NCBI GenBank assembly: GCA_016742175.1
Contig: JACVCH010000013.1
Location: 1-64,000, forward strand
DNA: 64,000 nt
Source of the DNA: Rhizobiaceae bacterium
GTDB lineage: Bacteria > Pseudomonadota > Alphaproteobacteria > Rhizobiales > Rhizobiaceae
Direction: 5' to 3'
The notes under the pieces are model-generated. The model saw only the letters and a list, made by a program, of their open reading frames with translations, made no database searches and had not been told where the DNA came from. Position 1 is the first letter of the stretch. The number at the start of each line of letters is the position of its first letter. Position numbers and translations under genes: made by a program. This document shows, piece by piece, positions 1 to 64,000 of the stretch.

Positions 1-290
1 TCTAGACAAAACGTGTCCGCCAAAGTCTCGTTCGGAACTCTCATCCCTTTCGGGCTTCAAGTCCCGCGAGCACTTCGCCGCCCACGTTTCTCTTTCTTCT
101 CAATATGCAATTGTCAAAGAACAGACATTCGCCCAACCGGCAAAACGTCCCGGCCCATCCGCTTGCGCCTCAAGACCTCAAAGTCAGCGCTCACATAAGA
201 GCGATACTTCGTTGTGTCAACCAACTTTCGCGAAACTCAGAGGAAAACCTCCTCGTCGCCAGCAGCGTCGCCGCTGTCGTTGTTGAGCGG
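1..290 (-). ncRNA. 5' leader of an rRNA operon (16S gene lies left of the window)
   Basis: Read leftward, this stretch has the layout of a rhizobial pre-16S leader. It starts just after a consensus promoter (291-320), carries a boxA-like antitermination site at 110-123, then an A-rich stretch running into GAGAAACGTGGGCGGC, and ends in a segment containing ACGAGACTTTGGCGG and CACGTTTTGTCTAGA. Similar strings precede 16S rRNA in Rhizobium and Mesorhizobium relatives, as far as I recall. The 16S gene itself is not in the window and would begin shortly to the left of base 1. Short open frames here are chance. The assignment rests on motif order and memory, not on an alignment. Confidence 0.75.
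110..123 (-). promoter_or_regulatory. boxA-like antitermination site in the rrn leader
   Basis: On the minus strand the sequence reads TGTTCTTTGACAAT, close to the bacterial rrn boxA consensus TGCTCTTTAACAAT that recruits NusB/NusE for processive antitermination. It lies about 170 nt downstream of the -10 element of the leftward promoter, the usual position for a leader boxA. Confidence 0.7.
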
Positions 291-320
291 GTTATAGTCC
301 CCACTCCCCAAAACTGTCAA
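291..320 (-). promoter_or_regulatory. Strong sigma-70 type promoter, probably rrn
   Basis: On the minus strand a perfect -35 hexamer TTGACA (plus-strand 315-320) is followed after 18 bp by TATAAC (291-296). Near-consensus -35 and -10 elements in a GC-rich alphaproteobacterium are typical of rrn operons. AT-rich DNA upstream (about 320-355) could act as an UP element. The direction fits the leader and boxA that follow. The remaining bases 321-577, up to the M23 gene, hold nothing else I can recognise. Confidence 0.75.
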
Positions 321-577
321 CGACCAATTCAAAGTTTTTGCGAAAGTTTTGTGTCACCCAACGGAACGCCCCACGGAAGATTTGCGCGAACGCCCTCCCC
401 TACGCGCGCGTGCCTAACTAGGGCCCCATTGGACCCGCACGGGGCGGGAAGCCGTGGATGGGCCGCGCCCGTTCCGGCCCTTTCGTTGACTTCGCCGGTT
501 CCGGCGGGCAATTGTCCGTCACGGACTGCACATCGGCCGCCAATTCGACGAATCGGCGCGCCCCATGAAGAGATGGC

Positions 578-2524
578 ATGAACGATTTCGATCTGGCCGC
601 ACGGGAACTGGGGGACGAGCCGCCGCTCAACGGCGCCGGCCGCAGCGGCCCGCCGGACCGCCGCGAGATCTCCGCGCGCTGGCTGTCCGGCACCTTCCTG
701 ACCGGCATCACCTCGAGCATCCTGATGGGCGTCGCGCTGTTCGCCGCGCTCGACGCGGGCAATGTCGTGCTGCGCGCCTCGCAGGCCGCCACCCCGCCGC
801 CCGGCGACGTCTCGGCCGCCGCCTCCGGCGAAGCCACCAAGACCGGCCGCCTCGTCGCCGCGCGCATCCTGGCGAGCACGTCGGATCGCCAGCGCATGGA
901 AATCTCGACGCTTCAGCGCGAGGACGACGTCGACATCGTGCGCACCGTCCCGTTCGTCCATGTCGACATGGCGCTGGCCGCCGGCCACACGACCGACCGC
1001 GACTATCCCGCCTTCGATCCGCTGGAAGTCTTCGCCGAGGAGGCGCCGCCTGCGCCGACCGTCGCGATGGGCCAGATCTACGGCGCCAAGGTCGAGAGCG
1101 AAGTCAGCCTGCGCACCACCGCCTTCCCGCTCGATTCGGCGACGTTCGACACGCGCAGCGAATTGTCGGCCGAGGAGGTGGAGGCCGTCGTGCGCAACAC
1201 CGGCGCGATCCTGACCGACGGCGACATCCAGGTCGCCGCGCTTCATTATGTCGACCCGCAGCGCTTCGGCGACGGCCTCGCCGGCACCGCGCTCGGCAAT
1301 TACGGCATCCGTGTCGTGCCCGAGAACGTCTCGATCGCCCCGCGCGATTCGGCCGCCGAACCGACGCCCGAATTCGCCGAGGACATGGTGGTCGCGCGCA
1401 GCGAGGAGCCGATCGCTGAGCTTCTCGCCGAGGCCGGCTACGACGATCCGCCATCCGCGGCGATGGCCGAGGCGGTCGCCAAGATGGTCGACAGCGAGAC
1501 GCTGCCCGCCGGTTCGGTGCTGCGCATCGGCCTCGAGATCAGCGGCGAGCGTGCACGCATCATGCGCGCGAGCCTCTATCAGGAGGCCTCCCACCGCGCG
1601 ACGGTCGCGATCGACGACCGCGGCCAGTTCGTGCCCGGCGACGAGCCGGAGCCGAACCCGGCGATCTCGATCGCCATGCAGGGCTCGATCCCCGTCGTCG
1701 GCTCGGCGGGCAATCTGCCCACCGTCTATGACGGCATCTACCGCGCCGCCTATTCCTATGGGCTGAACCGCGACATGACGCGGCAGCTCATCCGGCTCCT
1801 CGCCGCCGAGGTCGACTACCAGGCGCGGCTCGGGCCCACCGACCGCATCGAGCTGTTCTTCTCCAATCCCGATGCCGACGACAACGCGACCGGCGATTCG
1901 GAACTTCTCTATGTCAGCGCCTCCTTCGGCGCGACGACGCGCAACTTCTATCGATTCCAGATGGAAGACGGCACGCTGGATTATTTCGACCAGGAGGGCC
2001 GCTCGGCGCGCCAGTTCCTGCTGCGCAATCCGGTCCCCAACGGGCGCTTCACCTCCGGTTTCGGCGGCCGCCGCCACCCGATCCTCGGCTATGTCCGCGC
2101 GCATACCGGCGTCGACTGGGCCGCGCCGCGCGGCACGCCGATCATCGCCTCGGGCAACGGCACGGTCGAGGAAGCCGGCTGGACCGGCGGCTATGGCCGC
2201 CAGACGATCATCCGCCACGCCAATGGCTACGTCTCGTCCTACAGCCACCAGCACGCCATCGCCGATGGCGTTCGTCCCGGCGCGCGCGTGCGCCAGGGCC
2301 AGGTCATCGGCTATGTCGGCTCGACGGGCCTGTCGACCGGCAACCATCTCCACTATGAGCTGATCGTCAACGGCACCAAGGTCGACCCGATGCGGGTGCG
2401 CCTGCCGCAGAACCGTTCGCTCGAAGGCGAGGAACTGGAAGCGTTCAACTACGAGCGCGAGCGCATCGACGCACTCCTGAACGGCGATCCGGTGCCGCCG
2501 CTGCGCATGGCCGCGACCAACTGA
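578..2524 (+). CDS. M23 family peptidoglycan metallopeptidase, membrane-anchored
   Basis: This predicted zinc endopeptidase of the LytM/M23 family (648 aa) would cut peptide cross-links of peptidoglycan in the periplasm. The N-terminus is a short cytoplasmic stretch, then one membrane segment at about residues 41-65. The long middle part has no domain I recognise. The catalytic domain is C-terminal: HTGVD (zinc ligands His509 and Asp513), then a central histidine in SYSHQ, and the HLH motif (His590, His592). All expected metal and catalytic residues are present, so it is probably an active enzyme and not a LytM activator of the EnvC type. It converges on an L,D-transpeptidase gene, another peptidoglycan enzyme, across a shared terminator. 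Confidence 0.92.
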   Translation: MNDFDLAARELGDEPPLNGAGRSGPPDRREISARWLSGTFLTGITSSILMGVALFAALDAGNVVLRASQAATPPPGDVSAAASGEATKTGRLVAARILASTSDRQRMEISTLQREDDVDIVRTVPFVHVDMALAAGHTTDRDYPAFDPLEVFAEEAPPAPTVAMGQIYGAKVESEVSLRTTAFPLDSATFDTRSELSAEEVEAVVRNTGAILTDGDIQVAALHYVDPQRFGDGLAGTALGNYGIRVVPENVSIAPRDSAAEPTPEFAEDMVVARSEEPIAELLAEAGYDDPPSAAMAEAVAKMVDSETLPAGSVLRIGLEISGERARIMRASLYQEASHRATVAIDDRGQFVPGDEPEPNPAISIAMQGSIPVVGSAGNLPTVYDGIYRAAYSYGLNRDMTRQLIRLLAAEVDYQARLGPTDRIELFFSNPDADDNATGDSELLYVSASFGATTRNFYRFQMEDGTLDYFDQEGRSARQFLLRNPVPNGRFTSGFGGRRHPILGYVRAHTGVDWAAPRGTPIIASGNGTVEEAGWTGGYGRQTIIRHANGYVSSYSHQHAIADGVRPGARVRQGQVIGYVGSTGLSTGNHLHYELIVNGTKVDPMRVRLPQNRSLEGEELEAFNYERERIDALLNGDPVPPLRMAATN

Positions 2525-2531
2525 GGCGCAA

Positions 2532-2565
2532 GAAAAAGGGCCGCCCACGAAAGCAGCCCTTTTTC
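2532..2565. terminator. Bidirectional intrinsic terminator
   Basis: A perfect inverted repeat, GAAAAAGGGC (2532-2541) and GCCCTTTTTC (2556-2565), surrounds a 14-nt loop. The A and T runs make it work as a Rho-independent terminator in both directions, fitting its place between the converging M23 and L,D-transpeptidase genes. Confidence 0.85.
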
Positions 2566-2584
2566 GTTCCGGTAGCCCGAACGC

Positions 2585-4120
2585 CTATTCCTGGAATTCG
2601 ACCGTCACGCCCTTCGAGACGAGCTTGGCGAGTTCCTGTGCGTCCCAGTTGGTCAGGCGGATGCAGCCATTCGAATAGGTCTTGCCGATCTTCGACGGTT
2701 CCGGCGTGCCGTGGATGCCGTAGGTCGGCTTCGACAGCGCGATCCAGACCGAGCCGACGGGACCGTTCGGGCCGGGCGGGATGGTCAGGACCTTGTCGTT
2801 GTCGCCCTGCTTGAAGTTGATCTTCGGATTGTAGGTGTATTCCGGATCGAGCGCGATCCGCTCCACCGTGTGCGAGCCGGTCGGTGACGGCGTCGATTCC
2901 GAGCCGATCGTCGCCGGATAGGCGACCACGAGCCTGCCGCTGGCATCGAACGCCCGCACCTGCTTGGCGCTCTTGTCGGCGACGATCCGCGCAACGGGCT
3001 CGCGCTTCGGGCGCGGCACGTTGGCGACGCGGATGCGCGTGCCCGGTCGCTCGAAATTGACGCCCGGATTGAGCGCGCGCAGATAGTTCTCGTCCATGTG
3101 GAAGCGTTCGGCGAGCTTTTCGGTGACCGAGGTGTAGCCCAGCGTGTCGAGCTGCGCCTTCTCGCTGTAGTCCTCCGGCACCGACGCGATGAACGGCCCT
3201 GCCGCATCGACGGGCGTGATCTCGTATTCGACGAAGGCGTCGCCGCCGGTATCCTGCAGCACGGCTTCGATCGACTGCGTGTCGTAGGTGCGCAGCGCTT
3301 CGCCGCGCAGTTCCTGATAGGTGGCGATCGCCTTGTTGACGTTGTCGCCCATGCGCCCGTCGATCACGCCCGGCGAGGCGCCGATGCGCGACAGGATGAT
3401 CTGGATCTTGGCGACGTCCTCGCTGGCCCCGGCAAGCGAAGCCCGCGGGGTCGAGATCGACGGTGGCTGCGTGCCCGGATCGATCTCGATCACGGTGCCC
3501 GGTTGGGTGAGACCTGCAGGCTCTTCGCCGGAAACACTGGCCGTCGCCTCGCCGCCGAGGGGCTGGCGCTCGACGCCGCCCTGGATCGATGGCTGGGGCT
3601 GCGGGGCTGCCAGTTGCGGCGTGCTCGGCTGCGGCTGTGGCGCGGCGAGCTGCGGCGTGCTCGGCTGGGGTTGCGGCGCGACCATCTGCGGCTGCTGCGG
3701 CGGCGCGGGGATCTGCGGCGGCTCGCGGAATTCGGGGAAACCATCGGAGCGTCCGCCGGGATAGCGGCCGAGTTCGCGCAGCCGCTGCTCGCGGCGCAGG
3801 CGCTGGTCGTCCTCGTAAGGGTCGTAGCGCTCGGGTTCCACATAGTCGCCGCCCCACGGATCGGGCTCGATGAAACGCTCGCGCTCGACCGCACCCGCGC
3901 CCTCGCCGACGATGGCGATCACCTCGCCCGTATAGGGATCGACGAGCACCTCGCGGCCGAACTGGTCGTAATAGACGTCGACCTCGCGCTGGGCGACCTG
4001 AACCCCTGCGCGCGCATCGACGCGCCGTTCGGGCGGCTCGGCAACGGAGATGACGGCGCCTGCGGTGCCGGCCGAAAGGAGCATGCCGAGAAGGGTGAGG
4101 GAAAACGGTCGTGCGATCAT
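2585..4120 (-). CDS. L,D-transpeptidase (YkuD domain), periplasmic
   Basis: Predicted L,D-transpeptidase that forms 3-3 cross-links in peptidoglycan or attaches proteins to it. The C-terminal YkuD domain carries the signature HGTPEP followed by SNGCIRL, with the catalytic Cys and the His and Arg partners intact. The N-terminus is a signal peptide (MIARPFSLTLLG onward, cleavage near AGA). The middle has a Pro/Gln-rich linker in which the unit PQPQPSTPQLAA repeats two to three times, then a peptidoglycan-binding-like helical segment and a LysM-like stretch. I chose the ATG at 4120 because the signal peptide starts there; the ATG at 4144 would add eight residues. Neither start has a clear Shine-Dalgarno sequence. 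Confidence 0.9.
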   Translation of the reverse strand: MIARPFSLTLLGMLLSAGTAGAVISVAEPPERRVDARAGVQVAQREVDVYYDQFGREVLVDPYTGEVIAIVGEGAGAVERERFIEPDPWGGDYVEPERYDPYEDDQRLRREQRLRELGRYPGGRSDGFPEFREPPQIPAPPQQPQMVAPQPQPSTPQLAAPQPQPSTPQLAAPQPQPSIQGGVERQPLGGEATASVSGEEPAGLTQPGTVIEIDPGTQPPSISTPRASLAGASEDVAKIQIILSRIGASPGVIDGRMGDNVNKAIATYQELRGEALRTYDTQSIEAVLQDTGGDAFVEYEITPVDAAGPFIASVPEDYSEKAQLDTLGYTSVTEKLAERFHMDENYLRALNPGVNFERPGTRIRVANVPRPKREPVARIVADKSAKQVRAFDASGRLVVAYPATIGSESTPSPTGSHTVERIALDPEYTYNPKINFKQGDNDKVLTIPPGPNGPVGSVWIALSKPTYGIHGTPEPSKIGKTYSNGCIRLTNWDAQELAKLVSKGVTVEFQE

Positions 4121-4155
4121 TTCTATCAAACCAACCAGATGCATTACGGTTGCAA

Positions 4156-4179
4156 GCGGTGATCAAACTTGATCACCGC
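4156..4179. promoter_or_regulatory. Perfect 24-bp palindrome upstream of the L,D-transpeptidase gene
   Basis: GCGGTGATCAA (4156-4166) and TTGATCACCGC (4169-4179) form perfect 11-bp arms around a 2-bp centre, 36 bp before the chosen start codon. It contains TGATCA cores like those between livG and the GntR gene. It could be a repressor operator or, in RNA, a 5' hairpin. The rest of the 4121-4281 gap shows only GC-rich self-complementary DNA (near 4232-4256) after clpB, without a clear U run. Confidence 0.45.
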
Positions 4180-4281
4180 CTCGCGGCGAGAGGCCGGACT
4201 ATGGTTCATGAAGAATGAACGGGACATGAAAATGGCCGGCCCGGGCCGCAATTGCGGCACAAGCCAGCCGGATGCCGAGCA

Positions 4282-6888
<2,607 letters not shown>

Positions 6889-6985
6889 GTCTTCCTGTCT
6901 CCGTTCCGTCCCCGGCCTGGCACGCAGCGCCGGTTCAGATTGTGGTGACGGGCCCCCGTCGTTCCGGCAGGCCCCGTTGATCGCA

Positions 6986-7014
6986 ATATGGGAAGACCGG
7001 CGGACGCGCTCAAG
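6986..7014 (-). promoter_or_regulatory. Sigma-32 (RpoH) type heat-shock promoter of clpB
   Basis: On the minus strand CTTGAG (plus-strand 7009-7014) is followed, after a spacer of about 16 bp, by CCCATAT (6986-6992). This matches the sigma-32 pattern CTTGAA / CCCCATNT, also known from alphaproteobacterial RpoH promoters. It is about 100 bp before the clpB start codon and just downstream of the DUF4167 terminator, the right position for a clpB-specific promoter. Confidence 0.75.
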
Positions 7015-7035
7015 TGAATCCGCATGCCACGCGAC

Positions 7036-7066
7036 AACAAAAAAGGGCGGTGGATGACCACCGCCC
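7036..7066 (-). terminator. Intrinsic terminator after the DUF4167 gene
   Basis: On the minus strand GGGCGGTGG and CCACCGCCC form a perfect 9-bp stem with loop TCAT, directly followed by TTTTTT. It is a textbook Rho-independent terminator, 27 bp after the DUF4167 stop codon, and separates that gene from clpB. Confidence 0.93.
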
Positions 7067-7092
7067 TTCCCGAATTTTCATCGCCGGCCAGA

Positions 7093-7923
7093 TCAGGCCG
7101 CCGCCTCGCCGACATCGTCGGACTTCTCGGCAGCGCCTTCGCCCTCGTCCGCCTTCAGGCGCGGACGGCGCGTGCGGCGCGGCTTGCGCTCGCCGGTGTC
7201 GTCCGCCGCTTCCGCGCTTTGCACGCTCGCGGCCAGCTCGGCCGGGCTCGACGCTACGGCTGGCACGGCAACTTCGCCGGTGGCCTGCTCGGGGCGCGGC
7301 GCGCGTTCGCGGCGGGGCGCCCGCTGCCGGCGGCTCTCACCCTGCGCGTCATCCTGGTTGAGCGCGACCTCGGCCGGAACGCCCTCGATCACCGGCTGCG
7401 GGCCGCTGCCGTCGGATGCCGCTGCCGGCTCCTCGCGGTTTTCGCGGTTGCCGCGATTGTCCCGGTCGCGATTGTCGCGATTCTGGCGGTCGCCGCGCGG
7501 CTGCTGGTTCTGGTCGCCGCGCTGGCCCTGGCCTTGATTGTTGTTGCTGTTGCCGTCGAAGCCGGCATCGTTGTCGTCGCCGTCCTCATCGTCATCATCG
7601 CGCGTGTCGCGCTGCTGCTGCTGCGTCGCGGCCTGCTGCGCAAGCGCGGTAGCGATGATGCGGTTGTAGTGCTCGGCGTGCTGGAGATAGTTCTCCGCCA
7701 TCACGCGATCGCCCGAGCTCTGCGCATCCCGCGCGAGCGTCGTGTATTTTTCGGCGATCTGCTGCGCGGTGCCGCGGATCTTGACGTCCGGACCGTTGCT
7801 CTCATAGCTGCGGGTGAGCGGGTTCGGGCCCTTGCGGTTATTGTTATTATTGTTGTTGTTATTGCTGTTATTATTGTTGTTGTTGCCGCGTCCGCGCATG
7901 CGCCTGTTCTGCTGTGGCCTCAT
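7093..7923 (-). CDS. DUF4167 domain-containing protein with poly-Asn tract
   Basis: A protein of about 276 aa typical of Rhizobiales, found between prmC and clpB. Its function is not established. The N-terminus (MRPQQNRRMRGRG) is basic and runs into a tract of about 20 asparagines broken by single Ser residues. Next comes the conserved DUF4167 core (NPLTRSYESNGPDVKIRG, AEKYTTLARDAQSSGDR, ENYLQHAEHYNRI). The C-terminal half is low-complexity, first Gln/Asn/Asp-rich, then Arg/Pro-rich and acidic. RNA binding is often guessed from the charge pattern; that is inference. The start at 7923 follows GAAGAGAAACTG; the ATG at 7956 looks too far upstream. The Asn tract (about 7839-7890) is strongly AT-rich against its surroundings. 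Confidence 0.88.
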   Translation of the reverse strand: MRPQQNRRMRGRGNNNNNNSNNNNNNNNNRKGPNPLTRSYESNGPDVKIRGTAQQIAEKYTTLARDAQSSGDRVMAENYLQHAEHYNRIIATALAQQAATQQQQRDTRDDDDEDGDDNDAGFDGNSNNNQGQGQRGDQNQQPRGDRQNRDNRDRDNRGNRENREEPAAASDGSGPQPVIEGVPAEVALNQDDAQGESRRQRAPRRERAPRPEQATGEVAVPAVASSPAELAASVQSAEAADDTGERKPRRTRRPRLKADEGEGAAEKSDDVGEAAA

Positions 7924-8226
7924 CAGTTTCTCTTCATCTTGGTAAGGAATATCCATGCGGCGCCCGGGCTTGCCCGTTCCGCAATATCGCTCCGGCGATC
8001 AGCCGCTCGAAGCGCTATCGCCACTTGTCCCGCTTTTCGGTTTCGCGTCACGCCCGGACATTCCCCGCGCGAAGCAAAGGCGTCTCATACGCAGAAGGCA
8101 GTTTGTGTCACGGGAACCGAATCGATGACAGCACTGCCTGCTTCGTCACATCCGGTAGTCAAAACCTAGCGGGATTGATTTGTCTTGCCAAGTCCTTTTT
8201 GCATGGCTTCCCCCGATCATCCGGGG
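7924..8226. other. Gene-free stretch upstream of DUF4167
   Basis: About 300 bp between the prmC stop and the DUF4167 start hold no gene I can support. On the minus strand a weak promoter candidate is GTGACA (plus-strand 8106-8111), 16 bp, then TATGAG (8084-8089). The gap suggests DUF4167 has its own promoter. No hairpin terminator for prmC was seen. Confidence 0.35.
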
Positions 8227-9081
8227 TCAATCGCGCCGCTTGAAGATCAGAACGCGGTCATTGCCGCCCAGATCTTTGCGCGCCTCGTGCCGATCGAAGC
8301 CGGCCTGGTCGAAAATCGCGGTGACCACGTCCTTCTGGTCATGTCCGATCTCGACGCCGATCCATCCCTTGGCGGCAAGGTGCGCGCCGGCGCCTGTCGC
8401 GATGGCCCGGTAGCAGTCGAGCCCGTCCGCGCCGCCATCGAGCGCCCTTTGCGGGTCGAACCCGCGCACATCCATGTCGAGATCGGCGATATCCCTGGTC
8501 GCGATATAGGGCGGATTTGAGACGATCACGTCGAATTCGCCCGCGACATCCCCGAACCAGTCCGATTTCAACGTCCTGAACCGCTCCGCGACACCGTTCA
8601 GGTCGGCATTTGCGGCCGCCGTTTCAAGGGCATCGTCCGAAATATCGACCGCGACGCCGCTCGCCTGCGGAAGCTCGGCCAGGAGCGCGATCAGGATCGC
8701 ACCCGTCCCGGTGCCGAGATCGAGGATGCGCAGCGGCCCCTTCCGAGCCACCGCCAGCACCGCATCGACCAGCACTTCCGTGTCCGGGCGAGGCTCCAGC
8801 GTCCCGGCCGAAATCCGCATCGGCAGGCCGTAGAATTCGCGCGTCCCAAGGATGCGGTGCACCGGCTCGCGCGCTGCCCGCCGCGTGAGCGCCGCCTCGA
8901 TCGCCTCGACATGCGGCCCGGCGACGAGCTGGTCCGGCCGGGCGATCAGGTCGAGCCGCGTCGTGCCCGTCACATGCTCGACGATCAGCCGCGCGTCGAT
9001 CTCGGCGCTGTCGATGCCGGCGTCTTCGAGGCGCCTCTTCGCCCGCCGCATCGTCTCGCCGAGTTCGACCGGCTCAGCCAT
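8227..9081 (-). CDS. prmC: Peptide chain release factor N5-glutamine methyltransferase
   Basis: PrmC (HemK) uses S-adenosylmethionine to methylate the glutamine of the GGQ motif in release factors, which raises termination efficiency. The 284-aa protein has the N-terminal helical bundle, SAM-binding motif [10 protein letters not shown] and the substrate motif NPPY typical of this family. The start codon lies inside the 3' end of prfA (8-bp overlap), so the two are co-translated: the enzyme is made with its substrate. It belongs to the leftward lysC-ptsP-prfA-prmC run. Confidence 0.97.
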
Positions 9082-10153
9082 GTGTGCCCATGTCGGCGAG
9101 AAGCTTCGACTGGTGGTCCGAGATCAGCGCGTCGATCACCTCGTCGAGTTCGCCCTGCATCACGCGGTCGAGCTTGTAGAGCGTCAAATTGATGCGGTGG
9201 TCGGTCAGCCGCCCCTGCGGGAAATTGTAGGTGCGGATGCGCTCCGAGCGGTCGCCCGAGCCGACCTGGGTGCGCCGCGATTCCGAGCGCTCGTCGGCGA
9301 GCCGCGTGCGCTCGATGTCGTAGAGCCGCGCACGCAGGATCTGCATCGCCTTGGCGCGGTTCTGGTGCTGCGACTTTTCCGCCGAGACCACCATGATGCC
9401 GGTCGGCAGATGGGTGATGCGCACGGCCGAATCCGTCGTGTTCACATGCTGTCCGCCTGCGCCCGAGGCGCGCATCGTGTCGATGCGGATGTCCTCGGCG
9501 CGGATGTCGATGTCGACTTCCTCAGCTTCCGGCAGCACGGCGACGGTCGCCGCCGACGTGTGGATACGCCCGCCGCCCTCCGTCTCGGGCACGCGCTGCA
9601 CCCGGTGGACGCCCGACTCGAATTTCAGCTTGGCAAAAACGCCTTTGCCGGAAACCGTCGCGATGATTTCCTTGTAGCCGCCGACCTCGCCCTCGCTGGC
9701 CGAGATCAGTTCGATCTTCCAGCCCTGCGCCGCCGCATAGCGCTCATACATGCGGAAGAGGTCGCCGGCGAAAAGCGCCGCCTCGTCGCCGCCGGTGCCG
9801 GCGCGGATTTCGAGGATGGCGTTCTTCTCGTCGGCCGAATCCTTCGGCAGCATCAGGATCTGGATTTCCTGCTGCAGCGCCTCGACTCGTTCCTCCACCG
9901 CCGGCCGGTCGGCCTCGGCAAGCTGGCGCATCTCCTTGTCGAGCGAGCGGTCGGCCAGCATCACCTCGAGGTCGGCAAGTTCGCCCTCCGCCGCCAGCAA
10001 TTCGCGCACTTTGCCGACGATGTCCTGCAGTTCGGAATATTCGGAGGCGAGCTTCACATAGGCGTCCGCCTCGGGCCCGGCCGCCATCTGCGCCTCGAGC
10101 ATCTCGAAGCGCTTGATGACCTGGTCCATCCGGTCGCGCGGCAGTTCGATCAT
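9074..10153 (-). CDS. prfA: Peptide chain release factor 1
   Basis: RF1 recognises UAA and UAG stop codons and triggers peptide release on the ribosome. The 359-aa protein has the catalytic GGQ motif (residues 233-235, in GAGGQHVN) and the PxT-type recognition segment RVPETEGG, followed by RIHTSAAT as in other RF1 proteins. It sits 12 bp after ptsP and overlaps prmC, whose product methylates its GGQ glutamine. Confidence 0.98.
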
Positions 10154-10165
10154 TCTGTGGAGTTC

Positions 10166-12436
10166 CTAAAGTGAGACGCCGTGCTGGTCGGCAAAACCGG
10201 AGAGCAGCGCGCGTATATCGGCATGTTTGGCCGTCGTGTCGAGGGCGTCGTCGAGCACCCGAGTCAGCGTGCCGAGCGGCAGGTCGCGCAACATCGCCTT
10301 GACCGGGCCGATCGCCGCCGGCGACATCGAGATTGAGCGGAACCCGACGCCCAGCAGCGCCATCGCCGGCAGCGGCCGTCCGGCCATCTCGCCGCAAAGC
10401 GTCACCGGCGTCCCATGCGCCACGCCCGCCCGCGCCACCTGGCGCAGGAGCCGCAGGAACGGCACCGAAAGCGGCGTGAACCGGTCGGCCAGGAGCGTGT
10501 TGCCGCGATCGGAGGCGGTGACGAACTGGAAAAGATCGTTCGACCCGACCGAGACGAAATCCACCTTCTCCATCAACTCGTCGAGCTGCCAGAGAAGCGA
10601 AGGCACTTCCAGCATCGCGCCGAGCTTGAAGCTCGTCGGCAGATGATGGCCGAAGCGGGCGAGATGGCGGACTTCGCGGTCGAAGATGTCGCGCGCCGCG
10701 TCGATCTCGGAAAGCTCCGTCACCATCGGCAACATGACGCGCAGTTCCCGCCCGCCGGCCGCCTTGAGCAGCGCCCGGATCTGGGTGCGCAGCAGCCCCG
10801 GCCGGTCGAGCGTCAGGCGGATCGCGCGCCAGCCGAGCGCCGGATTTTCTTCCTGCCCCGCGCCCTTGAAGTAGGGCAGCACCTTGTCGCCGCCGATGTC
10901 GATGGTCCGGAAGGTCACCGGCTTCCGGCCGGCCGCTTCGAGCACGTCGCGGTAGAGCCGCTCCTGCGCCTCGGCGCGCGGGAAGGTCGCCGCCACCATG
11001 AACTGGAGTTCGGTGCGGAAGAGCCCGATCCCGGCCGCGCCCGCCTCGGTGAGCTGCGGCAGGTCGACGGCCAGCCCCGCATTCATCATCAGGTCGATAT
11101 GGATGCCGTCCTTCGTCTCCGACGGCTTGTCGCGCAGTTCGCGATAGAGCTCCTGCCGGCGGGCGCGGAAGCGCACCTTCTCGGCATAGGCCGCCTCGAC
11201 GTCGGATTGCGGGCGCAAATGAACCCGCCCCTCCTCGCCGTCGACGATAATGGCGTCGCCATTCTCGGACATCGAGACGACGCCCTTCATCTGGCCGGTG
11301 ACGGGAATGCCCATGGCGCGCGCGACGATCACCACGTGGCTCGTCACCGCGCCCTCTTCGAGCACCAGCCCGCGCAGCTTGTCGCGCGGATAGTCGAGCA
11401 ACTCGGCCGCGCCCATCTGGCGCGCGACGACGATGGCGTCGCGGTTCATCAGTGCCGCCAGCGCCTCCGGCCCGCGCCCCATCAACTGGCGAAGCAGCCG
11501 GTTGGCAAGATCGTCGAAATCGCTCATCCGCTCGCGCAGATAGGGGTCGGTCATGTGCAGCATGCGCGCGCGCATGTCGGACTGCACCTTCTCCACCGCC
11601 GCCTCGGCGGTCAGGCCGTTGCGCACGGCCTCTTCCAGCCGCCGGATCCAGCCGCGGTCGTTGGCGAACATGCGGTAGGCTTCCAGCACCTCGCGGTGCT
11701 CGCCCTCGAAGGCGACGTCGCGGCGCGACAGCATGTCGTCGATGGACAGCCTCAGCGAGCCGAGCGCCTCGCCAAGCCGCTCCAGTTCGGTGTCCGTGTC
11801 CTCGTTGAAGAGGTTGGTGACGACGATGCGCGGCTCGTGCAGCACGACATGGCCGAGCCCGACGCCGTCATTGAGCGGCAGGCCGGCAAAGCTCACCGGG
11901 CGCGACAGGTCGAGTTCGAGGCCGGGCCGCGTCAGCCGGGCGAGATCGCCGGTCGCGATCATCTCGGCGATCACCATGGCGATGGTTTCCAGCGCCTCGA
12001 CCTCGTCGTCGCGATATTGCCGCATGGTGCGGTTCTGCACGACCAGCACGCCGAGCGTGCGCCCGGCCCTCAGGACCGGAACACCGAGGAAGGAATTGTA
12101 GATTTCTTCGCCCGTTTCCGGGAGATAGGCGAAGGCGGGGTGCCTTTGCGCATCGGACAGATTGAGCGCCCGCGCGCTGGCCGCGATCGTGCCGACGAGC
12201 CCCTGGCCGAGCTTGAGCTGCGCCAGATGGACCGACCCGGGGTTCAGGCCCTCGGTGGCGTAGAGTTCGAGGATCGAATCGGCGCGCAGCACGTAGAGCG
12301 AGCAGACTTCGGCGACCATGTTGGAGGCGATCTCGCGCACGATCCGGTCGAGCCGCTCCTGCGGCTCAAGCGCTTCCGCCATGAGCTCGCGCAGCCGTCT
12401 CAGCAATACGCGCGGTCCCGCCGCCATGTCACGCAT
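10166..12436 (-). CDS. ptsP: Phosphoenolpyruvate--protein phosphotransferase, nitrogen PTS enzyme I
   Basis: Enzyme I of the nitrogen-related PTS (EI-Ntr) takes phosphate from PEP and passes it to NPr/HPr and on to EIIA-Ntr, a regulatory chain in alphaproteobacteria that lack sugar PTS. The 756-aa protein has an N-terminal GAF domain (about residues 20-165), which can sense metabolites, the EI helical and phosphohistidine domain (TSHVVIVARAMGIP, the phosphorylated His in TSH), and the C-terminal PEP-binding barrel with catalytic Cys in TLCGEMAG. The start at 12436 follows GGAGAGA. Read leftward, lysC precedes it by 80 bp and prfA follows it by 12 bp. Confidence 0.97.
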   Translation of the reverse strand: MRDMAAGPRVLLRRLRELMAEALEPQERLDRIVREIASNMVAEVCSLYVLRADSILELYATEGLNPGSVHLAQLKLGQGLVGTIAASARALNLSDAQRHPAFAYLPETGEEIYNSFLGVPVLRAGRTLGVLVVQNRTMRQYRDDEVEALETIAMVIAEMIATGDLARLTRPGLELDLSRPVSFAGLPLNDGVGLGHVVLHEPRIVVTNLFNEDTDTELERLGEALGSLRLSIDDMLSRRDVAFEGEHREVLEAYRMFANDRGWIRRLEEAVRNGLTAEAAVEKVQSDMRARMLHMTDPYLRERMSDFDDLANRLLRQLMGRGPEALAALMNRDAIVVARQMGAAELLDYPRDKLRGLVLEEGAVTSHVVIVARAMGIPVTGQMKGVVSMSENGDAIIVDGEEGRVHLRPQSDVEAAYAEKVRFRARRQELYRELRDKPSETKDGIHIDLMMNAGLAVDLPQLTEAGAAGIGLFRTELQFMVAATFPRAEAQERLYRDVLEAAGRKPVTFRTIDIGGDKVLPYFKGAGQEENPALGWRAIRLTLDRPGLLRTQIRALLKAAGGRELRVMLPMVTELSEIDAARDIFDREVRHLARFGHHLPTSFKLGAMLEVPSLLWQLDELMEKVDFVSVGSNDLFQFVTASDRGNTLLADRFTPLSVPFLRLLRQVARAGVAHGTPVTLCGEMAGRPLPAMALLGVGFRSISMSPAAIGPVKAMLRDLPLGTLTRVLDDALDTTAKHADIRALLSGFADQHGVSL

Positions 12437-12461
12437 CGACCGTTCTCTCCAACGGCGCTAC

Positions 12462-12486
12462 CCGGCCCTCGATCGTCGAGGGCCGG
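12462..12486. repeat. Strong GC-rich hairpin between lysC and ptsP
   Basis: CCGGCCCTCGA (12462-12472) and TCGAGGGCCGG (12476-12486) form a perfect 11-bp stem with a 3-nt loop. No T run follows on either strand. It may slow or partly terminate transcription from lysC into ptsP, or protect an mRNA end; that is inference. Confidence 0.5.
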
Positions 12487-12516
12487 CAACCGACTCCGTG
12501 TCGGCCGTTCCCCTTC

Positions 12517-13770
12517 TTACTGCTTATCCAGCCCGTAGACGGAATGCAAAGTCCGCACGGCCAATTCAGTGTAGGCCGCGTCGATCAGGATCGAAATCTT
12601 GATCTCGGAGGTGGTGATCGCGCGGATATTGATGCCGCGGTCGGCCAGCGCCTTGAAGGCGATCGCCGCGACGCCCGCATGGCTGCGCATGCCGATGCCG
12701 ATCACCGACACCTTGGCCATGCCCTCGTCGTGCTGCAGCGCGTCGAAGCCGACCTGATCCTTGTTCCGCTCCAGCACCGCGACCGCCTTGGCGACGTCGG
12801 CCGAAGGCACGGTGAAAGTCATGTCGGTGCGCGATCCGTCCTCGGAGATGTTCTGGACGATCATGTCGACATTGATGTTGGCTTCGGCGAGCGGGCCGAA
12901 GATGCCGGCGGCGACGCCCGGCCGGTCGGCGACGCGGCGCAGCGAAATCTGCGCCTCGTCCTTGGCGTAGGCGATGCCTGTTACGACTTGCTGTTCCACG
13001 ATTTCATCCTCGTCGCAAATGAGCGTGCCGGGCGGGTTGTCGAAATCGCCCATGCCGGGGGCGTCCGGGTCTTCGAAGGAGGAGCGCACGAAGGTGCGCA
13101 CCTTGTGTACCATGGCGAGTTCCACCGAGCGCACCTGCAGCACCTTGGCGCCGAGCGAGGCCATCTCCAGCATCTCCTCGAAGGAAATCTTGGCAAGGCG
13201 CCGGGCCTTCGGCTCGATGCGTGGGTCGGTCGTGTAGACGCCGTCGACATCCGTATAGATGTCGCAGCGATCCGCCTTGACGGCGGCGGCGATCGCGACC
13301 GCGCTCGTGTCCGACCCGCCGCGCCCGAGCGTCGCGATCCGGTTGTCGGGCGCCAGCCCCTGGAACCCGGCGATCACCGCCACCTGCCCCTCGCCGAAAC
13401 GCTTTTGCAGGAACGATCCGTCGATCTCCTGGATGCGCGCGGCGCCATGGGCGTTGTCGGTCTGGATCGGAATCTGCCAGCCCTGCCAGGAGCGGGCGTG
13501 GACGCCCATGCCCTGAAGCGTGATAGCCAGCAGCCCGGCCGTCACCTGCTCGCCCGAGGCGACGACGGCGTCATATTCGCGCGCATCGTGCATCGGCGAG
13601 GCTTCGCGGCACCAGGCGACGAGTTCGTTGGTCTTGCCCGACATCGCCGAGACGACCACCGCCACCTCGTGCCCCGCATCCACCTCGCGTTTGACGTGGC
13701 GCGCGACGTTGCGAATGCGGTTGATGTCGGCGACGGAGGTTCCGCCGAACTTCATCACGATACGCGCCAT
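12517..13770 (-). CDS. lysC: Aspartate kinase
   Basis: Aspartokinase phosphorylates L-aspartate, the first step to lysine, threonine, methionine and diaminopimelate. The 417-aa protein starts with the kinase motif KFGGTSVAD and contains GRGGSDTSAVA and DVDGVYTTDPR. Two C-terminal ACT domains (about residues 270-417) are the site for feedback inhibition by lysine and/or threonine. The length fits a monofunctional class II-type enzyme without a homoserine dehydrogenase part. It is first in the leftward run lysC-ptsP-prfA-prmC, an order conserved in Rhizobiales. Confidence 0.97.
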   Translation of the reverse strand: MARIVMKFGGTSVADINRIRNVARHVKREVDAGHEVAVVVSAMSGKTNELVAWCREASPMHDAREYDAVVASGEQVTAGLLAITLQGMGVHARSWQGWQIPIQTDNAHGAARIQEIDGSFLQKRFGEGQVAVIAGFQGLAPDNRIATLGRGGSDTSAVAIAAAVKADRCDIYTDVDGVYTTDPRIEPKARRLAKISFEEMLEMASLGAKVLQVRSVELAMVHKVRTFVRSSFEDPDAPGMGDFDNPPGTLICDEDEIVEQQVVTGIAYAKDEAQISLRRVADRPGVAAGIFGPLAEANINVDMIVQNISEDGSRTDMTFTVPSADVAKAVAVLERNKDQVGFDALQHDEGMAKVSVIGIGMRSHAGVAAIAFKALADRGINIRAITTSEIKISILIDAAYTELAVRTLHSVYGLDKQ

Positions 13771-13897
13771 GAAAGGGAATTCCTCGGGGCAAAGATCGGT
13801 TCATGCCGCCCGTTCACGAGGATCGGGCGGCGGCGCGGGTTGCATACTGAAATACCCTGACATGTGCAAGCGAGCGGGCCCGCGACGAGACGCCCGA

Positions 13898-14659
13898 TTA
13901 TTTCTTGAGCCGGTAGCCGGTCCGAAACATCCAGCTCACGATTCCAAGACAGATCGCCAGGAACACGAGCGTCATCGCCAAGCTGACCCAGACGCTCACA
14001 TCCGACGTGCCGATGAAGCTCCAGCGAAAGCCCGAGACGAGATAAACGACCGGATTGGCGAGCGAGATCGTCTGCCAGACCGGCGGCAGCATGTCGAGCG
14101 AGTAGAACGTGCCGCCGAGGAACGCCAACGGCATGACGATCAACAGCGGGATGATCTGCAATTTCTCGAACCCGTCCGCCCAGATGCCGATGATGAAGCC
14201 GAACAGCGAGAAGCTGACCGAGGTCAGGACGAGAAACAGCACCATCATCAGCGGGTGCTGGATCTGCAGGTCGACGAAGAACGCCGCCGTCGCAAGGATG
14301 ACGAGGCCGATCATCATCGACTTCGTCGCCGCCGCGCCGACATAGGCGAGCACGATCTCGAAATAGGAAATCGGCGCCGACAGGATTTCATAGATCGTGC
14401 CGGTGAATTTCGGGAAGTAGATGCCGAACGACGCGTTCGAGATCGACAGCGTCAGGAGCGACATCATGATCAGCCCCGGCACGATGAACGCGCCGTAGGA
14501 AACGCCGTCGATCGTCTCGATGCGCGAGCCGATCGCCGCGCCGAAGACGACGAAATAGAGCGAGGTGGAAACCACCGGCGAGATAATGCTCTGCATGATG
14601 GTGCGGAACGTGCGCGCCATCTCGAACGTGTAGATGGCCTTGACGGCGTGGAAATTCAT
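13898..14659 (-). CDS. ABC-2 type transporter permease
   Basis: Membrane subunit (253 aa) of an ABC exporter of the ABC-2/NodJ-like type, with about six hydrophobic segments and the conserved region near [10 protein letters not shown]. Its start overlaps the stop of the ATPase gene by 4 bp (ATGA), so the two are translationally coupled. The substrate cannot be told from sequence; family members export drugs, polysaccharides or Nod factors. The C-terminus ends in a short basic tail (TGYRLKK). Confidence 0.9.
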
Positions 14660-15582
14660 GCCCGTTCCCTCACCAGGTCGACGAAGATGTCCTCGAGCGA
14701 GCTTTGCCGCGTCTCGAGGTCGCGAAAGCGGATGCCTTCGCTGGAAAGTTCGGCGAGAAGCGCCGTGATGCCGGTGCGCTCACCCTGCGTGTCGTAGGAA
14801 TAGACGAGCCGCCGCCCGTCATCGATCACCTCCAGGCCACGCTCGGCCAATCCGGCAGGCAATTCGGACAGCGGCTCGACGAGTTCCAGCTCCAGCTTCT
14901 TCTTGCCGAAGCGCTGCATCAGCGTCGCCTTGTCCTCGACGAGGATGATCTCGCCCTTCGAGATGACGCCGATCCGGTCGGCCATCTCCTCGGCTTCCTC
15001 GATATAGTGCGTCGTCAGGATGATCGTCACGCCGGTCGCCCGCAGCCCGCGCACCATCTCCCACATGTCGCGCCGCAGCTCCACGTCGACGCCCGCCGTC
15101 GGCTCGTCGAGGAAGAGCAGCTTCGGCTCGTGCGCCAGCGCCTTGGCGATCATCACCCGCCGCTTCATGCCGCCGGAGAGGTTGATGACCTTTTCGTCCT
15201 TCTTGTCCCACAGCGACAGCGCGCGCAGCACCTTCTCGACATGGCCCGCGTCCTTGCCCTTGCCGAACAGCCCTCGGCTGAACGACACCGTCGCCCACAC
15301 GCTTTCGAACGCGTCGAGCGAGACGTCCTGCGGCACCAGCCCGATGATCGACCGCGTCTTGCGGTAGTCCGCGACGATCTCGTGCCCGTCGACCCGCACC
15401 TCCCCGCCGCTCGCATTGACGACGCCGCAGACGATGCCGATCAGCGTCGTCTTGCCGGCCCCGTTCGGCCCCAAGAGCGCGAAGATTTCGCCCGGCTGCA
15501 CGTCGAGGTCGACCCCCTTCAGCGCGGTGAAGCCGGACGCATACGTCTTGGTGAGATTTCGGATGGAGAGTGCGGGGGGCAT
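14656..15582 (-). CDS. ABC-2 type transporter ATP-binding protein
   Basis: ATPase subunit (308 aa) of the exporter whose permease follows directly. It has Walker A GPNGAGKT, the ABC signature LSGGMKRR, Walker B LLFLDEP and the C-terminal extension (after about residue 230) usual in the DrrA/CcmA-like export group. The ATG at 15582 is preferred because homology begins at [14 protein letters not shown]; an in-frame ATG at 15633 exists. It is divergent from ubiG, sharing a short intergenic region. Confidence 0.92.
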
Positions 15583-15738
15583 GGCGGACTTTCGAAATGC
15601 GTGAGGCGCAGCGCATATAGGTCGCAGCACCAAGGACGCAATCGCCGGCTGCGATCCGACATCACCCTCCTGACATTGCGTGCGCTTGACTTTTCGCCGC
15701 CCTCGCCCGACTTGACCCTTCCTGAAGGAGACACCCGC

Positions 15739-16485
15739 ATGTCAGACGCCCAGCGCACCACCATCGACGCCGGCGAGGTCGAACGCTTCTCGCGCCTTGC
15801 CCAGGAATGGTGGAACCCGAACGGCAAGTTCAAGCCGCTGCATAAGTTCAACCCGGTGCGCCTCGCCTATATCCGCGACCAGGTGGCGACCCATTTCGGC
15901 CGCGACCCGCGCGCCGCAAAACCCTTCGACGGCCTGCGCCTGCTCGACATCGGCTGCGGCGGCGGGCTCCTCTGCGAGCCGATGGCGCGCCTTGGCGCTG
16001 ACGTCGTCGGCGCCGACGCCTCGGCAACCAACATCGAAGTGGCGAAGATCCACGCCGCCGAGGCGCGCGTGAAGATCGACTACCGCGCCACGACCGCCGA
16101 AGCCCTCGCGGACGCCGGCGAGAAGTTCGACGTGGTCCTCAACATGGAAGTCGTCGAGCACGTCGCCGACGTCGACCTGTTCCTGTCGAAATGCGCAGAG
16201 ATGGTGAAGCCCGGCGGCCTGATGTTCGTCGCCACGATCAACCGCACGCTGAAGGCGTGGGGCCTCGCCATCATCGGCGCGGAATACGTCCTCGGCTGGC
16301 TGCCCAAGGGCACCCACCAATACGACAAGCTCGTGCGGCCCGAGGAACTCGACAAGGGCCTCGCCGACACCGGCATGTCCATCGTCGACCGCACCGGCGT
16401 CACCTATAACCCCTTGACCGACCAGTGGAACCGCTCGCGCGACCTCGACGTCAACTACATGATCTTGGCCTCAAAACCCGCCTGA
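15739..16485 (+). CDS. ubiG: Ubiquinone biosynthesis O-methyltransferase
   Basis: UbiG performs both O-methylations in ubiquinone synthesis with S-adenosylmethionine. The 248-aa protein starts [18 protein letters not shown], carries the UbiG hallmark [17 protein letters not shown], the SAM-binding motif LDIGCGGG and NMEVVEHV. The start follows a good Shine-Dalgarno sequence, GAAGGAG, 8 bp away. A much longer open frame reaches back to 14704 through the divergent ABC gene but is not coding there. A structured repeat follows the stop codon. Confidence 0.97.
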
Positions 16486-16510
16486 CTGCCCAGCGCCACG
16501 CGCGAAGACC

Positions 16511-16641
16511 CGTCGAGATTCGGCCCTGGGTGAGCCGAAAACGGTGGCGGTCGAGAACCGGAGCGGAGCGTACACCAGTACGTGAGCACCGGAAGCGCAG
16601 AACGCCGCCGTTTGCAGGCCGCCCAGGGCCGAATATCGGCG
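16511..16641 (+). repeat. Structured intergenic element, copy 1
   Basis: A 50-nt core (16553-16602), with an inner hairpin GCGTAC / GTACGT around a 4-nt loop and ending GAGCACCGGAAGCGCAGAA, is identical in three places of the window apart from the loop. Around it, TTCGGCCCTGGG on the left pairs with CCCAGGGCCGAA on the right, and AACGGTGGCG pairs with CGCCGCCGTT. It fills the gap between the ends of ubiG (rightward) and the DUF1178 gene (leftward). It could be a REP-like repeat, a terminator or an mRNA 3' end structure. Confidence 0.8.
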
Positions 16642-16647
16642 AGTCTG

Positions 16648-17073
16648 CTAGTTGTGCTCGTCCGGAAATGTAGGCAACGGCATGAAGTCGACGCCGTCCT
16701 CGGCGAGGCTCTTGACCTCCTCGACCGACGCCTCGCCATAGATGCCGCGCCGCTCGACCTCGCCGAAATGGATCTTGCGCGCTTCGTCGGCGAACTTCTC
16801 GCCGACATAGTCCGCGTTCTGGCGCACCTGATCGGCCATTTCCTTCAGCTTTGTCAGCATCTGGCGCTGTTCGGCGCCGACCGCGAGCGCGATCTTCTCC
16901 TGCTTGCGCGTCGTCGAGACCGCCGGTGCCATCAGCGCCTTGGCAACCTTGGCCGAATGGCAGGTCGGGCACGAAACGAGGCCGCGCTTCTGCTGGCCCT
17001 CATAGTCGTCATTCGAGCGGAACCAGCCATCGAACTCATGGCCGGCATCGCAAACGAGGTTGAACCGGATCAT
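16648..17073 (-). CDS. DUF1178 family protein
   Basis: A 141-aa protein common in alphaproteobacteria, next to a carbon-nitrogen hydrolase and grxC as here. It starts MIRFNLVCDAGHEFDGWFRS and has a likely zinc site made of one Cys near the start and a CPTCHS pair at about residues 35-40, giving the look of a FmdB-like zinc ribbon. The C-terminal half is helical. Its function is unknown. The start overlaps the stop of the hydrolase gene by 4 bp, so translation is coupled. Confidence 0.9.
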   Translation of the reverse strand: MIRFNLVCDAGHEFDGWFRSNDDYEGQQKRGLVSCPTCHSAKVAKALMAPAVSTTRKQEKIALAVGAEQRQMLTKLKEMADQVRQNADYVGEKFADEARKIHFGEVERRGIYGEASVEEVKSLAEDGVDFMPLPTFPDEHN

Positions 17074-17924
17074 GACGCGTTGGCCAGCCCTGCAGCATTC
17101 GCGATCGTGAAGTCGCGCGCGTTCTTCAAATTCGGCACCTTGCCGCGCGCGGCGGCCGAAGCGGCGAGGTCGATCTCGGCCAGCACCACCCCCGGCTCGG
17201 CGCCATCCGCTTCGGCCAGGACCTTGCCCCACGGATCGACGATCAGCGAATGGCCATAGGTCTCGCGGCCGTCCTCGTGCAGGCCGCCCTGCGCGGCGGC
17301 GATGACGAAGGCGCCGTTCTCGATTGCGCGGGCGCGGATCAGGACGTGCCAGTGCGCCTCGCCGGTCTGCCGGGTGAAGGCGGCCGGAACGGTCAGCACC
17401 GAGGCGCCGGCGAGCGCCTGCGCGCGGAAGAGCTGCGGGAACCGCAGATCGTAGCAGACGGCGAGCCCGACGCGCGCGAAGGGCAGGTCGACGACGGTCG
17501 AGACCCTGCCCGGCTCATAGGTCGCCGATTCACGCCAGCTCTCGCCCTTGTCGAGATCGACGTCGAACATGTGGATCTTGTCGTAGGTCGCGAGCCGCGC
17601 ACCGTCCGGGCCGAAGACGAAGGCGCGGTTGGCGACCTTGCCGTCCGGCCGCGCGATGGCTGTCGAGCCGACATGGACGACGATGCGAAGTTCGGCGGCG
17701 AGCCCGGCCGCGCGGGCGACCAGCGAATCCTTGTCGTCGGAGGTGATCATCGCCTTGAGGCTGTCGCGGTCGCGCACCAGAGCCCCGGTCATCTCGGGCG
17801 ACTGGACATAGGTCGCGCCCTTGCCCGCCGCCTCGCGTACCAGCGCCTCGAAGTCCGCGATGTTGCGTTCCAGCGACGTCGAGGAGCGCATCTGCAGCGC
17901 GGCGACCTTCACCAATTCGCTCAT
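17070..17924 (-). CDS. Carbon-nitrogen hydrolase (nitrilase superfamily, Nit1/Nit2-like)
   Basis: A 284-aa enzyme of the nitrilase superfamily with the Glu-Lys-Cys triad: Glu in SPEMTGAL (about residue 44), Lys in YDKIHMFD, and Cys in AVCYDLRFP. The close relation to Nit proteins suggests omega-amidase or deaminated-glutathione amidase activity in the cytoplasm, a metabolite-repair task that fits its neighbour glutaredoxin. The start has a strong Shine-Dalgarno sequence, GGGAGG. It overlaps grxC and the DUF1178 gene by 4 bp each, forming the unit grxC-nit-DUF1178. Confidence 0.93.
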   Translation of the reverse strand: MSELVKVAALQMRSSTSLERNIADFEALVREAAGKGATYVQSPEMTGALVRDRDSLKAMITSDDKDSLVARAAGLAAELRIVVHVGSTAIARPDGKVANRAFVFGPDGARLATYDKIHMFDVDLDKGESWRESATYEPGRVSTVVDLPFARVGLAVCYDLRFPQLFRAQALAGASVLTVPAAFTRQTGEAHWHVLIRARAIENGAFVIAAAQGGLHEDGRETYGHSLIVDPWGKVLAEADGAEPGVVLAEIDLAASAAARGKVPNLKNARDFTIANAAGLANAS

Positions 17925-18187
17925 GCCCGGCCTCCCTTCAGCATCGCGTCGAGCCGGCCTTCGGAGTCGAGCGCATGCAGCTCGTCCGAGCCGCCGACGT
18001 GGCGGCCACGGATGAAGACCTGCGGAAACGTCGTCCGGCCGTTGGCCTTGCCGATCATTTCCTGGCGCAGCTCGGCCGAAAAGCTCGCGTCGTGCTCGAC
18101 ATAGTCGACGCCCTTCTTGTCGAGCAGCCGCTTGGCGGCCGCGCAATAACCGCACATCATGCGCGTATAGATTTCGACGTCGGCCAT
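17921..18187 (-). CDS. grxC: Glutaredoxin 3
   Basis: Small dithiol glutaredoxin (88 aa) reducing protein disulfides and glutathione adducts with glutathione in the cytoplasm. The active site is CGYC (class GrxC is normally CPYC or CGYC), followed by the conserved TFPQVFI cis-proline segment and VGGSDEL glutathione-binding loop. It lies 31 bp after the comF homolog, and its stop overlaps the hydrolase start. Confidence 0.96.
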   Translation of the reverse strand: MADVEIYTRMMCGYCAAAKRLLDKKGVDYVEHDASFSAELRQEMIGKANGRTTFPQVFIRGRHVGGSDELHALDSEGRLDAMLKGGRA

Positions 18188-18218
18188 GTATCGGGTCCGT
18201 CCTGTTGCCTTTGCCGGT

Positions 18219-19004
18219 CTATATAGGCTCTGCCCGTGTCCGCCGGAAGTCCCCGGGAAGCACGCGCGCGAAGGTCAGCACCGAGATTTCGCGCGCACCC
18301 GCCCGTCGCAGACACTTCGCGAGCGCCGAGACCGTCGCCCCCGTCGTGTAGACGTCGTCGACGATGCACACATGCTTCCCGGCGATCAGCGCCTTCGACC
18401 CATCGGGCACGAGAAAGGCGGCGCGGACATTGTCCTGCCGCTCCTTCGCCTTCAGCCCCACTTGCTGGCGGGTTTTCTTGACCCGGATCACGGCCTCGGC
18501 GGCAAGCGGCCGGCCGGTCTGGCGGGCGATGGCCCGCGCCAGTTCCGCCGACTGGTTGAACCGGCGGGTGAAGAAGCGCTGGCGATGGAGCGGCACCGGC
18601 ACGATGAGGTCCGCATGGTCGAGAATGTCCCGGCCCGCGCGCACCATCCAGCCGCCGAGCCAGGGCGCAAGGTCGGTGCGGTCCTGATATTTGAAGCTCT
18701 GCGCCAGCCGGCGCGCCGCCCCGTCATAGGCGACTGCCGCGCGCGAGCGGTCATAGGCGGGCGGCGAGGCGATGACCGCCGGCGAGATGGCGCCCGCGCC
18801 CATGTCGTAGGCGAAGGGCACGCCGGAAACCGCGCACCAGGGCTCGTCGAGAAAATGGATGTCGCCCCAGCACGAAGCGCAGAGCGTGCCACCTTCGGCG
18901 ACGATCCTGCGGCATCCGAGGCAGGTCGGCGGAAAGAACATCCGGCCCGCGATCTGTCCTGCAAGGGCGCCGGCGGACTTGATCTTTTCGAGCCGTTCCA
19001 CCAC
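18219..19004 (-). CDS. ComF family phosphoribosyltransferase-like protein
   Basis: A ComF-type protein with an N-terminal zinc finger (CLGC and CASC pairs) and a C-terminal phosphoribosyltransferase fold with the PRPP-binding motif CIVDDVYTTGATV. In naturally competent bacteria ComF is needed for DNA uptake; elsewhere its role is unclear. The open frame reaches an ATG at 19124, but this would run into the divergent methyltransferase gene. A GTG at 19004 (or 19001) follows GAGAAG and gives about 261 aa, a usual length, so I use it; the start is uncertain. Confidence 0.88.
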   Translation of the reverse strand: MVERLEKIKSAGALAGQIAGRMFFPPTCLGCRRIVAEGGTLCASCWGDIHFLDEPWCAVSGVPFAYDMGAGAISPAVIASPPAYDRSRAAVAYDGAARRLAQSFKYQDRTDLAPWLGGWMVRAGRDILDHADLIVPVPLHRQRFFTRRFNQSAELARAIARQTGRPLAAEAVIRVKKTRQQVGLKAKERQDNVRAAFLVPDGSKALIAGKHVCIVDDVYTTGATVSALAKCLRRAGAREISVLTFARVLPGDFRRTRAEPI

Positions 19005-19066
19005 GAGACTTCTCAAGCCCGGCTCCCCATATCCACCCTTGCCGGCACTGTCGCATTCAGGGACGC

Positions 19067-19924
19067 ATGGACGCAATCTTCGATCAGACCCGCGCACTCG
19101 CCCACAAGAGGCGCGCCCTCGCACAGACCGGTCGCCACGGCGATTTCCTGATGCGCGCAGCGTCCGCCGAGCTTGCCGAGCGCCTTGTCACCGTCAGTCG
19201 CGGTTTCGACCGGGCGGTCGTGCTCCATGGCGTCGTCGACGAAGCCGCGCGCGCCGTGACCTCGACCGGCAAGGCGGGCGACATCGAGCGCGTCGAGGCG
19301 GACGCGATGTTGCTCGAAGGCACGCCCGGCATGGTCTCCCCGGTCGATCATCTGGCCCTGCCCCCGGAAAGCGCGGACCTTGCGGTCTCGCTCTATGCGC
19401 TCGGCGAGGTCGACGACGTTCCGGGAACGCTGGTCCAGATCAGGCGGCTCCTGCGGCCGGACGGCCTGTTTCTCGGCTGCCTGCCGGGCGCCGGCACGCT
19501 GAAGGAATTGCGCGAGGTGCTGCTGGCGGCCGAAGCCGAGATCACCGGCGGCGCGGCGAGCCGCGTCCACCCCTTCGTCGACATCCGCGATGCGGGCGGG
19601 CTGTTGCAGCGCGCCGGCTTCGCGCTTCCCGTCGCGGACATCGAGGAAACGATCGTCCGCTACGACACGATGTTCGACCTGATACGCGATTTGCGCGCCA
19701 TGGGCGCCACCAGCAGCCTCGCCGGCGCGCGGCCGGTGCGGCGGGCGGTTCTCGTCAGGGCTGCGGAACTCTACGCCGAGCGCTTCGCCGACCCGGACGG
19801 GCGCATCCGCGCGACCTTCGCGACCGTCTGGCTTTCGGGATGGGCGCCGCATGGCTCGCAGCAGAAGCCGGCGCGGCGCGGCAGCGCGACGGTGTCGCTC
19901 GCCGAGGCGCTGAAGACACCCTAA
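19067..19924 (+). CDS. SAM-dependent methyltransferase-fold protein, NDUFAF5/BioC-like
   Basis: This 285-aa protein resembles the family that includes mitochondrial NDUFAF5, a complex I assembly factor that hydroxylates an arginine of the NDUFS7 subunit. Features seen are IFDQTRALAHKRRAL near the start, LMRAASAELAERL, the short SAM-fold segment HLALPPESADLAVS, and a C-terminal tail ending SQQKPARRGSATVSLAEAL. The first SAM motif is poorly kept (VVLHGVVDEA rather than a glycine loop). It is divergent from comF. A structured repeat follows the stop codon. Confidence 0.85.
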   Translation: MDAIFDQTRALAHKRRALAQTGRHGDFLMRAASAELAERLVTVSRGFDRAVVLHGVVDEAARAVTSTGKAGDIERVEADAMLLEGTPGMVSPVDHLALPPESADLAVSLYALGEVDDVPGTLVQIRRLLRPDGLFLGCLPGAGTLKELREVLLAAEAEITGGAASRVHPFVDIRDAGGLLQRAGFALPVADIEETIVRYDTMFDLIRDLRAMGATSSLAGARPVRRAVLVRAAELYAERFADPDGRIRATFATVWLSGWAPHGSQQKPARRGSATVSLAEALKTP

Positions 19925-19925
19925 C

Positions 19926-20064
19926 GATGTGTCGAGTTTCGGGTCTGGGCGCGCCGAAAATGGCGAATTTCGAGAACCGGAGCGGAGCGTACATCTGTAC
20001 GTGAGCACCGGAAGCGCAGAAAGTCGGCATTTGCAGGCCGCTCAGGCCTGAAAATCGATACATC
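19926..20064 (+). repeat. Structured intergenic element, copy 2
   Basis: Same 50-nt core as copy 1 at 19972-20021 (only the 4-nt loop differs). The flanks 19926-19971 and 20022-20064 can pair over almost their whole length, with about four G-U wobbles and some mismatches, giving a long hairpin. It lies between the stop codons of the methyltransferase gene (rightward) and the Flp pilin gene (leftward). Confidence 0.8.
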
Positions 20065-20073
20065 CAGGGCGTG

Positions 20074-20259
20074 TCACTGGGTCAGGACTGCGTTGATCTT
20101 GCTTTCGCTGCCGCCCCAAAGATTGGAGATGGCCGTGCCGGTCGCCGATGCGCCGCCGATGATGGCAACGCCGATCAGCGTTGCGATCAGGCCGTATTCG
20201 ATGGCCGTCGCTCCACTTTCGTCCGCCAGGAATCGTTTCAGCATGGGGCGCCTCGTCAT
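20074..20259 (-). CDS. Flp family type IVb pilin
   Basis: A 61-aa prepilin of the Flp/Tad type: a short basic leader, then the prepilin peptidase site and hydrophobic helix, GATAIEYGLIATLIGVAIIGG, in which Glu-Tyr is the Flp hallmark. The mature pilin would be polymerised on the cell surface by a Tad system, which is not in this window. The start at 20259 has AAGGA 8 bp upstream; an in-frame ATG at 20244 is also possible. The gene stands alone between a structured repeat and a small unknown gene. Confidence 0.9.
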   Translation of the reverse strand: MTRRPMLKRFLADESGATAIEYGLIATLIGVAIIGGASATGTAISNLWGGSESKINAVLTQ

Positions 20260-20352
20260 TCAGCGTGTCCTTTTTCCTAGCACCCAGAAGTTAGGAAGCC
20301 GCCAAGAGGTGTCGTTAAGGAAGTGTGGAGCGCCCGCACCCGATTTTCGCGA

Positions 20353-20667
20353 TCAGCACGAGCCGGAACGAGCGCCGGTGTTGCGGATGATGCAGACCGA
20401 GTTCGGGTCCTGTTGCAGGACGCTGCGCCGAATCGTGTAGCTCTCGCCGCCAGTGCGCGGCGCGATGCTGCCCGTCGACATCCGGTCGAGACCCGGCGAT
20501 TCGACCGAGGCGAACATCCGGTCGCGCGCGTGCTTGTCGGCGATCGGCACGAGGATCAGCGTCAGCGCGATGGCCGCCGAGCCGAACAGAAGCGTCACGC
20601 GCAGGATGCCCGCGCTCGTCTGGCTGATGAAGGATCGGCCTGATTGCTCTTGCCCGCCGCGTGCCAT
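20353..20667 (-). CDS. Hypothetical single-pass membrane protein
   Basis: A 104-aa protein I do not recognise. It has a polar N-terminus (about 20 residues), one membrane segment (about residues 22-42, LRVTLLFGSAAIALTLILVP), and a periplasmic-looking tail with two cysteines near the end (SVCIIRN and the terminal SGSC). Codon use is like that of its neighbours. It may relate to the adjacent pilin, but nothing in the sequence proves this. Confidence 0.7.
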   Translation of the reverse strand: MARGGQEQSGRSFISQTSAGILRVTLLFGSAAIALTLILVPIADKHARDRMFASVESPGLDRMSTGSIAPRTGGESYTIRRSVLQQDPNSVCIIRNTGARSGSC

Positions 20668-20785
20668 GCGAAGTCCTGTTGCCCGGATGTTATTCCACAG
20701 GACTTTTGCAGGATTGGCTGAATCATCGATTAACGCGAAAGCTTGAACTCGAAGATTTCGAGCGCGGAACCGCTTGCCGCTTGAT

Positions 20786-21211
20786 CTAAAGCAGGTCGAT
20801 GAGAAACGGGATCAGCGGCTCGTCGGCCGGCGGCATCGGATAGTCACGCATCTTGGTCGGACGTACCCATTTCAGTTGCTGCGCCTCCAGCGGCTGCGGA
20901 ATGCCCCAGAAACGGCGGCACACGAACAGCGGCATCAGAAGGTTGAACGTCTCGTAGGAATGGCTGGCGAAGGTCAGCGGTGCGAGGCAGGCGGTCTTGG
21001 TCTCGATGCCGAGTTCCTCCTTGAGTTCGCGAACGACGGTATCCTCCGGCGTCTCGCCGGGCTCGACCTTGCCGCCGGGAAATTCCCAAAGACCGCCCAA
21101 CTGCTTGTGTGCGGGACGCTGCGCGAGGAGAACGCGCCCGTCCGCGTCGACCAGCGCGCAGGCCGCGACGAGCAGGAGGCGCTTCGGTGCGTTCTCAGCC
21201 AATTCGGTCAT
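20786..21211 (-). CDS. mutT: NUDIX hydrolase, MutT-type 8-oxo-dGTP diphosphatase
   Basis: A 141-aa pyrophosphohydrolase that cleans the nucleotide pool of 8-oxo-dGTP to prevent A:T to C:G changes. The Nudix box is complete, starting GGKVEPGETPED and ending RELKEELGI (about residues 44-66). The tail QPLEAQQLKWV is typical of the MutT subgroup. Its start overlaps the upstream acetyltransferase stop by 4 bp. It is the last gene of the ppiC-argJ-GNAT-mutT operon, an order seen in many Rhizobiales. Confidence 0.95.
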   Translation of the reverse strand: MTELAENAPKRLLLVAACALVDADGRVLLAQRPAHKQLGGLWEFPGGKVEPGETPEDTVVRELKEELGIETKTACLAPLTFASHSYETFNLLMPLFVCRRFWGIPQPLEAQQLKWVRPTKMRDYPMPPADEPLIPFLIDLL

Positions 21212-21966
21212 GTCGTCTCCGGCTCGGCACGATATTCGTAAGGATAGGCCGTCGAAAAGCCGAAGGTTTTGTAGAGTGCGATGGCCGGGGCGTTGTTCTC
21301 GTCCACCATCAGGAACCCGGCGCGCGCGCCGTTCCCCCTGGCAAAGCCGAGCGCAGCCGACACGACCTTGCGCGCCAGCCCCTTCCCGCGGAACGAAGTC
21401 GCGGTCGCGACCTCGTAGATGCCGGCGAGCGCGCCGTCGACGGTGCACATGGCCTTGGCGGCCGGCTTCCCGTCGACCGACAGCACGAACAGGCCTGTTT
21501 TCCCCGGAACGCGCGCGAAAAGCGCCTCGAGCGGGGCCGAGCGGGCGGCGTCGATGGCGCCGATCGATATGCCGGCCCGGCAGAACGCGGCGGCAGACAC
21601 CATCTCCGCCTCGGCTCCGGCGTCGGGCATCGAGCCCAGCTCCGCCCGCATGACGAGCGAAGGCGTGATCACCGGCCAGCCCCTTTCGTCGAGTTGATCG
21701 ACGAGCCGCTGACCGGTCAGCGGCGTGATGCGGAACGTGATGGGGAACCCGGCATCAGCGAAACGCGCGCGCAGGCCCGGCAACCGTCGTTCCAGCCCGT
21801 CGCAATCGGAGCGGTCGAGCGGGGTGACGGAGTTCGACCGGCGTGTCGGCAGACCGGGCGTCGTGCGCACCGACCATGTGCCGTCATAGGAGACTTTCTC
21901 CGCCGGCCAGGCGCGAAAGCCCGCCGCCTCCAGCCGCCTGACGGTGGGCAGGTCGGCGTCAGCCAT
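21208..21966 (-). CDS. GNAT family N-acetyltransferase
   Basis: A 252-aa protein with a C-terminal GNAT domain (about residues 125-245): acetyl-CoA loop SFRGKGLARKV and the helix ENNAPAIALYKTFGF. The N-terminal half may be a degenerate second GNAT fold. The acceptor is unknown. It is separated from argJ by 1 bp and overlaps mutT by 4 bp, so it is part of that operon; link to arginine synthesis is possible but unproven. Confidence 0.9.
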   Translation of the reverse strand: MADADLPTVRRLEAAGFRAWPAEKVSYDGTWSVRTTPGLPTRRSNSVTPLDRSDCDGLERRLPGLRARFADAGFPITFRITPLTGQRLVDQLDERGWPVITPSLVMRAELGSMPDAGAEAEMVSAAAFCRAGISIGAIDAARSAPLEALFARVPGKTGLFVLSVDGKPAAKAMCTVDGALAGIYEVATATSFRGKGLARKVVSAALGFARGNGARAGFLMVDENNAPAIALYKTFGFSTAYPYEYRAEPETT

Positions 21967-21967
21967 C

Positions 21968-23209
21968 CTAGCTGCGGTAGTCGCCATTGATGGCGACATA
22001 TTCCTTGGTGAGGTCGCAGGTCCAGACCGTCGCCTGCCCGCGCCCGAGGCCGAGGTCGACGCGGATGTCGATCTCGTCGCCTTCCATGTAGGAGGACGTC
22101 GCCTCTTCGGAATAGGCCGGGTCCCGCTCGCCGCCATGGGCGACGCGGATGTCGCCGAACCAGATCGACAGAAGGTCGCGATCGGCCGGCTCGCCGGCCT
22201 TGCCGACGGCCATGACGACGCGGCCCCAATTGGCGTCCTCGCCGGCGACCGCCGTCTTGACCAGCGGTGAATTGGCGATGGAGAGCGCGACGCGCTTGGC
22301 CGAGCGCGCGTTCTTCGCGCCGGTCACGGTCACACCAATCTGCTTGCGCGCGCCCTCGCCGTCGCGCACGACCTGCAGCGCCAGCGCCTTCAGCATCTTG
22401 TTGAGCGCGCGGCGGAAATTGGAAAGCCGCGGGTCCTCGCCGTCCTCGATCCGCACCGCACCGCGCTTTTCGGCGGCGCCGGTGGCGAACAGCATCAGCG
22501 TGTCGGAGGTCGAGGTGTCGCTGTCGACCGTCACTGAATTGAACGTCATGCCGACGCCCTTCGACAGCAAATCCTGCAACGCCTTCGCGCCGATCGGCGC
22601 GTCGGTCGCGACGAAGGAGAGCATCGTTGCCATGTCCGGCGCGATCATCCCGGCGCCCTTGGCGATGCCGTTGAGCGTCACGTCGACGCCGTCGATCTGG
22701 CAGGTCGCGGTCAGATATTTGGGGTAGGTGTCGGTCGTCATGATCGCCTTGCCGGCCTCGGCCCAGAGACCGGGTTCGGCGCGAACGACCATGTCGTCGA
22801 GCAAATGGGCGAATTTTTTGGCGTCAAGAGGCTCGCCTATGACGCCAGTCGAGGCCAAAAACACCTCTTTTGAGCTGGAACCGGCCGCTTTTGAAGCCAA
22901 AACAGCCGTCATTTCGGTGGTTTCACGGCCCTTTTTTCCGGTGAAAGCGTTCGCATTTCCCGAATTCACCACCAGGATGCGCGCCGATCCGCCGGGCAGG
23001 TTAGCCCGGCAGAAGTCGACCGGAGCCGACGGGCATTTCGACTTGGTGAAGACGCCGGCGACGGTCGTCCCCTCGTCGAAGACCATCGCCAGAAGGTCGG
23101 TGCGACCCTTGTACTTGATGCCGGCCTCCGCCGTCGCGATCCGGACGCCGTCGATGGGCGGCATCTTGGGATAGCTCTTCGGGGCGAGCGGAGAAACGGC
23201 GTCGGACAT
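21968..23209 (-). CDS. argJ: Bifunctional glutamate N-acetyltransferase / amino-acid acetyltransferase
   Basis: ArgJ moves the acetyl group from N-acetylornithine to glutamate, closing the cyclic arginine pathway; many also use acetyl-CoA. The 413-aa precursor cuts itself at the Ala-Thr bond in [10 protein letters not shown], the Thr becoming the nucleophile; this site is intact, as is the KGAGMI segment before it. The ATG at 23209 gives the usual N-terminus. It lies 25 bp after ppiC and 1 bp before the GNAT gene. Confidence 0.97.
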
Positions 23210-23234
23210 GGCGCTGGTCTTCGTCTTTTGCTGC

Positions 23235-24215
23235 TTATTCGGCCGGGTCGGTGGTCTCATCGGACGGGGCGGCTTCGACCGCGCCCTCGGCGCCGGCTTC
23301 GGCATCGGCTTCCGACTGCGCGCCGGGCTGCGCCGCCGCTTCCATCTCGTCCAGCGTCGCCTTCAGTTCGGCATCGGCGATCTCGATGTCGGCCGCCTCG
23401 CGGATTTCCTCGACGGTCTGGAAATAGCGCTCGCGCAGCAGGATCGAGCGGATCTGCGGGCCGACCTGTTCGAAGGCCGGCGGTTGCTGCTGGCGCTTGT
23501 CCTCGACCTTGATGACGTGCCAGCCGAACTGCGTCTTGACCGGCTCGGCGGAGTGGTCGCCGACATCCATGGCGAAGGCGGCCTGCTCGAATTCCGGCAC
23601 CATCTGGCCCTGGCCGAAATAGCCGAGATCGCCACCCTGCTGGGCTGCGCCGTCGGTCGAGTTCGCCTTGGCGAGTTCCTCGAAATCGGCGCCGCCGTCG
23701 AGCTCGGTGATCAGCTCCTTGGCCTTCTCCTCGCTGTCGACGATGATGTGGCGCGCGCGCACTTCATTGGCCGGCGGGGTGTTGGCGATTTCCTGGTCGT
23801 AGCGGGCGCGGACTTCCTCGTCGGTGACGCTGGCGGCGACCTGCTGCTCGATGAAGGCGCTGTGCAGCGCGCGTTCGCGCAGGAAATTCATCTGGCGCTG
23901 GAAGTCCTCGCCGTCGTCGAGCCCTTCCTCTTCAGCCCTTGCGGCGAGGAGGCGAATCTCGATCAGCGCGGAAAGCGCGGCGGCGCGGCGCTGTTCGGGC
24001 GAGAGGTTGGCGAATTGCTGCTCGAGGCCCTGAAGCGCGAGCGCCAGGTCACCCTCGGTCACGTTCTGTCCCTCGACGGTGGCGACGACGGCGGCCGGAT
24101 CGGCTGCGACCGCAGGTTCCTGCGCGGCCGGCGTCGCGTCCTGCGCGAAGGCGGCGCCCGAAGTCAGCGCGACGAGCGCGACGGCGGCGGACAAGCGGCG
24201 AAACAAAAGGTTCAT
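23235..24215 (-). CDS. Parvulin-type peptidyl-prolyl cis-trans isomerase, periplasmic
   Basis: A 326-aa SurA/PpiC-like foldase. A signal peptide (residues 1-24, ending AAFAQ) directs it to the periplasm. An N-terminal helical SurA-like chaperone part (about 45-150) is followed by one parvulin domain (about 150-245) with RARHIIV, GGDLGYF and FGWHVIKV. The tail of about 40 residues is Ala/Glu-rich and disordered. It probably helps fold outer-membrane proteins. First gene of the ppiC-argJ-GNAT-mutT operon and divergent from secA. Confidence 0.93.
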
Positions 24216-24300
24216 GAAGACACTCCAGTGAGGGTTCGATGCTGTTTCCAGCCCTTGCGAATGTGGCGGAATTCCGCATTTGCGCCCGCAGGCGGCGGCG

Positions 24301-24329
24301 TTGACATCGCTTGTGCCCCCTCTTATCTG
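24301..24329 (+). promoter_or_regulatory. Sigma-70 type promoter of secA
   Basis: TTGACA (24301-24306) and TATCTG (24324-24329) are spaced by 17 bp. The -35 is a perfect consensus. Transcription would start about 115 bp upstream of the secA ATG and leave a leader that ends in GAAAGGA before the start codon. Confidence 0.65.
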
Positions 24330-24450
24330 TCCTTCGTCTTGGCGTCCAGAACCGTTTTCCGGGCGCTTTTCCGTCTTTTCACATGCCCGTTACCCCCCAA
24401 ACGGGCGGTCCGGTCCAAACCGGAAAACTTTCTTTTCGAAAGGACCTTTG

Positions 24451-27171
<2,721 letters not shown>

Positions 27172-27178
27172 CGGCGTG

Positions 27179-28399
27179 CTAGGTTGACGGCGTGCCGGGC
27201 TGTCCGGCGCGCCGCAGGATCGGCACGATCGCGATGATCGCGACGAACCCGACGAGGCCGGCGGCGGCGATGACGCCGAGCGCCGGATCGGCGCCGAAGC
27301 GCTCGAAGATGGCGGCGGCCAGGAACGGCGCGCCGGCCGAGACGAACAATCGCACCGAATTGATCTTGCCCGTCCGCGCGCCATAGCCATTGGCGCCGAA
27401 GAGCGTCAGCGGCAGGACGCCGCGCACGATGTAGGACAGCCCCTGCCCCGCGCCGAAGACGAGCGCGAAGACGATGGCGGCCGGCAGATAGCCCGATCCC
27501 CCGATCAGGAAGCCGAGCCCCGCCGGCAGCGCCCCGGTGGCAAAGAGCGCGACGCTCATGACGCTGATGCGCGGCCCCGCGGTGAACTCGGCGATGCGGC
27601 CGGCGACCTGCGCCGGGCCGATCAGCGCGCCGATCAGCGCCGCGGATGCGCCGAGCCCGAGCGCGCCGAGGAGCCCGATCAGATGCAGATGGACCGCCGA
27701 CATGACGAAGGCGTTGGCGGCGAAGGCGACGAGCAGGAGCCGGAAAGCGACGGTGCGGTCGCGCGCGGAGGCCAGCGTGCCTTCCGCCAGCTTCTGCCCG
27801 GCATCCGCCTCGGACGGCATCGCGCGCGGCGTGCGCCGCATCAGGACGAGATGCAGCGGCGCGCAGACGAAAAGATTGAGCGCGGCGAAGACGAGCAGGA
27901 TGGTGCGCCACTCGATGAGGCCGGTGAGCCAGCTCGTCAGCGGCCAGAAGATCGTCGAGGCGAAGCCCGCGATCAGCGTGATGCCGGTGATGGTGCGTCG
28001 CGCATTTGTCGGCGACAGGCGCGCGGCAAGGACGAACGCAGCCTCGTAGAGGACGAGCACGGAGCTCGTCTGCGTCAGGATCAGGAACGCGCCGAAGGCG
28101 ACCTTGCCCAGCACCAGCGCCCAAAGCACGAGCGCGGCCGCGCTGATGCAGGAACCGATCGCCATGACGCGCGCCGGGTCGGTTCCGTCGAAGAGGCGTC
28201 CGGCGCGCGGCGCGACGAAGCCGGACGCCAGGAGCGCGATCGAGAACAGGCCGTAGACGAAGGTCAGCGACAGGCCCGTGTCTTCCGCCATGAACGGGGC
28301 GAGGACGCCGAAGGAATAGTAGAGGCTGCCATAGCCGATCGTCTGCGTGATGCCGATCAGGAGGGCGATGACGAAATCCGACGGGGCAGGCTTGGGCAT
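27179..28399 (-). CDS. MFS transporter
   Basis: A 406-aa major facilitator with about 12 membrane segments. The N-terminal half has the loop GRLFDGTDPARVM, in place of the usual MFS motif A. Similar proteins are often labelled monocarboxylate/oxalate-formate-type carriers (GYGSLYYSFGVLAP at the first helix). The substrate is unknown. The ATG at 28399 is chosen; upstream in-frame starts lack similarity. It is divergent from the flippase gene, with a 77-bp shared promoter region, and converges on secA. Confidence 0.87.
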   Translation of the reverse strand: MPKPAPSDFVIALLIGITQTIGYGSLYYSFGVLAPFMAEDTGLSLTFVYGLFSIALLASGFVAPRAGRLFDGTDPARVMAIGSCISAAALVLWALVLGKVAFGAFLILTQTSSVLVLYEAAFVLAARLSPTNARRTITGITLIAGFASTIFWPLTSWLTGLIEWRTILLVFAALNLFVCAPLHLVLMRRTPRAMPSEADAGQKLAEGTLASARDRTVAFRLLLVAFAANAFVMSAVHLHLIGLLGALGLGASAALIGALIGPAQVAGRIAEFTAGPRISVMSVALFATGALPAGLGFLIGGSGYLPAAIVFALVFGAGQGLSYIVRGVLPLTLFGANGYGARTGKINSVRLFVSAGAPFLAAAIFERFGADPALGVIAAAGLVGFVAIIAIVPILRRAGQPGTPST

Positions 28400-28476
28400 G
28401 AGGCGGGCGCCGAACCGTTTCTTAAAGTGTTTGGCCCTATGCCGTAGGGCTGGACGCGAGAACAAAGGTTTAGAGC

Positions 28477-29886
28477 GTGCGAGTCTCCGCTGCAACGACG
28501 GCCGAACGCATTCTGCCCGAGCGGCTGGCCGCGCGCGCGCGCCCCTATCTCGAAGCGTTCGACAAGCTCGCCTTCGGAACGGGCGAGCGCAGCCACGCCG
28601 CGCGCATGTCGCTGACCGCGTTTGCGGTGCGCGTCTCGTCGGCCGTCATCGCATTCGCGAGCCAAGTCTTCCTTGCCCGCTGGATGGGCGGGTTCGAATA
28701 TGGCGTCTTCGTCCTCGTCTGGACGGCGATGCTGATTCTCGGCAACCTCTCCTGCCTCGGTTTCCACACCTCCATCATCCGCTTCATTCCCGAATATCGC
28801 GGCCAGGGGCGATCGGCCGACTTGCGCGGCGTGCTGCTGGGAAGCCGGCTGATCGTGTTCGCCGCCTCGTCGCTGATCGCGCTCGCGGGCGCCGCGATGA
28901 TCCACGCCTTGTCCGACCGGATCGAGCCGCACCATGTCGTGCCCTTCCTGCTCGGCATGGTCTGCCTGCCGATGATGGGGCTTTCGGACCTGATGCAAGG
29001 GGTGGCGCGCGGCCATGCCTGGCCGTTCCACGCCATGCTGCCGACCTACATCCTGCGCCCACTTCTGCTCTTGATCCTTATGGTGGCGGCGGTGGCGACC
29101 GGCGCGCCGGCCAATGCCGAGACCGGAATGTACGCCGCCATCGTCGCGACCTATGCGACGACGCTGTTCCAGCTCGTGACCGTCTCGAACCGCGCCGAGC
29201 GCGAGGCCGAGCCGGTGCGGCGCACCTTCCCGGTGCGCGGCTGGATGGTGGTCTCGCTGCCGGTCTTCCTGATCGAGGGCTTCATCTACATCCTGACCAA
29301 TGCCGACGTGCTGATGGTCGGCTTCTTCCTGCCGCCGCCCGACGTCGCGGTCTATTTCGCGACGGTGAAGACGCTGGCGCTGGTCCATTTCGTCTATTTC
29401 GCCGTGCGCGCCGGCGTCGCGCAGCGCTTTGCCGGGCTGATGCACGGCGACCGGCCGGACGAACTCGCCGCCTTCGCCCATGACACGGTGCGCTGGACGT
29501 TCTGGCCGACGCTGGCCATGGCCGCGCTCCTGCTCGCGGCCGGCGAGCCGCTCCTGATGCTGTTCGGTTCTGAATTCACCGCCGGCTATCCGCTGCTCTT
29601 CGTGCTCGTCGCCGGCGTCGTCGCGCGGGCCGTCGTCGGGCCGGCCGAAAGCGTCCTGACCATGGGCGGCTACCAGAATGCCTGCGCGCGGCTCTATGCG
29701 GTGGTGCTCGTCGTCAACGTCGCGCTCAACTGCCTCCTGATCCCGCTCTACGGGCTCTGGGGCGCGGCGATCGCGACGGCCGCCGCGATGGCATGCGAGG
29801 CAGTGTTCCTCGCCTTCACCGTGCGCGCCAAGCTCGGCATCGACATGTGGATGGGCGCGACGGCGCCTCACTTAAGGGGATCGTGA
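28477..29886 (+). CDS. Oligosaccharide flippase family protein (Wzx/MOP superfamily)
   Basis: A 469-aa polytopic protein with about 12-14 membrane helices, of the polysaccharide biosynthesis/MOP family. The hallmark start is RVSSAVIAFASQVFLARWMG followed by the GFEYGVF loop. It would flip a lipid-linked sugar unit across the inner membrane. The start codon is GTG. Its stop overlaps the next gene's ATG by one base (TGATG), so it is coupled with a GNAT-fold acyltransferase, a common pair in exopolysaccharide loci. Confidence 0.88.
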   Translation: MRVSAATTAERILPERLAARARPYLEAFDKLAFGTGERSHAARMSLTAFAVRVSSAVIAFASQVFLARWMGGFEYGVFVLVWTAMLILGNLSCLGFHTSIIRFIPEYRGQGRSADLRGVLLGSRLIVFAASSLIALAGAAMIHALSDRIEPHHVVPFLLGMVCLPMMGLSDLMQGVARGHAWPFHAMLPTYILRPLLLLILMVAAVATGAPANAETGMYAAIVATYATTLFQLVTVSNRAEREAEPVRRTFPVRGWMVVSLPVFLIEGFIYILTNADVLMVGFFLPPPDVAVYFATVKTLALVHFVYFAVRAGVAQRFAGLMHGDRPDELAAFAHDTVRWTFWPTLAMAALLLAAGEPLLMLFGSEFTAGYPLLFVLVAGVVARAVVGPAESVLTMGGYQNACARLYAVVLVVNVALNCLLIPLYGLWGAAIATAAAMACEAVFLAFTVRAKLGIDMWMGATAPHLRGS

Positions 29887-31127
29887 TGGGTGCGACGGCT
29901 GAAGGGCGGCATCCGGCCGCGATGCTCGATCATTTCGCCGGCGATGGCGCCGAGGCCGAGGGGCAGATGGAACGCGGGCGCCGGCTCGACATCTACCCCG
30001 CTTCGACCGGCTACGACCTCGTCACCGAGCTCGACCATCTGGCGACGCGCGCGATCGAGCCGAACGTCTTCTTCAACCCGCGCTTTCTCGCCCCGGCCAT
30101 GCCGCGGCTGGAGGATCGCGAGGTGCGGCTCGCCGTCATGCGCGACGAGCGCGACACGCGCAGCCGGCTGCGGCTCCTGGTACCGTTCTCGGTCGAGCGC
30201 CCGCTCTTGCGCCTCGGCCCGCCGGCGATCCGCACCTGGTCGAGCCCGTTCGGCCCGCTCGGAACGCCCCTCGTCGATCGCGACGACCCGCAGGGCATCG
30301 TCGCCGACTTCCTGCGCCTGATCGCGGCGCGCGAACAAGGTTTGCCGAAGCTGATCCAGTTTCCCGACATCCGCACCGACGGCATCTTCGCCGCGAGGCT
30401 GCAGGGCGCGGCGGCCGAGCTCAATTTGCCGATGGTCAAGGTGATGGAGCGCGAACGGCCGATGCTGCGGTCCGATACCGACGGCGACGCCTATCTGGCC
30501 GGCACGCTCGGCCGCAAGCATTACCGCGAATACCAGCGGCTGGAGCGCCGCCTCGCCGAGCAGGGCGCGCTCGGCTATGAGGTCGCCGAGACGGCCGACG
30601 AGACGCGGCTCGCCGTGGAAACCTTCCTGACGCTGGAGGCGAGCGGTTGGAAGGGGCGCGCCGGCACGGCGATGGTCGTCGACCGCTTCCGCGCCGCCTT
30701 CGTGCGCGAGGCGATTGCTGGCCTCGCCGAACGCGCCATGTGCCGCATCCACACGCTATCGGTCGCCGGCCGGCCGGTCGCTTCGCTCGTGGTCTTCGTC
30801 GAATCGGGCGTCGCCTATACGTGGAAGACGGCGTTCGACGAAGCGTTCGCCGCCTATTCGCCCGGCGTCCTGTTGATGATCGCGGTCACGAAACGTCACC
30901 TCGACGATTTGAACGTGACGATTACCGATTCCTGCGCGGTGCCCGATCATCCGGTGCTCGGGCGCATGTGGTCCGAGCGCTCGACGCTGGCGACGCTGAT
31001 CGTCGGGCTCGAACCCAAGGCGGACAGGCTGGTCAACGCCGCCGCGCTCGGCCTCGAGCGCGAGGAGCGGCTGCGCGATCTCCTGCGCCGCGCCCGCTCG
31101 GGCGTCAGGCGGACGCTGCGGCGATGA
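29886..31127 (+). CDS. GNAT-fold acyltransferase (FemAB/CelD-like, GNAT_acetyltransf_6)
   Basis: A 413-aa cytoplasmic protein with a C-terminal acyltransferase domain (about residues 190-360): GRKHYREYQRLERRLAEQG, the TFLTLEASGWKGR motif, and the AYTWKTAFDEAFAAYSPG segment seen in CelD/FemAB-like proteins of polysaccharide clusters. It may modify a sugar or lipid-linked intermediate handled by the adjacent flippase. It is translationally coupled to the flippase (TGATG) with AAGGGG upstream of its start. Confidence 0.85.
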   Translation: MGATAEGRHPAAMLDHFAGDGAEAEGQMERGRRLDIYPASTGYDLVTELDHLATRAIEPNVFFNPRFLAPAMPRLEDREVRLAVMRDERDTRSRLRLLVPFSVERPLLRLGPPAIRTWSSPFGPLGTPLVDRDDPQGIVADFLRLIAAREQGLPKLIQFPDIRTDGIFAARLQGAAAELNLPMVKVMERERPMLRSDTDGDAYLAGTLGRKHYREYQRLERRLAEQGALGYEVAETADETRLAVETFLTLEASGWKGRAGTAMVVDRFRAAFVREAIAGLAERAMCRIHTLSVAGRPVASLVVFVESGVAYTWKTAFDEAFAAYSPGVLLMIAVTKRHLDDLNVTITDSCAVPDHPVLGRMWSERSTLATLIVGLEPKADRLVNAAALGLEREERLRDLLRRARSGVRRTLRR

Positions 31128-31218
31128 TGTCCGCAAGCTTGCTTTTTCGGCCCTGCCAGCCGATGTAGGGAAGGCAGGCTTCGGCCTGCGACGAATGCGG
31201 TGCGACGAGAGATGCCTG

Positions 31219-31461
31219 ATGGATTCCGATAGATTCGCCCTTAGCCTGATGATCGTCTTCGGCAGCCTGATCATCGGCGGGCTCATGCTTGCCGGGCTGA
31301 TGTGGACCGACAAGCCGACCTTCCTCTACGCGCTGGGCGGCGCGGTCTCGATCTGGTTCTGCTCCTTCGCCGTCATGTTCGATCGCAAGCGCGCCTATCT
31401 CGTGCTGCTGGTGATCGCGATCGTGCTGGTCGCCGCCTCGATCACCGCCTTCGTGCGCTGA
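31219..31461 (+). CDS. Small two- to three-helix membrane protein
   Basis: An 80-aa protein I do not recognise by family. It has three hydrophobic stretches: residues about 8-30, 38-53 and 60-78, with a short WTDKPT loop and DRKR positive loop between. The ATG at 31219 follows GAGAGA; an earlier ATG at 31195 is less likely. A perfect hairpin with a UUCG loop (31174-31189) lies before it, after the acyltransferase gene. It may belong to the same polysaccharide unit. Confidence 0.65.
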   Translation: MDSDRFALSLMIVFGSLIIGGLMLAGLMWTDKPTFLYALGGAVSIWFCSFAVMFDRKRAYLVLLVIAIVLVAASITAFVR

Positions 31462-31468
31462 CCATCCT

Positions 31469-32464
31469 TCAGCAATAACGCTCCGGGCCGACCGACTGCG
31501 TTTCCGAATAGCGGTCGCCATGGGCGAAGCCGACGGGCAGGATCGCCTCGATGGCGTCGAGGTCGGCAGGTGAGAGCCCGACATCCGCGCCGGCGGCGTC
31601 TTCCTCCAGATGGGCCGCGCTGCGCGTTCCGGGTATCGGGATGACGTGGTCGCCGCGCGCCAGGAGCCAGGCGATGGCGAGAGTTGCCGGCGACAGGCCC
31701 CGCGCCTTCGCGAACGCGGCAAACTTCGCGATGTAGGCGCTGTTGTAGCGGTAATTCGTCTCGAGGAAGCGCGGGTTGAGGCGGCGGAAGTCGCCCTCGG
31801 CGAATTTCGCCGGATCGACGGGCGTCGAGGAAAAGACGCCGCGTCCGACCGGCGAGAAGGCGACGAGCGCCGTGCCGAAACGCTGCGTCGCCTGAAGAAG
31901 GCCAAGCTCGGGAAGCCGCGTCCACAGCGAATATTCGTTCTGGACGGCGGCGACGTGGTGGACGGCATTGGCACGTTCGAGCGTCGCGGGCGAAATTTCG
32001 GACAGGCCGATCGCGCCGATCTTGCCTTCGTCCTTCAACCGCACCAGCGTCTCCATCACGTCCTCGATCGGCCGCGATTGCTCGCGGCGATGGACGTAGA
32101 AGAGCGCGACGTGGTCGACGCCGAGGCGCTTCAGCGAGGCTTCGAGCGAGGATCGCAAATGCTCGGGCGAATTGTCGAAGCCGCGCACCGGCTTGTTTTT
32201 GATGCCGGCCTTGGTGGCGATGGTGAAGCGGTTCGGATGATCCTTGAGGAAGGCGCCGATGACCTCCTCGGCAACGCCTTCGCCGTAGATGTTGGCGGTG
32301 TCGAGATGGTCGACGCCGAGGTCGAGCGCGCGGGCGAGCGTGCGGTGGCTCTCTTCCATGTCGGTCGCGCCGTAGATGCCGCCGAAGCTCATGCAGCCAA
32401 GCCCGACCGCGCCGATTTCAGGACCGTTCCTGCCAAGTCTGCGTCTTTTCAAGGGACCACTCAT
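31469..32464 (-). CDS. Aldo/keto reductase (YghZ/AKR11-like)
   Basis: A 331-aa NADPH-dependent reductase with the AKR tetrad: Asp and Tyr in DTANIYGEG, Lys in ATKAGI, His in FYVHRRE. The sequence FSPVGRGVF and the C-terminal PIPGTRSAAHLEED nucleotide-binding part are typical. It reduces aldehydes or ketones of unknown identity. It lies on the same strand as the AKR-RidA fusion and Liv genes, 119 bp after the fusion gene; two palindromes in that gap suggest separate control. Confidence 0.92.
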   Translation of the reverse strand: MSGPLKRRRLGRNGPEIGAVGLGCMSFGGIYGATDMEESHRTLARALDLGVDHLDTANIYGEGVAEEVIGAFLKDHPNRFTIATKAGIKNKPVRGFDNSPEHLRSSLEASLKRLGVDHVALFYVHRREQSRPIEDVMETLVRLKDEGKIGAIGLSEISPATLERANAVHHVAAVQNEYSLWTRLPELGLLQATQRFGTALVAFSPVGRGVFSSTPVDPAKFAEGDFRRLNPRFLETNYRYNSAYIAKFAAFAKARGLSPATLAIAWLLARGDHVIPIPGTRSAAHLEEDAAGADVGLSPADLDAIEAILPVGFAHGDRYSETQSVGPERYC

Positions 32465-32524
32465 CGATTGGGGGAGGCGCCGCGAGCCGCAGCATCGGAA
32501 GGCCTGACCATACAACAGCAGGCG

Positions 32525-32570
32525 ACGATCGCAATTCGATCGTGGCTCCATCCGACCGGCAATTGCCGGT
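32525..32570. repeat. Two adjacent palindromes between aldo/keto reductase genes
   Basis: ACGATCG and CGATCGT (32525-32543) pair around 5 nt, and ACCGGCAATTGCCGGT (32555-32570) is a perfect 16-bp palindrome. They lie just after the stop of the AKR-RidA gene and before the next reductase gene. They may end transcription or bind a regulator of the downstream gene; no T run follows. Confidence 0.4.
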
Positions 32571-32583
32571 GGGCGCGCCGCTG

Positions 32584-34044
32584 CTATTCCTCGACGACGG
32601 CTTCGGCCTCGATCTCGACCTTGTAGTCGCCGACGAGATTGGCGGCGGCGAGGAGCGTGTTGGCGGGGCGCACCTCGCCGAAGAAGCGGCCATGAGCGCG
32701 CGAGACCGGCTCCCAGTCGCCGACATCGGCAAGGTAGACGCGGGTGCGCACCACGTCCTCCATCGTGCCGCCGAGCGCGCGGATGGAAGCGGCGATCTTG
32801 TCGAGGCAATAGGTCGCCTGCGCGCCGGCATCGTTCGGCGCGACGATGCGGTCGGAGCCGTGCGTCGCGGTGGTGCCCGAGACGAGTATCCGGTTGCCAG
32901 TCCTGACAGCGCGCGAATAGCCGGCCAAAGGCTCCCAGACGCTGCCGGACGAGACGCGAAGGCGGGATGGGCGGCCGGGCACCGGCTCGGCGACATAGAC
33001 GCTTGGGATCGCGTCCAGATGGTGGGAGAGGTCGCCCGACGCCGTCAGATAGGGCGCGCGGCGGTATTCGTCGCCGCAATCGCCGGGGATCGGCGTCGTC
33101 GCGGCGAATGCGGCGTGGAGGCGCTCGTGGTCCTCGGCGTCGAGCGCGAAGGCGAAGAGCCGCGCATTGTCGGCGCGATGTTCGCTTTCGCCGAGCCGCG
33201 CGCCGATGATGGCGCCGGCGACGCTGTCATGTTCCAACACCCAGCGCGTGGCGACGTTGGAGATCGAGACGCCATGCTTGCGGGCGACGTGTGCAGCGGC
33301 CGAGAGAATGCCCTGATAGGCGGTCCATCCGCCGGCGGCCTCAATGAAACGGCGATATTTCATGCCCGACCAGTTGGGTATCTGCGCCGGTTCGGGCTTG
33401 CCCAGCCAGCGCTCGGACAGGAACCCGCCGCACAACGTGCCATAGGCGAGGAGGCGCACGCCGGACCGTTCGCAAAGCTGCGACAGCGGCCCGGCCGCGC
33501 GCCGGTCAATGAGCGAGAACGACACCTGGTTGGAGACGATCGGGATGCCGTCGGCCAAGGCGACTGCCAGATGCGCGGCGTCGAAATTGGTCAGCCCGAT
33601 CTCGGCGATCAGGCCCTCATTGCGCAGCTTCGCCATTTCATGGAGCGCGTCGAGCCAGGCGGGATGCTCGAACGTCCACCAGTGGAACTGGAGGAGGTCG
33701 ACGCGCTCGACGCCGAGCCGGTCGAGCCGGTCCTGAACGCCCTTGCGCACAATTTCGGGCGTCATCGGGCCGGGTTCCGGGCACCATTTGGTGAAGGCGA
33801 GCGGGCGGCGCGCGCCGCGATGGCGCTTCAGCATCGCGCCGGCGATCAACTCGGCGCTGCCGTAGTGATCGGCCATGTCGAAGCTGGTGAAGCCGTCCTT
33901 CGCGTAGGCGTCAAGGTGGTCGGCCGCGCGCTCGATGTCGAGCGGCGCGCCGTCCTTTTCCATGTCCGCCACCTGCCAGAGCCCGGTGACGACGCGGGAG
34001 ATGTCGAGCCCGGGCGCAAGTTCGAATGTGTCGGGTCTTCTCAT
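32584..34044 (-). CDS. Aldo/keto reductase fused to a C-terminal RidA-like domain
   Basis: A 486-aa two-domain protein. Residues 1-340 are an aldo/keto reductase: DMADHYG (Asp, Tyr), FTKWCPE (Lys), LLQFHWWTFEHP (His), IIGARLGESEHRA (NADPH part). Residues about 365-486 are a RidA/YjgF fold (NRILVSGTTATHG, VVRTRVYLADVGDW, VEIEAEAVVEE). The arginine that binds the substrate carboxylate in classical RidA (PAR motif) is Asn here (RPANTL), so it probably is not a normal imine deaminase. It overlaps the LivM stop by 4 bp and is last in the livG-F-H-M unit, so it likely acts on the imported substrate. Confidence 0.9.
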   Translation of the reverse strand: MRRPDTFELAPGLDISRVVTGLWQVADMEKDGAPLDIERAADHLDAYAKDGFTSFDMADHYGSAELIAGAMLKRHRGARRPLAFTKWCPEPGPMTPEIVRKGVQDRLDRLGVERVDLLQFHWWTFEHPAWLDALHEMAKLRNEGLIAEIGLTNFDAAHLAVALADGIPIVSNQVSFSLIDRRAAGPLSQLCERSGVRLLAYGTLCGGFLSERWLGKPEPAQIPNWSGMKYRRFIEAAGGWTAYQGILSAAAHVARKHGVSISNVATRWVLEHDSVAGAIIGARLGESEHRADNARLFAFALDAEDHERLHAAFAATTPIPGDCGDEYRRAPYLTASGDLSHHLDAIPSVYVAEPVPGRPSRLRVSSGSVWEPLAGYSRAVRTGNRILVSGTTATHGSDRIVAPNDAGAQATYCLDKIAASIRALGGTMEDVVRTRVYLADVGDWEPVSRAHGRFFGEVRPANTLLAAANLVGDYKVEIEAEAVVEE

Positions 34045-35015
34045 GACGATACCTCAGGCTGTTTGCGGCCAAGCGCATGGCGCGAAAGCGTGCGCACTTC
34101 GCGCAGGATGCCCTGCGGGCGCACGAGAAGGATGGCGCAGAGCGCGACGCCGATGAGGACGAGCCGCAGCGAGGCTGCGCGCGCCTGCGAGCCGGCAGGG
34201 AACGTCGCTTCGATGAGCTGCCCCGACAGTGCCCACAGCGCCCAGACGAGAATGGCGCCGAGGATCGCGCCGCGATTGTTGCCCGAGCCGCCGACGATCA
34301 GCATCGCCCAGACCTGGAAGGTGATCATCGGCAGGTAGTTTTCCGGCGCGATGAAGCCGATGAAATGCGCCTGGATAGCGCCGGCCAGGCCCATGATCGC
34401 GCCGCCGAGCGTGAAGGCCTGGATGCGCAGCCATTTAGGGCTCTTGCCAAGTGCCTGCGCGGCGATCTCGTCCTCGCGGATCGCGCGCAGGACGCGGCCC
34501 CAGGGCGACCGGACGAGGCGTTCGAGGATCAGGTAGGTGACGAGCACGACGGCGGCGACGAGCGCCAGATTGGCGAGGCCGAAGGCCAGCGCATTGCCGG
34601 CCAGGTCGCCGAACGGGCGCGGGATGAAGGTGATGCCGAATGGCCCGCCGGTCAGCCCGACGAGATTGAGCGCGACGAGCTGCACGCTGACCGACACACC
34701 GAAAGTGGTGATGGCGAGATAGTCGGCGCGCAGGCGGATCGTCAGCCAGCCGACGAGGAAGGCGAGCAGCGCCGAAAGCGCCGCGCCGCCGACCCAGCCG
34801 ACGGCGATCGGCAGCCCGAAGCCGCCGATGCGGCCGGCCGCGTCCGGCGTCGTCAGGATGGCCGACGCATAAGCGCCGATGGCGACGAAGGCCGCGATGC
34901 CGACATTGAACAGCCCGGTCTGGCCCCACTGGACGTTCAAACCGAGGCAGATGATGGCGTAGGTCAGCGCCATCGTCAGGAAGAAGGCGCCATAGGCGAG
35001 GAATTCGGGGCTCAT
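34041..35015 (-). CDS. livM: Branched-chain amino acid type ABC transporter permease (LivM)
   Basis: A 324-aa inner-membrane permease of the HAAT family with about nine to ten membrane segments. The EAA-like loop reads RSPWGRVLRAIREDEIAAQALG, cut here to avoid length, and NVQWGQTGLFNVGIAAF is the LivM start hallmark. It pairs with LivH to form the channel. Its start overlaps livH and its stop overlaps the AKR-RidA gene by 4 bp each. Confidence 0.94.
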   Translation of the reverse strand: MSPEFLAYGAFFLTMALTYAIICLGLNVQWGQTGLFNVGIAAFVAIGAYASAILTTPDAAGRIGGFGLPIAVGWVGGAALSALLAFLVGWLTIRLRADYLAITTFGVSVSVQLVALNLVGLTGGPFGITFIPRPFGDLAGNALAFGLANLALVAAVVLVTYLILERLVRSPWGRVLRAIREDEIAAQALGKSPKWLRIQAFTLGGAIMGLAGAIQAHFIGFIAPENYLPMITFQVWAMLIVGGSGNNRGAILGAILVWALWALSGQLIEATFPAGSQARAASLRLVLIGVALCAILLVRPQGILREVRTLSRHALGRKQPEVSS

Positions 35016-35923
35016 GCCTGCCTCCCGAAGAGGCCCGTGGGGCGCACGAGCAGGATGGCGACGAGGATGGCGAAGGCGACTCCCGCCCGCCATTGCGCGC
35101 CGACGAACTGCACCGCGAGCGCCTCGCCGAGGCCGACGATCAGCCCGCCGACGATCGCGCCCGGAACCGAGCCGATGCCGCCGAGGATCGCAGCGGCAAA
35201 GAGCGGCAGCAGCAGGTCGAAGCCCATATAGGGCCGGATCTGGACGAGCAGCCCCGACATGACGCCGGCGGCGCAGGCAAGCGCCGCGCCGAGAATCCAG
35301 ACCGTGCGGATGACCTTGTCGACATCGACGCCGAAGAGGCCCGACAGGCTCGGATTCTCGCTGACGGCGCGCATGGCGCGCCCGGTCGGCGTGCGGGTGA
35401 GAAGGAGGTGGACGAAGACGACGAGCAAGGCGGTGAGACCGAGCGCGAAAAGCTGGTCGGGCGTCGCGCGCATGCCGCCGCCGAGCGGCATGGCGATCTG
35501 AAGCTCGCGCGTGAAGTAACCCGGCCGCGACGTGTAGATGAATTCGAGCAGGCTGCGCAGCGCCATCGACGCGCCGAAGCTCGCCATGACGATGATGATC
35601 ATCACCGATTGCCGCTTGCGGAAGATGCGGAACAGCACCGCATCGACCGCGAGCGCCAGAAGCGCGGTCAGTCCCATGGCGATGATCGTCGCGAGGACCA
35701 GCCCCCAGCCGAAGGAGAACGGCGCGATCGGTGCGCCGGCCCCGCCGATGACGGCGCCGATGAGCGCGGAGAGCGACATGGCGAAATAGGCGCCCCAGGC
35801 GATCATCTCGCCATGGGCGAAATTCGGAAAGCGCAGGATCGAATAGACGAGCGTCAGGCCGATGGCGCCGAGCCCGATCATCGAGCCCGCAATCAGCCCG
35901 TCGATGACGACCTGCGGGTTCAT
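35012..35923 (-). CDS. livH: Branched-chain amino acid type ABC transporter permease (LivH)
   Basis: A 303-aa permease of the LivH type: LIAGSMIGLGAIGLTLVY at the first helix, FAHGEMIAWGAYFA, and the loop GRAMRAVSENPSLSGLFGVD. It forms the importer with LivM, LivF and LivG. Start and stop overlap its neighbours by 4 bp, so all subunits are translated together. The actual substrate is unknown; HAAT members import amino acids, amides, urea and aromatic acids. Confidence 0.95.
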   Translation of the reverse strand: MNPQVVIDGLIAGSMIGLGAIGLTLVYSILRFPNFAHGEMIAWGAYFAMSLSALIGAVIGGAGAPIAPFSFGWGLVLATIIAMGLTALLALAVDAVLFRIFRKRQSVMIIIVMASFGASMALRSLLEFIYTSRPGYFTRELQIAMPLGGGMRATPDQLFALGLTALLVVFVHLLLTRTPTGRAMRAVSENPSLSGLFGVDVDKVIRTVWILGAALACAAGVMSGLLVQIRPYMGFDLLLPLFAAAILGGIGSVPGAIVGGLIVGLGEALAVQFVGAQWRAGVAFAILVAILLVRPTGLFGRQA

Positions 35924-36660
35924 GCCGCCCCCTCGCTTGCGTGGTCGGCGCCGAGGAACAGGGCGCCGAGATCGGGATGGCTGGACAGCGCCTCCGCCGA
36001 GGCGTCGAAGCGCAGGCGGCCGTCGACGAGCACGACGCCGCGCTCGACGATCCTCAGCGCCGCGCGCACGTTCTGCTCGACGAGGAGGATGGTGACGCCG
36101 GTGGCGCTGATCTCGCGCAGCGTCGAAAAGACGTCCGAGACGAGCTTGGGCGACAGGCCGGCCGACGGCTCGTCGAGCACGAGCACGGACGGCTCGAGCA
36201 GCAGCGCGCGGGCCACCGCAAGCATCTGGCGCTGGCCGCCGGACAGCGAGCCGGCGAGCCGGCCCGACTGACGGGCAAGATCGGGGAACATGTCGAGCAT
36301 GCGCCGGATCGCGGGCCCCTGCGCGCTCCGGACGAGCGGGGCCGCGGCAAGCTGCAAATTCTCGTGGATCGACAGGGTGGTGAAGATGTTCTCGGTCTGC
36401 GGCACGAAGGCCATGCCGCGCTTCAGGATGGCGTGGGGCTTCAGGCCGCCGATCGGCTCGCCGTTCAAGAACGCCTCGCCGCCGAAAACCGGCACGACGC
36501 CCGCAAGTGCCTTGACGAAGGTCGACTTGCCGGCACCGTTCGGCCCGAAGATCGCGACGAACTCGCCCTTGGCGAGCGTGAAATCGATGCCGTTGACGAT
36601 CGGCAGGTCACGCTCGTAGCCGGCGATGAACTGGCGCGTCTCGATGACGGGCGCGCTCAT
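35920..36660 (-). CDS. livF: ABC transporter ATP-binding protein (LivF)
   Basis: A 246-aa ATPase subunit: Walker A GPNGAGKS, the Q-loop VPQTENIF, signature LSGGQRQM, Walker B VLVLDEPSAG and switch HVEQN-like LLVEQNV. The LivF type is shown by FTTLSIHENL and the length. The ATG at 36660 overlaps the livG stop. It couples ATP hydrolysis to transport with LivG. Confidence 0.94.
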   Translation of the reverse strand: MSAPVIETRQFIAGYERDLPIVNGIDFTLAKGEFVAIFGPNGAGKSTFVKALAGVVPVFGGEAFLNGEPIGGLKPHAILKRGMAFVPQTENIFTTLSIHENLQLAAAPLVRSAQGPAIRRMLDMFPDLARQSGRLAGSLSGGQRQMLAVARALLLEPSVLVLDEPSAGLSPKLVSDVFSTLREISATGVTILLVEQNVRAALRIVERGVVLVDGRLRFDASAEALSSHPDLGALFLGADHASEGAA

Positions 36661-37490
36661 GCCGCGTCTCCGAGATAGGCGCCGACGACGCCGGCATCGC
36701 GGGCAATGTCGGCGGGCGCGCCTTCGGCTAGAAGCTTGCCCTGCGCCATCACGACGACACGGGCGCAAAGCCGCTGGATCATCTCCATGTTGTGCTCGAT
36801 CAAGAGGATCGTCATGCCGCGCCGGTTGATCTCGGCGATGCGGTCGATGATGAGGTCGAGCAGCGCCGGATTGACGCCGGCGGCGGGCTCGTCGAGCAGG
36901 ATCACCTGCGGATCGGTGATCATGACGCGCGCAAGCTCCAGAAGCTTGCGCTGCCCCCCCGACAGGACCCGCGCCGGCTCGTTCTCGAGCCGCGACAGCG
37001 ACAGGAAGTCGAGGATGGCGCGCGCCTTTTCGACGGATCGGCGCTCCTCCGCGGCGATGCGCGAGAAGGCGTAGAGATTGGCGAACATGCGCTCGCCGGT
37101 CTGGTTCTGGACGGCGGTGAGAACGTTTTCCAGAACCGTCATCTCGCCGAAGGGGCGCGGGATCTGGAACGTGCGCCCAAGCCCTGCGCGCAGGCGCCGC
37201 TCCGGACCGATCGCGGTCAGGTCCGTGCCGCCCAGGCGGATCGATCCGGCATCCGGCTTGAGCGATCCGGCAATGAGATTGAAGAGCGTCGTCTTGCCGG
37301 CGCCGTTCGGCCCGATCAACCCCGTCAGTTCGCCCCGCGCCAGCGCGATCGACATGCCGTCGACAGCGTTGAGGCCGGCGAAGCTTTTCGCCAGGTTGCG
37401 CACATCGAGGAGCGGCGCGTGGGTCGCAGGTTTCGTCACTGGATCAGCCGTTCCCCGTGCAGCTTCAGCCGCATCTTGATTTGTGATCAC
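36657..37490 (-). CDS. livG: ABC transporter ATP-binding protein (LivG)
   Basis: A 277-aa ATPase subunit with Walker A GPNGAGKT, the LivG hallmark GLGRTFQIPRPF, signature LSGGQRKLLELAR and Walker B VILLDEPAAG. It is the first gene of the leftward livG-F-H-M-AKR/RidA operon, divergent from gntR. The open frame starts with GTG at 37490, which sits inside a TGATCA operator-like repeat; a GTG at 37439 is an alternative start that would leave the operator free. Confidence 0.93.
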   Translation of the reverse strand: MITNQDAAEAARGTADPVTKPATHAPLLDVRNLAKSFAGLNAVDGMSIALARGELTGLIGPNGAGKTTLFNLIAGSLKPDAGSIRLGGTDLTAIGPERRLRAGLGRTFQIPRPFGEMTVLENVLTAVQNQTGERMFANLYAFSRIAAEERRSVEKARAILDFLSLSRLENEPARVLSGGQRKLLELARVMITDPQVILLDEPAAGVNPALLDLIIDRIAEINRRGMTILLIEHNMEMIQRLCARVVVMAQGKLLAEGAPADIARDAGVVGAYLGDAA

Positions 37491-37504
37491 ACTTTACATG
37501 ATCA
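37484..37504. promoter_or_regulatory. Putative GntR operator: two TGATCA repeats
   Basis: TGATCA occurs at 37484-37489 and 37499-37504, spaced 15 bp start to start, each extended to GTGATCAC and TGATCACA. They lie in the short gap between divergent livG and the GntR-family regulator gene. FCD-type GntR proteins bind such short palindromes, so both units are probably controlled from here. This is inference from position and symmetry. Confidence 0.5.
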
Positions 37505-37544
37505 CATCGGTTCCGTAGTGTAAACCCATCGAGGAGCGAACGGC

Positions 37545-38267
37545 ATGGGCGATCCGACGGGTTCACGAGATGGCAGCACCCTGGCGATTCTGGGCCCCGT
37601 GGCGCGTCAGACGGTGCAGGATCAGGTCTATGGCGAACTGCGCCGCTCGCTCATCCAGGGCGCGTTCGATGCCGGCGAAATCCTGCGCATCCGTGATCTC
37701 GCCGCCCGCATGTCGATCAGCACCATGCCGGTGCGCGAGGCGTTGGCGCGGCTGATTTCCGAACGCGCGCTCGAAGCCCTGCCCAACCGTTCCGTGCGCG
37801 TGCCGCTCATCCGCCGCGAGCGGCTGGAAGACCTGGCGCGTGCGCGTGCGCTGATCGAGGGCGAACTGACTGCGATGGCCCTGCCCCGGCTGACGCAAGG
37901 CGATCGCGAGGCGTTGTGGGACGCCACGCGCGCCTATGACAACCTCTCCGCCGGCCGGATCGACACGGCGCGCGAGGCGGCCGATCTCAACCACGCCTTC
38001 CATTTCCGCATCTACCGTGCCGCGGGGTCGCAGGTGCTGATCCCGGTCGTCGAAAGCCTGTGGATGCAGTCCGGGCCCTATATCCGCAAGGCGGCGGAAC
38101 TGTTCGAGCGCGAGCGCGACGCGCCGGCGACCAACCACCACCACAAGCTGCTCGACGCGATCGAGGCGGGCGACGTGGCGGCCGGGCGCTCCGCGCTCGT
38201 CGCCGACATCGGCCGCGCCTTCGACCTTTTGCGCCAGCGCCACGATTTCGACCGCGAGGCCGCATGA
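37545..38267 (+). CDS. GntR family transcriptional regulator, FCD type
   Basis: A 240-aa regulator with an N-terminal winged helix-turn-helix (about residues 25-90: LRRSLIQGAF, RIRDLAARMSISTMPVREALARL) and a C-terminal FCD ligand domain with metal-binding histidines (NHAFHFRIY, NHHHKLLDAI). FCD ligands are usually organic acids. It is divergent from livG and overlaps the next gene by 4 bp. It likely controls the Liv operon and its own unit. Confidence 0.94.
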   Translation: MGDPTGSRDGSTLAILGPVARQTVQDQVYGELRRSLIQGAFDAGEILRIRDLAARMSISTMPVREALARLISERALEALPNRSVRVPLIRRERLEDLARARALIEGELTAMALPRLTQGDREALWDATRAYDNLSAGRIDTAREAADLNHAFHFRIYRAAGSQVLIPVVESLWMQSGPYIRKAAELFERERDAPATNHHHKLLDAIEAGDVAAGRSALVADIGRAFDLLRQRHDFDREAA

Positions 38268-38617
38268 CGACGGGCGACGACAGCTTCGAGCTCTACGATC
38301 TGCGCGTCGAGATCGTCGCGCCGGAAGGGGCGAAGATCTATTGCGGGACGCCGGGCGATCATTTCGAACTGCGCGGCGAGATGCTGCACATGCCGCCCGG
38401 CCAGGGCTTCTCGATCTACTCGCTATCGGCCGTGCTGCCGCTTCTTCCCGCCAAGCAGCGGGTCACGCATGCGAACGACTGGATGACGAGCGACGCCGAA
38501 GTCGCCTGTCCCGACCCGAACTGCTCGTCGCGGCTGAGGATCACGCGGCTCGGCAAGCGGCGTTTCAGCCACGCCGAGACGACCGCCGTGCCGCTGCCCG
38601 CCAGCCAAAAGGATTGA
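38264..38617 (+). CDS. TIGR04076 family protein
   Basis: A 117-aa protein of the small TIGR04076 family (function unknown). Typical parts are the beta-strand start LYDLRVEIV, GTPGDHFEL, FSIYSLSAVLPLLPAKQR, and the CPDPNCSSRLRI block with two cysteines. The first Cys region (KIYCGTPGD) replaces the usual CP-G motif. The start overlaps gntR by 4 bp; the aldo/keto reductase gene follows after 1 bp, so gntR-TIGR04076-AKR-livK form one unit. Confidence 0.75.
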   Translation: MTTGDDSFELYDLRVEIVAPEGAKIYCGTPGDHFELRGEMLHMPPGQGFSIYSLSAVLPLLPAKQRVTHANDWMTSDAEVACPDPNCSSRLRITRLGKRRFSHAETTAVPLPASQKD

Positions 38618-38618
38618 C

Positions 38619-39668
38619 ATGGAACGCGCTTTGCTTGCCCCCGGCTACGAGATTTCCCGCGTCATCCGCGGCGGCTGGCAGCTTGCCGGCGGGCATGGCG
38701 CCGTCGACCGCGCGGCGGCGGTCGAAGATCTGATCGCAACGGCGGAGGCCGGCATCACCACTTTCGACTGCGCCGACATCTACACCGGCGTCGAGGAAAT
38801 CATCGGCGATTTCCGCGCCGAATACGGCCGCCGTCACGGCGCCGAGGCACTGTCGGCCATCCGCGTCCACACCAAGTTTGTGCCGGACCTTGCGGTGCTG
38901 CCGACCATCTCGAAGGCCTATGTCGAAAAGGTCATCGACACCTCGCGCGCACGGCTCGGCCTCGACCGGCTCGACCTCGTGCAGTTCCACTGGTGGGACT
39001 ACGAGACGGGCGGCTATCTGCAGACCGCGCTCTGGCTGGAGGAACTTCGTTGGGCCGGCAAGATCGAGCGCGTGTCGGCGACGAATTTCGATGCCGCCCA
39101 TGTGGAAGCGATGGTTGCAGAAGGCGTGCCGGTCACCAGCGTCCAGGTGCAGTATTCGCTGATCGACGACCGTCCCTCGCGGCGCATGGCGACGGCCGCC
39201 GAGGCGCTCGGCTTCAAGCTCCTGTGCTACGGCACGGTCGCCGGCGGCTTCCTGTCGGATGCCTGGCTGGGCGTGCCCGAGCCTGGCGAGCCGCTCGAAA
39301 ACCGCTCGCTGACGAAATACAAGCTGATGATAGACGATGCGGGCGGCTGGGAGTGGTTCCAGTCGCTCCTCGCCGCGCTGCGCGCCATCGCCGACCGCCA
39401 CGGCACCGACATTGCCACAGTCGCCAGCCGCGCCGTGCTCGACTTTCCGGCCGTGGCCGGCGTCATCGTCGGCGCGCGCAACCGGGCGCACCTCAGCGCC
39501 AATCTCGCGATCGGCGACTTGCGGCTCGAAGCGCAGGACCACGCGCTTCTCGCGCCGGTGCAGGCGGCGCGCCGGCCGATCGAGGGCGAGGTCTACGAAC
39601 TCGAGCGCGACCGCACGGGCCGGCACGGCTCGATCATGAAATACAATCTCAACGCCGAACCGGCCTGA
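38619..39668 (+). CDS. Aldo/keto reductase
   Basis: A 349-aa reductase whose motifs (DCADIYTG, HTKFVPD, LVQFHWWDYE, GVIVGARNRAH) closely mirror the AKR part of the fusion protein at 32584-34044. The shared FHWW and the similar CYGTVAGGFLS / AYGTLCGGFLS segments show that they are paralogs. The Asp-Tyr-Lys-His tetrad is intact. It sits between the TIGR04076 gene and livK on the arm divergent from the Liv operon, so both arms carry one copy. Confidence 0.92.
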   Translation: MERALLAPGYEISRVIRGGWQLAGGHGAVDRAAAVEDLIATAEAGITTFDCADIYTGVEEIIGDFRAEYGRRHGAEALSAIRVHTKFVPDLAVLPTISKAYVEKVIDTSRARLGLDRLDLVQFHWWDYETGGYLQTALWLEELRWAGKIERVSATNFDAAHVEAMVAEGVPVTSVQVQYSLIDDRPSRRMATAAEALGFKLLCYGTVAGGFLSDAWLGVPEPGEPLENRSLTKYKLMIDDAGGWEWFQSLLAALRAIADRHGTDIATVASRAVLDFPAVAGVIVGARNRAHLSANLAIGDLRLEAQDHALLAPVQAARRPIEGEVYELERDRTGRHGSIMKYNLNAEPA

Positions 39669-39727
39669 GAGACGAAAAAGGCAACCGGCGCCTGACCAGT
39701 GATGCCGGCAACAAAGGGGAAAGGCAG

Positions 39728-40993
39728 ATGAGGAACATTCTGAAGGTTTCGGCGCTGGCGCTTCTCGGCAGCGCCGTCGCGCTTCCGGCCCTGGCGCAGG
39801 ACGATGACTGCGAGATCAAGGTCGGCGTCGTCATGGAACTGACGGGCCCGGCCGGCCAGTACGGCCAGGCCGGCGCGAAGTCGGTCGAGATGGCGTTCCG
39901 CGACATCAACGAGGCGGGCGGCGCTGCGGGCTGCGACCTGACGATGGACGTGCGCGATTCCCAGAGCCAAGGCAACGTCGCGGTCGACCAGGCGACGCAG
40001 CTCGTCAACGTCGAGAACGTGCCCGTGATCATCGGCGGCATCATCTCCTCCGTCTCGATCCCGATCCTGACCTCGGTGACGGCGTCGGCCGGCGTCGTGC
40101 AGGTCTCGCCCGCCTCCTCCTCGCCGACGCTGACCACCATGTCAGAGGAAGGCAAGACCAACGGCTATTTCTTCCGCACCATCACGTCCGACGCGCTGCA
40201 GGGCACGGCGGCGGCGAAATACGCGATCGACCAGGGCCTGAAGAAGCTCGCCATCATCCACGTCAACAACGATTTCGGCGTGAACATGGTCAACGAGTTC
40301 CGCGCTTCCTTCGAGGCGCTGGGCGGCGAGATCACCTCGACGACGCCCTACAACGAGCGCCAGCCGAACTATTCGGCCGAAGTGACGACCGGCATGGGCG
40401 GCGAGCCCGAGGCGCTCTACCTCGTCTCCTACCCGACCGACGGCGCGACCATCGCGCGCGCCTGGATTTCGCAGGGCGGGCCGGCGAAGTTCCTGCTCAA
40501 TGACGGCATGAACTCGACCGAGTTCATCGAGGCCGTCGGCGCGCAATATCTGAACGACGCCTACGGCACGTCTTCCGGCACGGTCGAGACCGCGTCGACC
40601 AAGTATTTCTACGACAATTACGGCGAGATCTCCGGCGGCATCGCGCCCGACGCGCCGGCCGCCGACCGCTCCTACGACGCCGGCGCCATCGTCGGCCTCG
40701 CCATCGCCAAGGCCGGTTCCGGCGAGGCGGATGCGATCCGCGACGCCATGCGCGAGGTCGTCGACCCGGAGGGCGAGCCGATCTATGCCGGCCCGGAGGA
40801 ATTCAAGAAGGCGCTGGCACTGATCGCCGAGGACAAGCCGATCAAGTATGAAGGCGTCATCGGCCCGGTCGCCTTCGACGAGAATGGCGACATCACCGGC
40901 CCGTTCCGCCTCTGGCGCATCCAGGAAGGCGAGGTCACCACGACCGGCGAGATTTCGGCCGAGGAAGTCGGCGAGATCAAGGGCGGTCTCTGA
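39728..40993 (+). CDS. ABC transporter substrate-binding protein, LivK type
   Basis: A 421-aa periplasmic binding protein (type I fold, Peripla_BP_6). Signal peptide residues 1-23 (ends ALPALAQ). Then KVGVVMELTGPAGQYG, GGIISSVSI, VQVSPASSSPTLT and NNDFGVNM. Such proteins feed HAAT importers, here surely the LivGFHM set on the other arm. The ligand is not predictable; the absence of a classic leucine-binding Tyr/Ser pattern could not be judged. The start follows AAGGGGAAAGGCAG. A strong terminator follows the gene. Confidence 0.94.
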   Translation: MRNILKVSALALLGSAVALPALAQDDDCEIKVGVVMELTGPAGQYGQAGAKSVEMAFRDINEAGGAAGCDLTMDVRDSQSQGNVAVDQATQLVNVENVPVIIGGIISSVSIPILTSVTASAGVVQVSPASSSPTLTTMSEEGKTNGYFFRTITSDALQGTAAAKYAIDQGLKKLAIIHVNNDFGVNMVNEFRASFEALGGEITSTTPYNERQPNYSAEVTTGMGGEPEALYLVSYPTDGATIARAWISQGGPAKFLLNDGMNSTEFIEAVGAQYLNDAYGTSSGTVETASTKYFYDNYGEISGGIAPDAPAADRSYDAGAIVGLAIAKAGSGEADAIRDAMREVVDPEGEPIYAGPEEFKKALALIAEDKPIKYEGVIGPVAFDENGDITGPFRLWRIQEGEVTTTGEISAEEVGEIKGGL

Positions 40994-40999
40994 AGGCCG

Positions 41000-41037
41000 T
41001 GCCGACGGCGTCCCCGGGGCGCCGTCGGCAATTTATC
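41000..41037. terminator. Intrinsic terminator between converging livK and mmgE/prpD
   Basis: TGCCGACGGCG (41000-41010) and CGCCGTCGGCA (41020-41030) form a perfect 11-bp stem, followed on the plus strand by ATTTAT. It ends the livK unit and may also stop the leftward acd operon read from the other side. Confidence 0.8.
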
Positions 41038-42510
41038 CTAGCGGGACTTCCAGTCGAGGAGGTCGTAGAGCGCGCCGACGTCGTCCGCCGCGTCCAGCGA
41101 CCAGACCGCATCGAACACGGCCTGAATGCGCGCATCGTCCAGAAGACCGTCGGCGCAATCGCGGAACTTGCCTTCGAGTTCGCCGTCCGAAAGCGGATTG
41201 TGCGGGCTGCCGCGATAGTTTTCGTCGGCCCAGCGCTCGATCGTGCGGCCGTCCCTGGTCGTGACTTCGATCCGCGAGCGGATGCGGTCCCAGCCCATGT
41301 CCTCGATCGACTGGTCGAACGCGGTCTCGATGCGCGCCTGCATGTCCTGCGAGGCGCTGGAGGCGACGAACTCGTCGGTGAATTCGGCCTTGCCGGCACG
41401 GCCCCTGAGGATGATCGCGGTCAGGAGGAAGGCGAAGGAGAACTTGCCTTCGAGTTCCGTGCGCGCGATGCGGAAGCGGATCGGGCCGAGGACGTTGCTG
41501 CCGGCGCTGAGCTTGACCGCGGCGATGTCGTCGGCCGTCAGGCCGTTCTCGCGCATCAGGAACAACAGCGCATCCATGCTCGGATGGGTCAGCACGCCCG
41601 ACGGGTAGGGCTTGATGGACACGCCGGGGCTTCGCATCGTGTGCGGCTTGCCGAAGCGGTCCCTGACGAGAGCCGGCTCGCCGCCCGGCCCGGCAATGGC
41701 GAGATAGCCCCAGCGCCCGTCGAGCGCCTCGGTATTGGCGGAAAAACCGTGGCGCACGAGAAGCGCCGCCGTGACGCCGTTCTCGGCCGCGCGGCCGACA
41801 TGCATCGGCTTGGTCATGGTGCCGAAGCCCGCACGGATGCCGCCCGCCATCGAGGCGGCAAGGCCGATCGCCTTGGCGACGCCCGTCTCGTCGAGCGCGA
41901 GCACCTTGGCGGCGGCGGCGGCAGCGGCAAAGGTTCCGATGGTGCCCGACGTATGGAAGCCGCGCATGTAATGGTCGGGATTGATCGCCTCGGCGACCTT
42001 GCAGCCGACTTCGAAACCGGCGGCGAAGGCGGTCAGAAACGCCTTGCCGTCGACCGGGCGTCCGGTCTCGCTCGCGACCAGGTCGGCCATCGTCAGCGCT
42101 GCGACCAGCGGCGGCATGGTGGGGTGCATCAGGAGGCCGTACGGGCGGCCCGGCCCCTCGGCGAGTTGCGTGTCGTCCCAATCCATCGCGTGGCCGGCGG
42201 TGGCGCTCCAGAGCGCTGAAAGATGCGCCGGCACCTTCCTGGCGGCGTCGCCGACGAGCCGTGCCTGCGGCGTGCCGCCGAGGCTGTCGATATAGGCGCT
42301 GAGCGGGGCCATGCCCGGCTGTTCGGACCCGGCAAGCGCGACGGCAAGCCCGTCGAGCACGCAGCGCTTGGCAAGATGCAGGGTTTCGGCGTCGAGGTCC
42401 GAGAACTGCAACTCCGCGACGAATTTCGACGCCGCCGCCGTCAACCCGCTGAGGGCGGCATGCGGGTCGCTCGCCGGCTTCTGGCCGAGGGGTGTCTGGT
42501 GCTGGTTCAT
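41038..42510 (-). CDS. MmgE/PrpD family protein (first of two)
   Basis: A 490-aa protein of the family that holds 2-methylcitrate dehydratase and cis-aconitate decarboxylase. Motifs: GHAMDWDDTQL, HPTMPPLVAAL, GFHTSGTIGTFAAA, GTMTKPMHVGRAAENG and KPYPSG. It likely dehydrates, decarboxylates or isomerises a di- or tricarboxylic acid. It is last in the leftward operon acd-caiB-isochorismatase-prpD, overlapping the hydrolase gene by 4 bp. A paralog begins the rightward unit at 46638. Confidence 0.92.
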   Translation of the reverse strand: MNQHQTPLGQKPASDPHAALSGLTAAASKFVAELQFSDLDAETLHLAKRCVLDGLAVALAGSEQPGMAPLSAYIDSLGGTPQARLVGDAARKVPAHLSALWSATAGHAMDWDDTQLAEGPGRPYGLLMHPTMPPLVAALTMADLVASETGRPVDGKAFLTAFAAGFEVGCKVAEAINPDHYMRGFHTSGTIGTFAAAAAAAKVLALDETGVAKAIGLAASMAGGIRAGFGTMTKPMHVGRAAENGVTAALLVRHGFSANTEALDGRWGYLAIAGPGGEPALVRDRFGKPHTMRSPGVSIKPYPSGVLTHPSMDALLFLMRENGLTADDIAAVKLSAGSNVLGPIRFRIARTELEGKFSFAFLLTAIILRGRAGKAEFTDEFVASSASQDMQARIETAFDQSIEDMGWDRIRSRIEVTTRDGRTIERWADENYRGSPHNPLSDGELEGKFRDCADGLLDDARIQAVFDAVWSLDAADDVGALYDLLDWKSR

Positions 42511-43172
42511 CGGGTTTCTCCTGGTTGCGGCGCCCGGTTCCAGCCGGACAGGATCTCATCGACGGTCGGCGTCAGGCCGAAGCGATGGCGGATGTTGGCG
42601 AGCGAGCCTTCGTGCAGATCCCGGCTCCAGGACCCCGTCGCATCGGGCGGCACGCAGACATAGTAGTCGAGCTCGAAGGCGGCGCGGGACGTCGTCTCGA
42701 CGCAGACATTGGTGGAGACGCCGGTCGCGATGACACTGCGGATGCCGCGCGCGCGAAGGAGAAGGTCCATGTCGGTGCCCGAAAAGGCGCTGTAGCGGCG
42801 CTTGCGCACTACGAGTTCGCCGGCGCGCGGCGACAATTCGTCGACGAAGGCCTCGCCCTCCGTCCCGGTGATGCAAAGATGCTCCGACGAAAAGGTCGAG
42901 CGGCGACGCTGGGCGAGCCACGGCCCCGAATCGCTTCCGTGATCGGGCGCCGTGCTGAACCCCACATGCGCGACGAGCATTTTCGCCTTTCGGGCGGCAT
43001 CGAGAAGACGGGCGATATGGGGAATGACGCCCTGCGCCATCGAGAGGTCGCGCCCGGCCTGTTCGGCACCGAAGCCCGGCGTGCAGAAATCCTTCTGCAT
43101 GTCGATGATAAGGAGCGCGGTGTGCCGCGGATCGACGGTCTCGGCGAGTTCGGTCAGCATCGGCGGTTCCAT
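42507..43172 (-). CDS. Isochorismatase-like cysteine hydrolase
   Basis: A 221-aa amidase-like hydrolase with the Asp-Lys-Cys triad: Asp in LLIIDMQKDFC, Lys in VVRKRRYSAF, Cys in GVSTNVCVETT. The family hydrolyses amides or carbamates (nicotinamide, N-carbamoylsarcosine, maleamate, ureidoacrylate). Between a CoA transferase and MmgE/PrpD gene, a job in freeing a carboxylate from an amide is plausible. The ATG at 43172 is used; one at 43160 is possible. 4-bp overlap with mmgE/prpD. Confidence 0.92.
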   Translation of the reverse strand: MEPPMLTELAETVDPRHTALLIIDMQKDFCTPGFGAEQAGRDLSMAQGVIPHIARLLDAARKAKMLVAHVGFSTAPDHGSDSGPWLAQRRRSTFSSEHLCITGTEGEAFVDELSPRAGELVVRKRRYSAFSGTDMDLLLRARGIRSVIATGVSTNVCVETTSRAAFELDYYVCVPPDATGSWSRDLHEGSLANIRHRFGLTPTVDEILSGWNRAPQPGETR

Positions 43173-43200
43173 CGATCGGCGGTTCCTTGGAGTTGAAAGG

Positions 43201-44352
43201 TCAGGCGGCATCCGTGTCCGACTTGGCGAATTCGGCGCGAATGGCGGCGTCATGTTCGCCGATCGCGGGAACGGACTGGTAACCGCGCGTTTCCCCGCGC
43301 CGGCGCGCCGGCGGCGCGGGCATGCTGACCGGGCCGTTGGGCGTATCGATCTCGACGCGGCGCAGATGCGGATGCGCGGCAAGGTCGAGGGCGGAATTGA
43401 CCATGGCCCAGGCGATGCCGGCCTTTTCCAGCCTTGCGATGATGCCTTCGTGGTCTTCGCCCGCGAAGACCACGCCGATGATCGCGTCGAGGGCGGCGCG
43501 ATTGCGCATCCGCGCGGCCGGATCGGCAAATTGCGGATCGGACGCAAGATCGACCTCGCCCAGCACCTCACGGCAGAAGGCGCGCCATTCGCGCTCGTTC
43601 TGGATCGAGATCAGGACGTCCTTGGCGTCGGCGCAGCGGAAGACACCATAGGGCGCGATGGACGGGTGACGCAGGCCGAGACGCGGCGGATTGCGGCCCG
43701 AGCCTTCGGCCTGCAAAAGCGGCACGGTCATCCAGTCGGCCATGGCGTCGAACATGGCGACGTCGATCGTCGCGCCCTTTCCGGTCATCCGGCGCTCGAT
43801 CACGGCCTCGAGGATCGCCGCATAGGCATACATGCCGGTGCCGACATCGCAGACGGAAACGCCGACGCGGGCCGCTTCCTCCGGCGTTCCCGTCACCGAG
43901 GCGAGCCCGCTTTCGGCCTGGACGAGCAGATCGTAGGCCTTCTTGTCCTTGTAGGGGCCCTCCTGGCCGAAGCCGGAAATGTTGAGCTGGATCAGCCGCG
44001 GATTGAGCGCCGCCAGTTCCTTCGCCCCGAGCCCCAGCCGTTCGACGGCGCCGGGCGCGAGGTTCTGGACGAAGATGTCGGCCTCGGCCAGCATGGATTT
44101 GAGGAGGGCGAAGTCGGCCTTCGCCTTGATGTCGAGGACGACCGATTCCTTGCCGCGGTTCAGCCACACGAAATAGGACGACTGGCCTTTGGCGAAGCCG
44201 TCATAATTGCGCGCGAAATCGCCTTCCTCGCGTTCGATCTTGATCACCCGCGCGCCGGCGTCGGCCAGCTTGCAGGTGCAGTAGGGTGCCGCGACGGCCT
44301 GTTCCAGCGAGATCACGAGCAGGCCGGCGAGAGGGCCGGAAGGAGAAGCCAT
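43201..44352 (-). CDS. CaiB/BaiF family CoA transferase (class III)
   Basis: A 383-aa class III CoA transferase that would load CoA from a donor thioester onto a carboxylic acid. N-terminal LLVISLEQAVAAPYC, KIEREEGDFARN, LNRGKESVVLDIK, and the catalytic Asp in VCDVGTGMYA (about residue 165) are all present. A long open frame continues upstream into the acyl-CoA dehydrogenase gene but the ATG at 44352 begins the family homology. It is 11 bp after that dehydrogenase, so the two steps are linked: CoA activation, then oxidation. Confidence 0.93.
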   Translation of the reverse strand: MASPSGPLAGLLVISLEQAVAAPYCTCKLADAGARVIKIEREEGDFARNYDGFAKGQSSYFVWLNRGKESVVLDIKAKADFALLKSMLAEADIFVQNLAPGAVERLGLGAKELAALNPRLIQLNISGFGQEGPYKDKKAYDLLVQAESGLASVTGTPEEAARVGVSVCDVGTGMYAYAAILEAVIERRMTGKGATIDVAMFDAMADWMTVPLLQAEGSGRNPPRLGLRHPSIAPYGVFRCADAKDVLISIQNEREWRAFCREVLGEVDLASDPQFADPAARMRNRAALDAIIGVVFAGEDHEGIIARLEKAGIAWAMVNSALDLAAHPHLRRVEIDTPNGPVSMPAPPARRRGETRGYQSVPAIGEHDAAIRAEFAKSDTDAA

Positions 44353-44363
44353 GGGCGCGCCTC

Positions 44364-45548
44364 TCAATAGGAGCGCGGCATGCCAAGCACATGCTCGCCG
44401 ACATAGGACAGGATGAGATTGGTCGAGATCGGCGCCACTTGGTAGAGGCGCGTCTCGCGGAACTTGCGCTCGACGTCGTACTCCTCGGCGAAGCCGAACC
44501 CGCCATGGGTCTGCAGGCAGGTGTCGGCCGCATGCCAGGACGCCTCGGATGCCAAAAGCTTCGCCATGTTGGCCTCCGGCCCGCAGGGCATGCCGTGATC
44601 GAACAGATGCGCCGCGCGGTAGACCATGAGCTTGGCGGCCTGCGCCTCGGCATACGCACGCGAGATCGGAAACTGAACGCCCTGGTTGGCGCCGATCGGC
44701 CGGCCGAACACGACGCGCTCCTTTGCGTAGTTCGTCGACGTGCGGGTGAACCATTCGGCGTCGCCGATGCACTCGGCCGCGATCAGGATGCGCTCGGCAT
44801 TCATGCCGTCGAGGACGTATTTGAAGCCCCTGCCCTCCTCGCCGATCAGGCTGTCGGCGGGAATTTCGAGATTGTCGAAGAAGATCTCGGTCGTGGCGTG
44901 GTTGAGCATCGCGCGGATGGGCTTGATCGTCAGGCCGTTGCCGAGCGCCTTCTTCATGTCGACGAGGAAGACGGAGAGGCCGTCGCTCTTGCGCGCGACC
45001 TTGTCCTTGGGCGTGGTGCGCGCAAGCAGGATCATCAGGTCGGAATGCTCGGCCCGCGAGGTCCACACCTTCTGCCCGTTGACGACATAGGTGTCGCCGC
45101 GCTTCTCGGCGAAGGTGGTGATCGAGGTCGTGTCGGTGCCGGCCGTCGGCTCGGTCACGCCGAACGCCTGCAGGCGGGTCTCGCCCGTCGCGATCCGGGG
45201 CAGCCAGTGGGTCTTCTGCGCCTCGCTGCCATGCCGCAGGAGCGTGCCCATCGTATACATCTGCGCGTGCAGCGCGGCCGCGTTGCAGCCTTGCGCGTGC
45301 ACTTCCTCGAGGATGTTGGCCGCCACAGTGATGCCTTGCCCGGAGCCGCCATACGCTTCCGGTATGAGCACGCCGAGGAAGCCGGCCTCGGTCATCGCCT
45401 CGACGAAGGCCGTCGGATAGGCCTTATCCCGATCGAGCTCGCGCCAATATTCGCCGGGGAAACGGGCGCAGAGCGCAGCCACGGACTGCCTGATCTGCCG
45501 AAGCATCTCGACTTCAGCAACGTCCACACCTTGATCCATACGCGACAT
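44364..45548 (-). CDS. Acyl-CoA dehydrogenase family protein
   Basis: A 394-aa FAD enzyme with N-terminal helices, the FAD segment VTEPTAGTDTTSI, and VWTSRAEHSD, and the C-terminal THGGFGFAEEYDVERKFRE. It would put a 2,3-double bond into a CoA thioester and pass electrons to ETF (etfBA lie at 60883-62584). Where many family members have the catalytic Glu (YEGTS), this one has YQVAPIST, so the base may sit elsewhere as in isovaleryl-CoA dehydrogenase. The ATG at 45548 follows AAGGTGAGGAAC. First gene of the leftward unit. Confidence 0.93.
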   Translation of the reverse strand: MSRMDQGVDVAEVEMLRQIRQSVAALCARFPGEYWRELDRDKAYPTAFVEAMTEAGFLGVLIPEAYGGSGQGITVAANILEEVHAQGCNAAALHAQMYTMGTLLRHGSEAQKTHWLPRIATGETRLQAFGVTEPTAGTDTTSITTFAEKRGDTYVVNGQKVWTSRAEHSDLMILLARTTPKDKVARKSDGLSVFLVDMKKALGNGLTIKPIRAMLNHATTEIFFDNLEIPADSLIGEEGRGFKYVLDGMNAERILIAAECIGDAEWFTRTSTNYAKERVVFGRPIGANQGVQFPISRAYAEAQAAKLMVYRAAHLFDHGMPCGPEANMAKLLASEASWHAADTCLQTHGGFGFAEEYDVERKFRETRLYQVAPISTNLILSYVGEHVLGMPRSY

Positions 45549-45616
45549 GTTCCTCACCTTGCAGTTCCGCGCGACCATATATCGGACGCGCTTCTTCGAC
45601 GCCTCTCCCGGCAGGC

Positions 45617-45638
45617 TATCAGGTATGCCAGTTTGATA
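45617..45638. promoter_or_regulatory. LysR-type operator in the acd / lysR gap
   Basis: TATCA (45617-45621), 12 bp, TGATA (45634-45638) is an inverted repeat of the T-N11-A class bound by LysR regulators. It lies between the divergent acyl-CoA dehydrogenase and LysR genes, so one regulator can control both units. It overlaps the most upstream in-frame ATG of lysR, which argues against that start. Confidence 0.6.
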
Positions 45639-45667
45639 TGGAAAATTGCGATATGCAGGAGCCGATG

Positions 45668-46600
45668 ATGGAACTGCGCCAGTTGACCTATTTTATCCGG
45701 ATCGTCGAGTCGGGGAGCTTCTCCCGGGCCGCGATCGAGTTGCAGGTTGCGCAGCCGGCGCTGTCGCGGCAGATCAAGCGCCTCGAGGAGGAACTGGGAA
45801 CGCCGCTCCTCTATCGCAACGGGCGCGGCGTCTCCCTGACCCGCGCGGGCGAGATCCTGATGGCTTCGAGCAGCGAGGTCATCGGCAAGCTGGAAGCGAC
45901 GGCGCGCGAGATCGCCGAGGCCGGCGACCGGCTGTCGGGGTCCGCGGTCGTCGGACTGCCGCCGACCGTCGGGCGCGTGCTCGCCATACCGCTCGCCGCG
46001 CTCTTTCGCGATCATTTCCCCGCGGTGAAACTGCAGATCGTCGAGGGGTTCAGCGGCAACGTGCTCGAATGGCTGTCGACGGGCCGCGTCGACGTCGGCG
46101 TGCTCTACAGCGATCCGGGCGCCAATCTGATGGTCGCCGAGCCGCTGGTCGAGGAGGAACTGCTGCTGATCGGCCCGCCCGCAGCCGGCGCGGACACCCG
46201 CGCGATGCCGCCCGCCGGACTGCCGATCCCCTTCCGCACGATGGGCGAACTGCCGCTGATCCTGCCGAGCCGCCCGCACGGGCTGCGCCGCCTGATCGAC
46301 GCGATGGCGATCGGCATCGGCCAGCCGCTCAACGTCGTCATGGAGGTCGACAGCCTGCACACGATGCTGGAGTTGGTGCGCTCGCGCCTCGGCTACACCG
46401 TGCTGCCGCTCGCCAGCATTATGCGCGAGCCGGGCGAGGCATTCTCGACATGGACGATCAGCGAGCCGAACTGCACGCGCACGCTCTACGTCGCGACCGC
46501 GGCGCAGCGCTCGACGGGGATCGCCAAGCGCGAACTCGCCCGCATCGTGCGCCGCCAGATCATGGAAATTGCCACACAGGGGCTGTGGCGGGCGCTGTGA
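45668..46600 (+). CDS. LysR family transcriptional regulator
   Basis: A 310-aa regulator with an N-terminal helix-turn-helix (MELRQLTYFIRIVESGSF, LSRQIKRLEEELGTPLLYR) and a C-terminal effector domain of the periplasmic-binding fold, of the NAC/CbL-like subgroup (LPPTVGRVLAIPL, VEGFSGNVLEWL). The start at 45668 has AGGAG 6 bp upstream; ATGs at 45638 and 45665 are alternatives. It likely activates both divergent units in answer to the pathway substrate or an intermediate. Confidence 0.94.
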   Translation: MELRQLTYFIRIVESGSFSRAAIELQVAQPALSRQIKRLEEELGTPLLYRNGRGVSLTRAGEILMASSSEVIGKLEATAREIAEAGDRLSGSAVVGLPPTVGRVLAIPLAALFRDHFPAVKLQIVEGFSGNVLEWLSTGRVDVGVLYSDPGANLMVAEPLVEEELLLIGPPAAGADTRAMPPAGLPIPFRTMGELPLILPSRPHGLRRLIDAMAIGIGQPLNVVMEVDSLHTMLELVRSRLGYTVLPLASIMREPGEAFSTWTISEPNCTRTLYVATAAQRSTGIAKRELARIVRRQIMEIATQGLWRAL

Positions 46601-46637
46601 GCGTCGCCGCATGCCGAACGGGGGGAGAAAACCGCGC

Positions 46638-48038
46638 ATGAGCCTGCACCAGGAAACCGCGCCGGGCGTGCCGAAGGTCACCGAAATCCTCGCCGACTGG
46701 GTCGTCGGCCTCAAGGGGGCTGACATCCCGCCCGAGGTTCGCCGCGAGGGGCTGCGCACCTTCGTCAACTGGGTCGGCTGCGCCGTCGGCGGGGCGGGCC
46801 ACGAGACCGTCGACCGCGCGCTGGCGGCCGTCGGGCCGTTTTCGGGTCCGGCGACCTCCACCGTTCTCGGACGCGGCGAAAGACTGGACGCGCTGCATGC
46901 CGCGCTTCTCAACGGCATCACCTCGCATGTGCTCGACTATGACGACACGCATCTGAAGACGATCATCCACCCGGCCGGCCCGGTCGCCTCGGCGCTGGTG
47001 GCGCTCAGCGAAATGCGCCCGATCTCCGGCAAGGACCTTCTGACGGCGCTCATCGTCGGCATCGAGGTGGAATGCCGGATCGGTAACGCCGTCTACCCGC
47101 ATCACTACGACCGCGGCTGGCACATCACCGGCACGGTCGGGGTGTTTGGCGCGGCCGCCGCCGTCGGCAAGGTCATCGGCCTTTCCGCGCAACGGATGCG
47201 ATGGGCGTTCGGCCTGGCGGCGACGCAGTCTTCCGGCCTGCGCGAGATGTTCGGCACCATGACCAAGAGCTTCCATCCGGGCCGGGCGGCGCAGAACGGC
47301 ATGTTCGCCGCCCTGCTCGCCGAAGCCGGCTTCGACAGTTCCGAGCGCGCGATCGAGGCGCCGCGTGGCTTTGCCAGCGTCATGTCCGACAAGCAGGATT
47401 ACGGCGAGATGGTCGACGGGCTCGGCACGCGCTGGGAATCGGCACTGAACAGCTACAAGCCGTTCGCCTGTGGCATCGTCATCCACCCGACGATCGACGG
47501 CTGCATCCAGCTTCGCAGCGAACTCGGCGACGCCCGCATCCGCCAGATCGCATCGGTCGAACTGACGACGCATCCGCTCGTGCTCGAACTGACCGGCAAG
47601 ACGAGGCCGAAGAAGGGGCTCGAAGGCAAGTTCTCGGTCTATCACGCCGCTGCCGCCGCACTCCTCAAGGGCGACGGCGCGCCGACCGCCTTCACCGACG
47701 AACTGGTCAACGACCCGCAGATCATCGCGCTGCGCGACAGGACGAAGGCGACGGCGTCGACGGATTGCCACGAGGCCTCGGTCGACATCCGCGTGACCTT
47801 CGAGGACGGCACGAGCGCGACCAAGCGCGTCGAACGCGCGGTCGGATCGATGGAGGTGCCGCTGACCGACGCGCAGATCGACCGCAAGTTCACCGTCCAG
47901 TCCGCCCTCGTCGTCGGCGACGACATGACGGCCGCGCTTCTCGCGACCGCCTGGAACCTCGAAGCACTGGAAGACGCCGCCGACGTGGCGCGGGCGAGCG
48001 TTCCCGCACCTCGCGGGCTGTCCGCCGCTGCCCGGTAG
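46638..48038 (+). CDS. MmgE/PrpD family protein (second of two)
   Basis: A 466-aa paralog of the protein at 41038-42510. It has the same order of motifs: SHVLDYDDTHLKTI, HPAGPVASAL, GWHITGTVGVFGAA, GTMTKSFHPGRAAQNG, KPFACG. The catalytic region with Asp pairs (DYDD) is kept. Likely acts as dehydratase, decarboxylase or isomerase on a carboxylic acid. It starts 37 bp after lysR with GGGGGAG before its ATG. Two different members of the family in one regulon suggest two successive or stereospecific steps. Confidence 0.92.
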   Translation: MSLHQETAPGVPKVTEILADWVVGLKGADIPPEVRREGLRTFVNWVGCAVGGAGHETVDRALAAVGPFSGPATSTVLGRGERLDALHAALLNGITSHVLDYDDTHLKTIIHPAGPVASALVALSEMRPISGKDLLTALIVGIEVECRIGNAVYPHHYDRGWHITGTVGVFGAAAAVGKVIGLSAQRMRWAFGLAATQSSGLREMFGTMTKSFHPGRAAQNGMFAALLAEAGFDSSERAIEAPRGFASVMSDKQDYGEMVDGLGTRWESALNSYKPFACGIVIHPTIDGCIQLRSELGDARIRQIASVELTTHPLVLELTGKTRPKKGLEGKFSVYHAAAAALLKGDGAPTAFTDELVNDPQIIALRDRTKATASTDCHEASVDIRVTFEDGTSATKRVERAVGSMEVPLTDAQIDRKFTVQSALVVGDDMTAALLATAWNLEALEDAADVARASVPAPRGLSAAAR

Positions 48039-48171
48039 CAGCCGCGTCGCCATACCCGGAAGGCATAGCTGTTAGGAATAGGAGGCGACTGTCGGCATGG
48101 CCCTCGCTTGATACTGTGATCTCAATCGCTGGCTTTTTGCCGACGCCATACCGGATCGAGGATCAATCACC

Positions 48172-49017
48172 GTGCATGGACCGACGATCGCAGGAGAGGC
48201 CCATATCGGACGCACGCGGCGCTTTGCCGAAGTGCTCGAGGCCGGCCCCGTCGATCGTCTCGCGGGCCTGTTCGACATGGACCGGCGCCCGGCACCTGCC
48301 GGCGACCTCGTCCCGGAAGGCTGGCAGTGGGTGACCTTCTGCCCGAAGGCGCGCCAATCGGAGATCGGCCCGGACGGCCATCCCCACCGCGGCGGCTTCC
48401 TGCCCGACCTCGACCTGCGGCTGCGCATGTTCGGGGGCGCCGACGCCGTCTTCCACCGGCCGCTGAAGACCGACCATACGGCTGAACTCGTCGAGCGCAT
48501 CGCCGACATCCGCGAGACGACGGGCAATGCCGGGCGTCTGGCGATCGTCAAAATCGAGCGGACGTTCCAGCAGTTCGGGCGCGTGTGCCTCGTCGAGACC
48601 CAGACGATCATCTATCGCGAACCCGGACCGGCCGGCGAGCCCCGATACGGCGATGACGAGAGTGCCCAGTGGCGCGACCTGATCGAGCCGGACCCGGTCT
48701 CGCTCTTCCGCTTTTCCGCGCTCACCTATAACGGCCATCGCATCCATTACGACCGCGACTACGCGATGAATGTCGAAGGCTATCCGGGCCTCGTCGTCCA
48801 CGGCCCCTTCGTCGCGCTCAGCCTCCTGGAAGCGGCGCGCCGGCGCGCGCGCGGCAGGCAGGTCTCCCGCTTCACGTTCCGGTCTGCAGCACCGCTGTTC
48901 GACACCGGTCCGTTCCATGCGTGCGGACGTTTCGACGGCAACGGCGCGGTGCTCTGGGCCGAGAACGACATGCATGGCCGGGCGATGAACGCCAGCGTGG
49001 AGTTCCATCCAAACTGA
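48172..49017 (+). CDS. MaoC-like / HTD2-type acyl-CoA hydratase
   Basis: A 281-aa double hot-dog protein similar to mesaconyl-C4-CoA hydratase and FAS1-type dehydratases. The N-terminal half is a FAS1-DH-like fold (PEGWQWVTFCPKARQSEIG, GGFLPDLDLRLRMFGG). The C-terminal half has the hydratase motif FRFSALTYNGHRIHYDRDYA followed by GLVVHGPF. It would add water to an enoyl-CoA, matching the dehydrogenase on the other arm. The start is a GTG with GAGG upstream; no ATG is available in frame. The 130-bp gap before it holds no gene. Confidence 0.88.
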   Translation: MHGPTIAGEAHIGRTRRFAEVLEAGPVDRLAGLFDMDRRPAPAGDLVPEGWQWVTFCPKARQSEIGPDGHPHRGGFLPDLDLRLRMFGGADAVFHRPLKTDHTAELVERIADIRETTGNAGRLAIVKIERTFQQFGRVCLVETQTIIYREPGPAGEPRYGDDESAQWRDLIEPDPVSLFRFSALTYNGHRIHYDRDYAMNVEGYPGLVVHGPFVALSLLEAARRRARGRQVSRFTFRSAAPLFDTGPFHACGRFDGNGAVLWAENDMHGRAMNASVEFHPN

Positions 49018-49073
49018 ATCACCAAAAGCAAGAAGGCCGGCAAACGGCCGCCAACCTCAAGAGGAGAACGACA

Positions 49074-50090
49074 ATGAAAAAGACCGACAGGAAACACCAA
49101 TTCGACCGCCGCAAGGTGCTGATGGCATTGACCGTGACGACGAGCCTTGCCGGAACGTCGTTCACGAGCGCCTTCGCGCAGGACATGGAAGCCCTGCCCG
49201 AGCCGGTAAAGCTGACCGTGGGCGCGGCCAAGGTCGCGCATCTGGCGCCGATCATGGCGCTTCCGGAAATCCTCGAGCCGCTGAACGTCGAACTCGAGAT
49301 CGTCGAGTTCGTCCGCTACGCCGACGCGCGCACGGCCATCGCGACCGGCTCGCTCGACCTGGCGACGATCGGCCCCGCTGACCTGCCGATCGCGCTCAGC
49401 CAGAACATCGACACCTTCCAGGCGCTGATGGGCATCGGCTCTTCGCCCAAATACATCGTCGCGCGCAACGGCGTGGAGATCGAAAGCTGGGAAGACCTGA
49501 TCGGCAAGAAGGTGGCGATCGCGCCGGGCTCGGCCGTCTGGTTCCAGTTCGTCGCGACGCTGACGGAAAACGACGTGCCCTATGACGAGATCGAGATCGT
49601 CAACATCCAGGGCGGCGGCTCCAACTTCAACCAGGCGCTGGAGCGCGGCGACGTCGACGCCATCATCACGTGGGAGCCGTTCGAATCGACGCCCGTGGTC
49701 GAAGGCTACGGCTACTGGGTCGAGGGTCTCGACTATTCGCAGTCGGAAGCCGTCGGCGCGGAACTCGGCATGATGGCGGTCTCGACCGCCGCCTACGAGC
49801 AGAAGCTCGACGCCGTGAAGCTGTTCGTCGAAGCCTATATCGCCGAGCAGGACCGGCTGAGCGCCGACAAGGCGGCCTTTGCGGAAGCCGTCACCGCATG
49901 GACCGGCATCGAAGGCGAGATCGCGACGCGCATCGCCGACACGATCGACCTCGGCGCCGTCCTGTCGCTCGAACAGATGCAGCGCCAGGCCAAGACCTTC
50001 CACGAGCTCGGCGTGATCCAGAGCGACGTTTCAGACCGGATTCCCGATTTCTACCGCGGCGAGTTGGTCGAAGAGGTCACCGGCGGCTAG
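49074..50090 (+). CDS. ABC transporter substrate-binding protein, SsuA/TauA/ThiY type
   Basis: A 338-aa periplasmic binding protein of the nitrate/sulfonate/taurine/pyrimidine group. A signal peptide with a twin-arginine-like FDRRKVLMAL and cleavage near AFAQ is at residues 1-36. Next come LTVGAAKVAHLAPIM, GSLDLATIGPADLP, GKKVAIAPGSAVWF and DAIITWEPF. The ligand is a small polar compound not set by sequence. The start follows AGAGGAGAACGACA. The permease and ATPase are encoded beyond an SDR gene. Confidence 0.92.
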   Translation: MKKTDRKHQFDRRKVLMALTVTTSLAGTSFTSAFAQDMEALPEPVKLTVGAAKVAHLAPIMALPEILEPLNVELEIVEFVRYADARTAIATGSLDLATIGPADLPIALSQNIDTFQALMGIGSSPKYIVARNGVEIESWEDLIGKKVAIAPGSAVWFQFVATLTENDVPYDEIEIVNIQGGGSNFNQALERGDVDAIITWEPFESTPVVEGYGYWVEGLDYSQSEAVGAELGMMAVSTAAYEQKLDAVKLFVEAYIAEQDRLSADKAAFAEAVTAWTGIEGEIATRIADTIDLGAVLSLEQMQRQAKTFHELGVIQSDVSDRIPDFYRGELVEEVTGG

Positions 50091-50163
50091 TCTGCCGGAT
50101 GCTGTCGGCGCCCGGAGGCAAGGGCGCCGGCATCTCGACACCTGGAACTGCAAGAGGTGGACA

Positions 50164-50952
50164 TTGGACCTGAATCTTTCAGGCAAGGTCGCGCTCATCG
50201 CCGGCGCCAGCAAGGGCATGGGCGCGGCGACGGCGCGCATACTGGCCGCCGAGGGCGCCCGCACCGTGCTGATGGCACGCGGTGAAGAACCGCTGGCCGC
50301 GCTGCGCGATGAGTTGCAGGCGAAAGGCGCGCAAGCCGACATCGCGGTCGCCGACATGACCGACAGCGCGGCCGTCGAAGCCGCGGTCGCCGGCGTGCGC
50401 GTCAGGATCGGCGTACCGGACATCTGCGTCGTCAGCGCCGGCGCCGCGCAGGGCGGGCTCTTCTGGGACATCGGCGACGAGACTTGGCAGGGCGCGTTCG
50501 ACCTCAAATTCATGGGCATGGTGCGCGTCCTGCGCGCCGTCGCGCCGCTGATGAAGGCGGCCGGCCGCGGCCGCATAGTCGTCGTCGTCGGCAACAATGG
50601 CCGCCAGCCCCACCCGCGCATGCTGCCCGGCTCGGCCGCGAACGCGGCATGCCTCGCCGTAATCCGTGGCCTGGCCGAGGAACTGGCGCCGTTCGGCGTG
50701 ACCGTGACGGCGCTCAATCCGGGCCCGACGCGCACCGATCGCTGGGACCGGCTGATCGACAATCTCGCCCGCACCGAGAACCGCGCCTTCGGCGAAGTCG
50801 AGGCCGAACAACTGGCGCGCATGCCCAAGGGCCGCATCGGCGAAGCCGAGGAGATGGCGCGGCTGATCGCCGTCCTGTGCTCCGACGTTGCCGACATGGT
50901 CACGGGAACGTCGCTGACCGCCGATGGCGGCGCGACCAAGGCGATCGCCTGA
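50164..50952 (+). CDS. SDR family oxidoreductase, atypical catalytic site
   Basis: A 262-aa short-chain dehydrogenase fold: GASKGMGAATA for NAD(P) binding, VVSAGAA in place of NNAG, and LNPGPTRTDRW after strand six. The usual Ser-Tyr-Lys site is lacking: the segment reads GNNGRQPHPRMLPGSAANAAC where YxxxK should be. So it may be inactive as a dehydrogenase or use another mechanism. The start codon is TTG after AAGAGGTGG. It sits between the binding protein and permease genes of the importer, an unusual place that ties it to the pathway. Confidence 0.9.
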   Translation: MDLNLSGKVALIAGASKGMGAATARILAAEGARTVLMARGEEPLAALRDELQAKGAQADIAVADMTDSAAVEAAVAGVRVRIGVPDICVVSAGAAQGGLFWDIGDETWQGAFDLKFMGMVRVLRAVAPLMKAAGRGRIVVVVGNNGRQPHPRMLPGSAANAACLAVIRGLAEELAPFGVTVTALNPGPTRTDRWDRLIDNLARTENRAFGEVEAEQLARMPKGRIGEAEEMARLIAVLCSDVADMVTGTSLTADGGATKAIA

Positions 50953-50972
50953 ACAGCAAGGAGTCTGAGATC

Positions 50973-51872
50973 GTGGACAAGACAACAGCACTCCCGATCG
51001 ACCCGGCCGCCGCGAACGCGGCCGGCGCCAGCGGGCGCGGCCGTGCGGCGGAGCGCCGGGGCATGGCGGTCATTCCCTATCGAGAAAGCCGGCTGAAGGG
51101 CATCGCCCAGTCGCTCGCTCTGCCGGTGATCGTCCTTATCGTCTGGGAGATCGCAGGACGGGCGGGGCTCATCATGTCCGGCATTCTGCCCTATCCGAGC
51201 CTCGTCGCGCAGGGCTGGTGGACCTGGGCCTTCGGCGAGAACGTGATGGGGCTCAACGCCTATGCCGGCACATGGGCCGAAAACGCCTTCAACTCCTTCG
51301 AGCGCGTGGCCAAGGGGTATGTGGTGGCGATCCTCATCGGCGTCCCGGTCGGCGTCATCATCGGCTGGTCGAAGCTGGCCGCCCGCATCGTCGACCCCAC
51401 CATCCAGAGCATGCGGCCGATCCCCATCACCGCCTGGCTTCCCTTCTCGATCGCGCTGTTCGGCATCCGCGATTTCGGCGCGATCTTCCTGATCGCGCTC
51501 GGCGCCTTCTATCCGATCGTCGTCAACGCGACGCATGGCGCGCGCGACGTCAGCACGAACCTGATCCGCGCCGCGGCGATGATGGGCGCCAACCGTCGCC
51601 AGATGCTGTTCCGCGTCGTCTTTCCAAGCGCCCTGCCCGCCATCTTCACCGGCATGCGCATCGGCCTCGGCATCGCGTGGACCGCCGTCATCGTCGCCGA
51701 GATGGTCGCCGTCAAATCCGGCCTCGGCTACGTCCTGTGGGATGCCTACTATGTCGGCCGGATGGACATTGTCATCGCCGACATGGTGTCGATCGGCATT
51801 CTCGGCTTCATGTCGGACTGGCTGATCGTGCAACTTCAGAACTACTGCCTCAAATGGAAGCAGCAGCGCTAG
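50973..51872 (+). CDS. ABC transporter permease, SsuC/TauC type
   Basis: A 299-aa permease with six membrane segments and the EAA loop AAAMMGANRRQMLFRVVFPSALP. The N-terminal 35 residues are polar and cytoplasmic. The start is a GTG at 50973 with AAGGAG upstream. It works with the binding protein at 49074 and the ATPase at 51890. Substrates of this group are sulfonates, nitrate, pyrimidine precursors and similar small compounds. Confidence 0.93.
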   Translation: MDKTTALPIDPAAANAAGASGRGRAAERRGMAVIPYRESRLKGIAQSLALPVIVLIVWEIAGRAGLIMSGILPYPSLVAQGWWTWAFGENVMGLNAYAGTWAENAFNSFERVAKGYVVAILIGVPVGVIIGWSKLAARIVDPTIQSMRPIPITAWLPFSIALFGIRDFGAIFLIALGAFYPIVVNATHGARDVSTNLIRAAAMMGANRRQMLFRVVFPSALPAIFTGMRIGLGIAWTAVIVAEMVAVKSGLGYVLWDAYYVGRMDIVIADMVSIGILGFMSDWLIVQLQNYCLKWKQQR

Positions 51873-51889
51873 GCGCCGGGAGAGATCAC

Positions 51890-52666
51890 ATGAGCATTTT
51901 GAACGCGATCGAAGTGGCCGGTGTCGAGAAGATCTACGGCGGCAGCGTCCACGCCTTGTCGAATGTCGACTTCCACGTCGCCGACAACGAGTTCGCGGTC
52001 CTGCTCGGACCGTCGGGCTGCGGGAAATCGACGCTTCTGAACCTCATCGCGGGGTTCGAGGACGTGACGGACGGCGATGTGCGCGTGTTCGGCACGCCCG
52101 TCGCCGCGCCCGGTCCCGACCGCGCGGTCGTCTTCCAGGAAGCCGCGTTGTTTCCCTGGCTGTCGGTCATCGACAACGTCACCTTCGGGCCGCGCATGCA
52201 GGGGCGGTCCGCCGCCGAATACATGCCCGTCGCGGAAGAGTTTCTCCGCCTCGTCGGCCTGCAGGACTTTTACGACAAGCTGCCGAGCCAGCTTTCGGGC
52301 GGGATGAAGCAGCGCGTCGGCATTGCCCGCGCGCTCGTCATGAACCCGCGGGTGCTTCTGATGGACGAACCTTTCGGCGCGCTCGACGCGCAGACGCGGC
52401 TTTCCATGCAGGAACTGCTGCTCAGGGTCTGGGACACGCACAAGAAGACGGTGCTGTTCATCACCCACGACATCGACGAGGCGATCCTGCTCGCCGACAC
52501 GGTCTATGTGATGTCCGCGCGGCCCGGCCGGATCGCGGTGAAGATCCCGATCGAGTTGCCACGCCCGCGCGGGGTCGACCTTCTGACCGACGACACGTTC
52601 AACGAATTGCGCCGCGAGATCATGGGCCATATCCGCACCGGCGCGACGATCCAGCAGGCAGCCTGA
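51890..52666 (+). CDS. ABC transporter ATP-binding protein, SsuB/TauB type
   Basis: A 258-aa ATPase: Walker A GPSGCGKST, Q-loop VVFQEAALFPW, signature LSGGMKQRVGIARAL, Walker B VLLMDEPFGALD, switch ITHDIDEAI. The N-terminus begins MSILNAIEVAGVEKIYGG. It completes the importer. The ATG follows GGGAGAGATCAC; the stop is 4 bp before the deacetylase ATG. Confidence 0.95.
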   Translation: MSILNAIEVAGVEKIYGGSVHALSNVDFHVADNEFAVLLGPSGCGKSTLLNLIAGFEDVTDGDVRVFGTPVAAPGPDRAVVFQEAALFPWLSVIDNVTFGPRMQGRSAAEYMPVAEEFLRLVGLQDFYDKLPSQLSGGMKQRVGIARALVMNPRVLLMDEPFGALDAQTRLSMQELLLRVWDTHKKTVLFITHDIDEAILLADTVYVMSARPGRIAVKIPIELPRPRGVDLLTDDTFNELRREIMGHIRTGATIQQAA

Positions 52667-52670
52667 CAGC

Positions 52671-53549
52671 ATGACCACCAATCCGCGCATTCCGTTCGAA
52701 CTCGCCAGCGACCGCAAGGTGCTCCCGCCGCCGCAGGGCAAGCACGTGATCGTCCACGTCGTCGTCAATGTCGAGAACTGGCGCTTCGACCACGGCATGC
52801 CGCGAAAGCTGATCACCCCGCCGCACGGCATCGATTCCGTTCCCGACGTGCCCAACTTCGCCTGGGCCGAATATGGCATGCGCTGCGGCATGCCGCGCCT
52901 GTTCCGCGCGCTCGGGGAGCGCGGCCTGCCGGCCACCTGCGCGCTCAATGCCGGCGTCATCGAGACCTATCCGCGGCTCGCCGCCGCCATCCGCGAGATG
53001 GGCTGGGAGTTCATGGGCCACGGCCTCCACCAGAAGGCGATGCACACGGAAGAGCGCGAGGCCGACACGATCCGGCGCGCGCTCGACCTGATCGCGAATT
53101 TCTCGGGCACCCGCGTGCGCGGCTGGCTTGGGCCTGGCCTGCGCGAGACCAACGACACGCCGGACATCCTGAAGGCCGAACGGATCGACTATTGCTGCGA
53201 CTGGGTGCTCGACGACCTGCCGACCTGGATGCGGACCAAGCACGGGCCGCTGATCGCGATGCCGTATACGCTGGAGACGAACGACAGCGTCATGCACGCC
53301 ATCCAGCACTATGCCTCCGTCGAACTGGAAACGCGGGTCGCGGACACGCTGGCCGCATTCGCAAGGGAGCGCGATCTCGGCCCGCGCATCCTCACCCTCG
53401 GCCTGCACCCGCATCTGGTCGCGGTGCCGCACCGCATCGGCTATCTGGAAGCTGCCCTCGACATGCTGAAGGCGCGCGACGACACGATCTTCATGACAGG
53501 CGCGCAGATCGCCGACTGGTACCAGAGCGCCGAACCGCCGCGCAGTTGA
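52671..53549 (+). CDS. Polysaccharide deacetylase family protein, PuuE/imidase-like
   Basis: A 292-aa protein of the NodB-fold group. The start (VVVNVENWRFDHGMP), the metal motif GHGLHQ with two His, and GWLGPGLRETNDTPDIL agree with PuuE-type allantoinases and cyclic imide hydrolases, not chitin deacetylases, and there is no signal peptide, so it acts in the cytoplasm. Cyclic imide hydrolase of Pseudomonas is of similar length. It likely opens a cyclic amide or imide, the first step after uptake. Last gene of the rightward unit. Confidence 0.88.
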   Translation: MTTNPRIPFELASDRKVLPPPQGKHVIVHVVVNVENWRFDHGMPRKLITPPHGIDSVPDVPNFAWAEYGMRCGMPRLFRALGERGLPATCALNAGVIETYPRLAAAIREMGWEFMGHGLHQKAMHTEEREADTIRRALDLIANFSGTRVRGWLGPGLRETNDTPDILKAERIDYCCDWVLDDLPTWMRTKHGPLIAMPYTLETNDSVMHAIQHYASVELETRVADTLAAFARERDLGPRILTLGLHPHLVAVPHRIGYLEAALDMLKARDDTIFMTGAQIADWYQSAEPPRS

Positions 53550-53554
53550 GGTCT

Positions 53555-53639
53555 TGGTGCCCCTGGCCGGGATCGAACCAGCACTCCTTGCGGAACTCGA
53601 TTTTGAGTCGAGCGCGTCTACCAATTCCGCCACAGGGGC
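53555..53639 (-). tRNA. tRNA-Leu(CAA)
   Basis: 85-nt tRNA with acceptor stem GCCCCTG / CAGGGGC, discriminator A and encoded CCA. The D arm reads GGCGGAATTGGTAGACGC, the anticodon arm CTCGA-CTCAAAA-TCGAG gives anticodon CAA (reads UUG), a short variable arm and GGTTCGATCC in the T arm are present. It converges on the deacetylase gene 5 bp away. Confidence 0.97.
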
Positions 53640-53672
53640 CCGGAAGCGCGAAGCGCCTCGGGATGGCTGCGG

Positions 53673-53700
53673 ACTATACGGTCCGGCCCGAACCCGTCAA
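53673..53700 (-). promoter_or_regulatory. Promoter of tRNA-Leu
   Basis: On the minus strand TTGACG (plus-strand 53695-53700) and TATAGT (53673-53678) are 16 bp apart, about 35 bp upstream of the tRNA 5' end. The fit to sigma-70 consensus is good and the distance suits a short 5' leader removed by RNase P. Confidence 0.6.
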
Positions 53701-53812
53701 CCGGAATATCGCCCGCCTGCGGCGGTGAATCGCGTTGCGCTTGCGGCGGTTTGGCGATAGCGCTCGACCTCACCACGGACGCTGCGCCGCTCCGGCTGCG
53801 AGAGGATGAGAC

Positions 53813-54319
53813 ATGGCTCTGACAGATCCGATCGGACGCTTGCAACAGGGCGCGCTCGCGCTGCTGGCCGTCGGCATGATTGTGACGGTCGGCACCGCGC
53901 TCGGCTTCCAGCACCTTGCCGGCTACATCCCCTGCAAGCTGTGCCTCGAACAGCGAACGCCCTACTATATCGGCGCACCGGTCATGATCGTCGGCCTCGT
54001 CGCCGCCTTCGCCAAGGCGCCGCCGATTCTCGTGCGCGGCGTGCTTCTCGCCGGCGCGCTCTTGATGACCTGGAGCCTCTATCTCGGTGTCTTTCACGCC
54101 GGCGTCGAATGGGGCTGGTGGCTCGGCCCGTCCGATTGCGGCGTCGTCGCGCCGGCGCCGAGCGGCGGCAGCCTGCTCGATTCGCTCGACAGCGTCATCC
54201 CGCCCTCCTGCGACCAGGCGGCGGGCCGCTTCCTCGGCCTGTCCTTTGCGGGGTGGAACGCGGTCGCAAGCATCATCCTCGCCGCGATCGGCTATGTCGC
54301 GGCGTTCAGGAAGGCCTGA
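53813..54319 (+). CDS. dsbB: Disulfide bond formation protein B
   Basis: A 168-aa inner-membrane oxidase with four membrane segments that reoxidises DsbA and hands electrons to quinone. The first redox pair CKLC (in YIPCKLCLEQRTP) and a second periplasmic pair (PSDCGV, PPSCDQ) are present. It is transcribed rightward, divergent from the tRNA-Leu promoter region. A structured repeat begins 18 bp after its stop. Confidence 0.93.
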   Translation: MALTDPIGRLQQGALALLAVGMIVTVGTALGFQHLAGYIPCKLCLEQRTPYYIGAPVMIVGLVAAFAKAPPILVRGVLLAGALLMTWSLYLGVFHAGVEWGWWLGPSDCGVVAPAPSGGSLLDSLDSVIPPSCDQAAGRFLGLSFAGWNAVASIILAAIGYVAAFRKA

Positions 54320-54337
54320 TCCCGGCGCTGCCGGCGG

Positions 54338-54480
54338 AGTGATTGCTCCAAAATCCGCTCCGGCGTGGCAGATGGCGTGCTTTGCGAGAACCGGAGCGGA
54401 GCGTACTTCAGTACGTGAGCACCGGAAGCGCAGAAAAGTGCGCCAGGTGCCCGCTGGAGTAGGATTTTCGAGCAATCACT
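54338..54480 (+). repeat. Structured intergenic element, copy 3
   Basis: The 50-nt core lies at 54386-54435, same as in copies 1 and 2 except for the 4-nt loop. Its flanks differ strongly from those of the other copies yet pair with each other: AGTGATTGCTC with GAGCAATCACT, AAAATCC with GGATTTT, and CTCCGGCG with CGCTGGAG. It fills the gap between dsbB and the HNH gene, and its right end covers part of the HNH stop codon. Confidence 0.8.
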
Positions 54481-55036
54481 AGGGTTCGAGTTCGACATCC
54501 CAATAGAGATAATCGATCCAGCTTTCGTGCAAATAATTGGGCGGAAAGAGCCGCCCGTTATTGTGCAGATCATGGACTGTCGGCTGGTAGGGTTTTTGCC
54601 GTGGCCACATTCGGGCCTGGCTCGGCAACATCCCGCCCTTCCTGAGATTGCAGGGCGAGCAGGCGGCGACGACGTTTTCCCAGGTGGTGGCACCGCCGCA
54701 GCGGCGTGGCGTGACGTGGTCGAAGGTCAGGTCTTCGTGCGTGCCGCAATACTGGCACTGGAAGCGGTCGCGCAGGAAGACGTTGAAGCGGGTGAAGGCG
54801 GGGTGGCACGAAGGCTTCACATAGCTCTTCAGGCACACGACGCTTGGCAGCTTCATGCTGAAGGTCGGCGAAGAGACGGCGTGCTCGTATTCGGCCACGA
54901 TGTTCACGCGGTCGAGGAAGACGGCCTTGATCGCATCCTGCCAGGACCAGAGCGACAAGGGGTAATAGCTGAGCGGGCGGTAATCCGCATTCAGCACCAG
55001 TGCAGGCAAGCCATCCGGCGAGACGGCAACCGTCAA
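54479..55036 (-). CDS. HNH endonuclease
   Basis: A 185-aa HNH protein of the kind common in alphaproteobacteria. It has zinc cysteine pairs CQYCG and CSPCN, the HNH part LTFDHVTPRRCGG with TWENVVAAC, and the N-terminal PALVLNADYRPLSYYPLSLWSW block. The biological target is unknown; there is no restriction-modification partner nearby. The start is TTG at 55036 with AAGGAGG 7 bp upstream; the longer frame to 56728 runs through other genes and is not used. Confidence 0.92.
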   Translation of the reverse strand: MTVAVSPDGLPALVLNADYRPLSYYPLSLWSWQDAIKAVFLDRVNIVAEYEHAVSSPTFSMKLPSVVCLKSYVKPSCHPAFTRFNVFLRDRFQCQYCGTHEDLTFDHVTPRRCGGATTWENVVAACSPCNLRKGGMLPSQARMWPRQKPYQPTVHDLHNNGRLFPPNYLHESWIDYLYWDVELEP

Positions 55037-55128
55037 AATCCGACCTCCTTCGAAGCGGCATCGATCGACACGGACAATGTAAGCCCGACGTGACAGGGAT
55101 GTGAAGCGACTTGTTGACGCTGCGTCGC

Positions 55129-55809
55129 TTATCCCAAAGGCGTTTGCGGATCGGCGTCGGTGGGCGTCAGCACTGGCGCGGCGCTGCGCCCGATCGTTGC
55201 GTGGTGATAGGCCCAGAAGAGCCGGGCGGCGACCCCGCGCCACGGGCTCCAGAGTTCCGCGATGTCGTAAAGCTGGCGCTCGTTCGGCCGCTCGTCCATG
55301 CCGAAGGCGCGGCCGACGGCGTTCTGCAGCGCCACGTCCTTGACCGGGAAGATGTCGGGATGGCCGGCGGAAAACAGCAGGTAGATCTGCGCCGTCCACG
55401 GACCGATGCCGGGCAGCACGGTCAGGTGGCCGATCGCTTCCTCGGCATCGAGCAGGCAGAGCGCCTCGAGGTCGATCGCCTTGGCGTCGAGCGCTTCGGC
55501 GAGCGCCAGGATCGCGCGCTGCTTCGGCCGCGAGATGCCGGCCTCGCGCAGCATGTCCGGCCCGCCCTCGGCGACGGCGTGCGGCGTCAGCGGATCGGCG
55601 AGCGCGCCGAGCCGCCGCATCATGGCGGCGGCGCTGGCGCGCGAGACCTGCTGCGAAACGATGATGGAGACGAGGCTGGCGAAGCCCGGCTTGCTGCGCC
55701 GCAGCGTGACCTCCTCCGCCGTCTCGATCACCTCGGCAAGGCGCGGATCGGCGGCGGCGAGCGCGCTCAGCCCCTCGGCAATGTCGTGCAGCGTGTCGAT
55801 GCGGCGCAT
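55129..55809 (-). CDS. DNA-3-methyladenine glycosylase II family protein
   Basis: A 226-aa HhH-GPD glycosylase (AlkA/Mag-like) that removes alkylated bases from DNA. It has SIIVSQQVSRASAAAM, the helix-hairpin-helix LPGIGPWTAQIY, and the catalytic Asp in DIFPVKDVAL. No iron-sulfur cluster cysteines are seen. It lies alone, divergent from gluQRS. Confidence 0.93.
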   Translation of the reverse strand: MRRIDTLHDIAEGLSALAAADPRLAEVIETAEEVTLRRSKPGFASLVSIIVSQQVSRASAAAMMRRLGALADPLTPHAVAEGGPDMLREAGISRPKQRAILALAEALDAKAIDLEALCLLDAEEAIGHLTVLPGIGPWTAQIYLLFSAGHPDIFPVKDVALQNAVGRAFGMDERPNERQLYDIAELWSPWRGVAARLFWAYHHATIGRSAAPVLTPTDADPQTPLG

Positions 55810-55879
55810 GGCATTTGTCCTTATTGCCGTTCCAGCGTAGCAATCGGACGATCAACCCTGCAACGCCCCTCGCCCGCCC

Positions 55880-56755
55880 ATGCCGCAACCCGTCTTCCGC
55901 TTCGCGCCGAGCCCCAACGGCCCGCTTCATCTCGGCCACGCCTATTCGGCGCTCCTGAACCACGACCTGGCGCGGCAGGTCGGCGGCAGGTTCCTGCTGC
56001 GCATCGAGGACATCGACCGCGAGCGCTGCCGGCCGGAGTTCGAGCGCGCGATCCTCGACGATCTCGGATGGCTGGGGCTCGAATGGGAGGAGCCGGTGCG
56101 GCGCCAGTCCGACCATTTCGACGATTACCGCGAAGCGCTCGACCGCCTCGTCGAGGCCAAGCTCGTCTATCCCGCCTTCCTGTCGCGCGGCGACGTGCGC
56201 GCCTTCATCGCCGACGAGGAGGCGCGCGGCGCTGACTGGCCACGCGATCCGGACGGGGCGCCGCTCTATCCGACGATCGAGCGCGGACTCTCGACGCGCG
56301 AGCGCCGCGCGCGAATCGAGGCGGGCGCGCCCTTCGCCTGGCGGCTCGACATCGACGCGGCGATGGACCGTGTTTCGGGACAGTTCGACTGGCAGGAGCA
56401 AGGCTCGGGACCGGAGGGCGAGACGGGACTTGTGTCGGCCGATCCGCGAATCTGGGGCGATTTCGTCATCGCGCGCAAGGATGTGCCGACGAGCTACCAG
56501 CTTTCGGTCGTCGTCGACGACGCGATTCAGGGCGTCACCCATGTCGTGCGCGGACGCGATCTCTTTCACGCGACGTCCGGCCAGCGATTGCTGCAGGAAC
56601 TGCTCGGCCTGTCGGCGCCGGTCTATCTCCACCACGACCTGATCCTCGCCGATGACGGGCGCAAGCTCTCCAAGAGCCGCGGCGATACCGGGCTCGACGC
56701 CTTGCGCAAGGCGGGGCTGACGCCGCACGACATCCGGCGGATGGTCGGGCTCTAG
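55880..56755 (+). CDS. gluQRS: Glutamyl-queuosine tRNA(Asp) synthetase
   Basis: A truncated glutamyl-tRNA synthetase (291 aa) that attaches glutamate to queuosine in the anticodon of tRNA-Asp. It has the HIGH motif as HLGH (in APSPNGPLHLGHAYSA) and KLSKS, and lacks the anticodon-binding domain of GltX. The zinc site typical of many members is not obvious. Its stop codon overlaps the converging small membrane protein gene by 4 bp. Confidence 0.93.
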   Translation: MPQPVFRFAPSPNGPLHLGHAYSALLNHDLARQVGGRFLLRIEDIDRERCRPEFERAILDDLGWLGLEWEEPVRRQSDHFDDYREALDRLVEAKLVYPAFLSRGDVRAFIADEEARGADWPRDPDGAPLYPTIERGLSTRERRARIEAGAPFAWRLDIDAAMDRVSGQFDWQEQGSGPEGETGLVSADPRIWGDFVIARKDVPTSYQLSVVVDDAIQGVTHVVRGRDLFHATSGQRLLQELLGLSAPVYLHHDLILADDGRKLSKSRGDTGLDALRKAGLTPHDIRRMVGL

Positions 56756-57045
56756 AGTCGCAACCGGCTACCGATCGCCTTCAGCCCGGCCAGAAGCGCC
56801 ACCGTGACGAAGGCGCCGCCGAGCCCGTAGGTCGTCGCGAACCGCAGATCCGCGAATTTGTGGCCGACATGATTGTAGAGCGCGATCGTCAGGAAGAAGC
56901 CGGAGACGAGCACGATCGTGTTGCCGATCGGTCCGAACCCGTCGGGTCCCATGATGGCGTCCATGCAAAGGCCGAGCAGGAACGACAGGATCGCGACCGA
57001 TGCCACCGCCATGCACAGCCAGATGAAACTCAGGTTCCAAAGCAT
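56752..57045 (-). CDS. Small membrane protein, unknown
   Basis: A 97-aa protein with three predicted membrane helices (about residues 3-27, 38-58 and 70-92). I do not recognise the family. The ATG at 57045 has GGAAGGA upstream, and gives a start at the first helix; a frame to 57150 lacks support. Its 3' end overlaps gluQRS. Confidence 0.75.
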   Translation of the reverse strand: MLWNLSFIWLCMAVASVAILSFLLGLCMDAIMGPDGFGPIGNTIVLVSGFFLTIALYNHVGHKFADLRFATTYGLGGAFVTVALLAGLKAIGSRLRL

Positions 57046-57189
57046 GCGAAATCCTTCCCCTCCAAGGGTCAAGGATGCGCCCCGTCTGCATTCACCCGCA
57101 TCGACCATGAAATTGCGCTTCAATTCTTTCGATTTGCTTGCGCGCAGCAACGCAATTAGAGCGGCTCTGCAAGAACCGCGCGAGTATCC

Positions 57190-58083
57190 ATGCCGCTCCT
57201 GATCCGCCTCGTCCCGATCGTCTTCGTGCTCCTCTGGTCGACCGGCTTCATCGGCGCGCGCTACGCGATGCCATGGGCCGAGCCCTTCGCCTTTCTCGCG
57301 GTCCGGTTTGGCCTGACGATCGTGCTGCTCGCGCTGCTACTGGCCGCGATAAGCTGGCGGGCGATGGACCGGCGCCAGGCGCTGCATGCGATGATCGCCG
57401 GCGCGCTGATCCACGGCGTCTATCTCGGCGGCGTCTTCTGGGCGATCCGCAACGGCATGCCGGCGGGTCTTTCCGCGCTGATCGTCGGCCTGCAGCCGCT
57501 GGCGACGGCGATGATGGCGGCGGCCGTCCTCGGCGAACGACTGACGAGCAAGCACTGGGCCGGCATGGCGCTCGGCCTTGCCGGCGTCGCCATCGTGCTG
57601 GCGCCCAAGCTCGGCTCGCTCGGCGGCGTCACCGCCGCGACGCTCCTCTCCTCCTTCGTCGCCATGCTGGCGATCAGCGCGGGGACAGTCTGGCAAAAGC
57701 GCTTCGTGGCGAGCGGCGACCTCGTCGTCGGCACGATCTGGCAGTATGTCGGGGGCGTTTCGGTCGTGCTCGTCGCGACCTTCGCGCTCGAGACGCAGAC
57801 CTACCAGATGACCGGCGAACTGGTCTTCGCCATGGCCTGGCTGGTGCTGGTCCTCTCGCTCGGGGCGATCTTCCTTTTGATGTACCTCATCCGCGAGGGC
57901 GAGGTGGCGAAGGTGTCGTCGCTGTTCTTCCTCGTGCCGGCGGTGACGGCGCTGATCGCCTGGGTGCTGTTCGACGAGACGCTCAACGCCGTGCAGATCG
58001 CCGGCATGGTGCTGACGACGGTCGGCGTGGCGGTGGCAACGCGAAAGGCTCAGCCGGGAACGCGGGCGCGGGCCTCGAAATAG
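57190..58083 (+). CDS. EamA family (DMT) transporter
   Basis: A 297-aa exporter with ten membrane helices in two EamA repeats. The start LIRLVPIVFVLLWSTGFIGARY is a family hallmark, and each repeat ends in a VLGERLTSKHWAG or LFDETLNAVQIAG loop. The exported solute is unknown (amino acids, drugs and metabolites in known members). Its last 34 bp overlap the tail of the converging YihY-like gene. Confidence 0.9.
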   Translation: MPLLIRLVPIVFVLLWSTGFIGARYAMPWAEPFAFLAVRFGLTIVLLALLLAAISWRAMDRRQALHAMIAGALIHGVYLGGVFWAIRNGMPAGLSALIVGLQPLATAMMAAAVLGERLTSKHWAGMALGLAGVAIVLAPKLGSLGGVTAATLLSSFVAMLAISAGTVWQKRFVASGDLVVGTIWQYVGGVSVVLVATFALETQTYQMTGELVFAMAWLVLVLSLGAIFLLMYLIREGEVAKVSSLFFLVPAVTALIAWVLFDETLNAVQIAGMVLTTVGVAVATRKAQPGTRARASK

Positions 58084-58931
58084 CGCTTCATCGCGGCGTT
58101 GAGTTCGCCGCCCATGATGAAGATCACCGAGACGATGTAGAGGAACACCAGCGCGATCATGATCGAGGCGAGGCCCGCATAGGTCGTCGCGTAGGACGAG
58201 AACTGCGACAAATAGTTCGCGAACGCCGTCGATCCGATGACCCAGCCGATCAGCGTGAAGATGATGCCGGGCACGATGTCCACGAAGCGCCGCTTGCCGG
58301 CCGGCAGCCAGAAATGCACCGCCACGAGCCCGATCACGATGACGAGCGAGGCGACGATGAAGCGCCAGATCGTGATCGTGCCCATATAGGGCTCGAGCCA
58401 CGGCACATGCTCCTGCGCAAGGTCGCCGATCAGCGGCGCGATAACGAGCAGCGCCGAGACGATGACGAAGCCGACCGTCGCGATGAAGACGAAGGCGAGG
58501 CTTTGCAGGCGCAGCGTGAAGATCGAGCGCGTTTCGCTGACCCGGTAGGCGCGGTTGAGCGAGACGCGCAGCGCCTCGATGCCGTTGGAGGCGAAGAAGG
58601 CGGCGATGATGACGCCGATGGTGAGGAAATCGCCGCGCTGGACGGTGAGCACGCTCGTGACCTCGTAGGCGATCGGTGAGGCGATTTCCTCCGGCCAGGT
58701 GTCGAAGACGAGATGGACGGCGGTGTCCGCGAACGCCTTGGCGCCGAGGAAGCTGGCGAGCGAGGTGGCGAAGATCAGGAAAGGAAAAAGCGCGAGCAGC
58801 GCCGACAGGGCCAGATGGCTCGCCATCGCCCAACCGTCGTCATTGTTGAAATGCCCGAGCGCATCACCCAGCACCCGTTTCGTCGCGACAATTTGTCGGA
58901 TCATCGTCGGACCAGCAAAGACATCGACCAA
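58050..58931 (-). CDS. YihY/virulence factor BrkB family membrane protein
   Basis: A 293-aa inner-membrane protein with six membrane helices and conserved LSALLALFPFLIFATSLASF and FASNGIEALRVSLNRAY. Despite the old name it is not RNase BN; function remains unclear. The start could be the ATG at 58931 or 58904. The 3' end overlaps the 3' end of the EamA gene on the other strand. Confidence 0.9.
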   Translation of the reverse strand: MVDVFAGPTMIRQIVATKRVLGDALGHFNNDDGWAMASHLALSALLALFPFLIFATSLASFLGAKAFADTAVHLVFDTWPEEIASPIAYEVTSVLTVQRGDFLTIGVIIAAFFASNGIEALRVSLNRAYRVSETRSIFTLRLQSLAFVFIATVGFVIVSALLVIAPLIGDLAQEHVPWLEPYMGTITIWRFIVASLVIVIGLVAVHFWLPAGKRRFVDIVPGIIFTLIGWVIGSTAFANYLSQFSSYATTYAGLASIMIALVFLYIVSVIFIMGGELNAAMKRYFEARARVPG

Positions 58932-59166
58932 TCCCGAGCCTCGAAATCGTTGTTCCAGATAAGGTGACGATACGGCCTACGCCATCTTGCGGTTTCACTT
59001 CTAGTGCGGCTCGCTTGCCCGAAACTCGATTGCGGTGAGGCAATCGGCCGCCGCCACTGGAAGATTGCGTGGGTGCGCTCCATAATGCATGGCAACGTCA
59101 GATCCAAATGCGCGCCGCGCATTCCTCAACGTTTTGCGGCGCCTTTCTTTCCAATCGGGAAACTCG

Positions 59167-59367
59167 ATGTCCACCGTCTTCAACGTCATTGCCGTCCTGT
59201 TCATGGTGGCGGTCGCCTTCGTCCTGGTGCGAGGCCTGATCAACCTGATGCGCGGCGGCTCCGGCAACACGTCCAACAAGCTGATGCAGGCGCGCGTCGT
59301 CCTGCAGTTCCTCGCGCTCGTCTTCGTCATGCTGGCGCTCTATTTCTCGCGCCAGTCCGGAGGCTGA
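59167..59367 (+). CDS. HIG1 domain twin-transmembrane protein
   Basis: A 66-aa protein with two membrane helices joined by a short loop GGSGNTSNKLMQARVVLQF, the HIG1 signature (hypoxia-induced gene 1 family; mitochondrial members aid respiratory supercomplexes). Start at ATG 59167 after GGGAAA; an ATG at 59089 would add 26 residues without similarity. The stop is 1 bp before the adenosyltransferase start, forming a unit with that gene and the rhomboid gene. Confidence 0.88.
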   Translation: MSTVFNVIAVLFMVAVAFVLVRGLINLMRGGSGNTSNKLMQARVVLQFLALVFVMLALYFSRQSGG

Positions 59368-59368
59368 C

Positions 59369-59950
59369 TTGGTCATCTTGAACCGCATCTACACCCGCAC
59401 CGGCGACGACGGCACGACGGCGCTCGGCTCGGGCGAGCGACGCCCGAAATACGACCTGCGCGTCGCCTCCTACGGCACGGTCGACGAGGCGAATGCCTGC
59501 ATCGGCATGGCGCGCGTCCATACCGAGGCCACGCATGCCGACATCGACGCGATGCTGGTGCGCATCCAGAACGACATGTTCGACCTCGGCGCCGATCTCG
59601 CCGCGCCCGACACGGGCAAGCCCCTGCCCTATGAGCCGCTGCGCATCGTCGCCTCGCAGGTCACGCGCGTCGAGGCCGACATCGACGTCCTCAACAAGCG
59701 CCTGCAGCCGCTGCGCACCTTCGTCCTGCCGGGCGGCGCGCCTGCGGCCGCTGCGCTGCATCTGGCGCGCACGGTGACGCGCCGGGCCGAGCGGATGATG
59801 GTGGAACTGTCGCGCGTCGAAGGCGAGATCGTCGGCGCGGACGCCATCCGCTACATCAACCGCGTCTCCGACTTCCTCTTCGTCGCCGCCCGCGCCGTCA
59901 ACGACGACGGCCGCGCCGACGTGTTGTGGGTGCCTGGGCAAAATCGCTAG
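59369..59950 (+). CDS. Cob(I)yrinic acid a,c-diamide adenosyltransferase, PduO type
   Basis: A 193-aa ATP:corrinoid adenosyltransferase that makes adenosylcobalamin from ATP and cob(I)alamin. It has the ATP-binding start RTGDDGTTALGSGERRPK, DLRVASYGTVDEANAC and the C-terminal RRAERMMVELS with YINRVSDFLFVAAR. The start is TTG with GGAGG upstream in the HIG1 stop region. The rhomboid gene follows after 6 bp. Confidence 0.93.
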   Translation: MVILNRIYTRTGDDGTTALGSGERRPKYDLRVASYGTVDEANACIGMARVHTEATHADIDAMLVRIQNDMFDLGADLAAPDTGKPLPYEPLRIVASQVTRVEADIDVLNKRLQPLRTFVLPGGAPAAAALHLARTVTRRAERMMVELSRVEGEIVGADAIRYINRVSDFLFVAARAVNDDGRADVLWVPGQNR

Positions 59951-59956
59951 AGACGC

Positions 59957-60715
59957 ATGTTCATCCCGCTCCACGACGCCAACCGGCTCCGCTTCATCAA
60001 GGCGCAATATGTGACGGTCGGGCTGATCGCGGTGAACGTCATCGCCTATTTCTGGAGCGTGGCGGGCGGCTGGGAGGCGACGCAGGCCGCCGCCTATTCC
60101 TTCGGCTACATTCCCTCCGTCGCCTTCGACCATGTCGACCTGCCGCCGGAACTGGCCGTTCTGCCCGCAGAGACGTCCTACGTCACCTACGCGTTCCTGC
60201 ACGGCGACCTTCTGCATCTCGGCGGCAACATGCTGTTCCTGTGGGTCTTCGGCGACAATGTCGAGGACGCGATGGGGCACCTGAAATTCCTCGCCTTCTA
60301 CCTACTCTGCGCGGCCGCCGGCGCGTGGTTCCACGGCATGATGGCGCCGCTGTTGAAAGTGCCGCTGATCGGCGCATCCGGCGCGGTCGCTGGCATCGTC
60401 TCGGCCTATCTCCTGCTCCACCCGCGCGTGAAGATCTGGGTGCTGGCCTTCGGCCGCCTGCCCCTGCGCATCCCGGCCTGGACCGTGCTGGCGCTGTGGA
60501 TCGGGTTCCAGTTCGTCATGTTCGCGCTCGCCGGCGAGGACCAGATTTCCTGGGCGGCGCATATCGGCGGCATCGTCGCCGGCGCGTTGCTTCTGGTGGT
60601 GCTAAAGCGGTCCGAAGTGCCGCTTCTCGACCGCCGCATCGTCACGCCGCAGGCCGCGGTCGTCGCGCCGGCGCCTGCCGATGCGACCCGATCGCGCGGC
60701 CCCTGGGATCGGTGA
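59957..60715 (+). CDS. Rhomboid family intramembrane serine protease
   Basis: A 252-aa membrane protease with six or seven helices. The catalytic Ser is in GASGA and the His in SWAAHIGG; the HGDLLHLGGNMLFLWVFGDNVE segment is typical. It cuts membrane-spanning segments of unknown targets. It begins 6 bp after the adenosyltransferase. The 166-bp gap after it holds a weak promoter candidate for etfB (TTGACG 60747-60752, TACGGT 60770-60775). Confidence 0.93.
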   Translation: MFIPLHDANRLRFIKAQYVTVGLIAVNVIAYFWSVAGGWEATQAAAYSFGYIPSVAFDHVDLPPELAVLPAETSYVTYAFLHGDLLHLGGNMLFLWVFGDNVEDAMGHLKFLAFYLLCAAAGAWFHGMMAPLLKVPLIGASGAVAGIVSAYLLLHPRVKIWVLAFGRLPLRIPAWTVLALWIGFQFVMFALAGEDQISWAAHIGGIVAGALLLVVLKRSEVPLLDRRIVTPQAAVVAPAPADATRSRGPWDR

Positions 60716-60882
60716 GATTCAACCGTTTTGAGGCCATTGCGCTCTATTGACGGTCATTCCGCCACAAACTACGGTCCCGCGCGATTGTGCCGGGCAGCCC
60801 CGGAATGTCGATTTCTGACAAGCGGTGCGGCACGCACCTTGTTAGACGCAGACGCTGCATCCAAGGGAAAGGTCTCAAGCGA

Positions 60883-61629
60883 ATGAAAGTTCTGGTCCCC
60901 GTCAAGCGGGTGGTGGATTACAACGTCAAGATCCGCGTCAAGGCGGACGGCTCGGGCGTCGACCTCGCCAATGTGAAGATGTCGATGAACCCGTTCGACG
61001 AGATCGCCGTCGAAGAGGCGATCCGCCTGAAGGAGGCCGGCAAGGCCGAGGAGATCGTCGTCGTCTCGATCGGACCCCAGCAAGCGCAGGAAACACTGCG
61101 CACCGCGCTCGCCATGGGCGCCGACCGCGCGATCCTCGTCAAGGTCGACGAGACCACCGAGCCGCTGACGGTCGCCAAGATCCTGAAGGGCGTCGTCGGC
61201 GAAGAGAATCCTGGCCTCGTCATCCTCGGCAAGCAGGCGATCGACGACGACGCCAACCAGACCGGCCAGATGCTCGCCGCCCTCCTCGGCTGGAGCCAGG
61301 CGACTTTCGCTTCCAAGATCGAGATCGAGGGCGACAAGGCCAAGGTGACGCGCGAAGTCGATGGCGGCCTGCAGACGATCGAGGCCAAGATGCCGGCGAT
61401 CGTGACCACCGACCTGCGCCTCAACCAGCCGCGCTACGCTTCGCTGCCCAACATCATGAAGGCCAAGAAGAAGCCGCTCGACGAGAAGTCGGCCGCCGAT
61501 TACGGCGTCGAGGTCAAGCCGCGCCTGAAGGTCCTGAAGACCGAGGAGCCGGCCGGACGCAAGGCGGGCGTCAAGGTCAAGGACGTCGCCGAACTGGTGG
61601 CGAGCCTGAAGTCCGCAGGCGTGCTCTAA
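60883..61629 (+). CDS. etfB: Electron transfer flavoprotein beta subunit
   Basis: A 248-aa subunit of ETF, which collects electrons from acyl-CoA and other dehydrogenases and gives them to ETF:ubiquinone oxidoreductase. It has [27 protein letters not shown] and the AMP-binding [15 protein letters not shown]. The ATG at 60883 follows AAGGGAAAGG. It lies 25 bp before etfA. The acyl-CoA dehydrogenase at 44364 likely needs it. Confidence 0.97.
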
Positions 61630-61654
61630 ACTCAAGGCAAAAGGAACAGACAAC

Positions 61655-62584
61655 ATGGCTATTCTTCTGATTGCCGAACACGACAACGCGACCCTGTCGG
61701 ACCAGACCGCCAAGGCGCTTTCGGCCGCCACCAAGATCGGCGGCGACGTCGACGTGCTGGTGGCCGGCAAGGGCGCGCAGGCAGCGGCCGACGCTGCCGG
61801 CAAATTGGCCGGCGTGCGCAAGGTCCTGCTGGCGGAAGCCGACGAACTCGCCGAGCGCCTCGCCGAGCCGCTCGCCGCCCTCGTCGTCAAGCTCGCCGAC
61901 GGCTACGACACGATCATCGCGCCGGCCACCACCATGGCCAAGAACGTGATGCCGCGCGTCGCCGCCCTCCTCGACGTGATGCAGCTTTCCGACATCGTCG
62001 AGGTCGTCTCCGCCGACACGTTCAAGCGCCCGATCTATGCCGGCAACGCGATCCAGACCGTGCAGTCGACCGACGCCAAGCGCGTGATCACGGTGCGCAC
62101 GGCAACGTTCCAGGCGGCCGGCGACGGCGGATCGGCCTCGGTCGAAAGCGTTTCGGCCGCGGACAATCCGGGCCTGTCGACCTTCGTCGAGAACCGCATC
62201 GCCGCCTCCGACCGTCCCGAGCTGACCTCGGCGAGGATCATCATCTCGGGCGGGCGCGCGCTCGGCTCGAAGGAGAAGTTCGAGGAAGTCATGCTGCCGA
62301 TTGCCGACAAGCTCGGCGCGGCCGTCGGCGCTTCCCGCGCCGCCGTCGATGCGGGCTACGCGCCGAACGACTGGCAGGTCGGCCAGACCGGTAAGGTCGT
62401 CGCCCCCGAGCTCTACATCGCCGCCGGCATCTCCGGCGCGATCCAGCACCTCGCCGGCATGAAGGACTCCAAGGTCATCGTCGCCATCAACAAGGACGAG
62501 GAAGCGCCGATCTTCCAGGTCGCCGATTACGGCCTCGTCGGCGACCTCTTCACGGTCCTGCCGGAGCTCGAAAAGGCGCTCTGA
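61655..62584 (+). CDS. etfA: Electron transfer flavoprotein alpha subunit
   Basis: A 309-aa FAD-binding subunit of ETF. The C-terminal FAD domain has [40 protein letters not shown] and [19 protein letters not shown]. It follows etfB and ends at a strong intrinsic terminator. Confidence 0.97.
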
Positions 62585-62616
62585 CACACCTGTCGGGAAT
62601 TGTTGCGAATGCAGGC

Positions 62617-62650
62617 GGGCGGGGCTGGACGAACCAGTTCCGCCCTTCTA
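62617..62650 (+). terminator. Intrinsic terminator after etfBA
   Basis: GGGCGGGGCTGG (62617-62628) and CCAGTTCCGCCC (62634-62645) pair over 12 bp with two G-U wobbles around ACGAA, followed by TTCTA. It is a reasonable Rho-independent terminator, although the U run is short and transcription may continue into hbdA. Confidence 0.7.
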
Positions 62651-62714
62651 CTTTGCACCGCAATATGAAAAGTGAGGACGCCCGTTCGAAGGCGTCTCGA
62701 CGGGATCACAAGCC

Positions 62715-63596
62715 ATGACGGGTACAATCAGGACGATCGGCGTGGTCGGCGCCGGCCAGATGGGCGGCGGCATCGCGCATGTCGCGGCGCTTTCGGGCTA
62801 CAAGGTCAAGGTCTACGACATCTCGTCCGAGCGGATCGAATCCGGCATTGCAACGATCAGCGGCAATCTCGCGCGGCAGGTCCATTCCGGCAAGCTGGAC
62901 GAGGAGAGCCGGCGCAAGGCGCTGTCGTCCATCGTTCCGGCCACGACGCTCGAGGGTCTGGCCGATTGCGACCTCGTGATCGAGGCGGCGAGCGAGGACG
63001 AGACGATCAAGCGCAAGATCTATGCGCAGCTCTGCCCGCTCCTGAACCCGGAGGCGATCCTCGCCACCAACACCTCGTCGATCTCGATCACCCGCCTCGC
63101 CGCGCAGACCGACCGACCGGAACGCTTCATCGGCATCCATTTCATGAACCCGGTGCCGGTGATGAAACTGGTCGAACTCGTGCGCGGCATCGCGACCGAG
63201 GACACGACCTTCGAGGCCGCGCGCCAGTTCGTCGCCAGCCTCGACAAGACGATCACCGTGGCCGAGGATTTCCCGGCCTTCATCGTCAACCGCATCCTGC
63301 TGCCGATGATCAACGAGGCGATCTACACGCTCTACGAGGGCGTCGGTTCGGTCGAGGCGATCGACACGGCCATGAAGCTGGGCGCGAACCACCCGATGGG
63401 TCCGCTGCAGCTTGCCGATTTCATCGGGCTCGACACGTGCCTGTCGATCATGCAGGTGCTGCATGACGGCCTTGCCGATTCCAAGTATCGGCCCTGCCCG
63501 CTCCTGGTGAAATATGTCGAGGCCGGCTGGCTCGGACGCAAGTCCGGACGCGGCTTTTATGACTATCGCGGCGAGCACCCCGTCCCAACGCGTTGA
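62715..63596 (+). CDS. 3-hydroxybutyryl-CoA dehydrogenase
   Basis: A 293-aa NAD(P)-dependent enzyme that oxidises (S)-3-hydroxybutyryl-CoA to acetoacetyl-CoA or works in reverse for PHB and butyrate metabolism. It has the Rossmann motif [16 protein letters not shown], catalytic His in [14 protein letters not shown], and the C-terminal dimer domain [19 protein letters not shown]. It often follows etfBA in Rhizobiales as here, sharing the ETF link to fatty acid oxidation. Confidence 0.96.
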
Positions 63597-63734
63597 TTTT
63601 TGAGTAATTTCTAAATTATGGCATTTCTGCAACGTGGCCGGATTTCGGACACGATCACGTCATAGTTTACCTCTGGTTGCGAAACTTTGCGTTAGTTCTC
63701 CCGTTGCTGAACCGTCTCAACTGGAGGGCAAATA

Positions 63735-64000
63735 ATGAAGCGCATTCTTCTCGGTCTGGCCGCGACCTTCGCAGCCAGCTCCGCCATGGCGGCGGACGTC
63801 ATCTACAACGAGCCGGCACCGATGCCGATGGACGTTGTGTCCAATGTGAGCTGGGCCGGTTTCTATGCCGGTATCCAGGCAGGCTACGGCTTCGGCTCGA
63901 CCGGACAGGTCCAGCTCGATCCGTTCACCTTCCCGGGCCTCGTGACCGCCTTCACGCCGGCCGGCGCCGTTGCCGGTTCGAGCTTCAACGCCAATGGCGA
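63735..64000 (+). CDS. Outer membrane porin, Omp25/Omp31-like (start only)
   Basis: The first 88 residues are in the window; the rest lies beyond its right end. It has a signal peptide (MKRILLGLAATFAASSAMA, cleaved before AD) and WAGFYAGIQAGYGFG, the start of the beta-barrel in the porin-like/Omp25 family of Rhizobiales and Brucella. GGAGGG lies 8 bp before the ATG. It is probably an abundant outer-membrane protein. Confidence 0.88.
   Translation, partial: MKRILLGLAATFAASSAMAADVIYNEPAPMPMDVVSNVSWAGFYAGIQAGYGFGSTGQVQLDPFTFPGLVTAFTPAGAVAGSSFNANG

Follow-up and report, generated by a model that had tools for sequence, protein, structure and literature searches.

The window, by which the whole analysed stretch of 64,000 nucleotides of Rhizobiaceae DNA is meant, contains at 32584..34044 on the minus strand a single open reading frame (ORF) for a protein of 486 amino acids, translated without an internal stop, in which an aldo/keto reductase (AKR) is joined to a Rid domain. 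The AKR covers residues 18-311 (Pfam Aldo_ket_red, PF00248; E 9.9e-53, 179.5 bits vs cut-off 24) and is followed by a conserved C-terminal AKR tail (residues 319-343), a variable linker (344-362) and the Rid domain (371-484; Pfam Ribonuc_L-PSP, PF01042; E 2.1e-22, 79.8 bits vs cut-off 27.3). An AKR and a RidA fold in one protein had been described in an earlier note on this DNA, and both Pfam domains are indeed found above their curated cut-offs; as they are also full length, a chance pairing of domains was rejected. The score against TIGR00004, the archetypal RidA deaminase, is 59.1 bits, below the subfamily cut-off of 106.25. The AlphaFold model of the fusion has a mean pLDDT of 86.9 and a pTM of 0.90, with residues 329-334 below 50; the rows shown in the PDB fold comparison of the whole model are AKRs or AKR-like proteins, and the Rid domain was identified by sequence, not by this comparison.

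The fusion belongs to a larger conserved cassette, which extends to 40993. Its start overlaps by 4 bp (ATGA, 34041-34044), with a GAGG motif upstream, the stop of a LivM-type permease gene (34041..35015, start chosen by hand inside ORF 34041-35093), which is preceded on the same minus strand by genes for a LivH-type permease (35012..35923), a LivF-type ATPase (35920..36660, within ORF 35920-36768) and a LivG-type ATPase (36657..37490). Divergently from this LivG-LivF-LivH-LivM-fusion operon, on the plus strand, lie a GntR/FCD regulator (37545..38267), a TIGR04076 family protein (38264..38617; 49.7 bits vs cut-off 33), a second AKR that has no Rid domain (AKRc, 38619..39668; 42% identity with the fused AKR over residues 9-328) and a LivK-type substrate-binding protein (39728..40993). 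Since the LivM and LivH model scores (143.2 vs 366 and 131.1 vs 379) are below the equivalog/subfamily cut-offs, the importer is considered Liv-type and not a leucine/isoleucine/valine transporter proper; the nearest solved relatives of LivK include amino-acid-binding proteins, which does not name its ligand. The TIGR04076 protein is modelled with a pTM of 0.79 and has no PDB fold match at E <= 0.001 and no PDB sequence match at E <= 10.

Most probably the cassette came into this genome on an island of about 21 kb (32463..53554), the left edge of which falls between about 32457 and 32500 and the right edge of which is the 3' end of a tRNA-Leu(CAA) gene (53555-53639, minus strand). This is concluded because the flanks are shared with congeners and only 52 bases separate the two edges in one of them, G399, from which the island is absent; loss from the congeners is a less simple account. 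Three congeners (G398, G399, G401) share the window from 27000 to about 32450-32500 at 86-88% identity, G400 shares the same left flank at 76-78%, though broken into pieces, and the sequence from 53555 onward is likewise found in pieces in G398 and G399; between the edges G398 has a different stretch of about 4.8 kb, and the fusion is found in none of the four. No integrase was noticed among the ORFs read, no clear attachment repeat was found at the edges (the longest exact repeats are 10 bp if direct and 12 bp if inverted), and GC content (0.673 vs 0.665 and 0.654) is no marker of the island. It also holds two MmgE/PrpD genes, an acyl-CoA dehydrogenase, an NMT1-type binding protein, an SDR, a polysaccharide-deacetylase-family protein (52671-53549) with a PuuE match below cut-off, and a RutB-like isochorismatase (42507-43160). 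The stretches covered of the 80 fusion loci retained from 212 relatives contain no relative of this isochorismatase at E <= 1e-10, and L120, a fusion locus outside these 80, contains a 33% relative.

Distribution of the fusion and of its cassette

Relatives were searched in bacterial and archaeal genomes, and the best 80 of 212 were retained for locus counts. A single uninterrupted fused ORF of 481-509 residues is present in all of these 80 best loci and likewise in 16/16 further loci on plasmids and in other genomes, so the fusion is not an assembly error; the same observation speaks against the missed stop near residue 345 that the earlier note had wished to see checked. With the interdomain stretch being 60 residues long in 93/97 sequences as well, an assembly or frameshift artefact merging two genes can practically be dismissed. 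The search for the same domain fusion and its neighbours, suggested at the same time, found it widely and within a conserved cassette: it is present in many soil and marine bacteria, adjoining a nutrient importer. It was detected in 8/289 genomes of a sample of the window's class (the window's own genome included) and in 7/398 genomes of a phylum sample, all 7 belonging to that class; G000 and G099 are common to both samples. One locus recorded as Mycobacterium sp. KBS0706 (L008) has a typical alphaproteobacterial cassette with 77% identity, which makes the organism label look doubtful.

Some of the ORFs in these loci were delimited by a crude picking procedure, and several neighbour genes were named by reading the sequence. 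All nine cassette genes occur in 61 of the 80 best loci, and AKRc and TIGR04076 occur together in 69, all with LivG, LivF and LivM; among the other 11, four (L051, L055, L056, L066) cannot tell, because no more than about 1.0 kb is available upstream of the match. The coupling to a Liv-type importer, noted earlier for the window with its 4-bp overlap, proved to be a widely conserved arrangement, since LivM (>55% identity) lies directly upstream of the fusion on the same strand in 67 of the 80 best loci, and the distance from the LivM stop to the fusion start, picked nearest to the window's start, is -17 to +22 bases in 65 measurable loci. Loci such as those of Marivita and Shimia retain AKRc, TIGR04076 and the fusion with a more diverged importer (about 40-50%) in another arrangement, and a DUF4440-like gene is found in 9 of the 80 best loci. 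In the class sample TIGR04076 was present in 16 genomes and together with the fusion in 7 (P 2.9e-9, rising to 4.5e-8 when the window's genome is left out, by a statistic that ignores shared ancestry), the two being on different contigs in G460 and G484; in the phylum sample it was present in 13 genomes, including all 7 with the fusion. In 13 of 44 AKRc rows (L065, L071, L072, L078, L090, L118, L119, L148, L151, L154, L155, L157, L165) Phe, Tyr or Cys takes the place of the catalytic His, Asp-Tyr-Lys being kept.

Outside the Liv cassette the fusion has varied neighbours. It lies 38 bases downstream of gcvPA-gcvPB on the same strand in L019, divergent from gcvPA-gcvPB in L209, after an LLM-type monooxygenase gene with a 4-bp overlap in L206, and divergent from an amidohydrolase gene in L207, where peptide-type importer genes were recognised by reading. 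On an Antarctobacter plasmid it stands among polar amino-acid and Pot-type importers, with a deacetylase (weak PuuE match), an N-formylglutamate amidohydrolase, an isochorismatase and a gamma-glutamylputrescine synthetase-like protein (below cut-off). Several of these neighbours belong by type to nitrogen-compound catabolism, and none of them names a substrate. A fixed link of the fusion with GcvPA/GcvPB was rejected and serves as no more than a lead: a GcvPB like that of L019 adjoins the fusion in L019 and L209, and it also adjoins a TIGR04076-AKR pair on a haloarchaeal plasmid; this GcvPA/GcvPB subfamily travels with an NAD-kinase-family gene on 6/6 plasmids read (L243-L248) and with an SDR named as such on 5/6. 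The Antarctobacter plasmid is one of the six, with the fusion elsewhere on it, and among three of 270 genomes with a GcvPB of >70% identity only G596 has the fusion.

The TIGR04076-AKRc pair with a Liv-type importer is also found without the fusion. In seven such loci (L122, L123, L153, L164, L167, L168, L214) a DUF3830 gene adjoins TIGR04076 and a DAO-type flavoenzyme is present in the stretch covered in 7/7, and DUF3830 was found in 0/80 of the best fusion loci; a search of open-licence PubMed Central returned no paper on DUF3830. The best match of the L164 flavoenzyme is L-pipecolate oxidase AmaA (E 2.4e-88, below the curated cut-off), and 4 of the 80 best loci have a weak relative of it (28-29%) close to the fusion. 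Four further cassettes (L151, L154, L155, L157) contain a further AKR, genes of the HyuA/HyuB type and a stand-alone Rid having Asn in place of the carboxylate-binding Arg (Asn-Rid). HyuA and HyuB were both matched in L151, L155 and L157, and in L154 HyuA was recognised by reading; a DAO-type gene is present in two of the four (L151, L154). The best matches of the L157 HyuA and the L151 HyuB are the caprolactamase proteins CapA and CapB, respectively, both below cut-off. The tetrad of the further AKR is Glu-Tyr-Arg-Gln in 4/4 (L151:5555-6595, L154:12267-13292, L155:11287-12303, L157:7703-8719), and the two of these proteins tested are AKRs by Pfam, above cut-off. The stand-alone-Rid cassettes of L155 and L157 were also seen to include a kynureninase-like gene (238.2 bits vs cut-off 246.4 in L157), an arylmalonate-decarboxylase-like gene and an esterase-like gene (L155). 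Other arrangements are an Asn-Rid-HyuA-HyuB group with no TIGR04076 in the stretch (L196, L197), the haloarchaeal TIGR04076-AKR pair without a Liv importer, and TIGR04076 without AKRc (L152/L216).

Conserved sites and Rid lineages

The intact Asp-Tyr-Lys-His of the AKR, claimed at the outset, corresponds to Asp56, Tyr61, Lys86 and His121, which together with Asn462 and Glu477 are identical in 97/97 fused proteins and in L206, L207 and L209 (the partial L141 sequence contributes no residue at the Asn462 position to the tally). After a 90% filter 67 sequences remained, in which the tetrad, Asn462, Glu477 and also Gly390 and Thr391 are unchanged in 67/67; the tetrad and the Asn462/Glu477 pair look constrained, because they are invariant although pairwise identity falls to 54%. 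The most conserved stretch of the protein is residues 319-343 (mean 0.15 bits vs 0.87 for either domain), while the linker 344-362 is variable (1.75 bits). By its position this stretch is the C-terminal AKR tail, and it may close over the substrate.

In the alignment to E. coli YjgF (1qu9) Tyr17 pairs with Tyr376, Arg105 with Asn462 and Glu120 with Glu477, and position 376 is Tyr in 82, Phe in 14 and His in 1 of 97 sequences. The YjgF residue numbers used here (Tyr17, Arg105, Glu120) agree with PMC4433059. The proposed change of the carboxylate-binding Arg to Asn is thereby borne out in 97/97 sequences: none has the Arg105 of the Arg-bearing imine-hydrolysing Rids (RidA, Rid1-Rid3), and all combine Asn462 with a retained Glu477, as is described for the Arg-less Rid4-Rid7 (no Arg105, Glu120 kept; PMC4433059). 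In one fusion locus a second, stand-alone Rid (L062_9471) has Met at the Asn462 position.

In the Rid tree, built with 35 of the fused Rids available, these group in a single clade (support 90/96), and the fused AKRs form one clade of 27 rows in the AKR tree, a quick tree with four long outgroup rows. Among 35 stand-alone Rids of the tree set the Arg105 position is Asn in 12 and otherwise Thr (5), Ala (5), Ser (4), Cys (3), Leu (2) or Gly, Asp, Gln and Arg (1 each). The tree neighbours of the fused Rids are stand-alone Rids of one family (f13) from the same class, with Ser, Ala or Gly, and the Asn-bearing stand-alone Rids are separated from the fused ones by a strongly supported branch (99/96). 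A tree without the trait's own columns requires four changes of state, and a single clade for all Asn rows was rejected (p-AU 0.0007), the group having been named after the tree was seen and the label 'asnRid' assigned after the residue was seen. Asn recurs in two Rid lineages. Both meet in L120, a fusion locus that also has, adjoining LivK, a stand-alone Asn-Rid from the second lineage (1111-1476). Asn is not tied to this cassette, because in six loci (L194, L195, L198, L199, L200, L201), which supply 6/12 of the stand-alone Asn rows of the tree, the stretches read contain an Asn-Rid and none of TIGR04076, AKRc and HyuA/B.

Proposed function and comparison with known systems

We tentatively propose, at somewhat less than an even chance, that the fusion is a bifunctional two-step catabolic enzyme, in which the Rid domain would open a carboxylate-free or amide-bearing imine or enamine and the AKR would reduce the carbonyl; the existence of the fusion, its conserved sites, its single clade and its cassette are observed, and its chemistry (a catalytic Rid domain included), step order and substrate class are what we infer. 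A small nitrogen-containing compound would enter via the Liv-type importer, and the imine or enamine might arise by a host enzyme, by AKRc/TIGR04076, or spontaneously. It would then be bound by the Rid domain, where Asn462, in place of the Arg that grips a carboxylate, may select ligands having no free alpha-carboxylate (amide, lactam, or decarboxylated imine); there Glu477 would activate water to hydrolyse the imine, and the resulting aldehyde or ketone could be reduced to an alcohol with NAD(P)H by the fused AKR. Since Arg105 is needed in RidA/RutC and absent from Rid4-Rid7, Asn462 is proposed to suit a carboxylate-free ligand. The two-step reading draws on the site conservation, the single clade, the TIGR04076 association, the flavoenzyme and CapA/CapB-like genes of the sister cassettes, and the occurrence of Asn in two lineages. 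Against it stand the lack of an obvious imine-forming enzyme in the window's cassette, the presence of the flavoenzyme relative beside the fusion in only 4 of the 80 best loci, and the six Asn-Rid loci without the cassette genes.

A further objection to the two-step reading comes from Rids already tested. Arg105 is required for imine hydrolysis in RidA and RutC (PMC4433059, PMC8113886, PMC7221256), RutC R104A is inactive (PMC8113886), and neither Salmonella Rid7 (PMC4433059) nor Yersinia pestis Y3550 (PMC7221256) has deaminase activity. Because these tested Arg-less Rids were inactive, a strong rival is a non-catalytic Rid domain, serving as a trimerising scaffold or ligand-sensing module of what would be an oligomeric carbonyl reductase. 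We consider it somewhat unlikely: it agrees with the typically trimeric state of Rid proteins (PMC4433059) and with the AKR tail being the most conserved part, whereas the invariance of Asn462, Glu477, Gly390 and Thr391 goes beyond apparent scaffold needs and Asn recurs in a second Rid lineage, partly in related cassettes.

It is unlikely, in our estimate, that the chemistry is of another kind, in which the Rid domain would tautomerise or hydrolyse an intermediate lacking nitrogen (enol, lactone) and the AKR would carry out a redox step, possibly an oxidation, either earlier or later. The replaced His of AKRc and the Glu-Tyr-Arg-Gln tetrad of the further AKR do make the redox chemistry in these cassettes unusual, and the variety of the non-Liv loci (LLM monooxygenase, amidohydrolase, GcvPA/GcvPB) would suit such a role; several neighbours are nevertheless of nitrogen-metabolism types, namely amine oxidase-like, lactamase-like, amidohydrolase and PLP decarboxylase.

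To return to the two-step enzyme, the idea of the earlier note that a carbonyl and a reactive nitrogen intermediate are handled in one protein gains from the cassette context, with its amine-oxidase-like and lactamase-like sister genes, while nothing was found for its reduce-first order. A wider and unlikely extension would make the Asn-Rids a separate functional class, arisen at least twice, of deaminases/hydrolases for imines or enamines with an amide, a lactam or no carboxylate, many of which would serve mobile importer cassettes built on the undescribed TIGR04076-AKR pair, the product here passing directly to the fused reductase. The role of an Arg-less Rid becomes testable in this system, because its junction with an AKR having a complete active site is a built-in optical assay (NAD(P)H, 340 nm) and because the importer and the regulator narrow the substrate search. 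The cassette family moreover links TIGR04076, DUF3830, DUF4440, AKR, Rid, flavin oxidase and HyuA/B, several of them of unknown function.

Two known families appear to be joined in an undescribed way inside a widespread cassette. In open-licence PubMed Central no description of an AKR-Rid fusion and no paper on RidA with hydantoinase was found, the papers returned for RidA together with an aldo-keto reductase and an ABC transporter were unrelated, and caprolactamase with RidA came up only in passing, in a paper whose main text does not contain RidA. Niehaus 2015 (PMC4433059) reports having looked for Rid fusions, and the only ones named in the available text are repeats of Rid domains. The fusion model matches the AKRs 4xk2 (Polaromonas), 1lqa (E. 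coli Tas), 8hwn (DepB) and 7utf (deoxynivalenol-pathway) at Z of about 30-31 and rmsd of 2.2-2.8 over 280-298 residues, with 24-27% identity in the alignments; as these chains are 317-346 residues long, they have no Rid-sized extension. The best PDB sequence match is 3i7t (putative uncharacterized protein; E 1.3e-20), which has the Rid fold and in which Arg105 is also missing. The same holds for Arg-less Rids of the Rid5/Rid6 kind, such as Y3550, from which the fusion differs by its AKR and by Asn in 97/97 sequences. Rid4-Rid7 are described as lacking Arg105 and as having completely unknown activities in 2015 (PMC4433059), and Rid5-Rid6 functions were still called uncharacterized in 2020 (PMC7221256).

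The closest functional precedent is E. coli uracil catabolism, where, as PMC8113886 describes, the Rid deaminase RutC deaminates 3-aminoacrylate and the carbonyl reductase RutE/YdfG then reduces the semialdehyde, in a catabolic operon with an importer. Direct membership of the Rut pathway was rejected, the score against the RutC model (TIGR03610) being 47.4 bits, below the equivalog cut-off of 169.1. RutC keeps Arg, whereas the fusion has Asn462; RutC and its reductase are separate proteins, and the window's cassette showed no RutA-like gene. The Rut order, to deaminate and then to reduce, is opposite to that of the earlier note, and by analogy the reductase step of the fusion is proposed to follow its Rid step as RutE/YdfG follows RutC.
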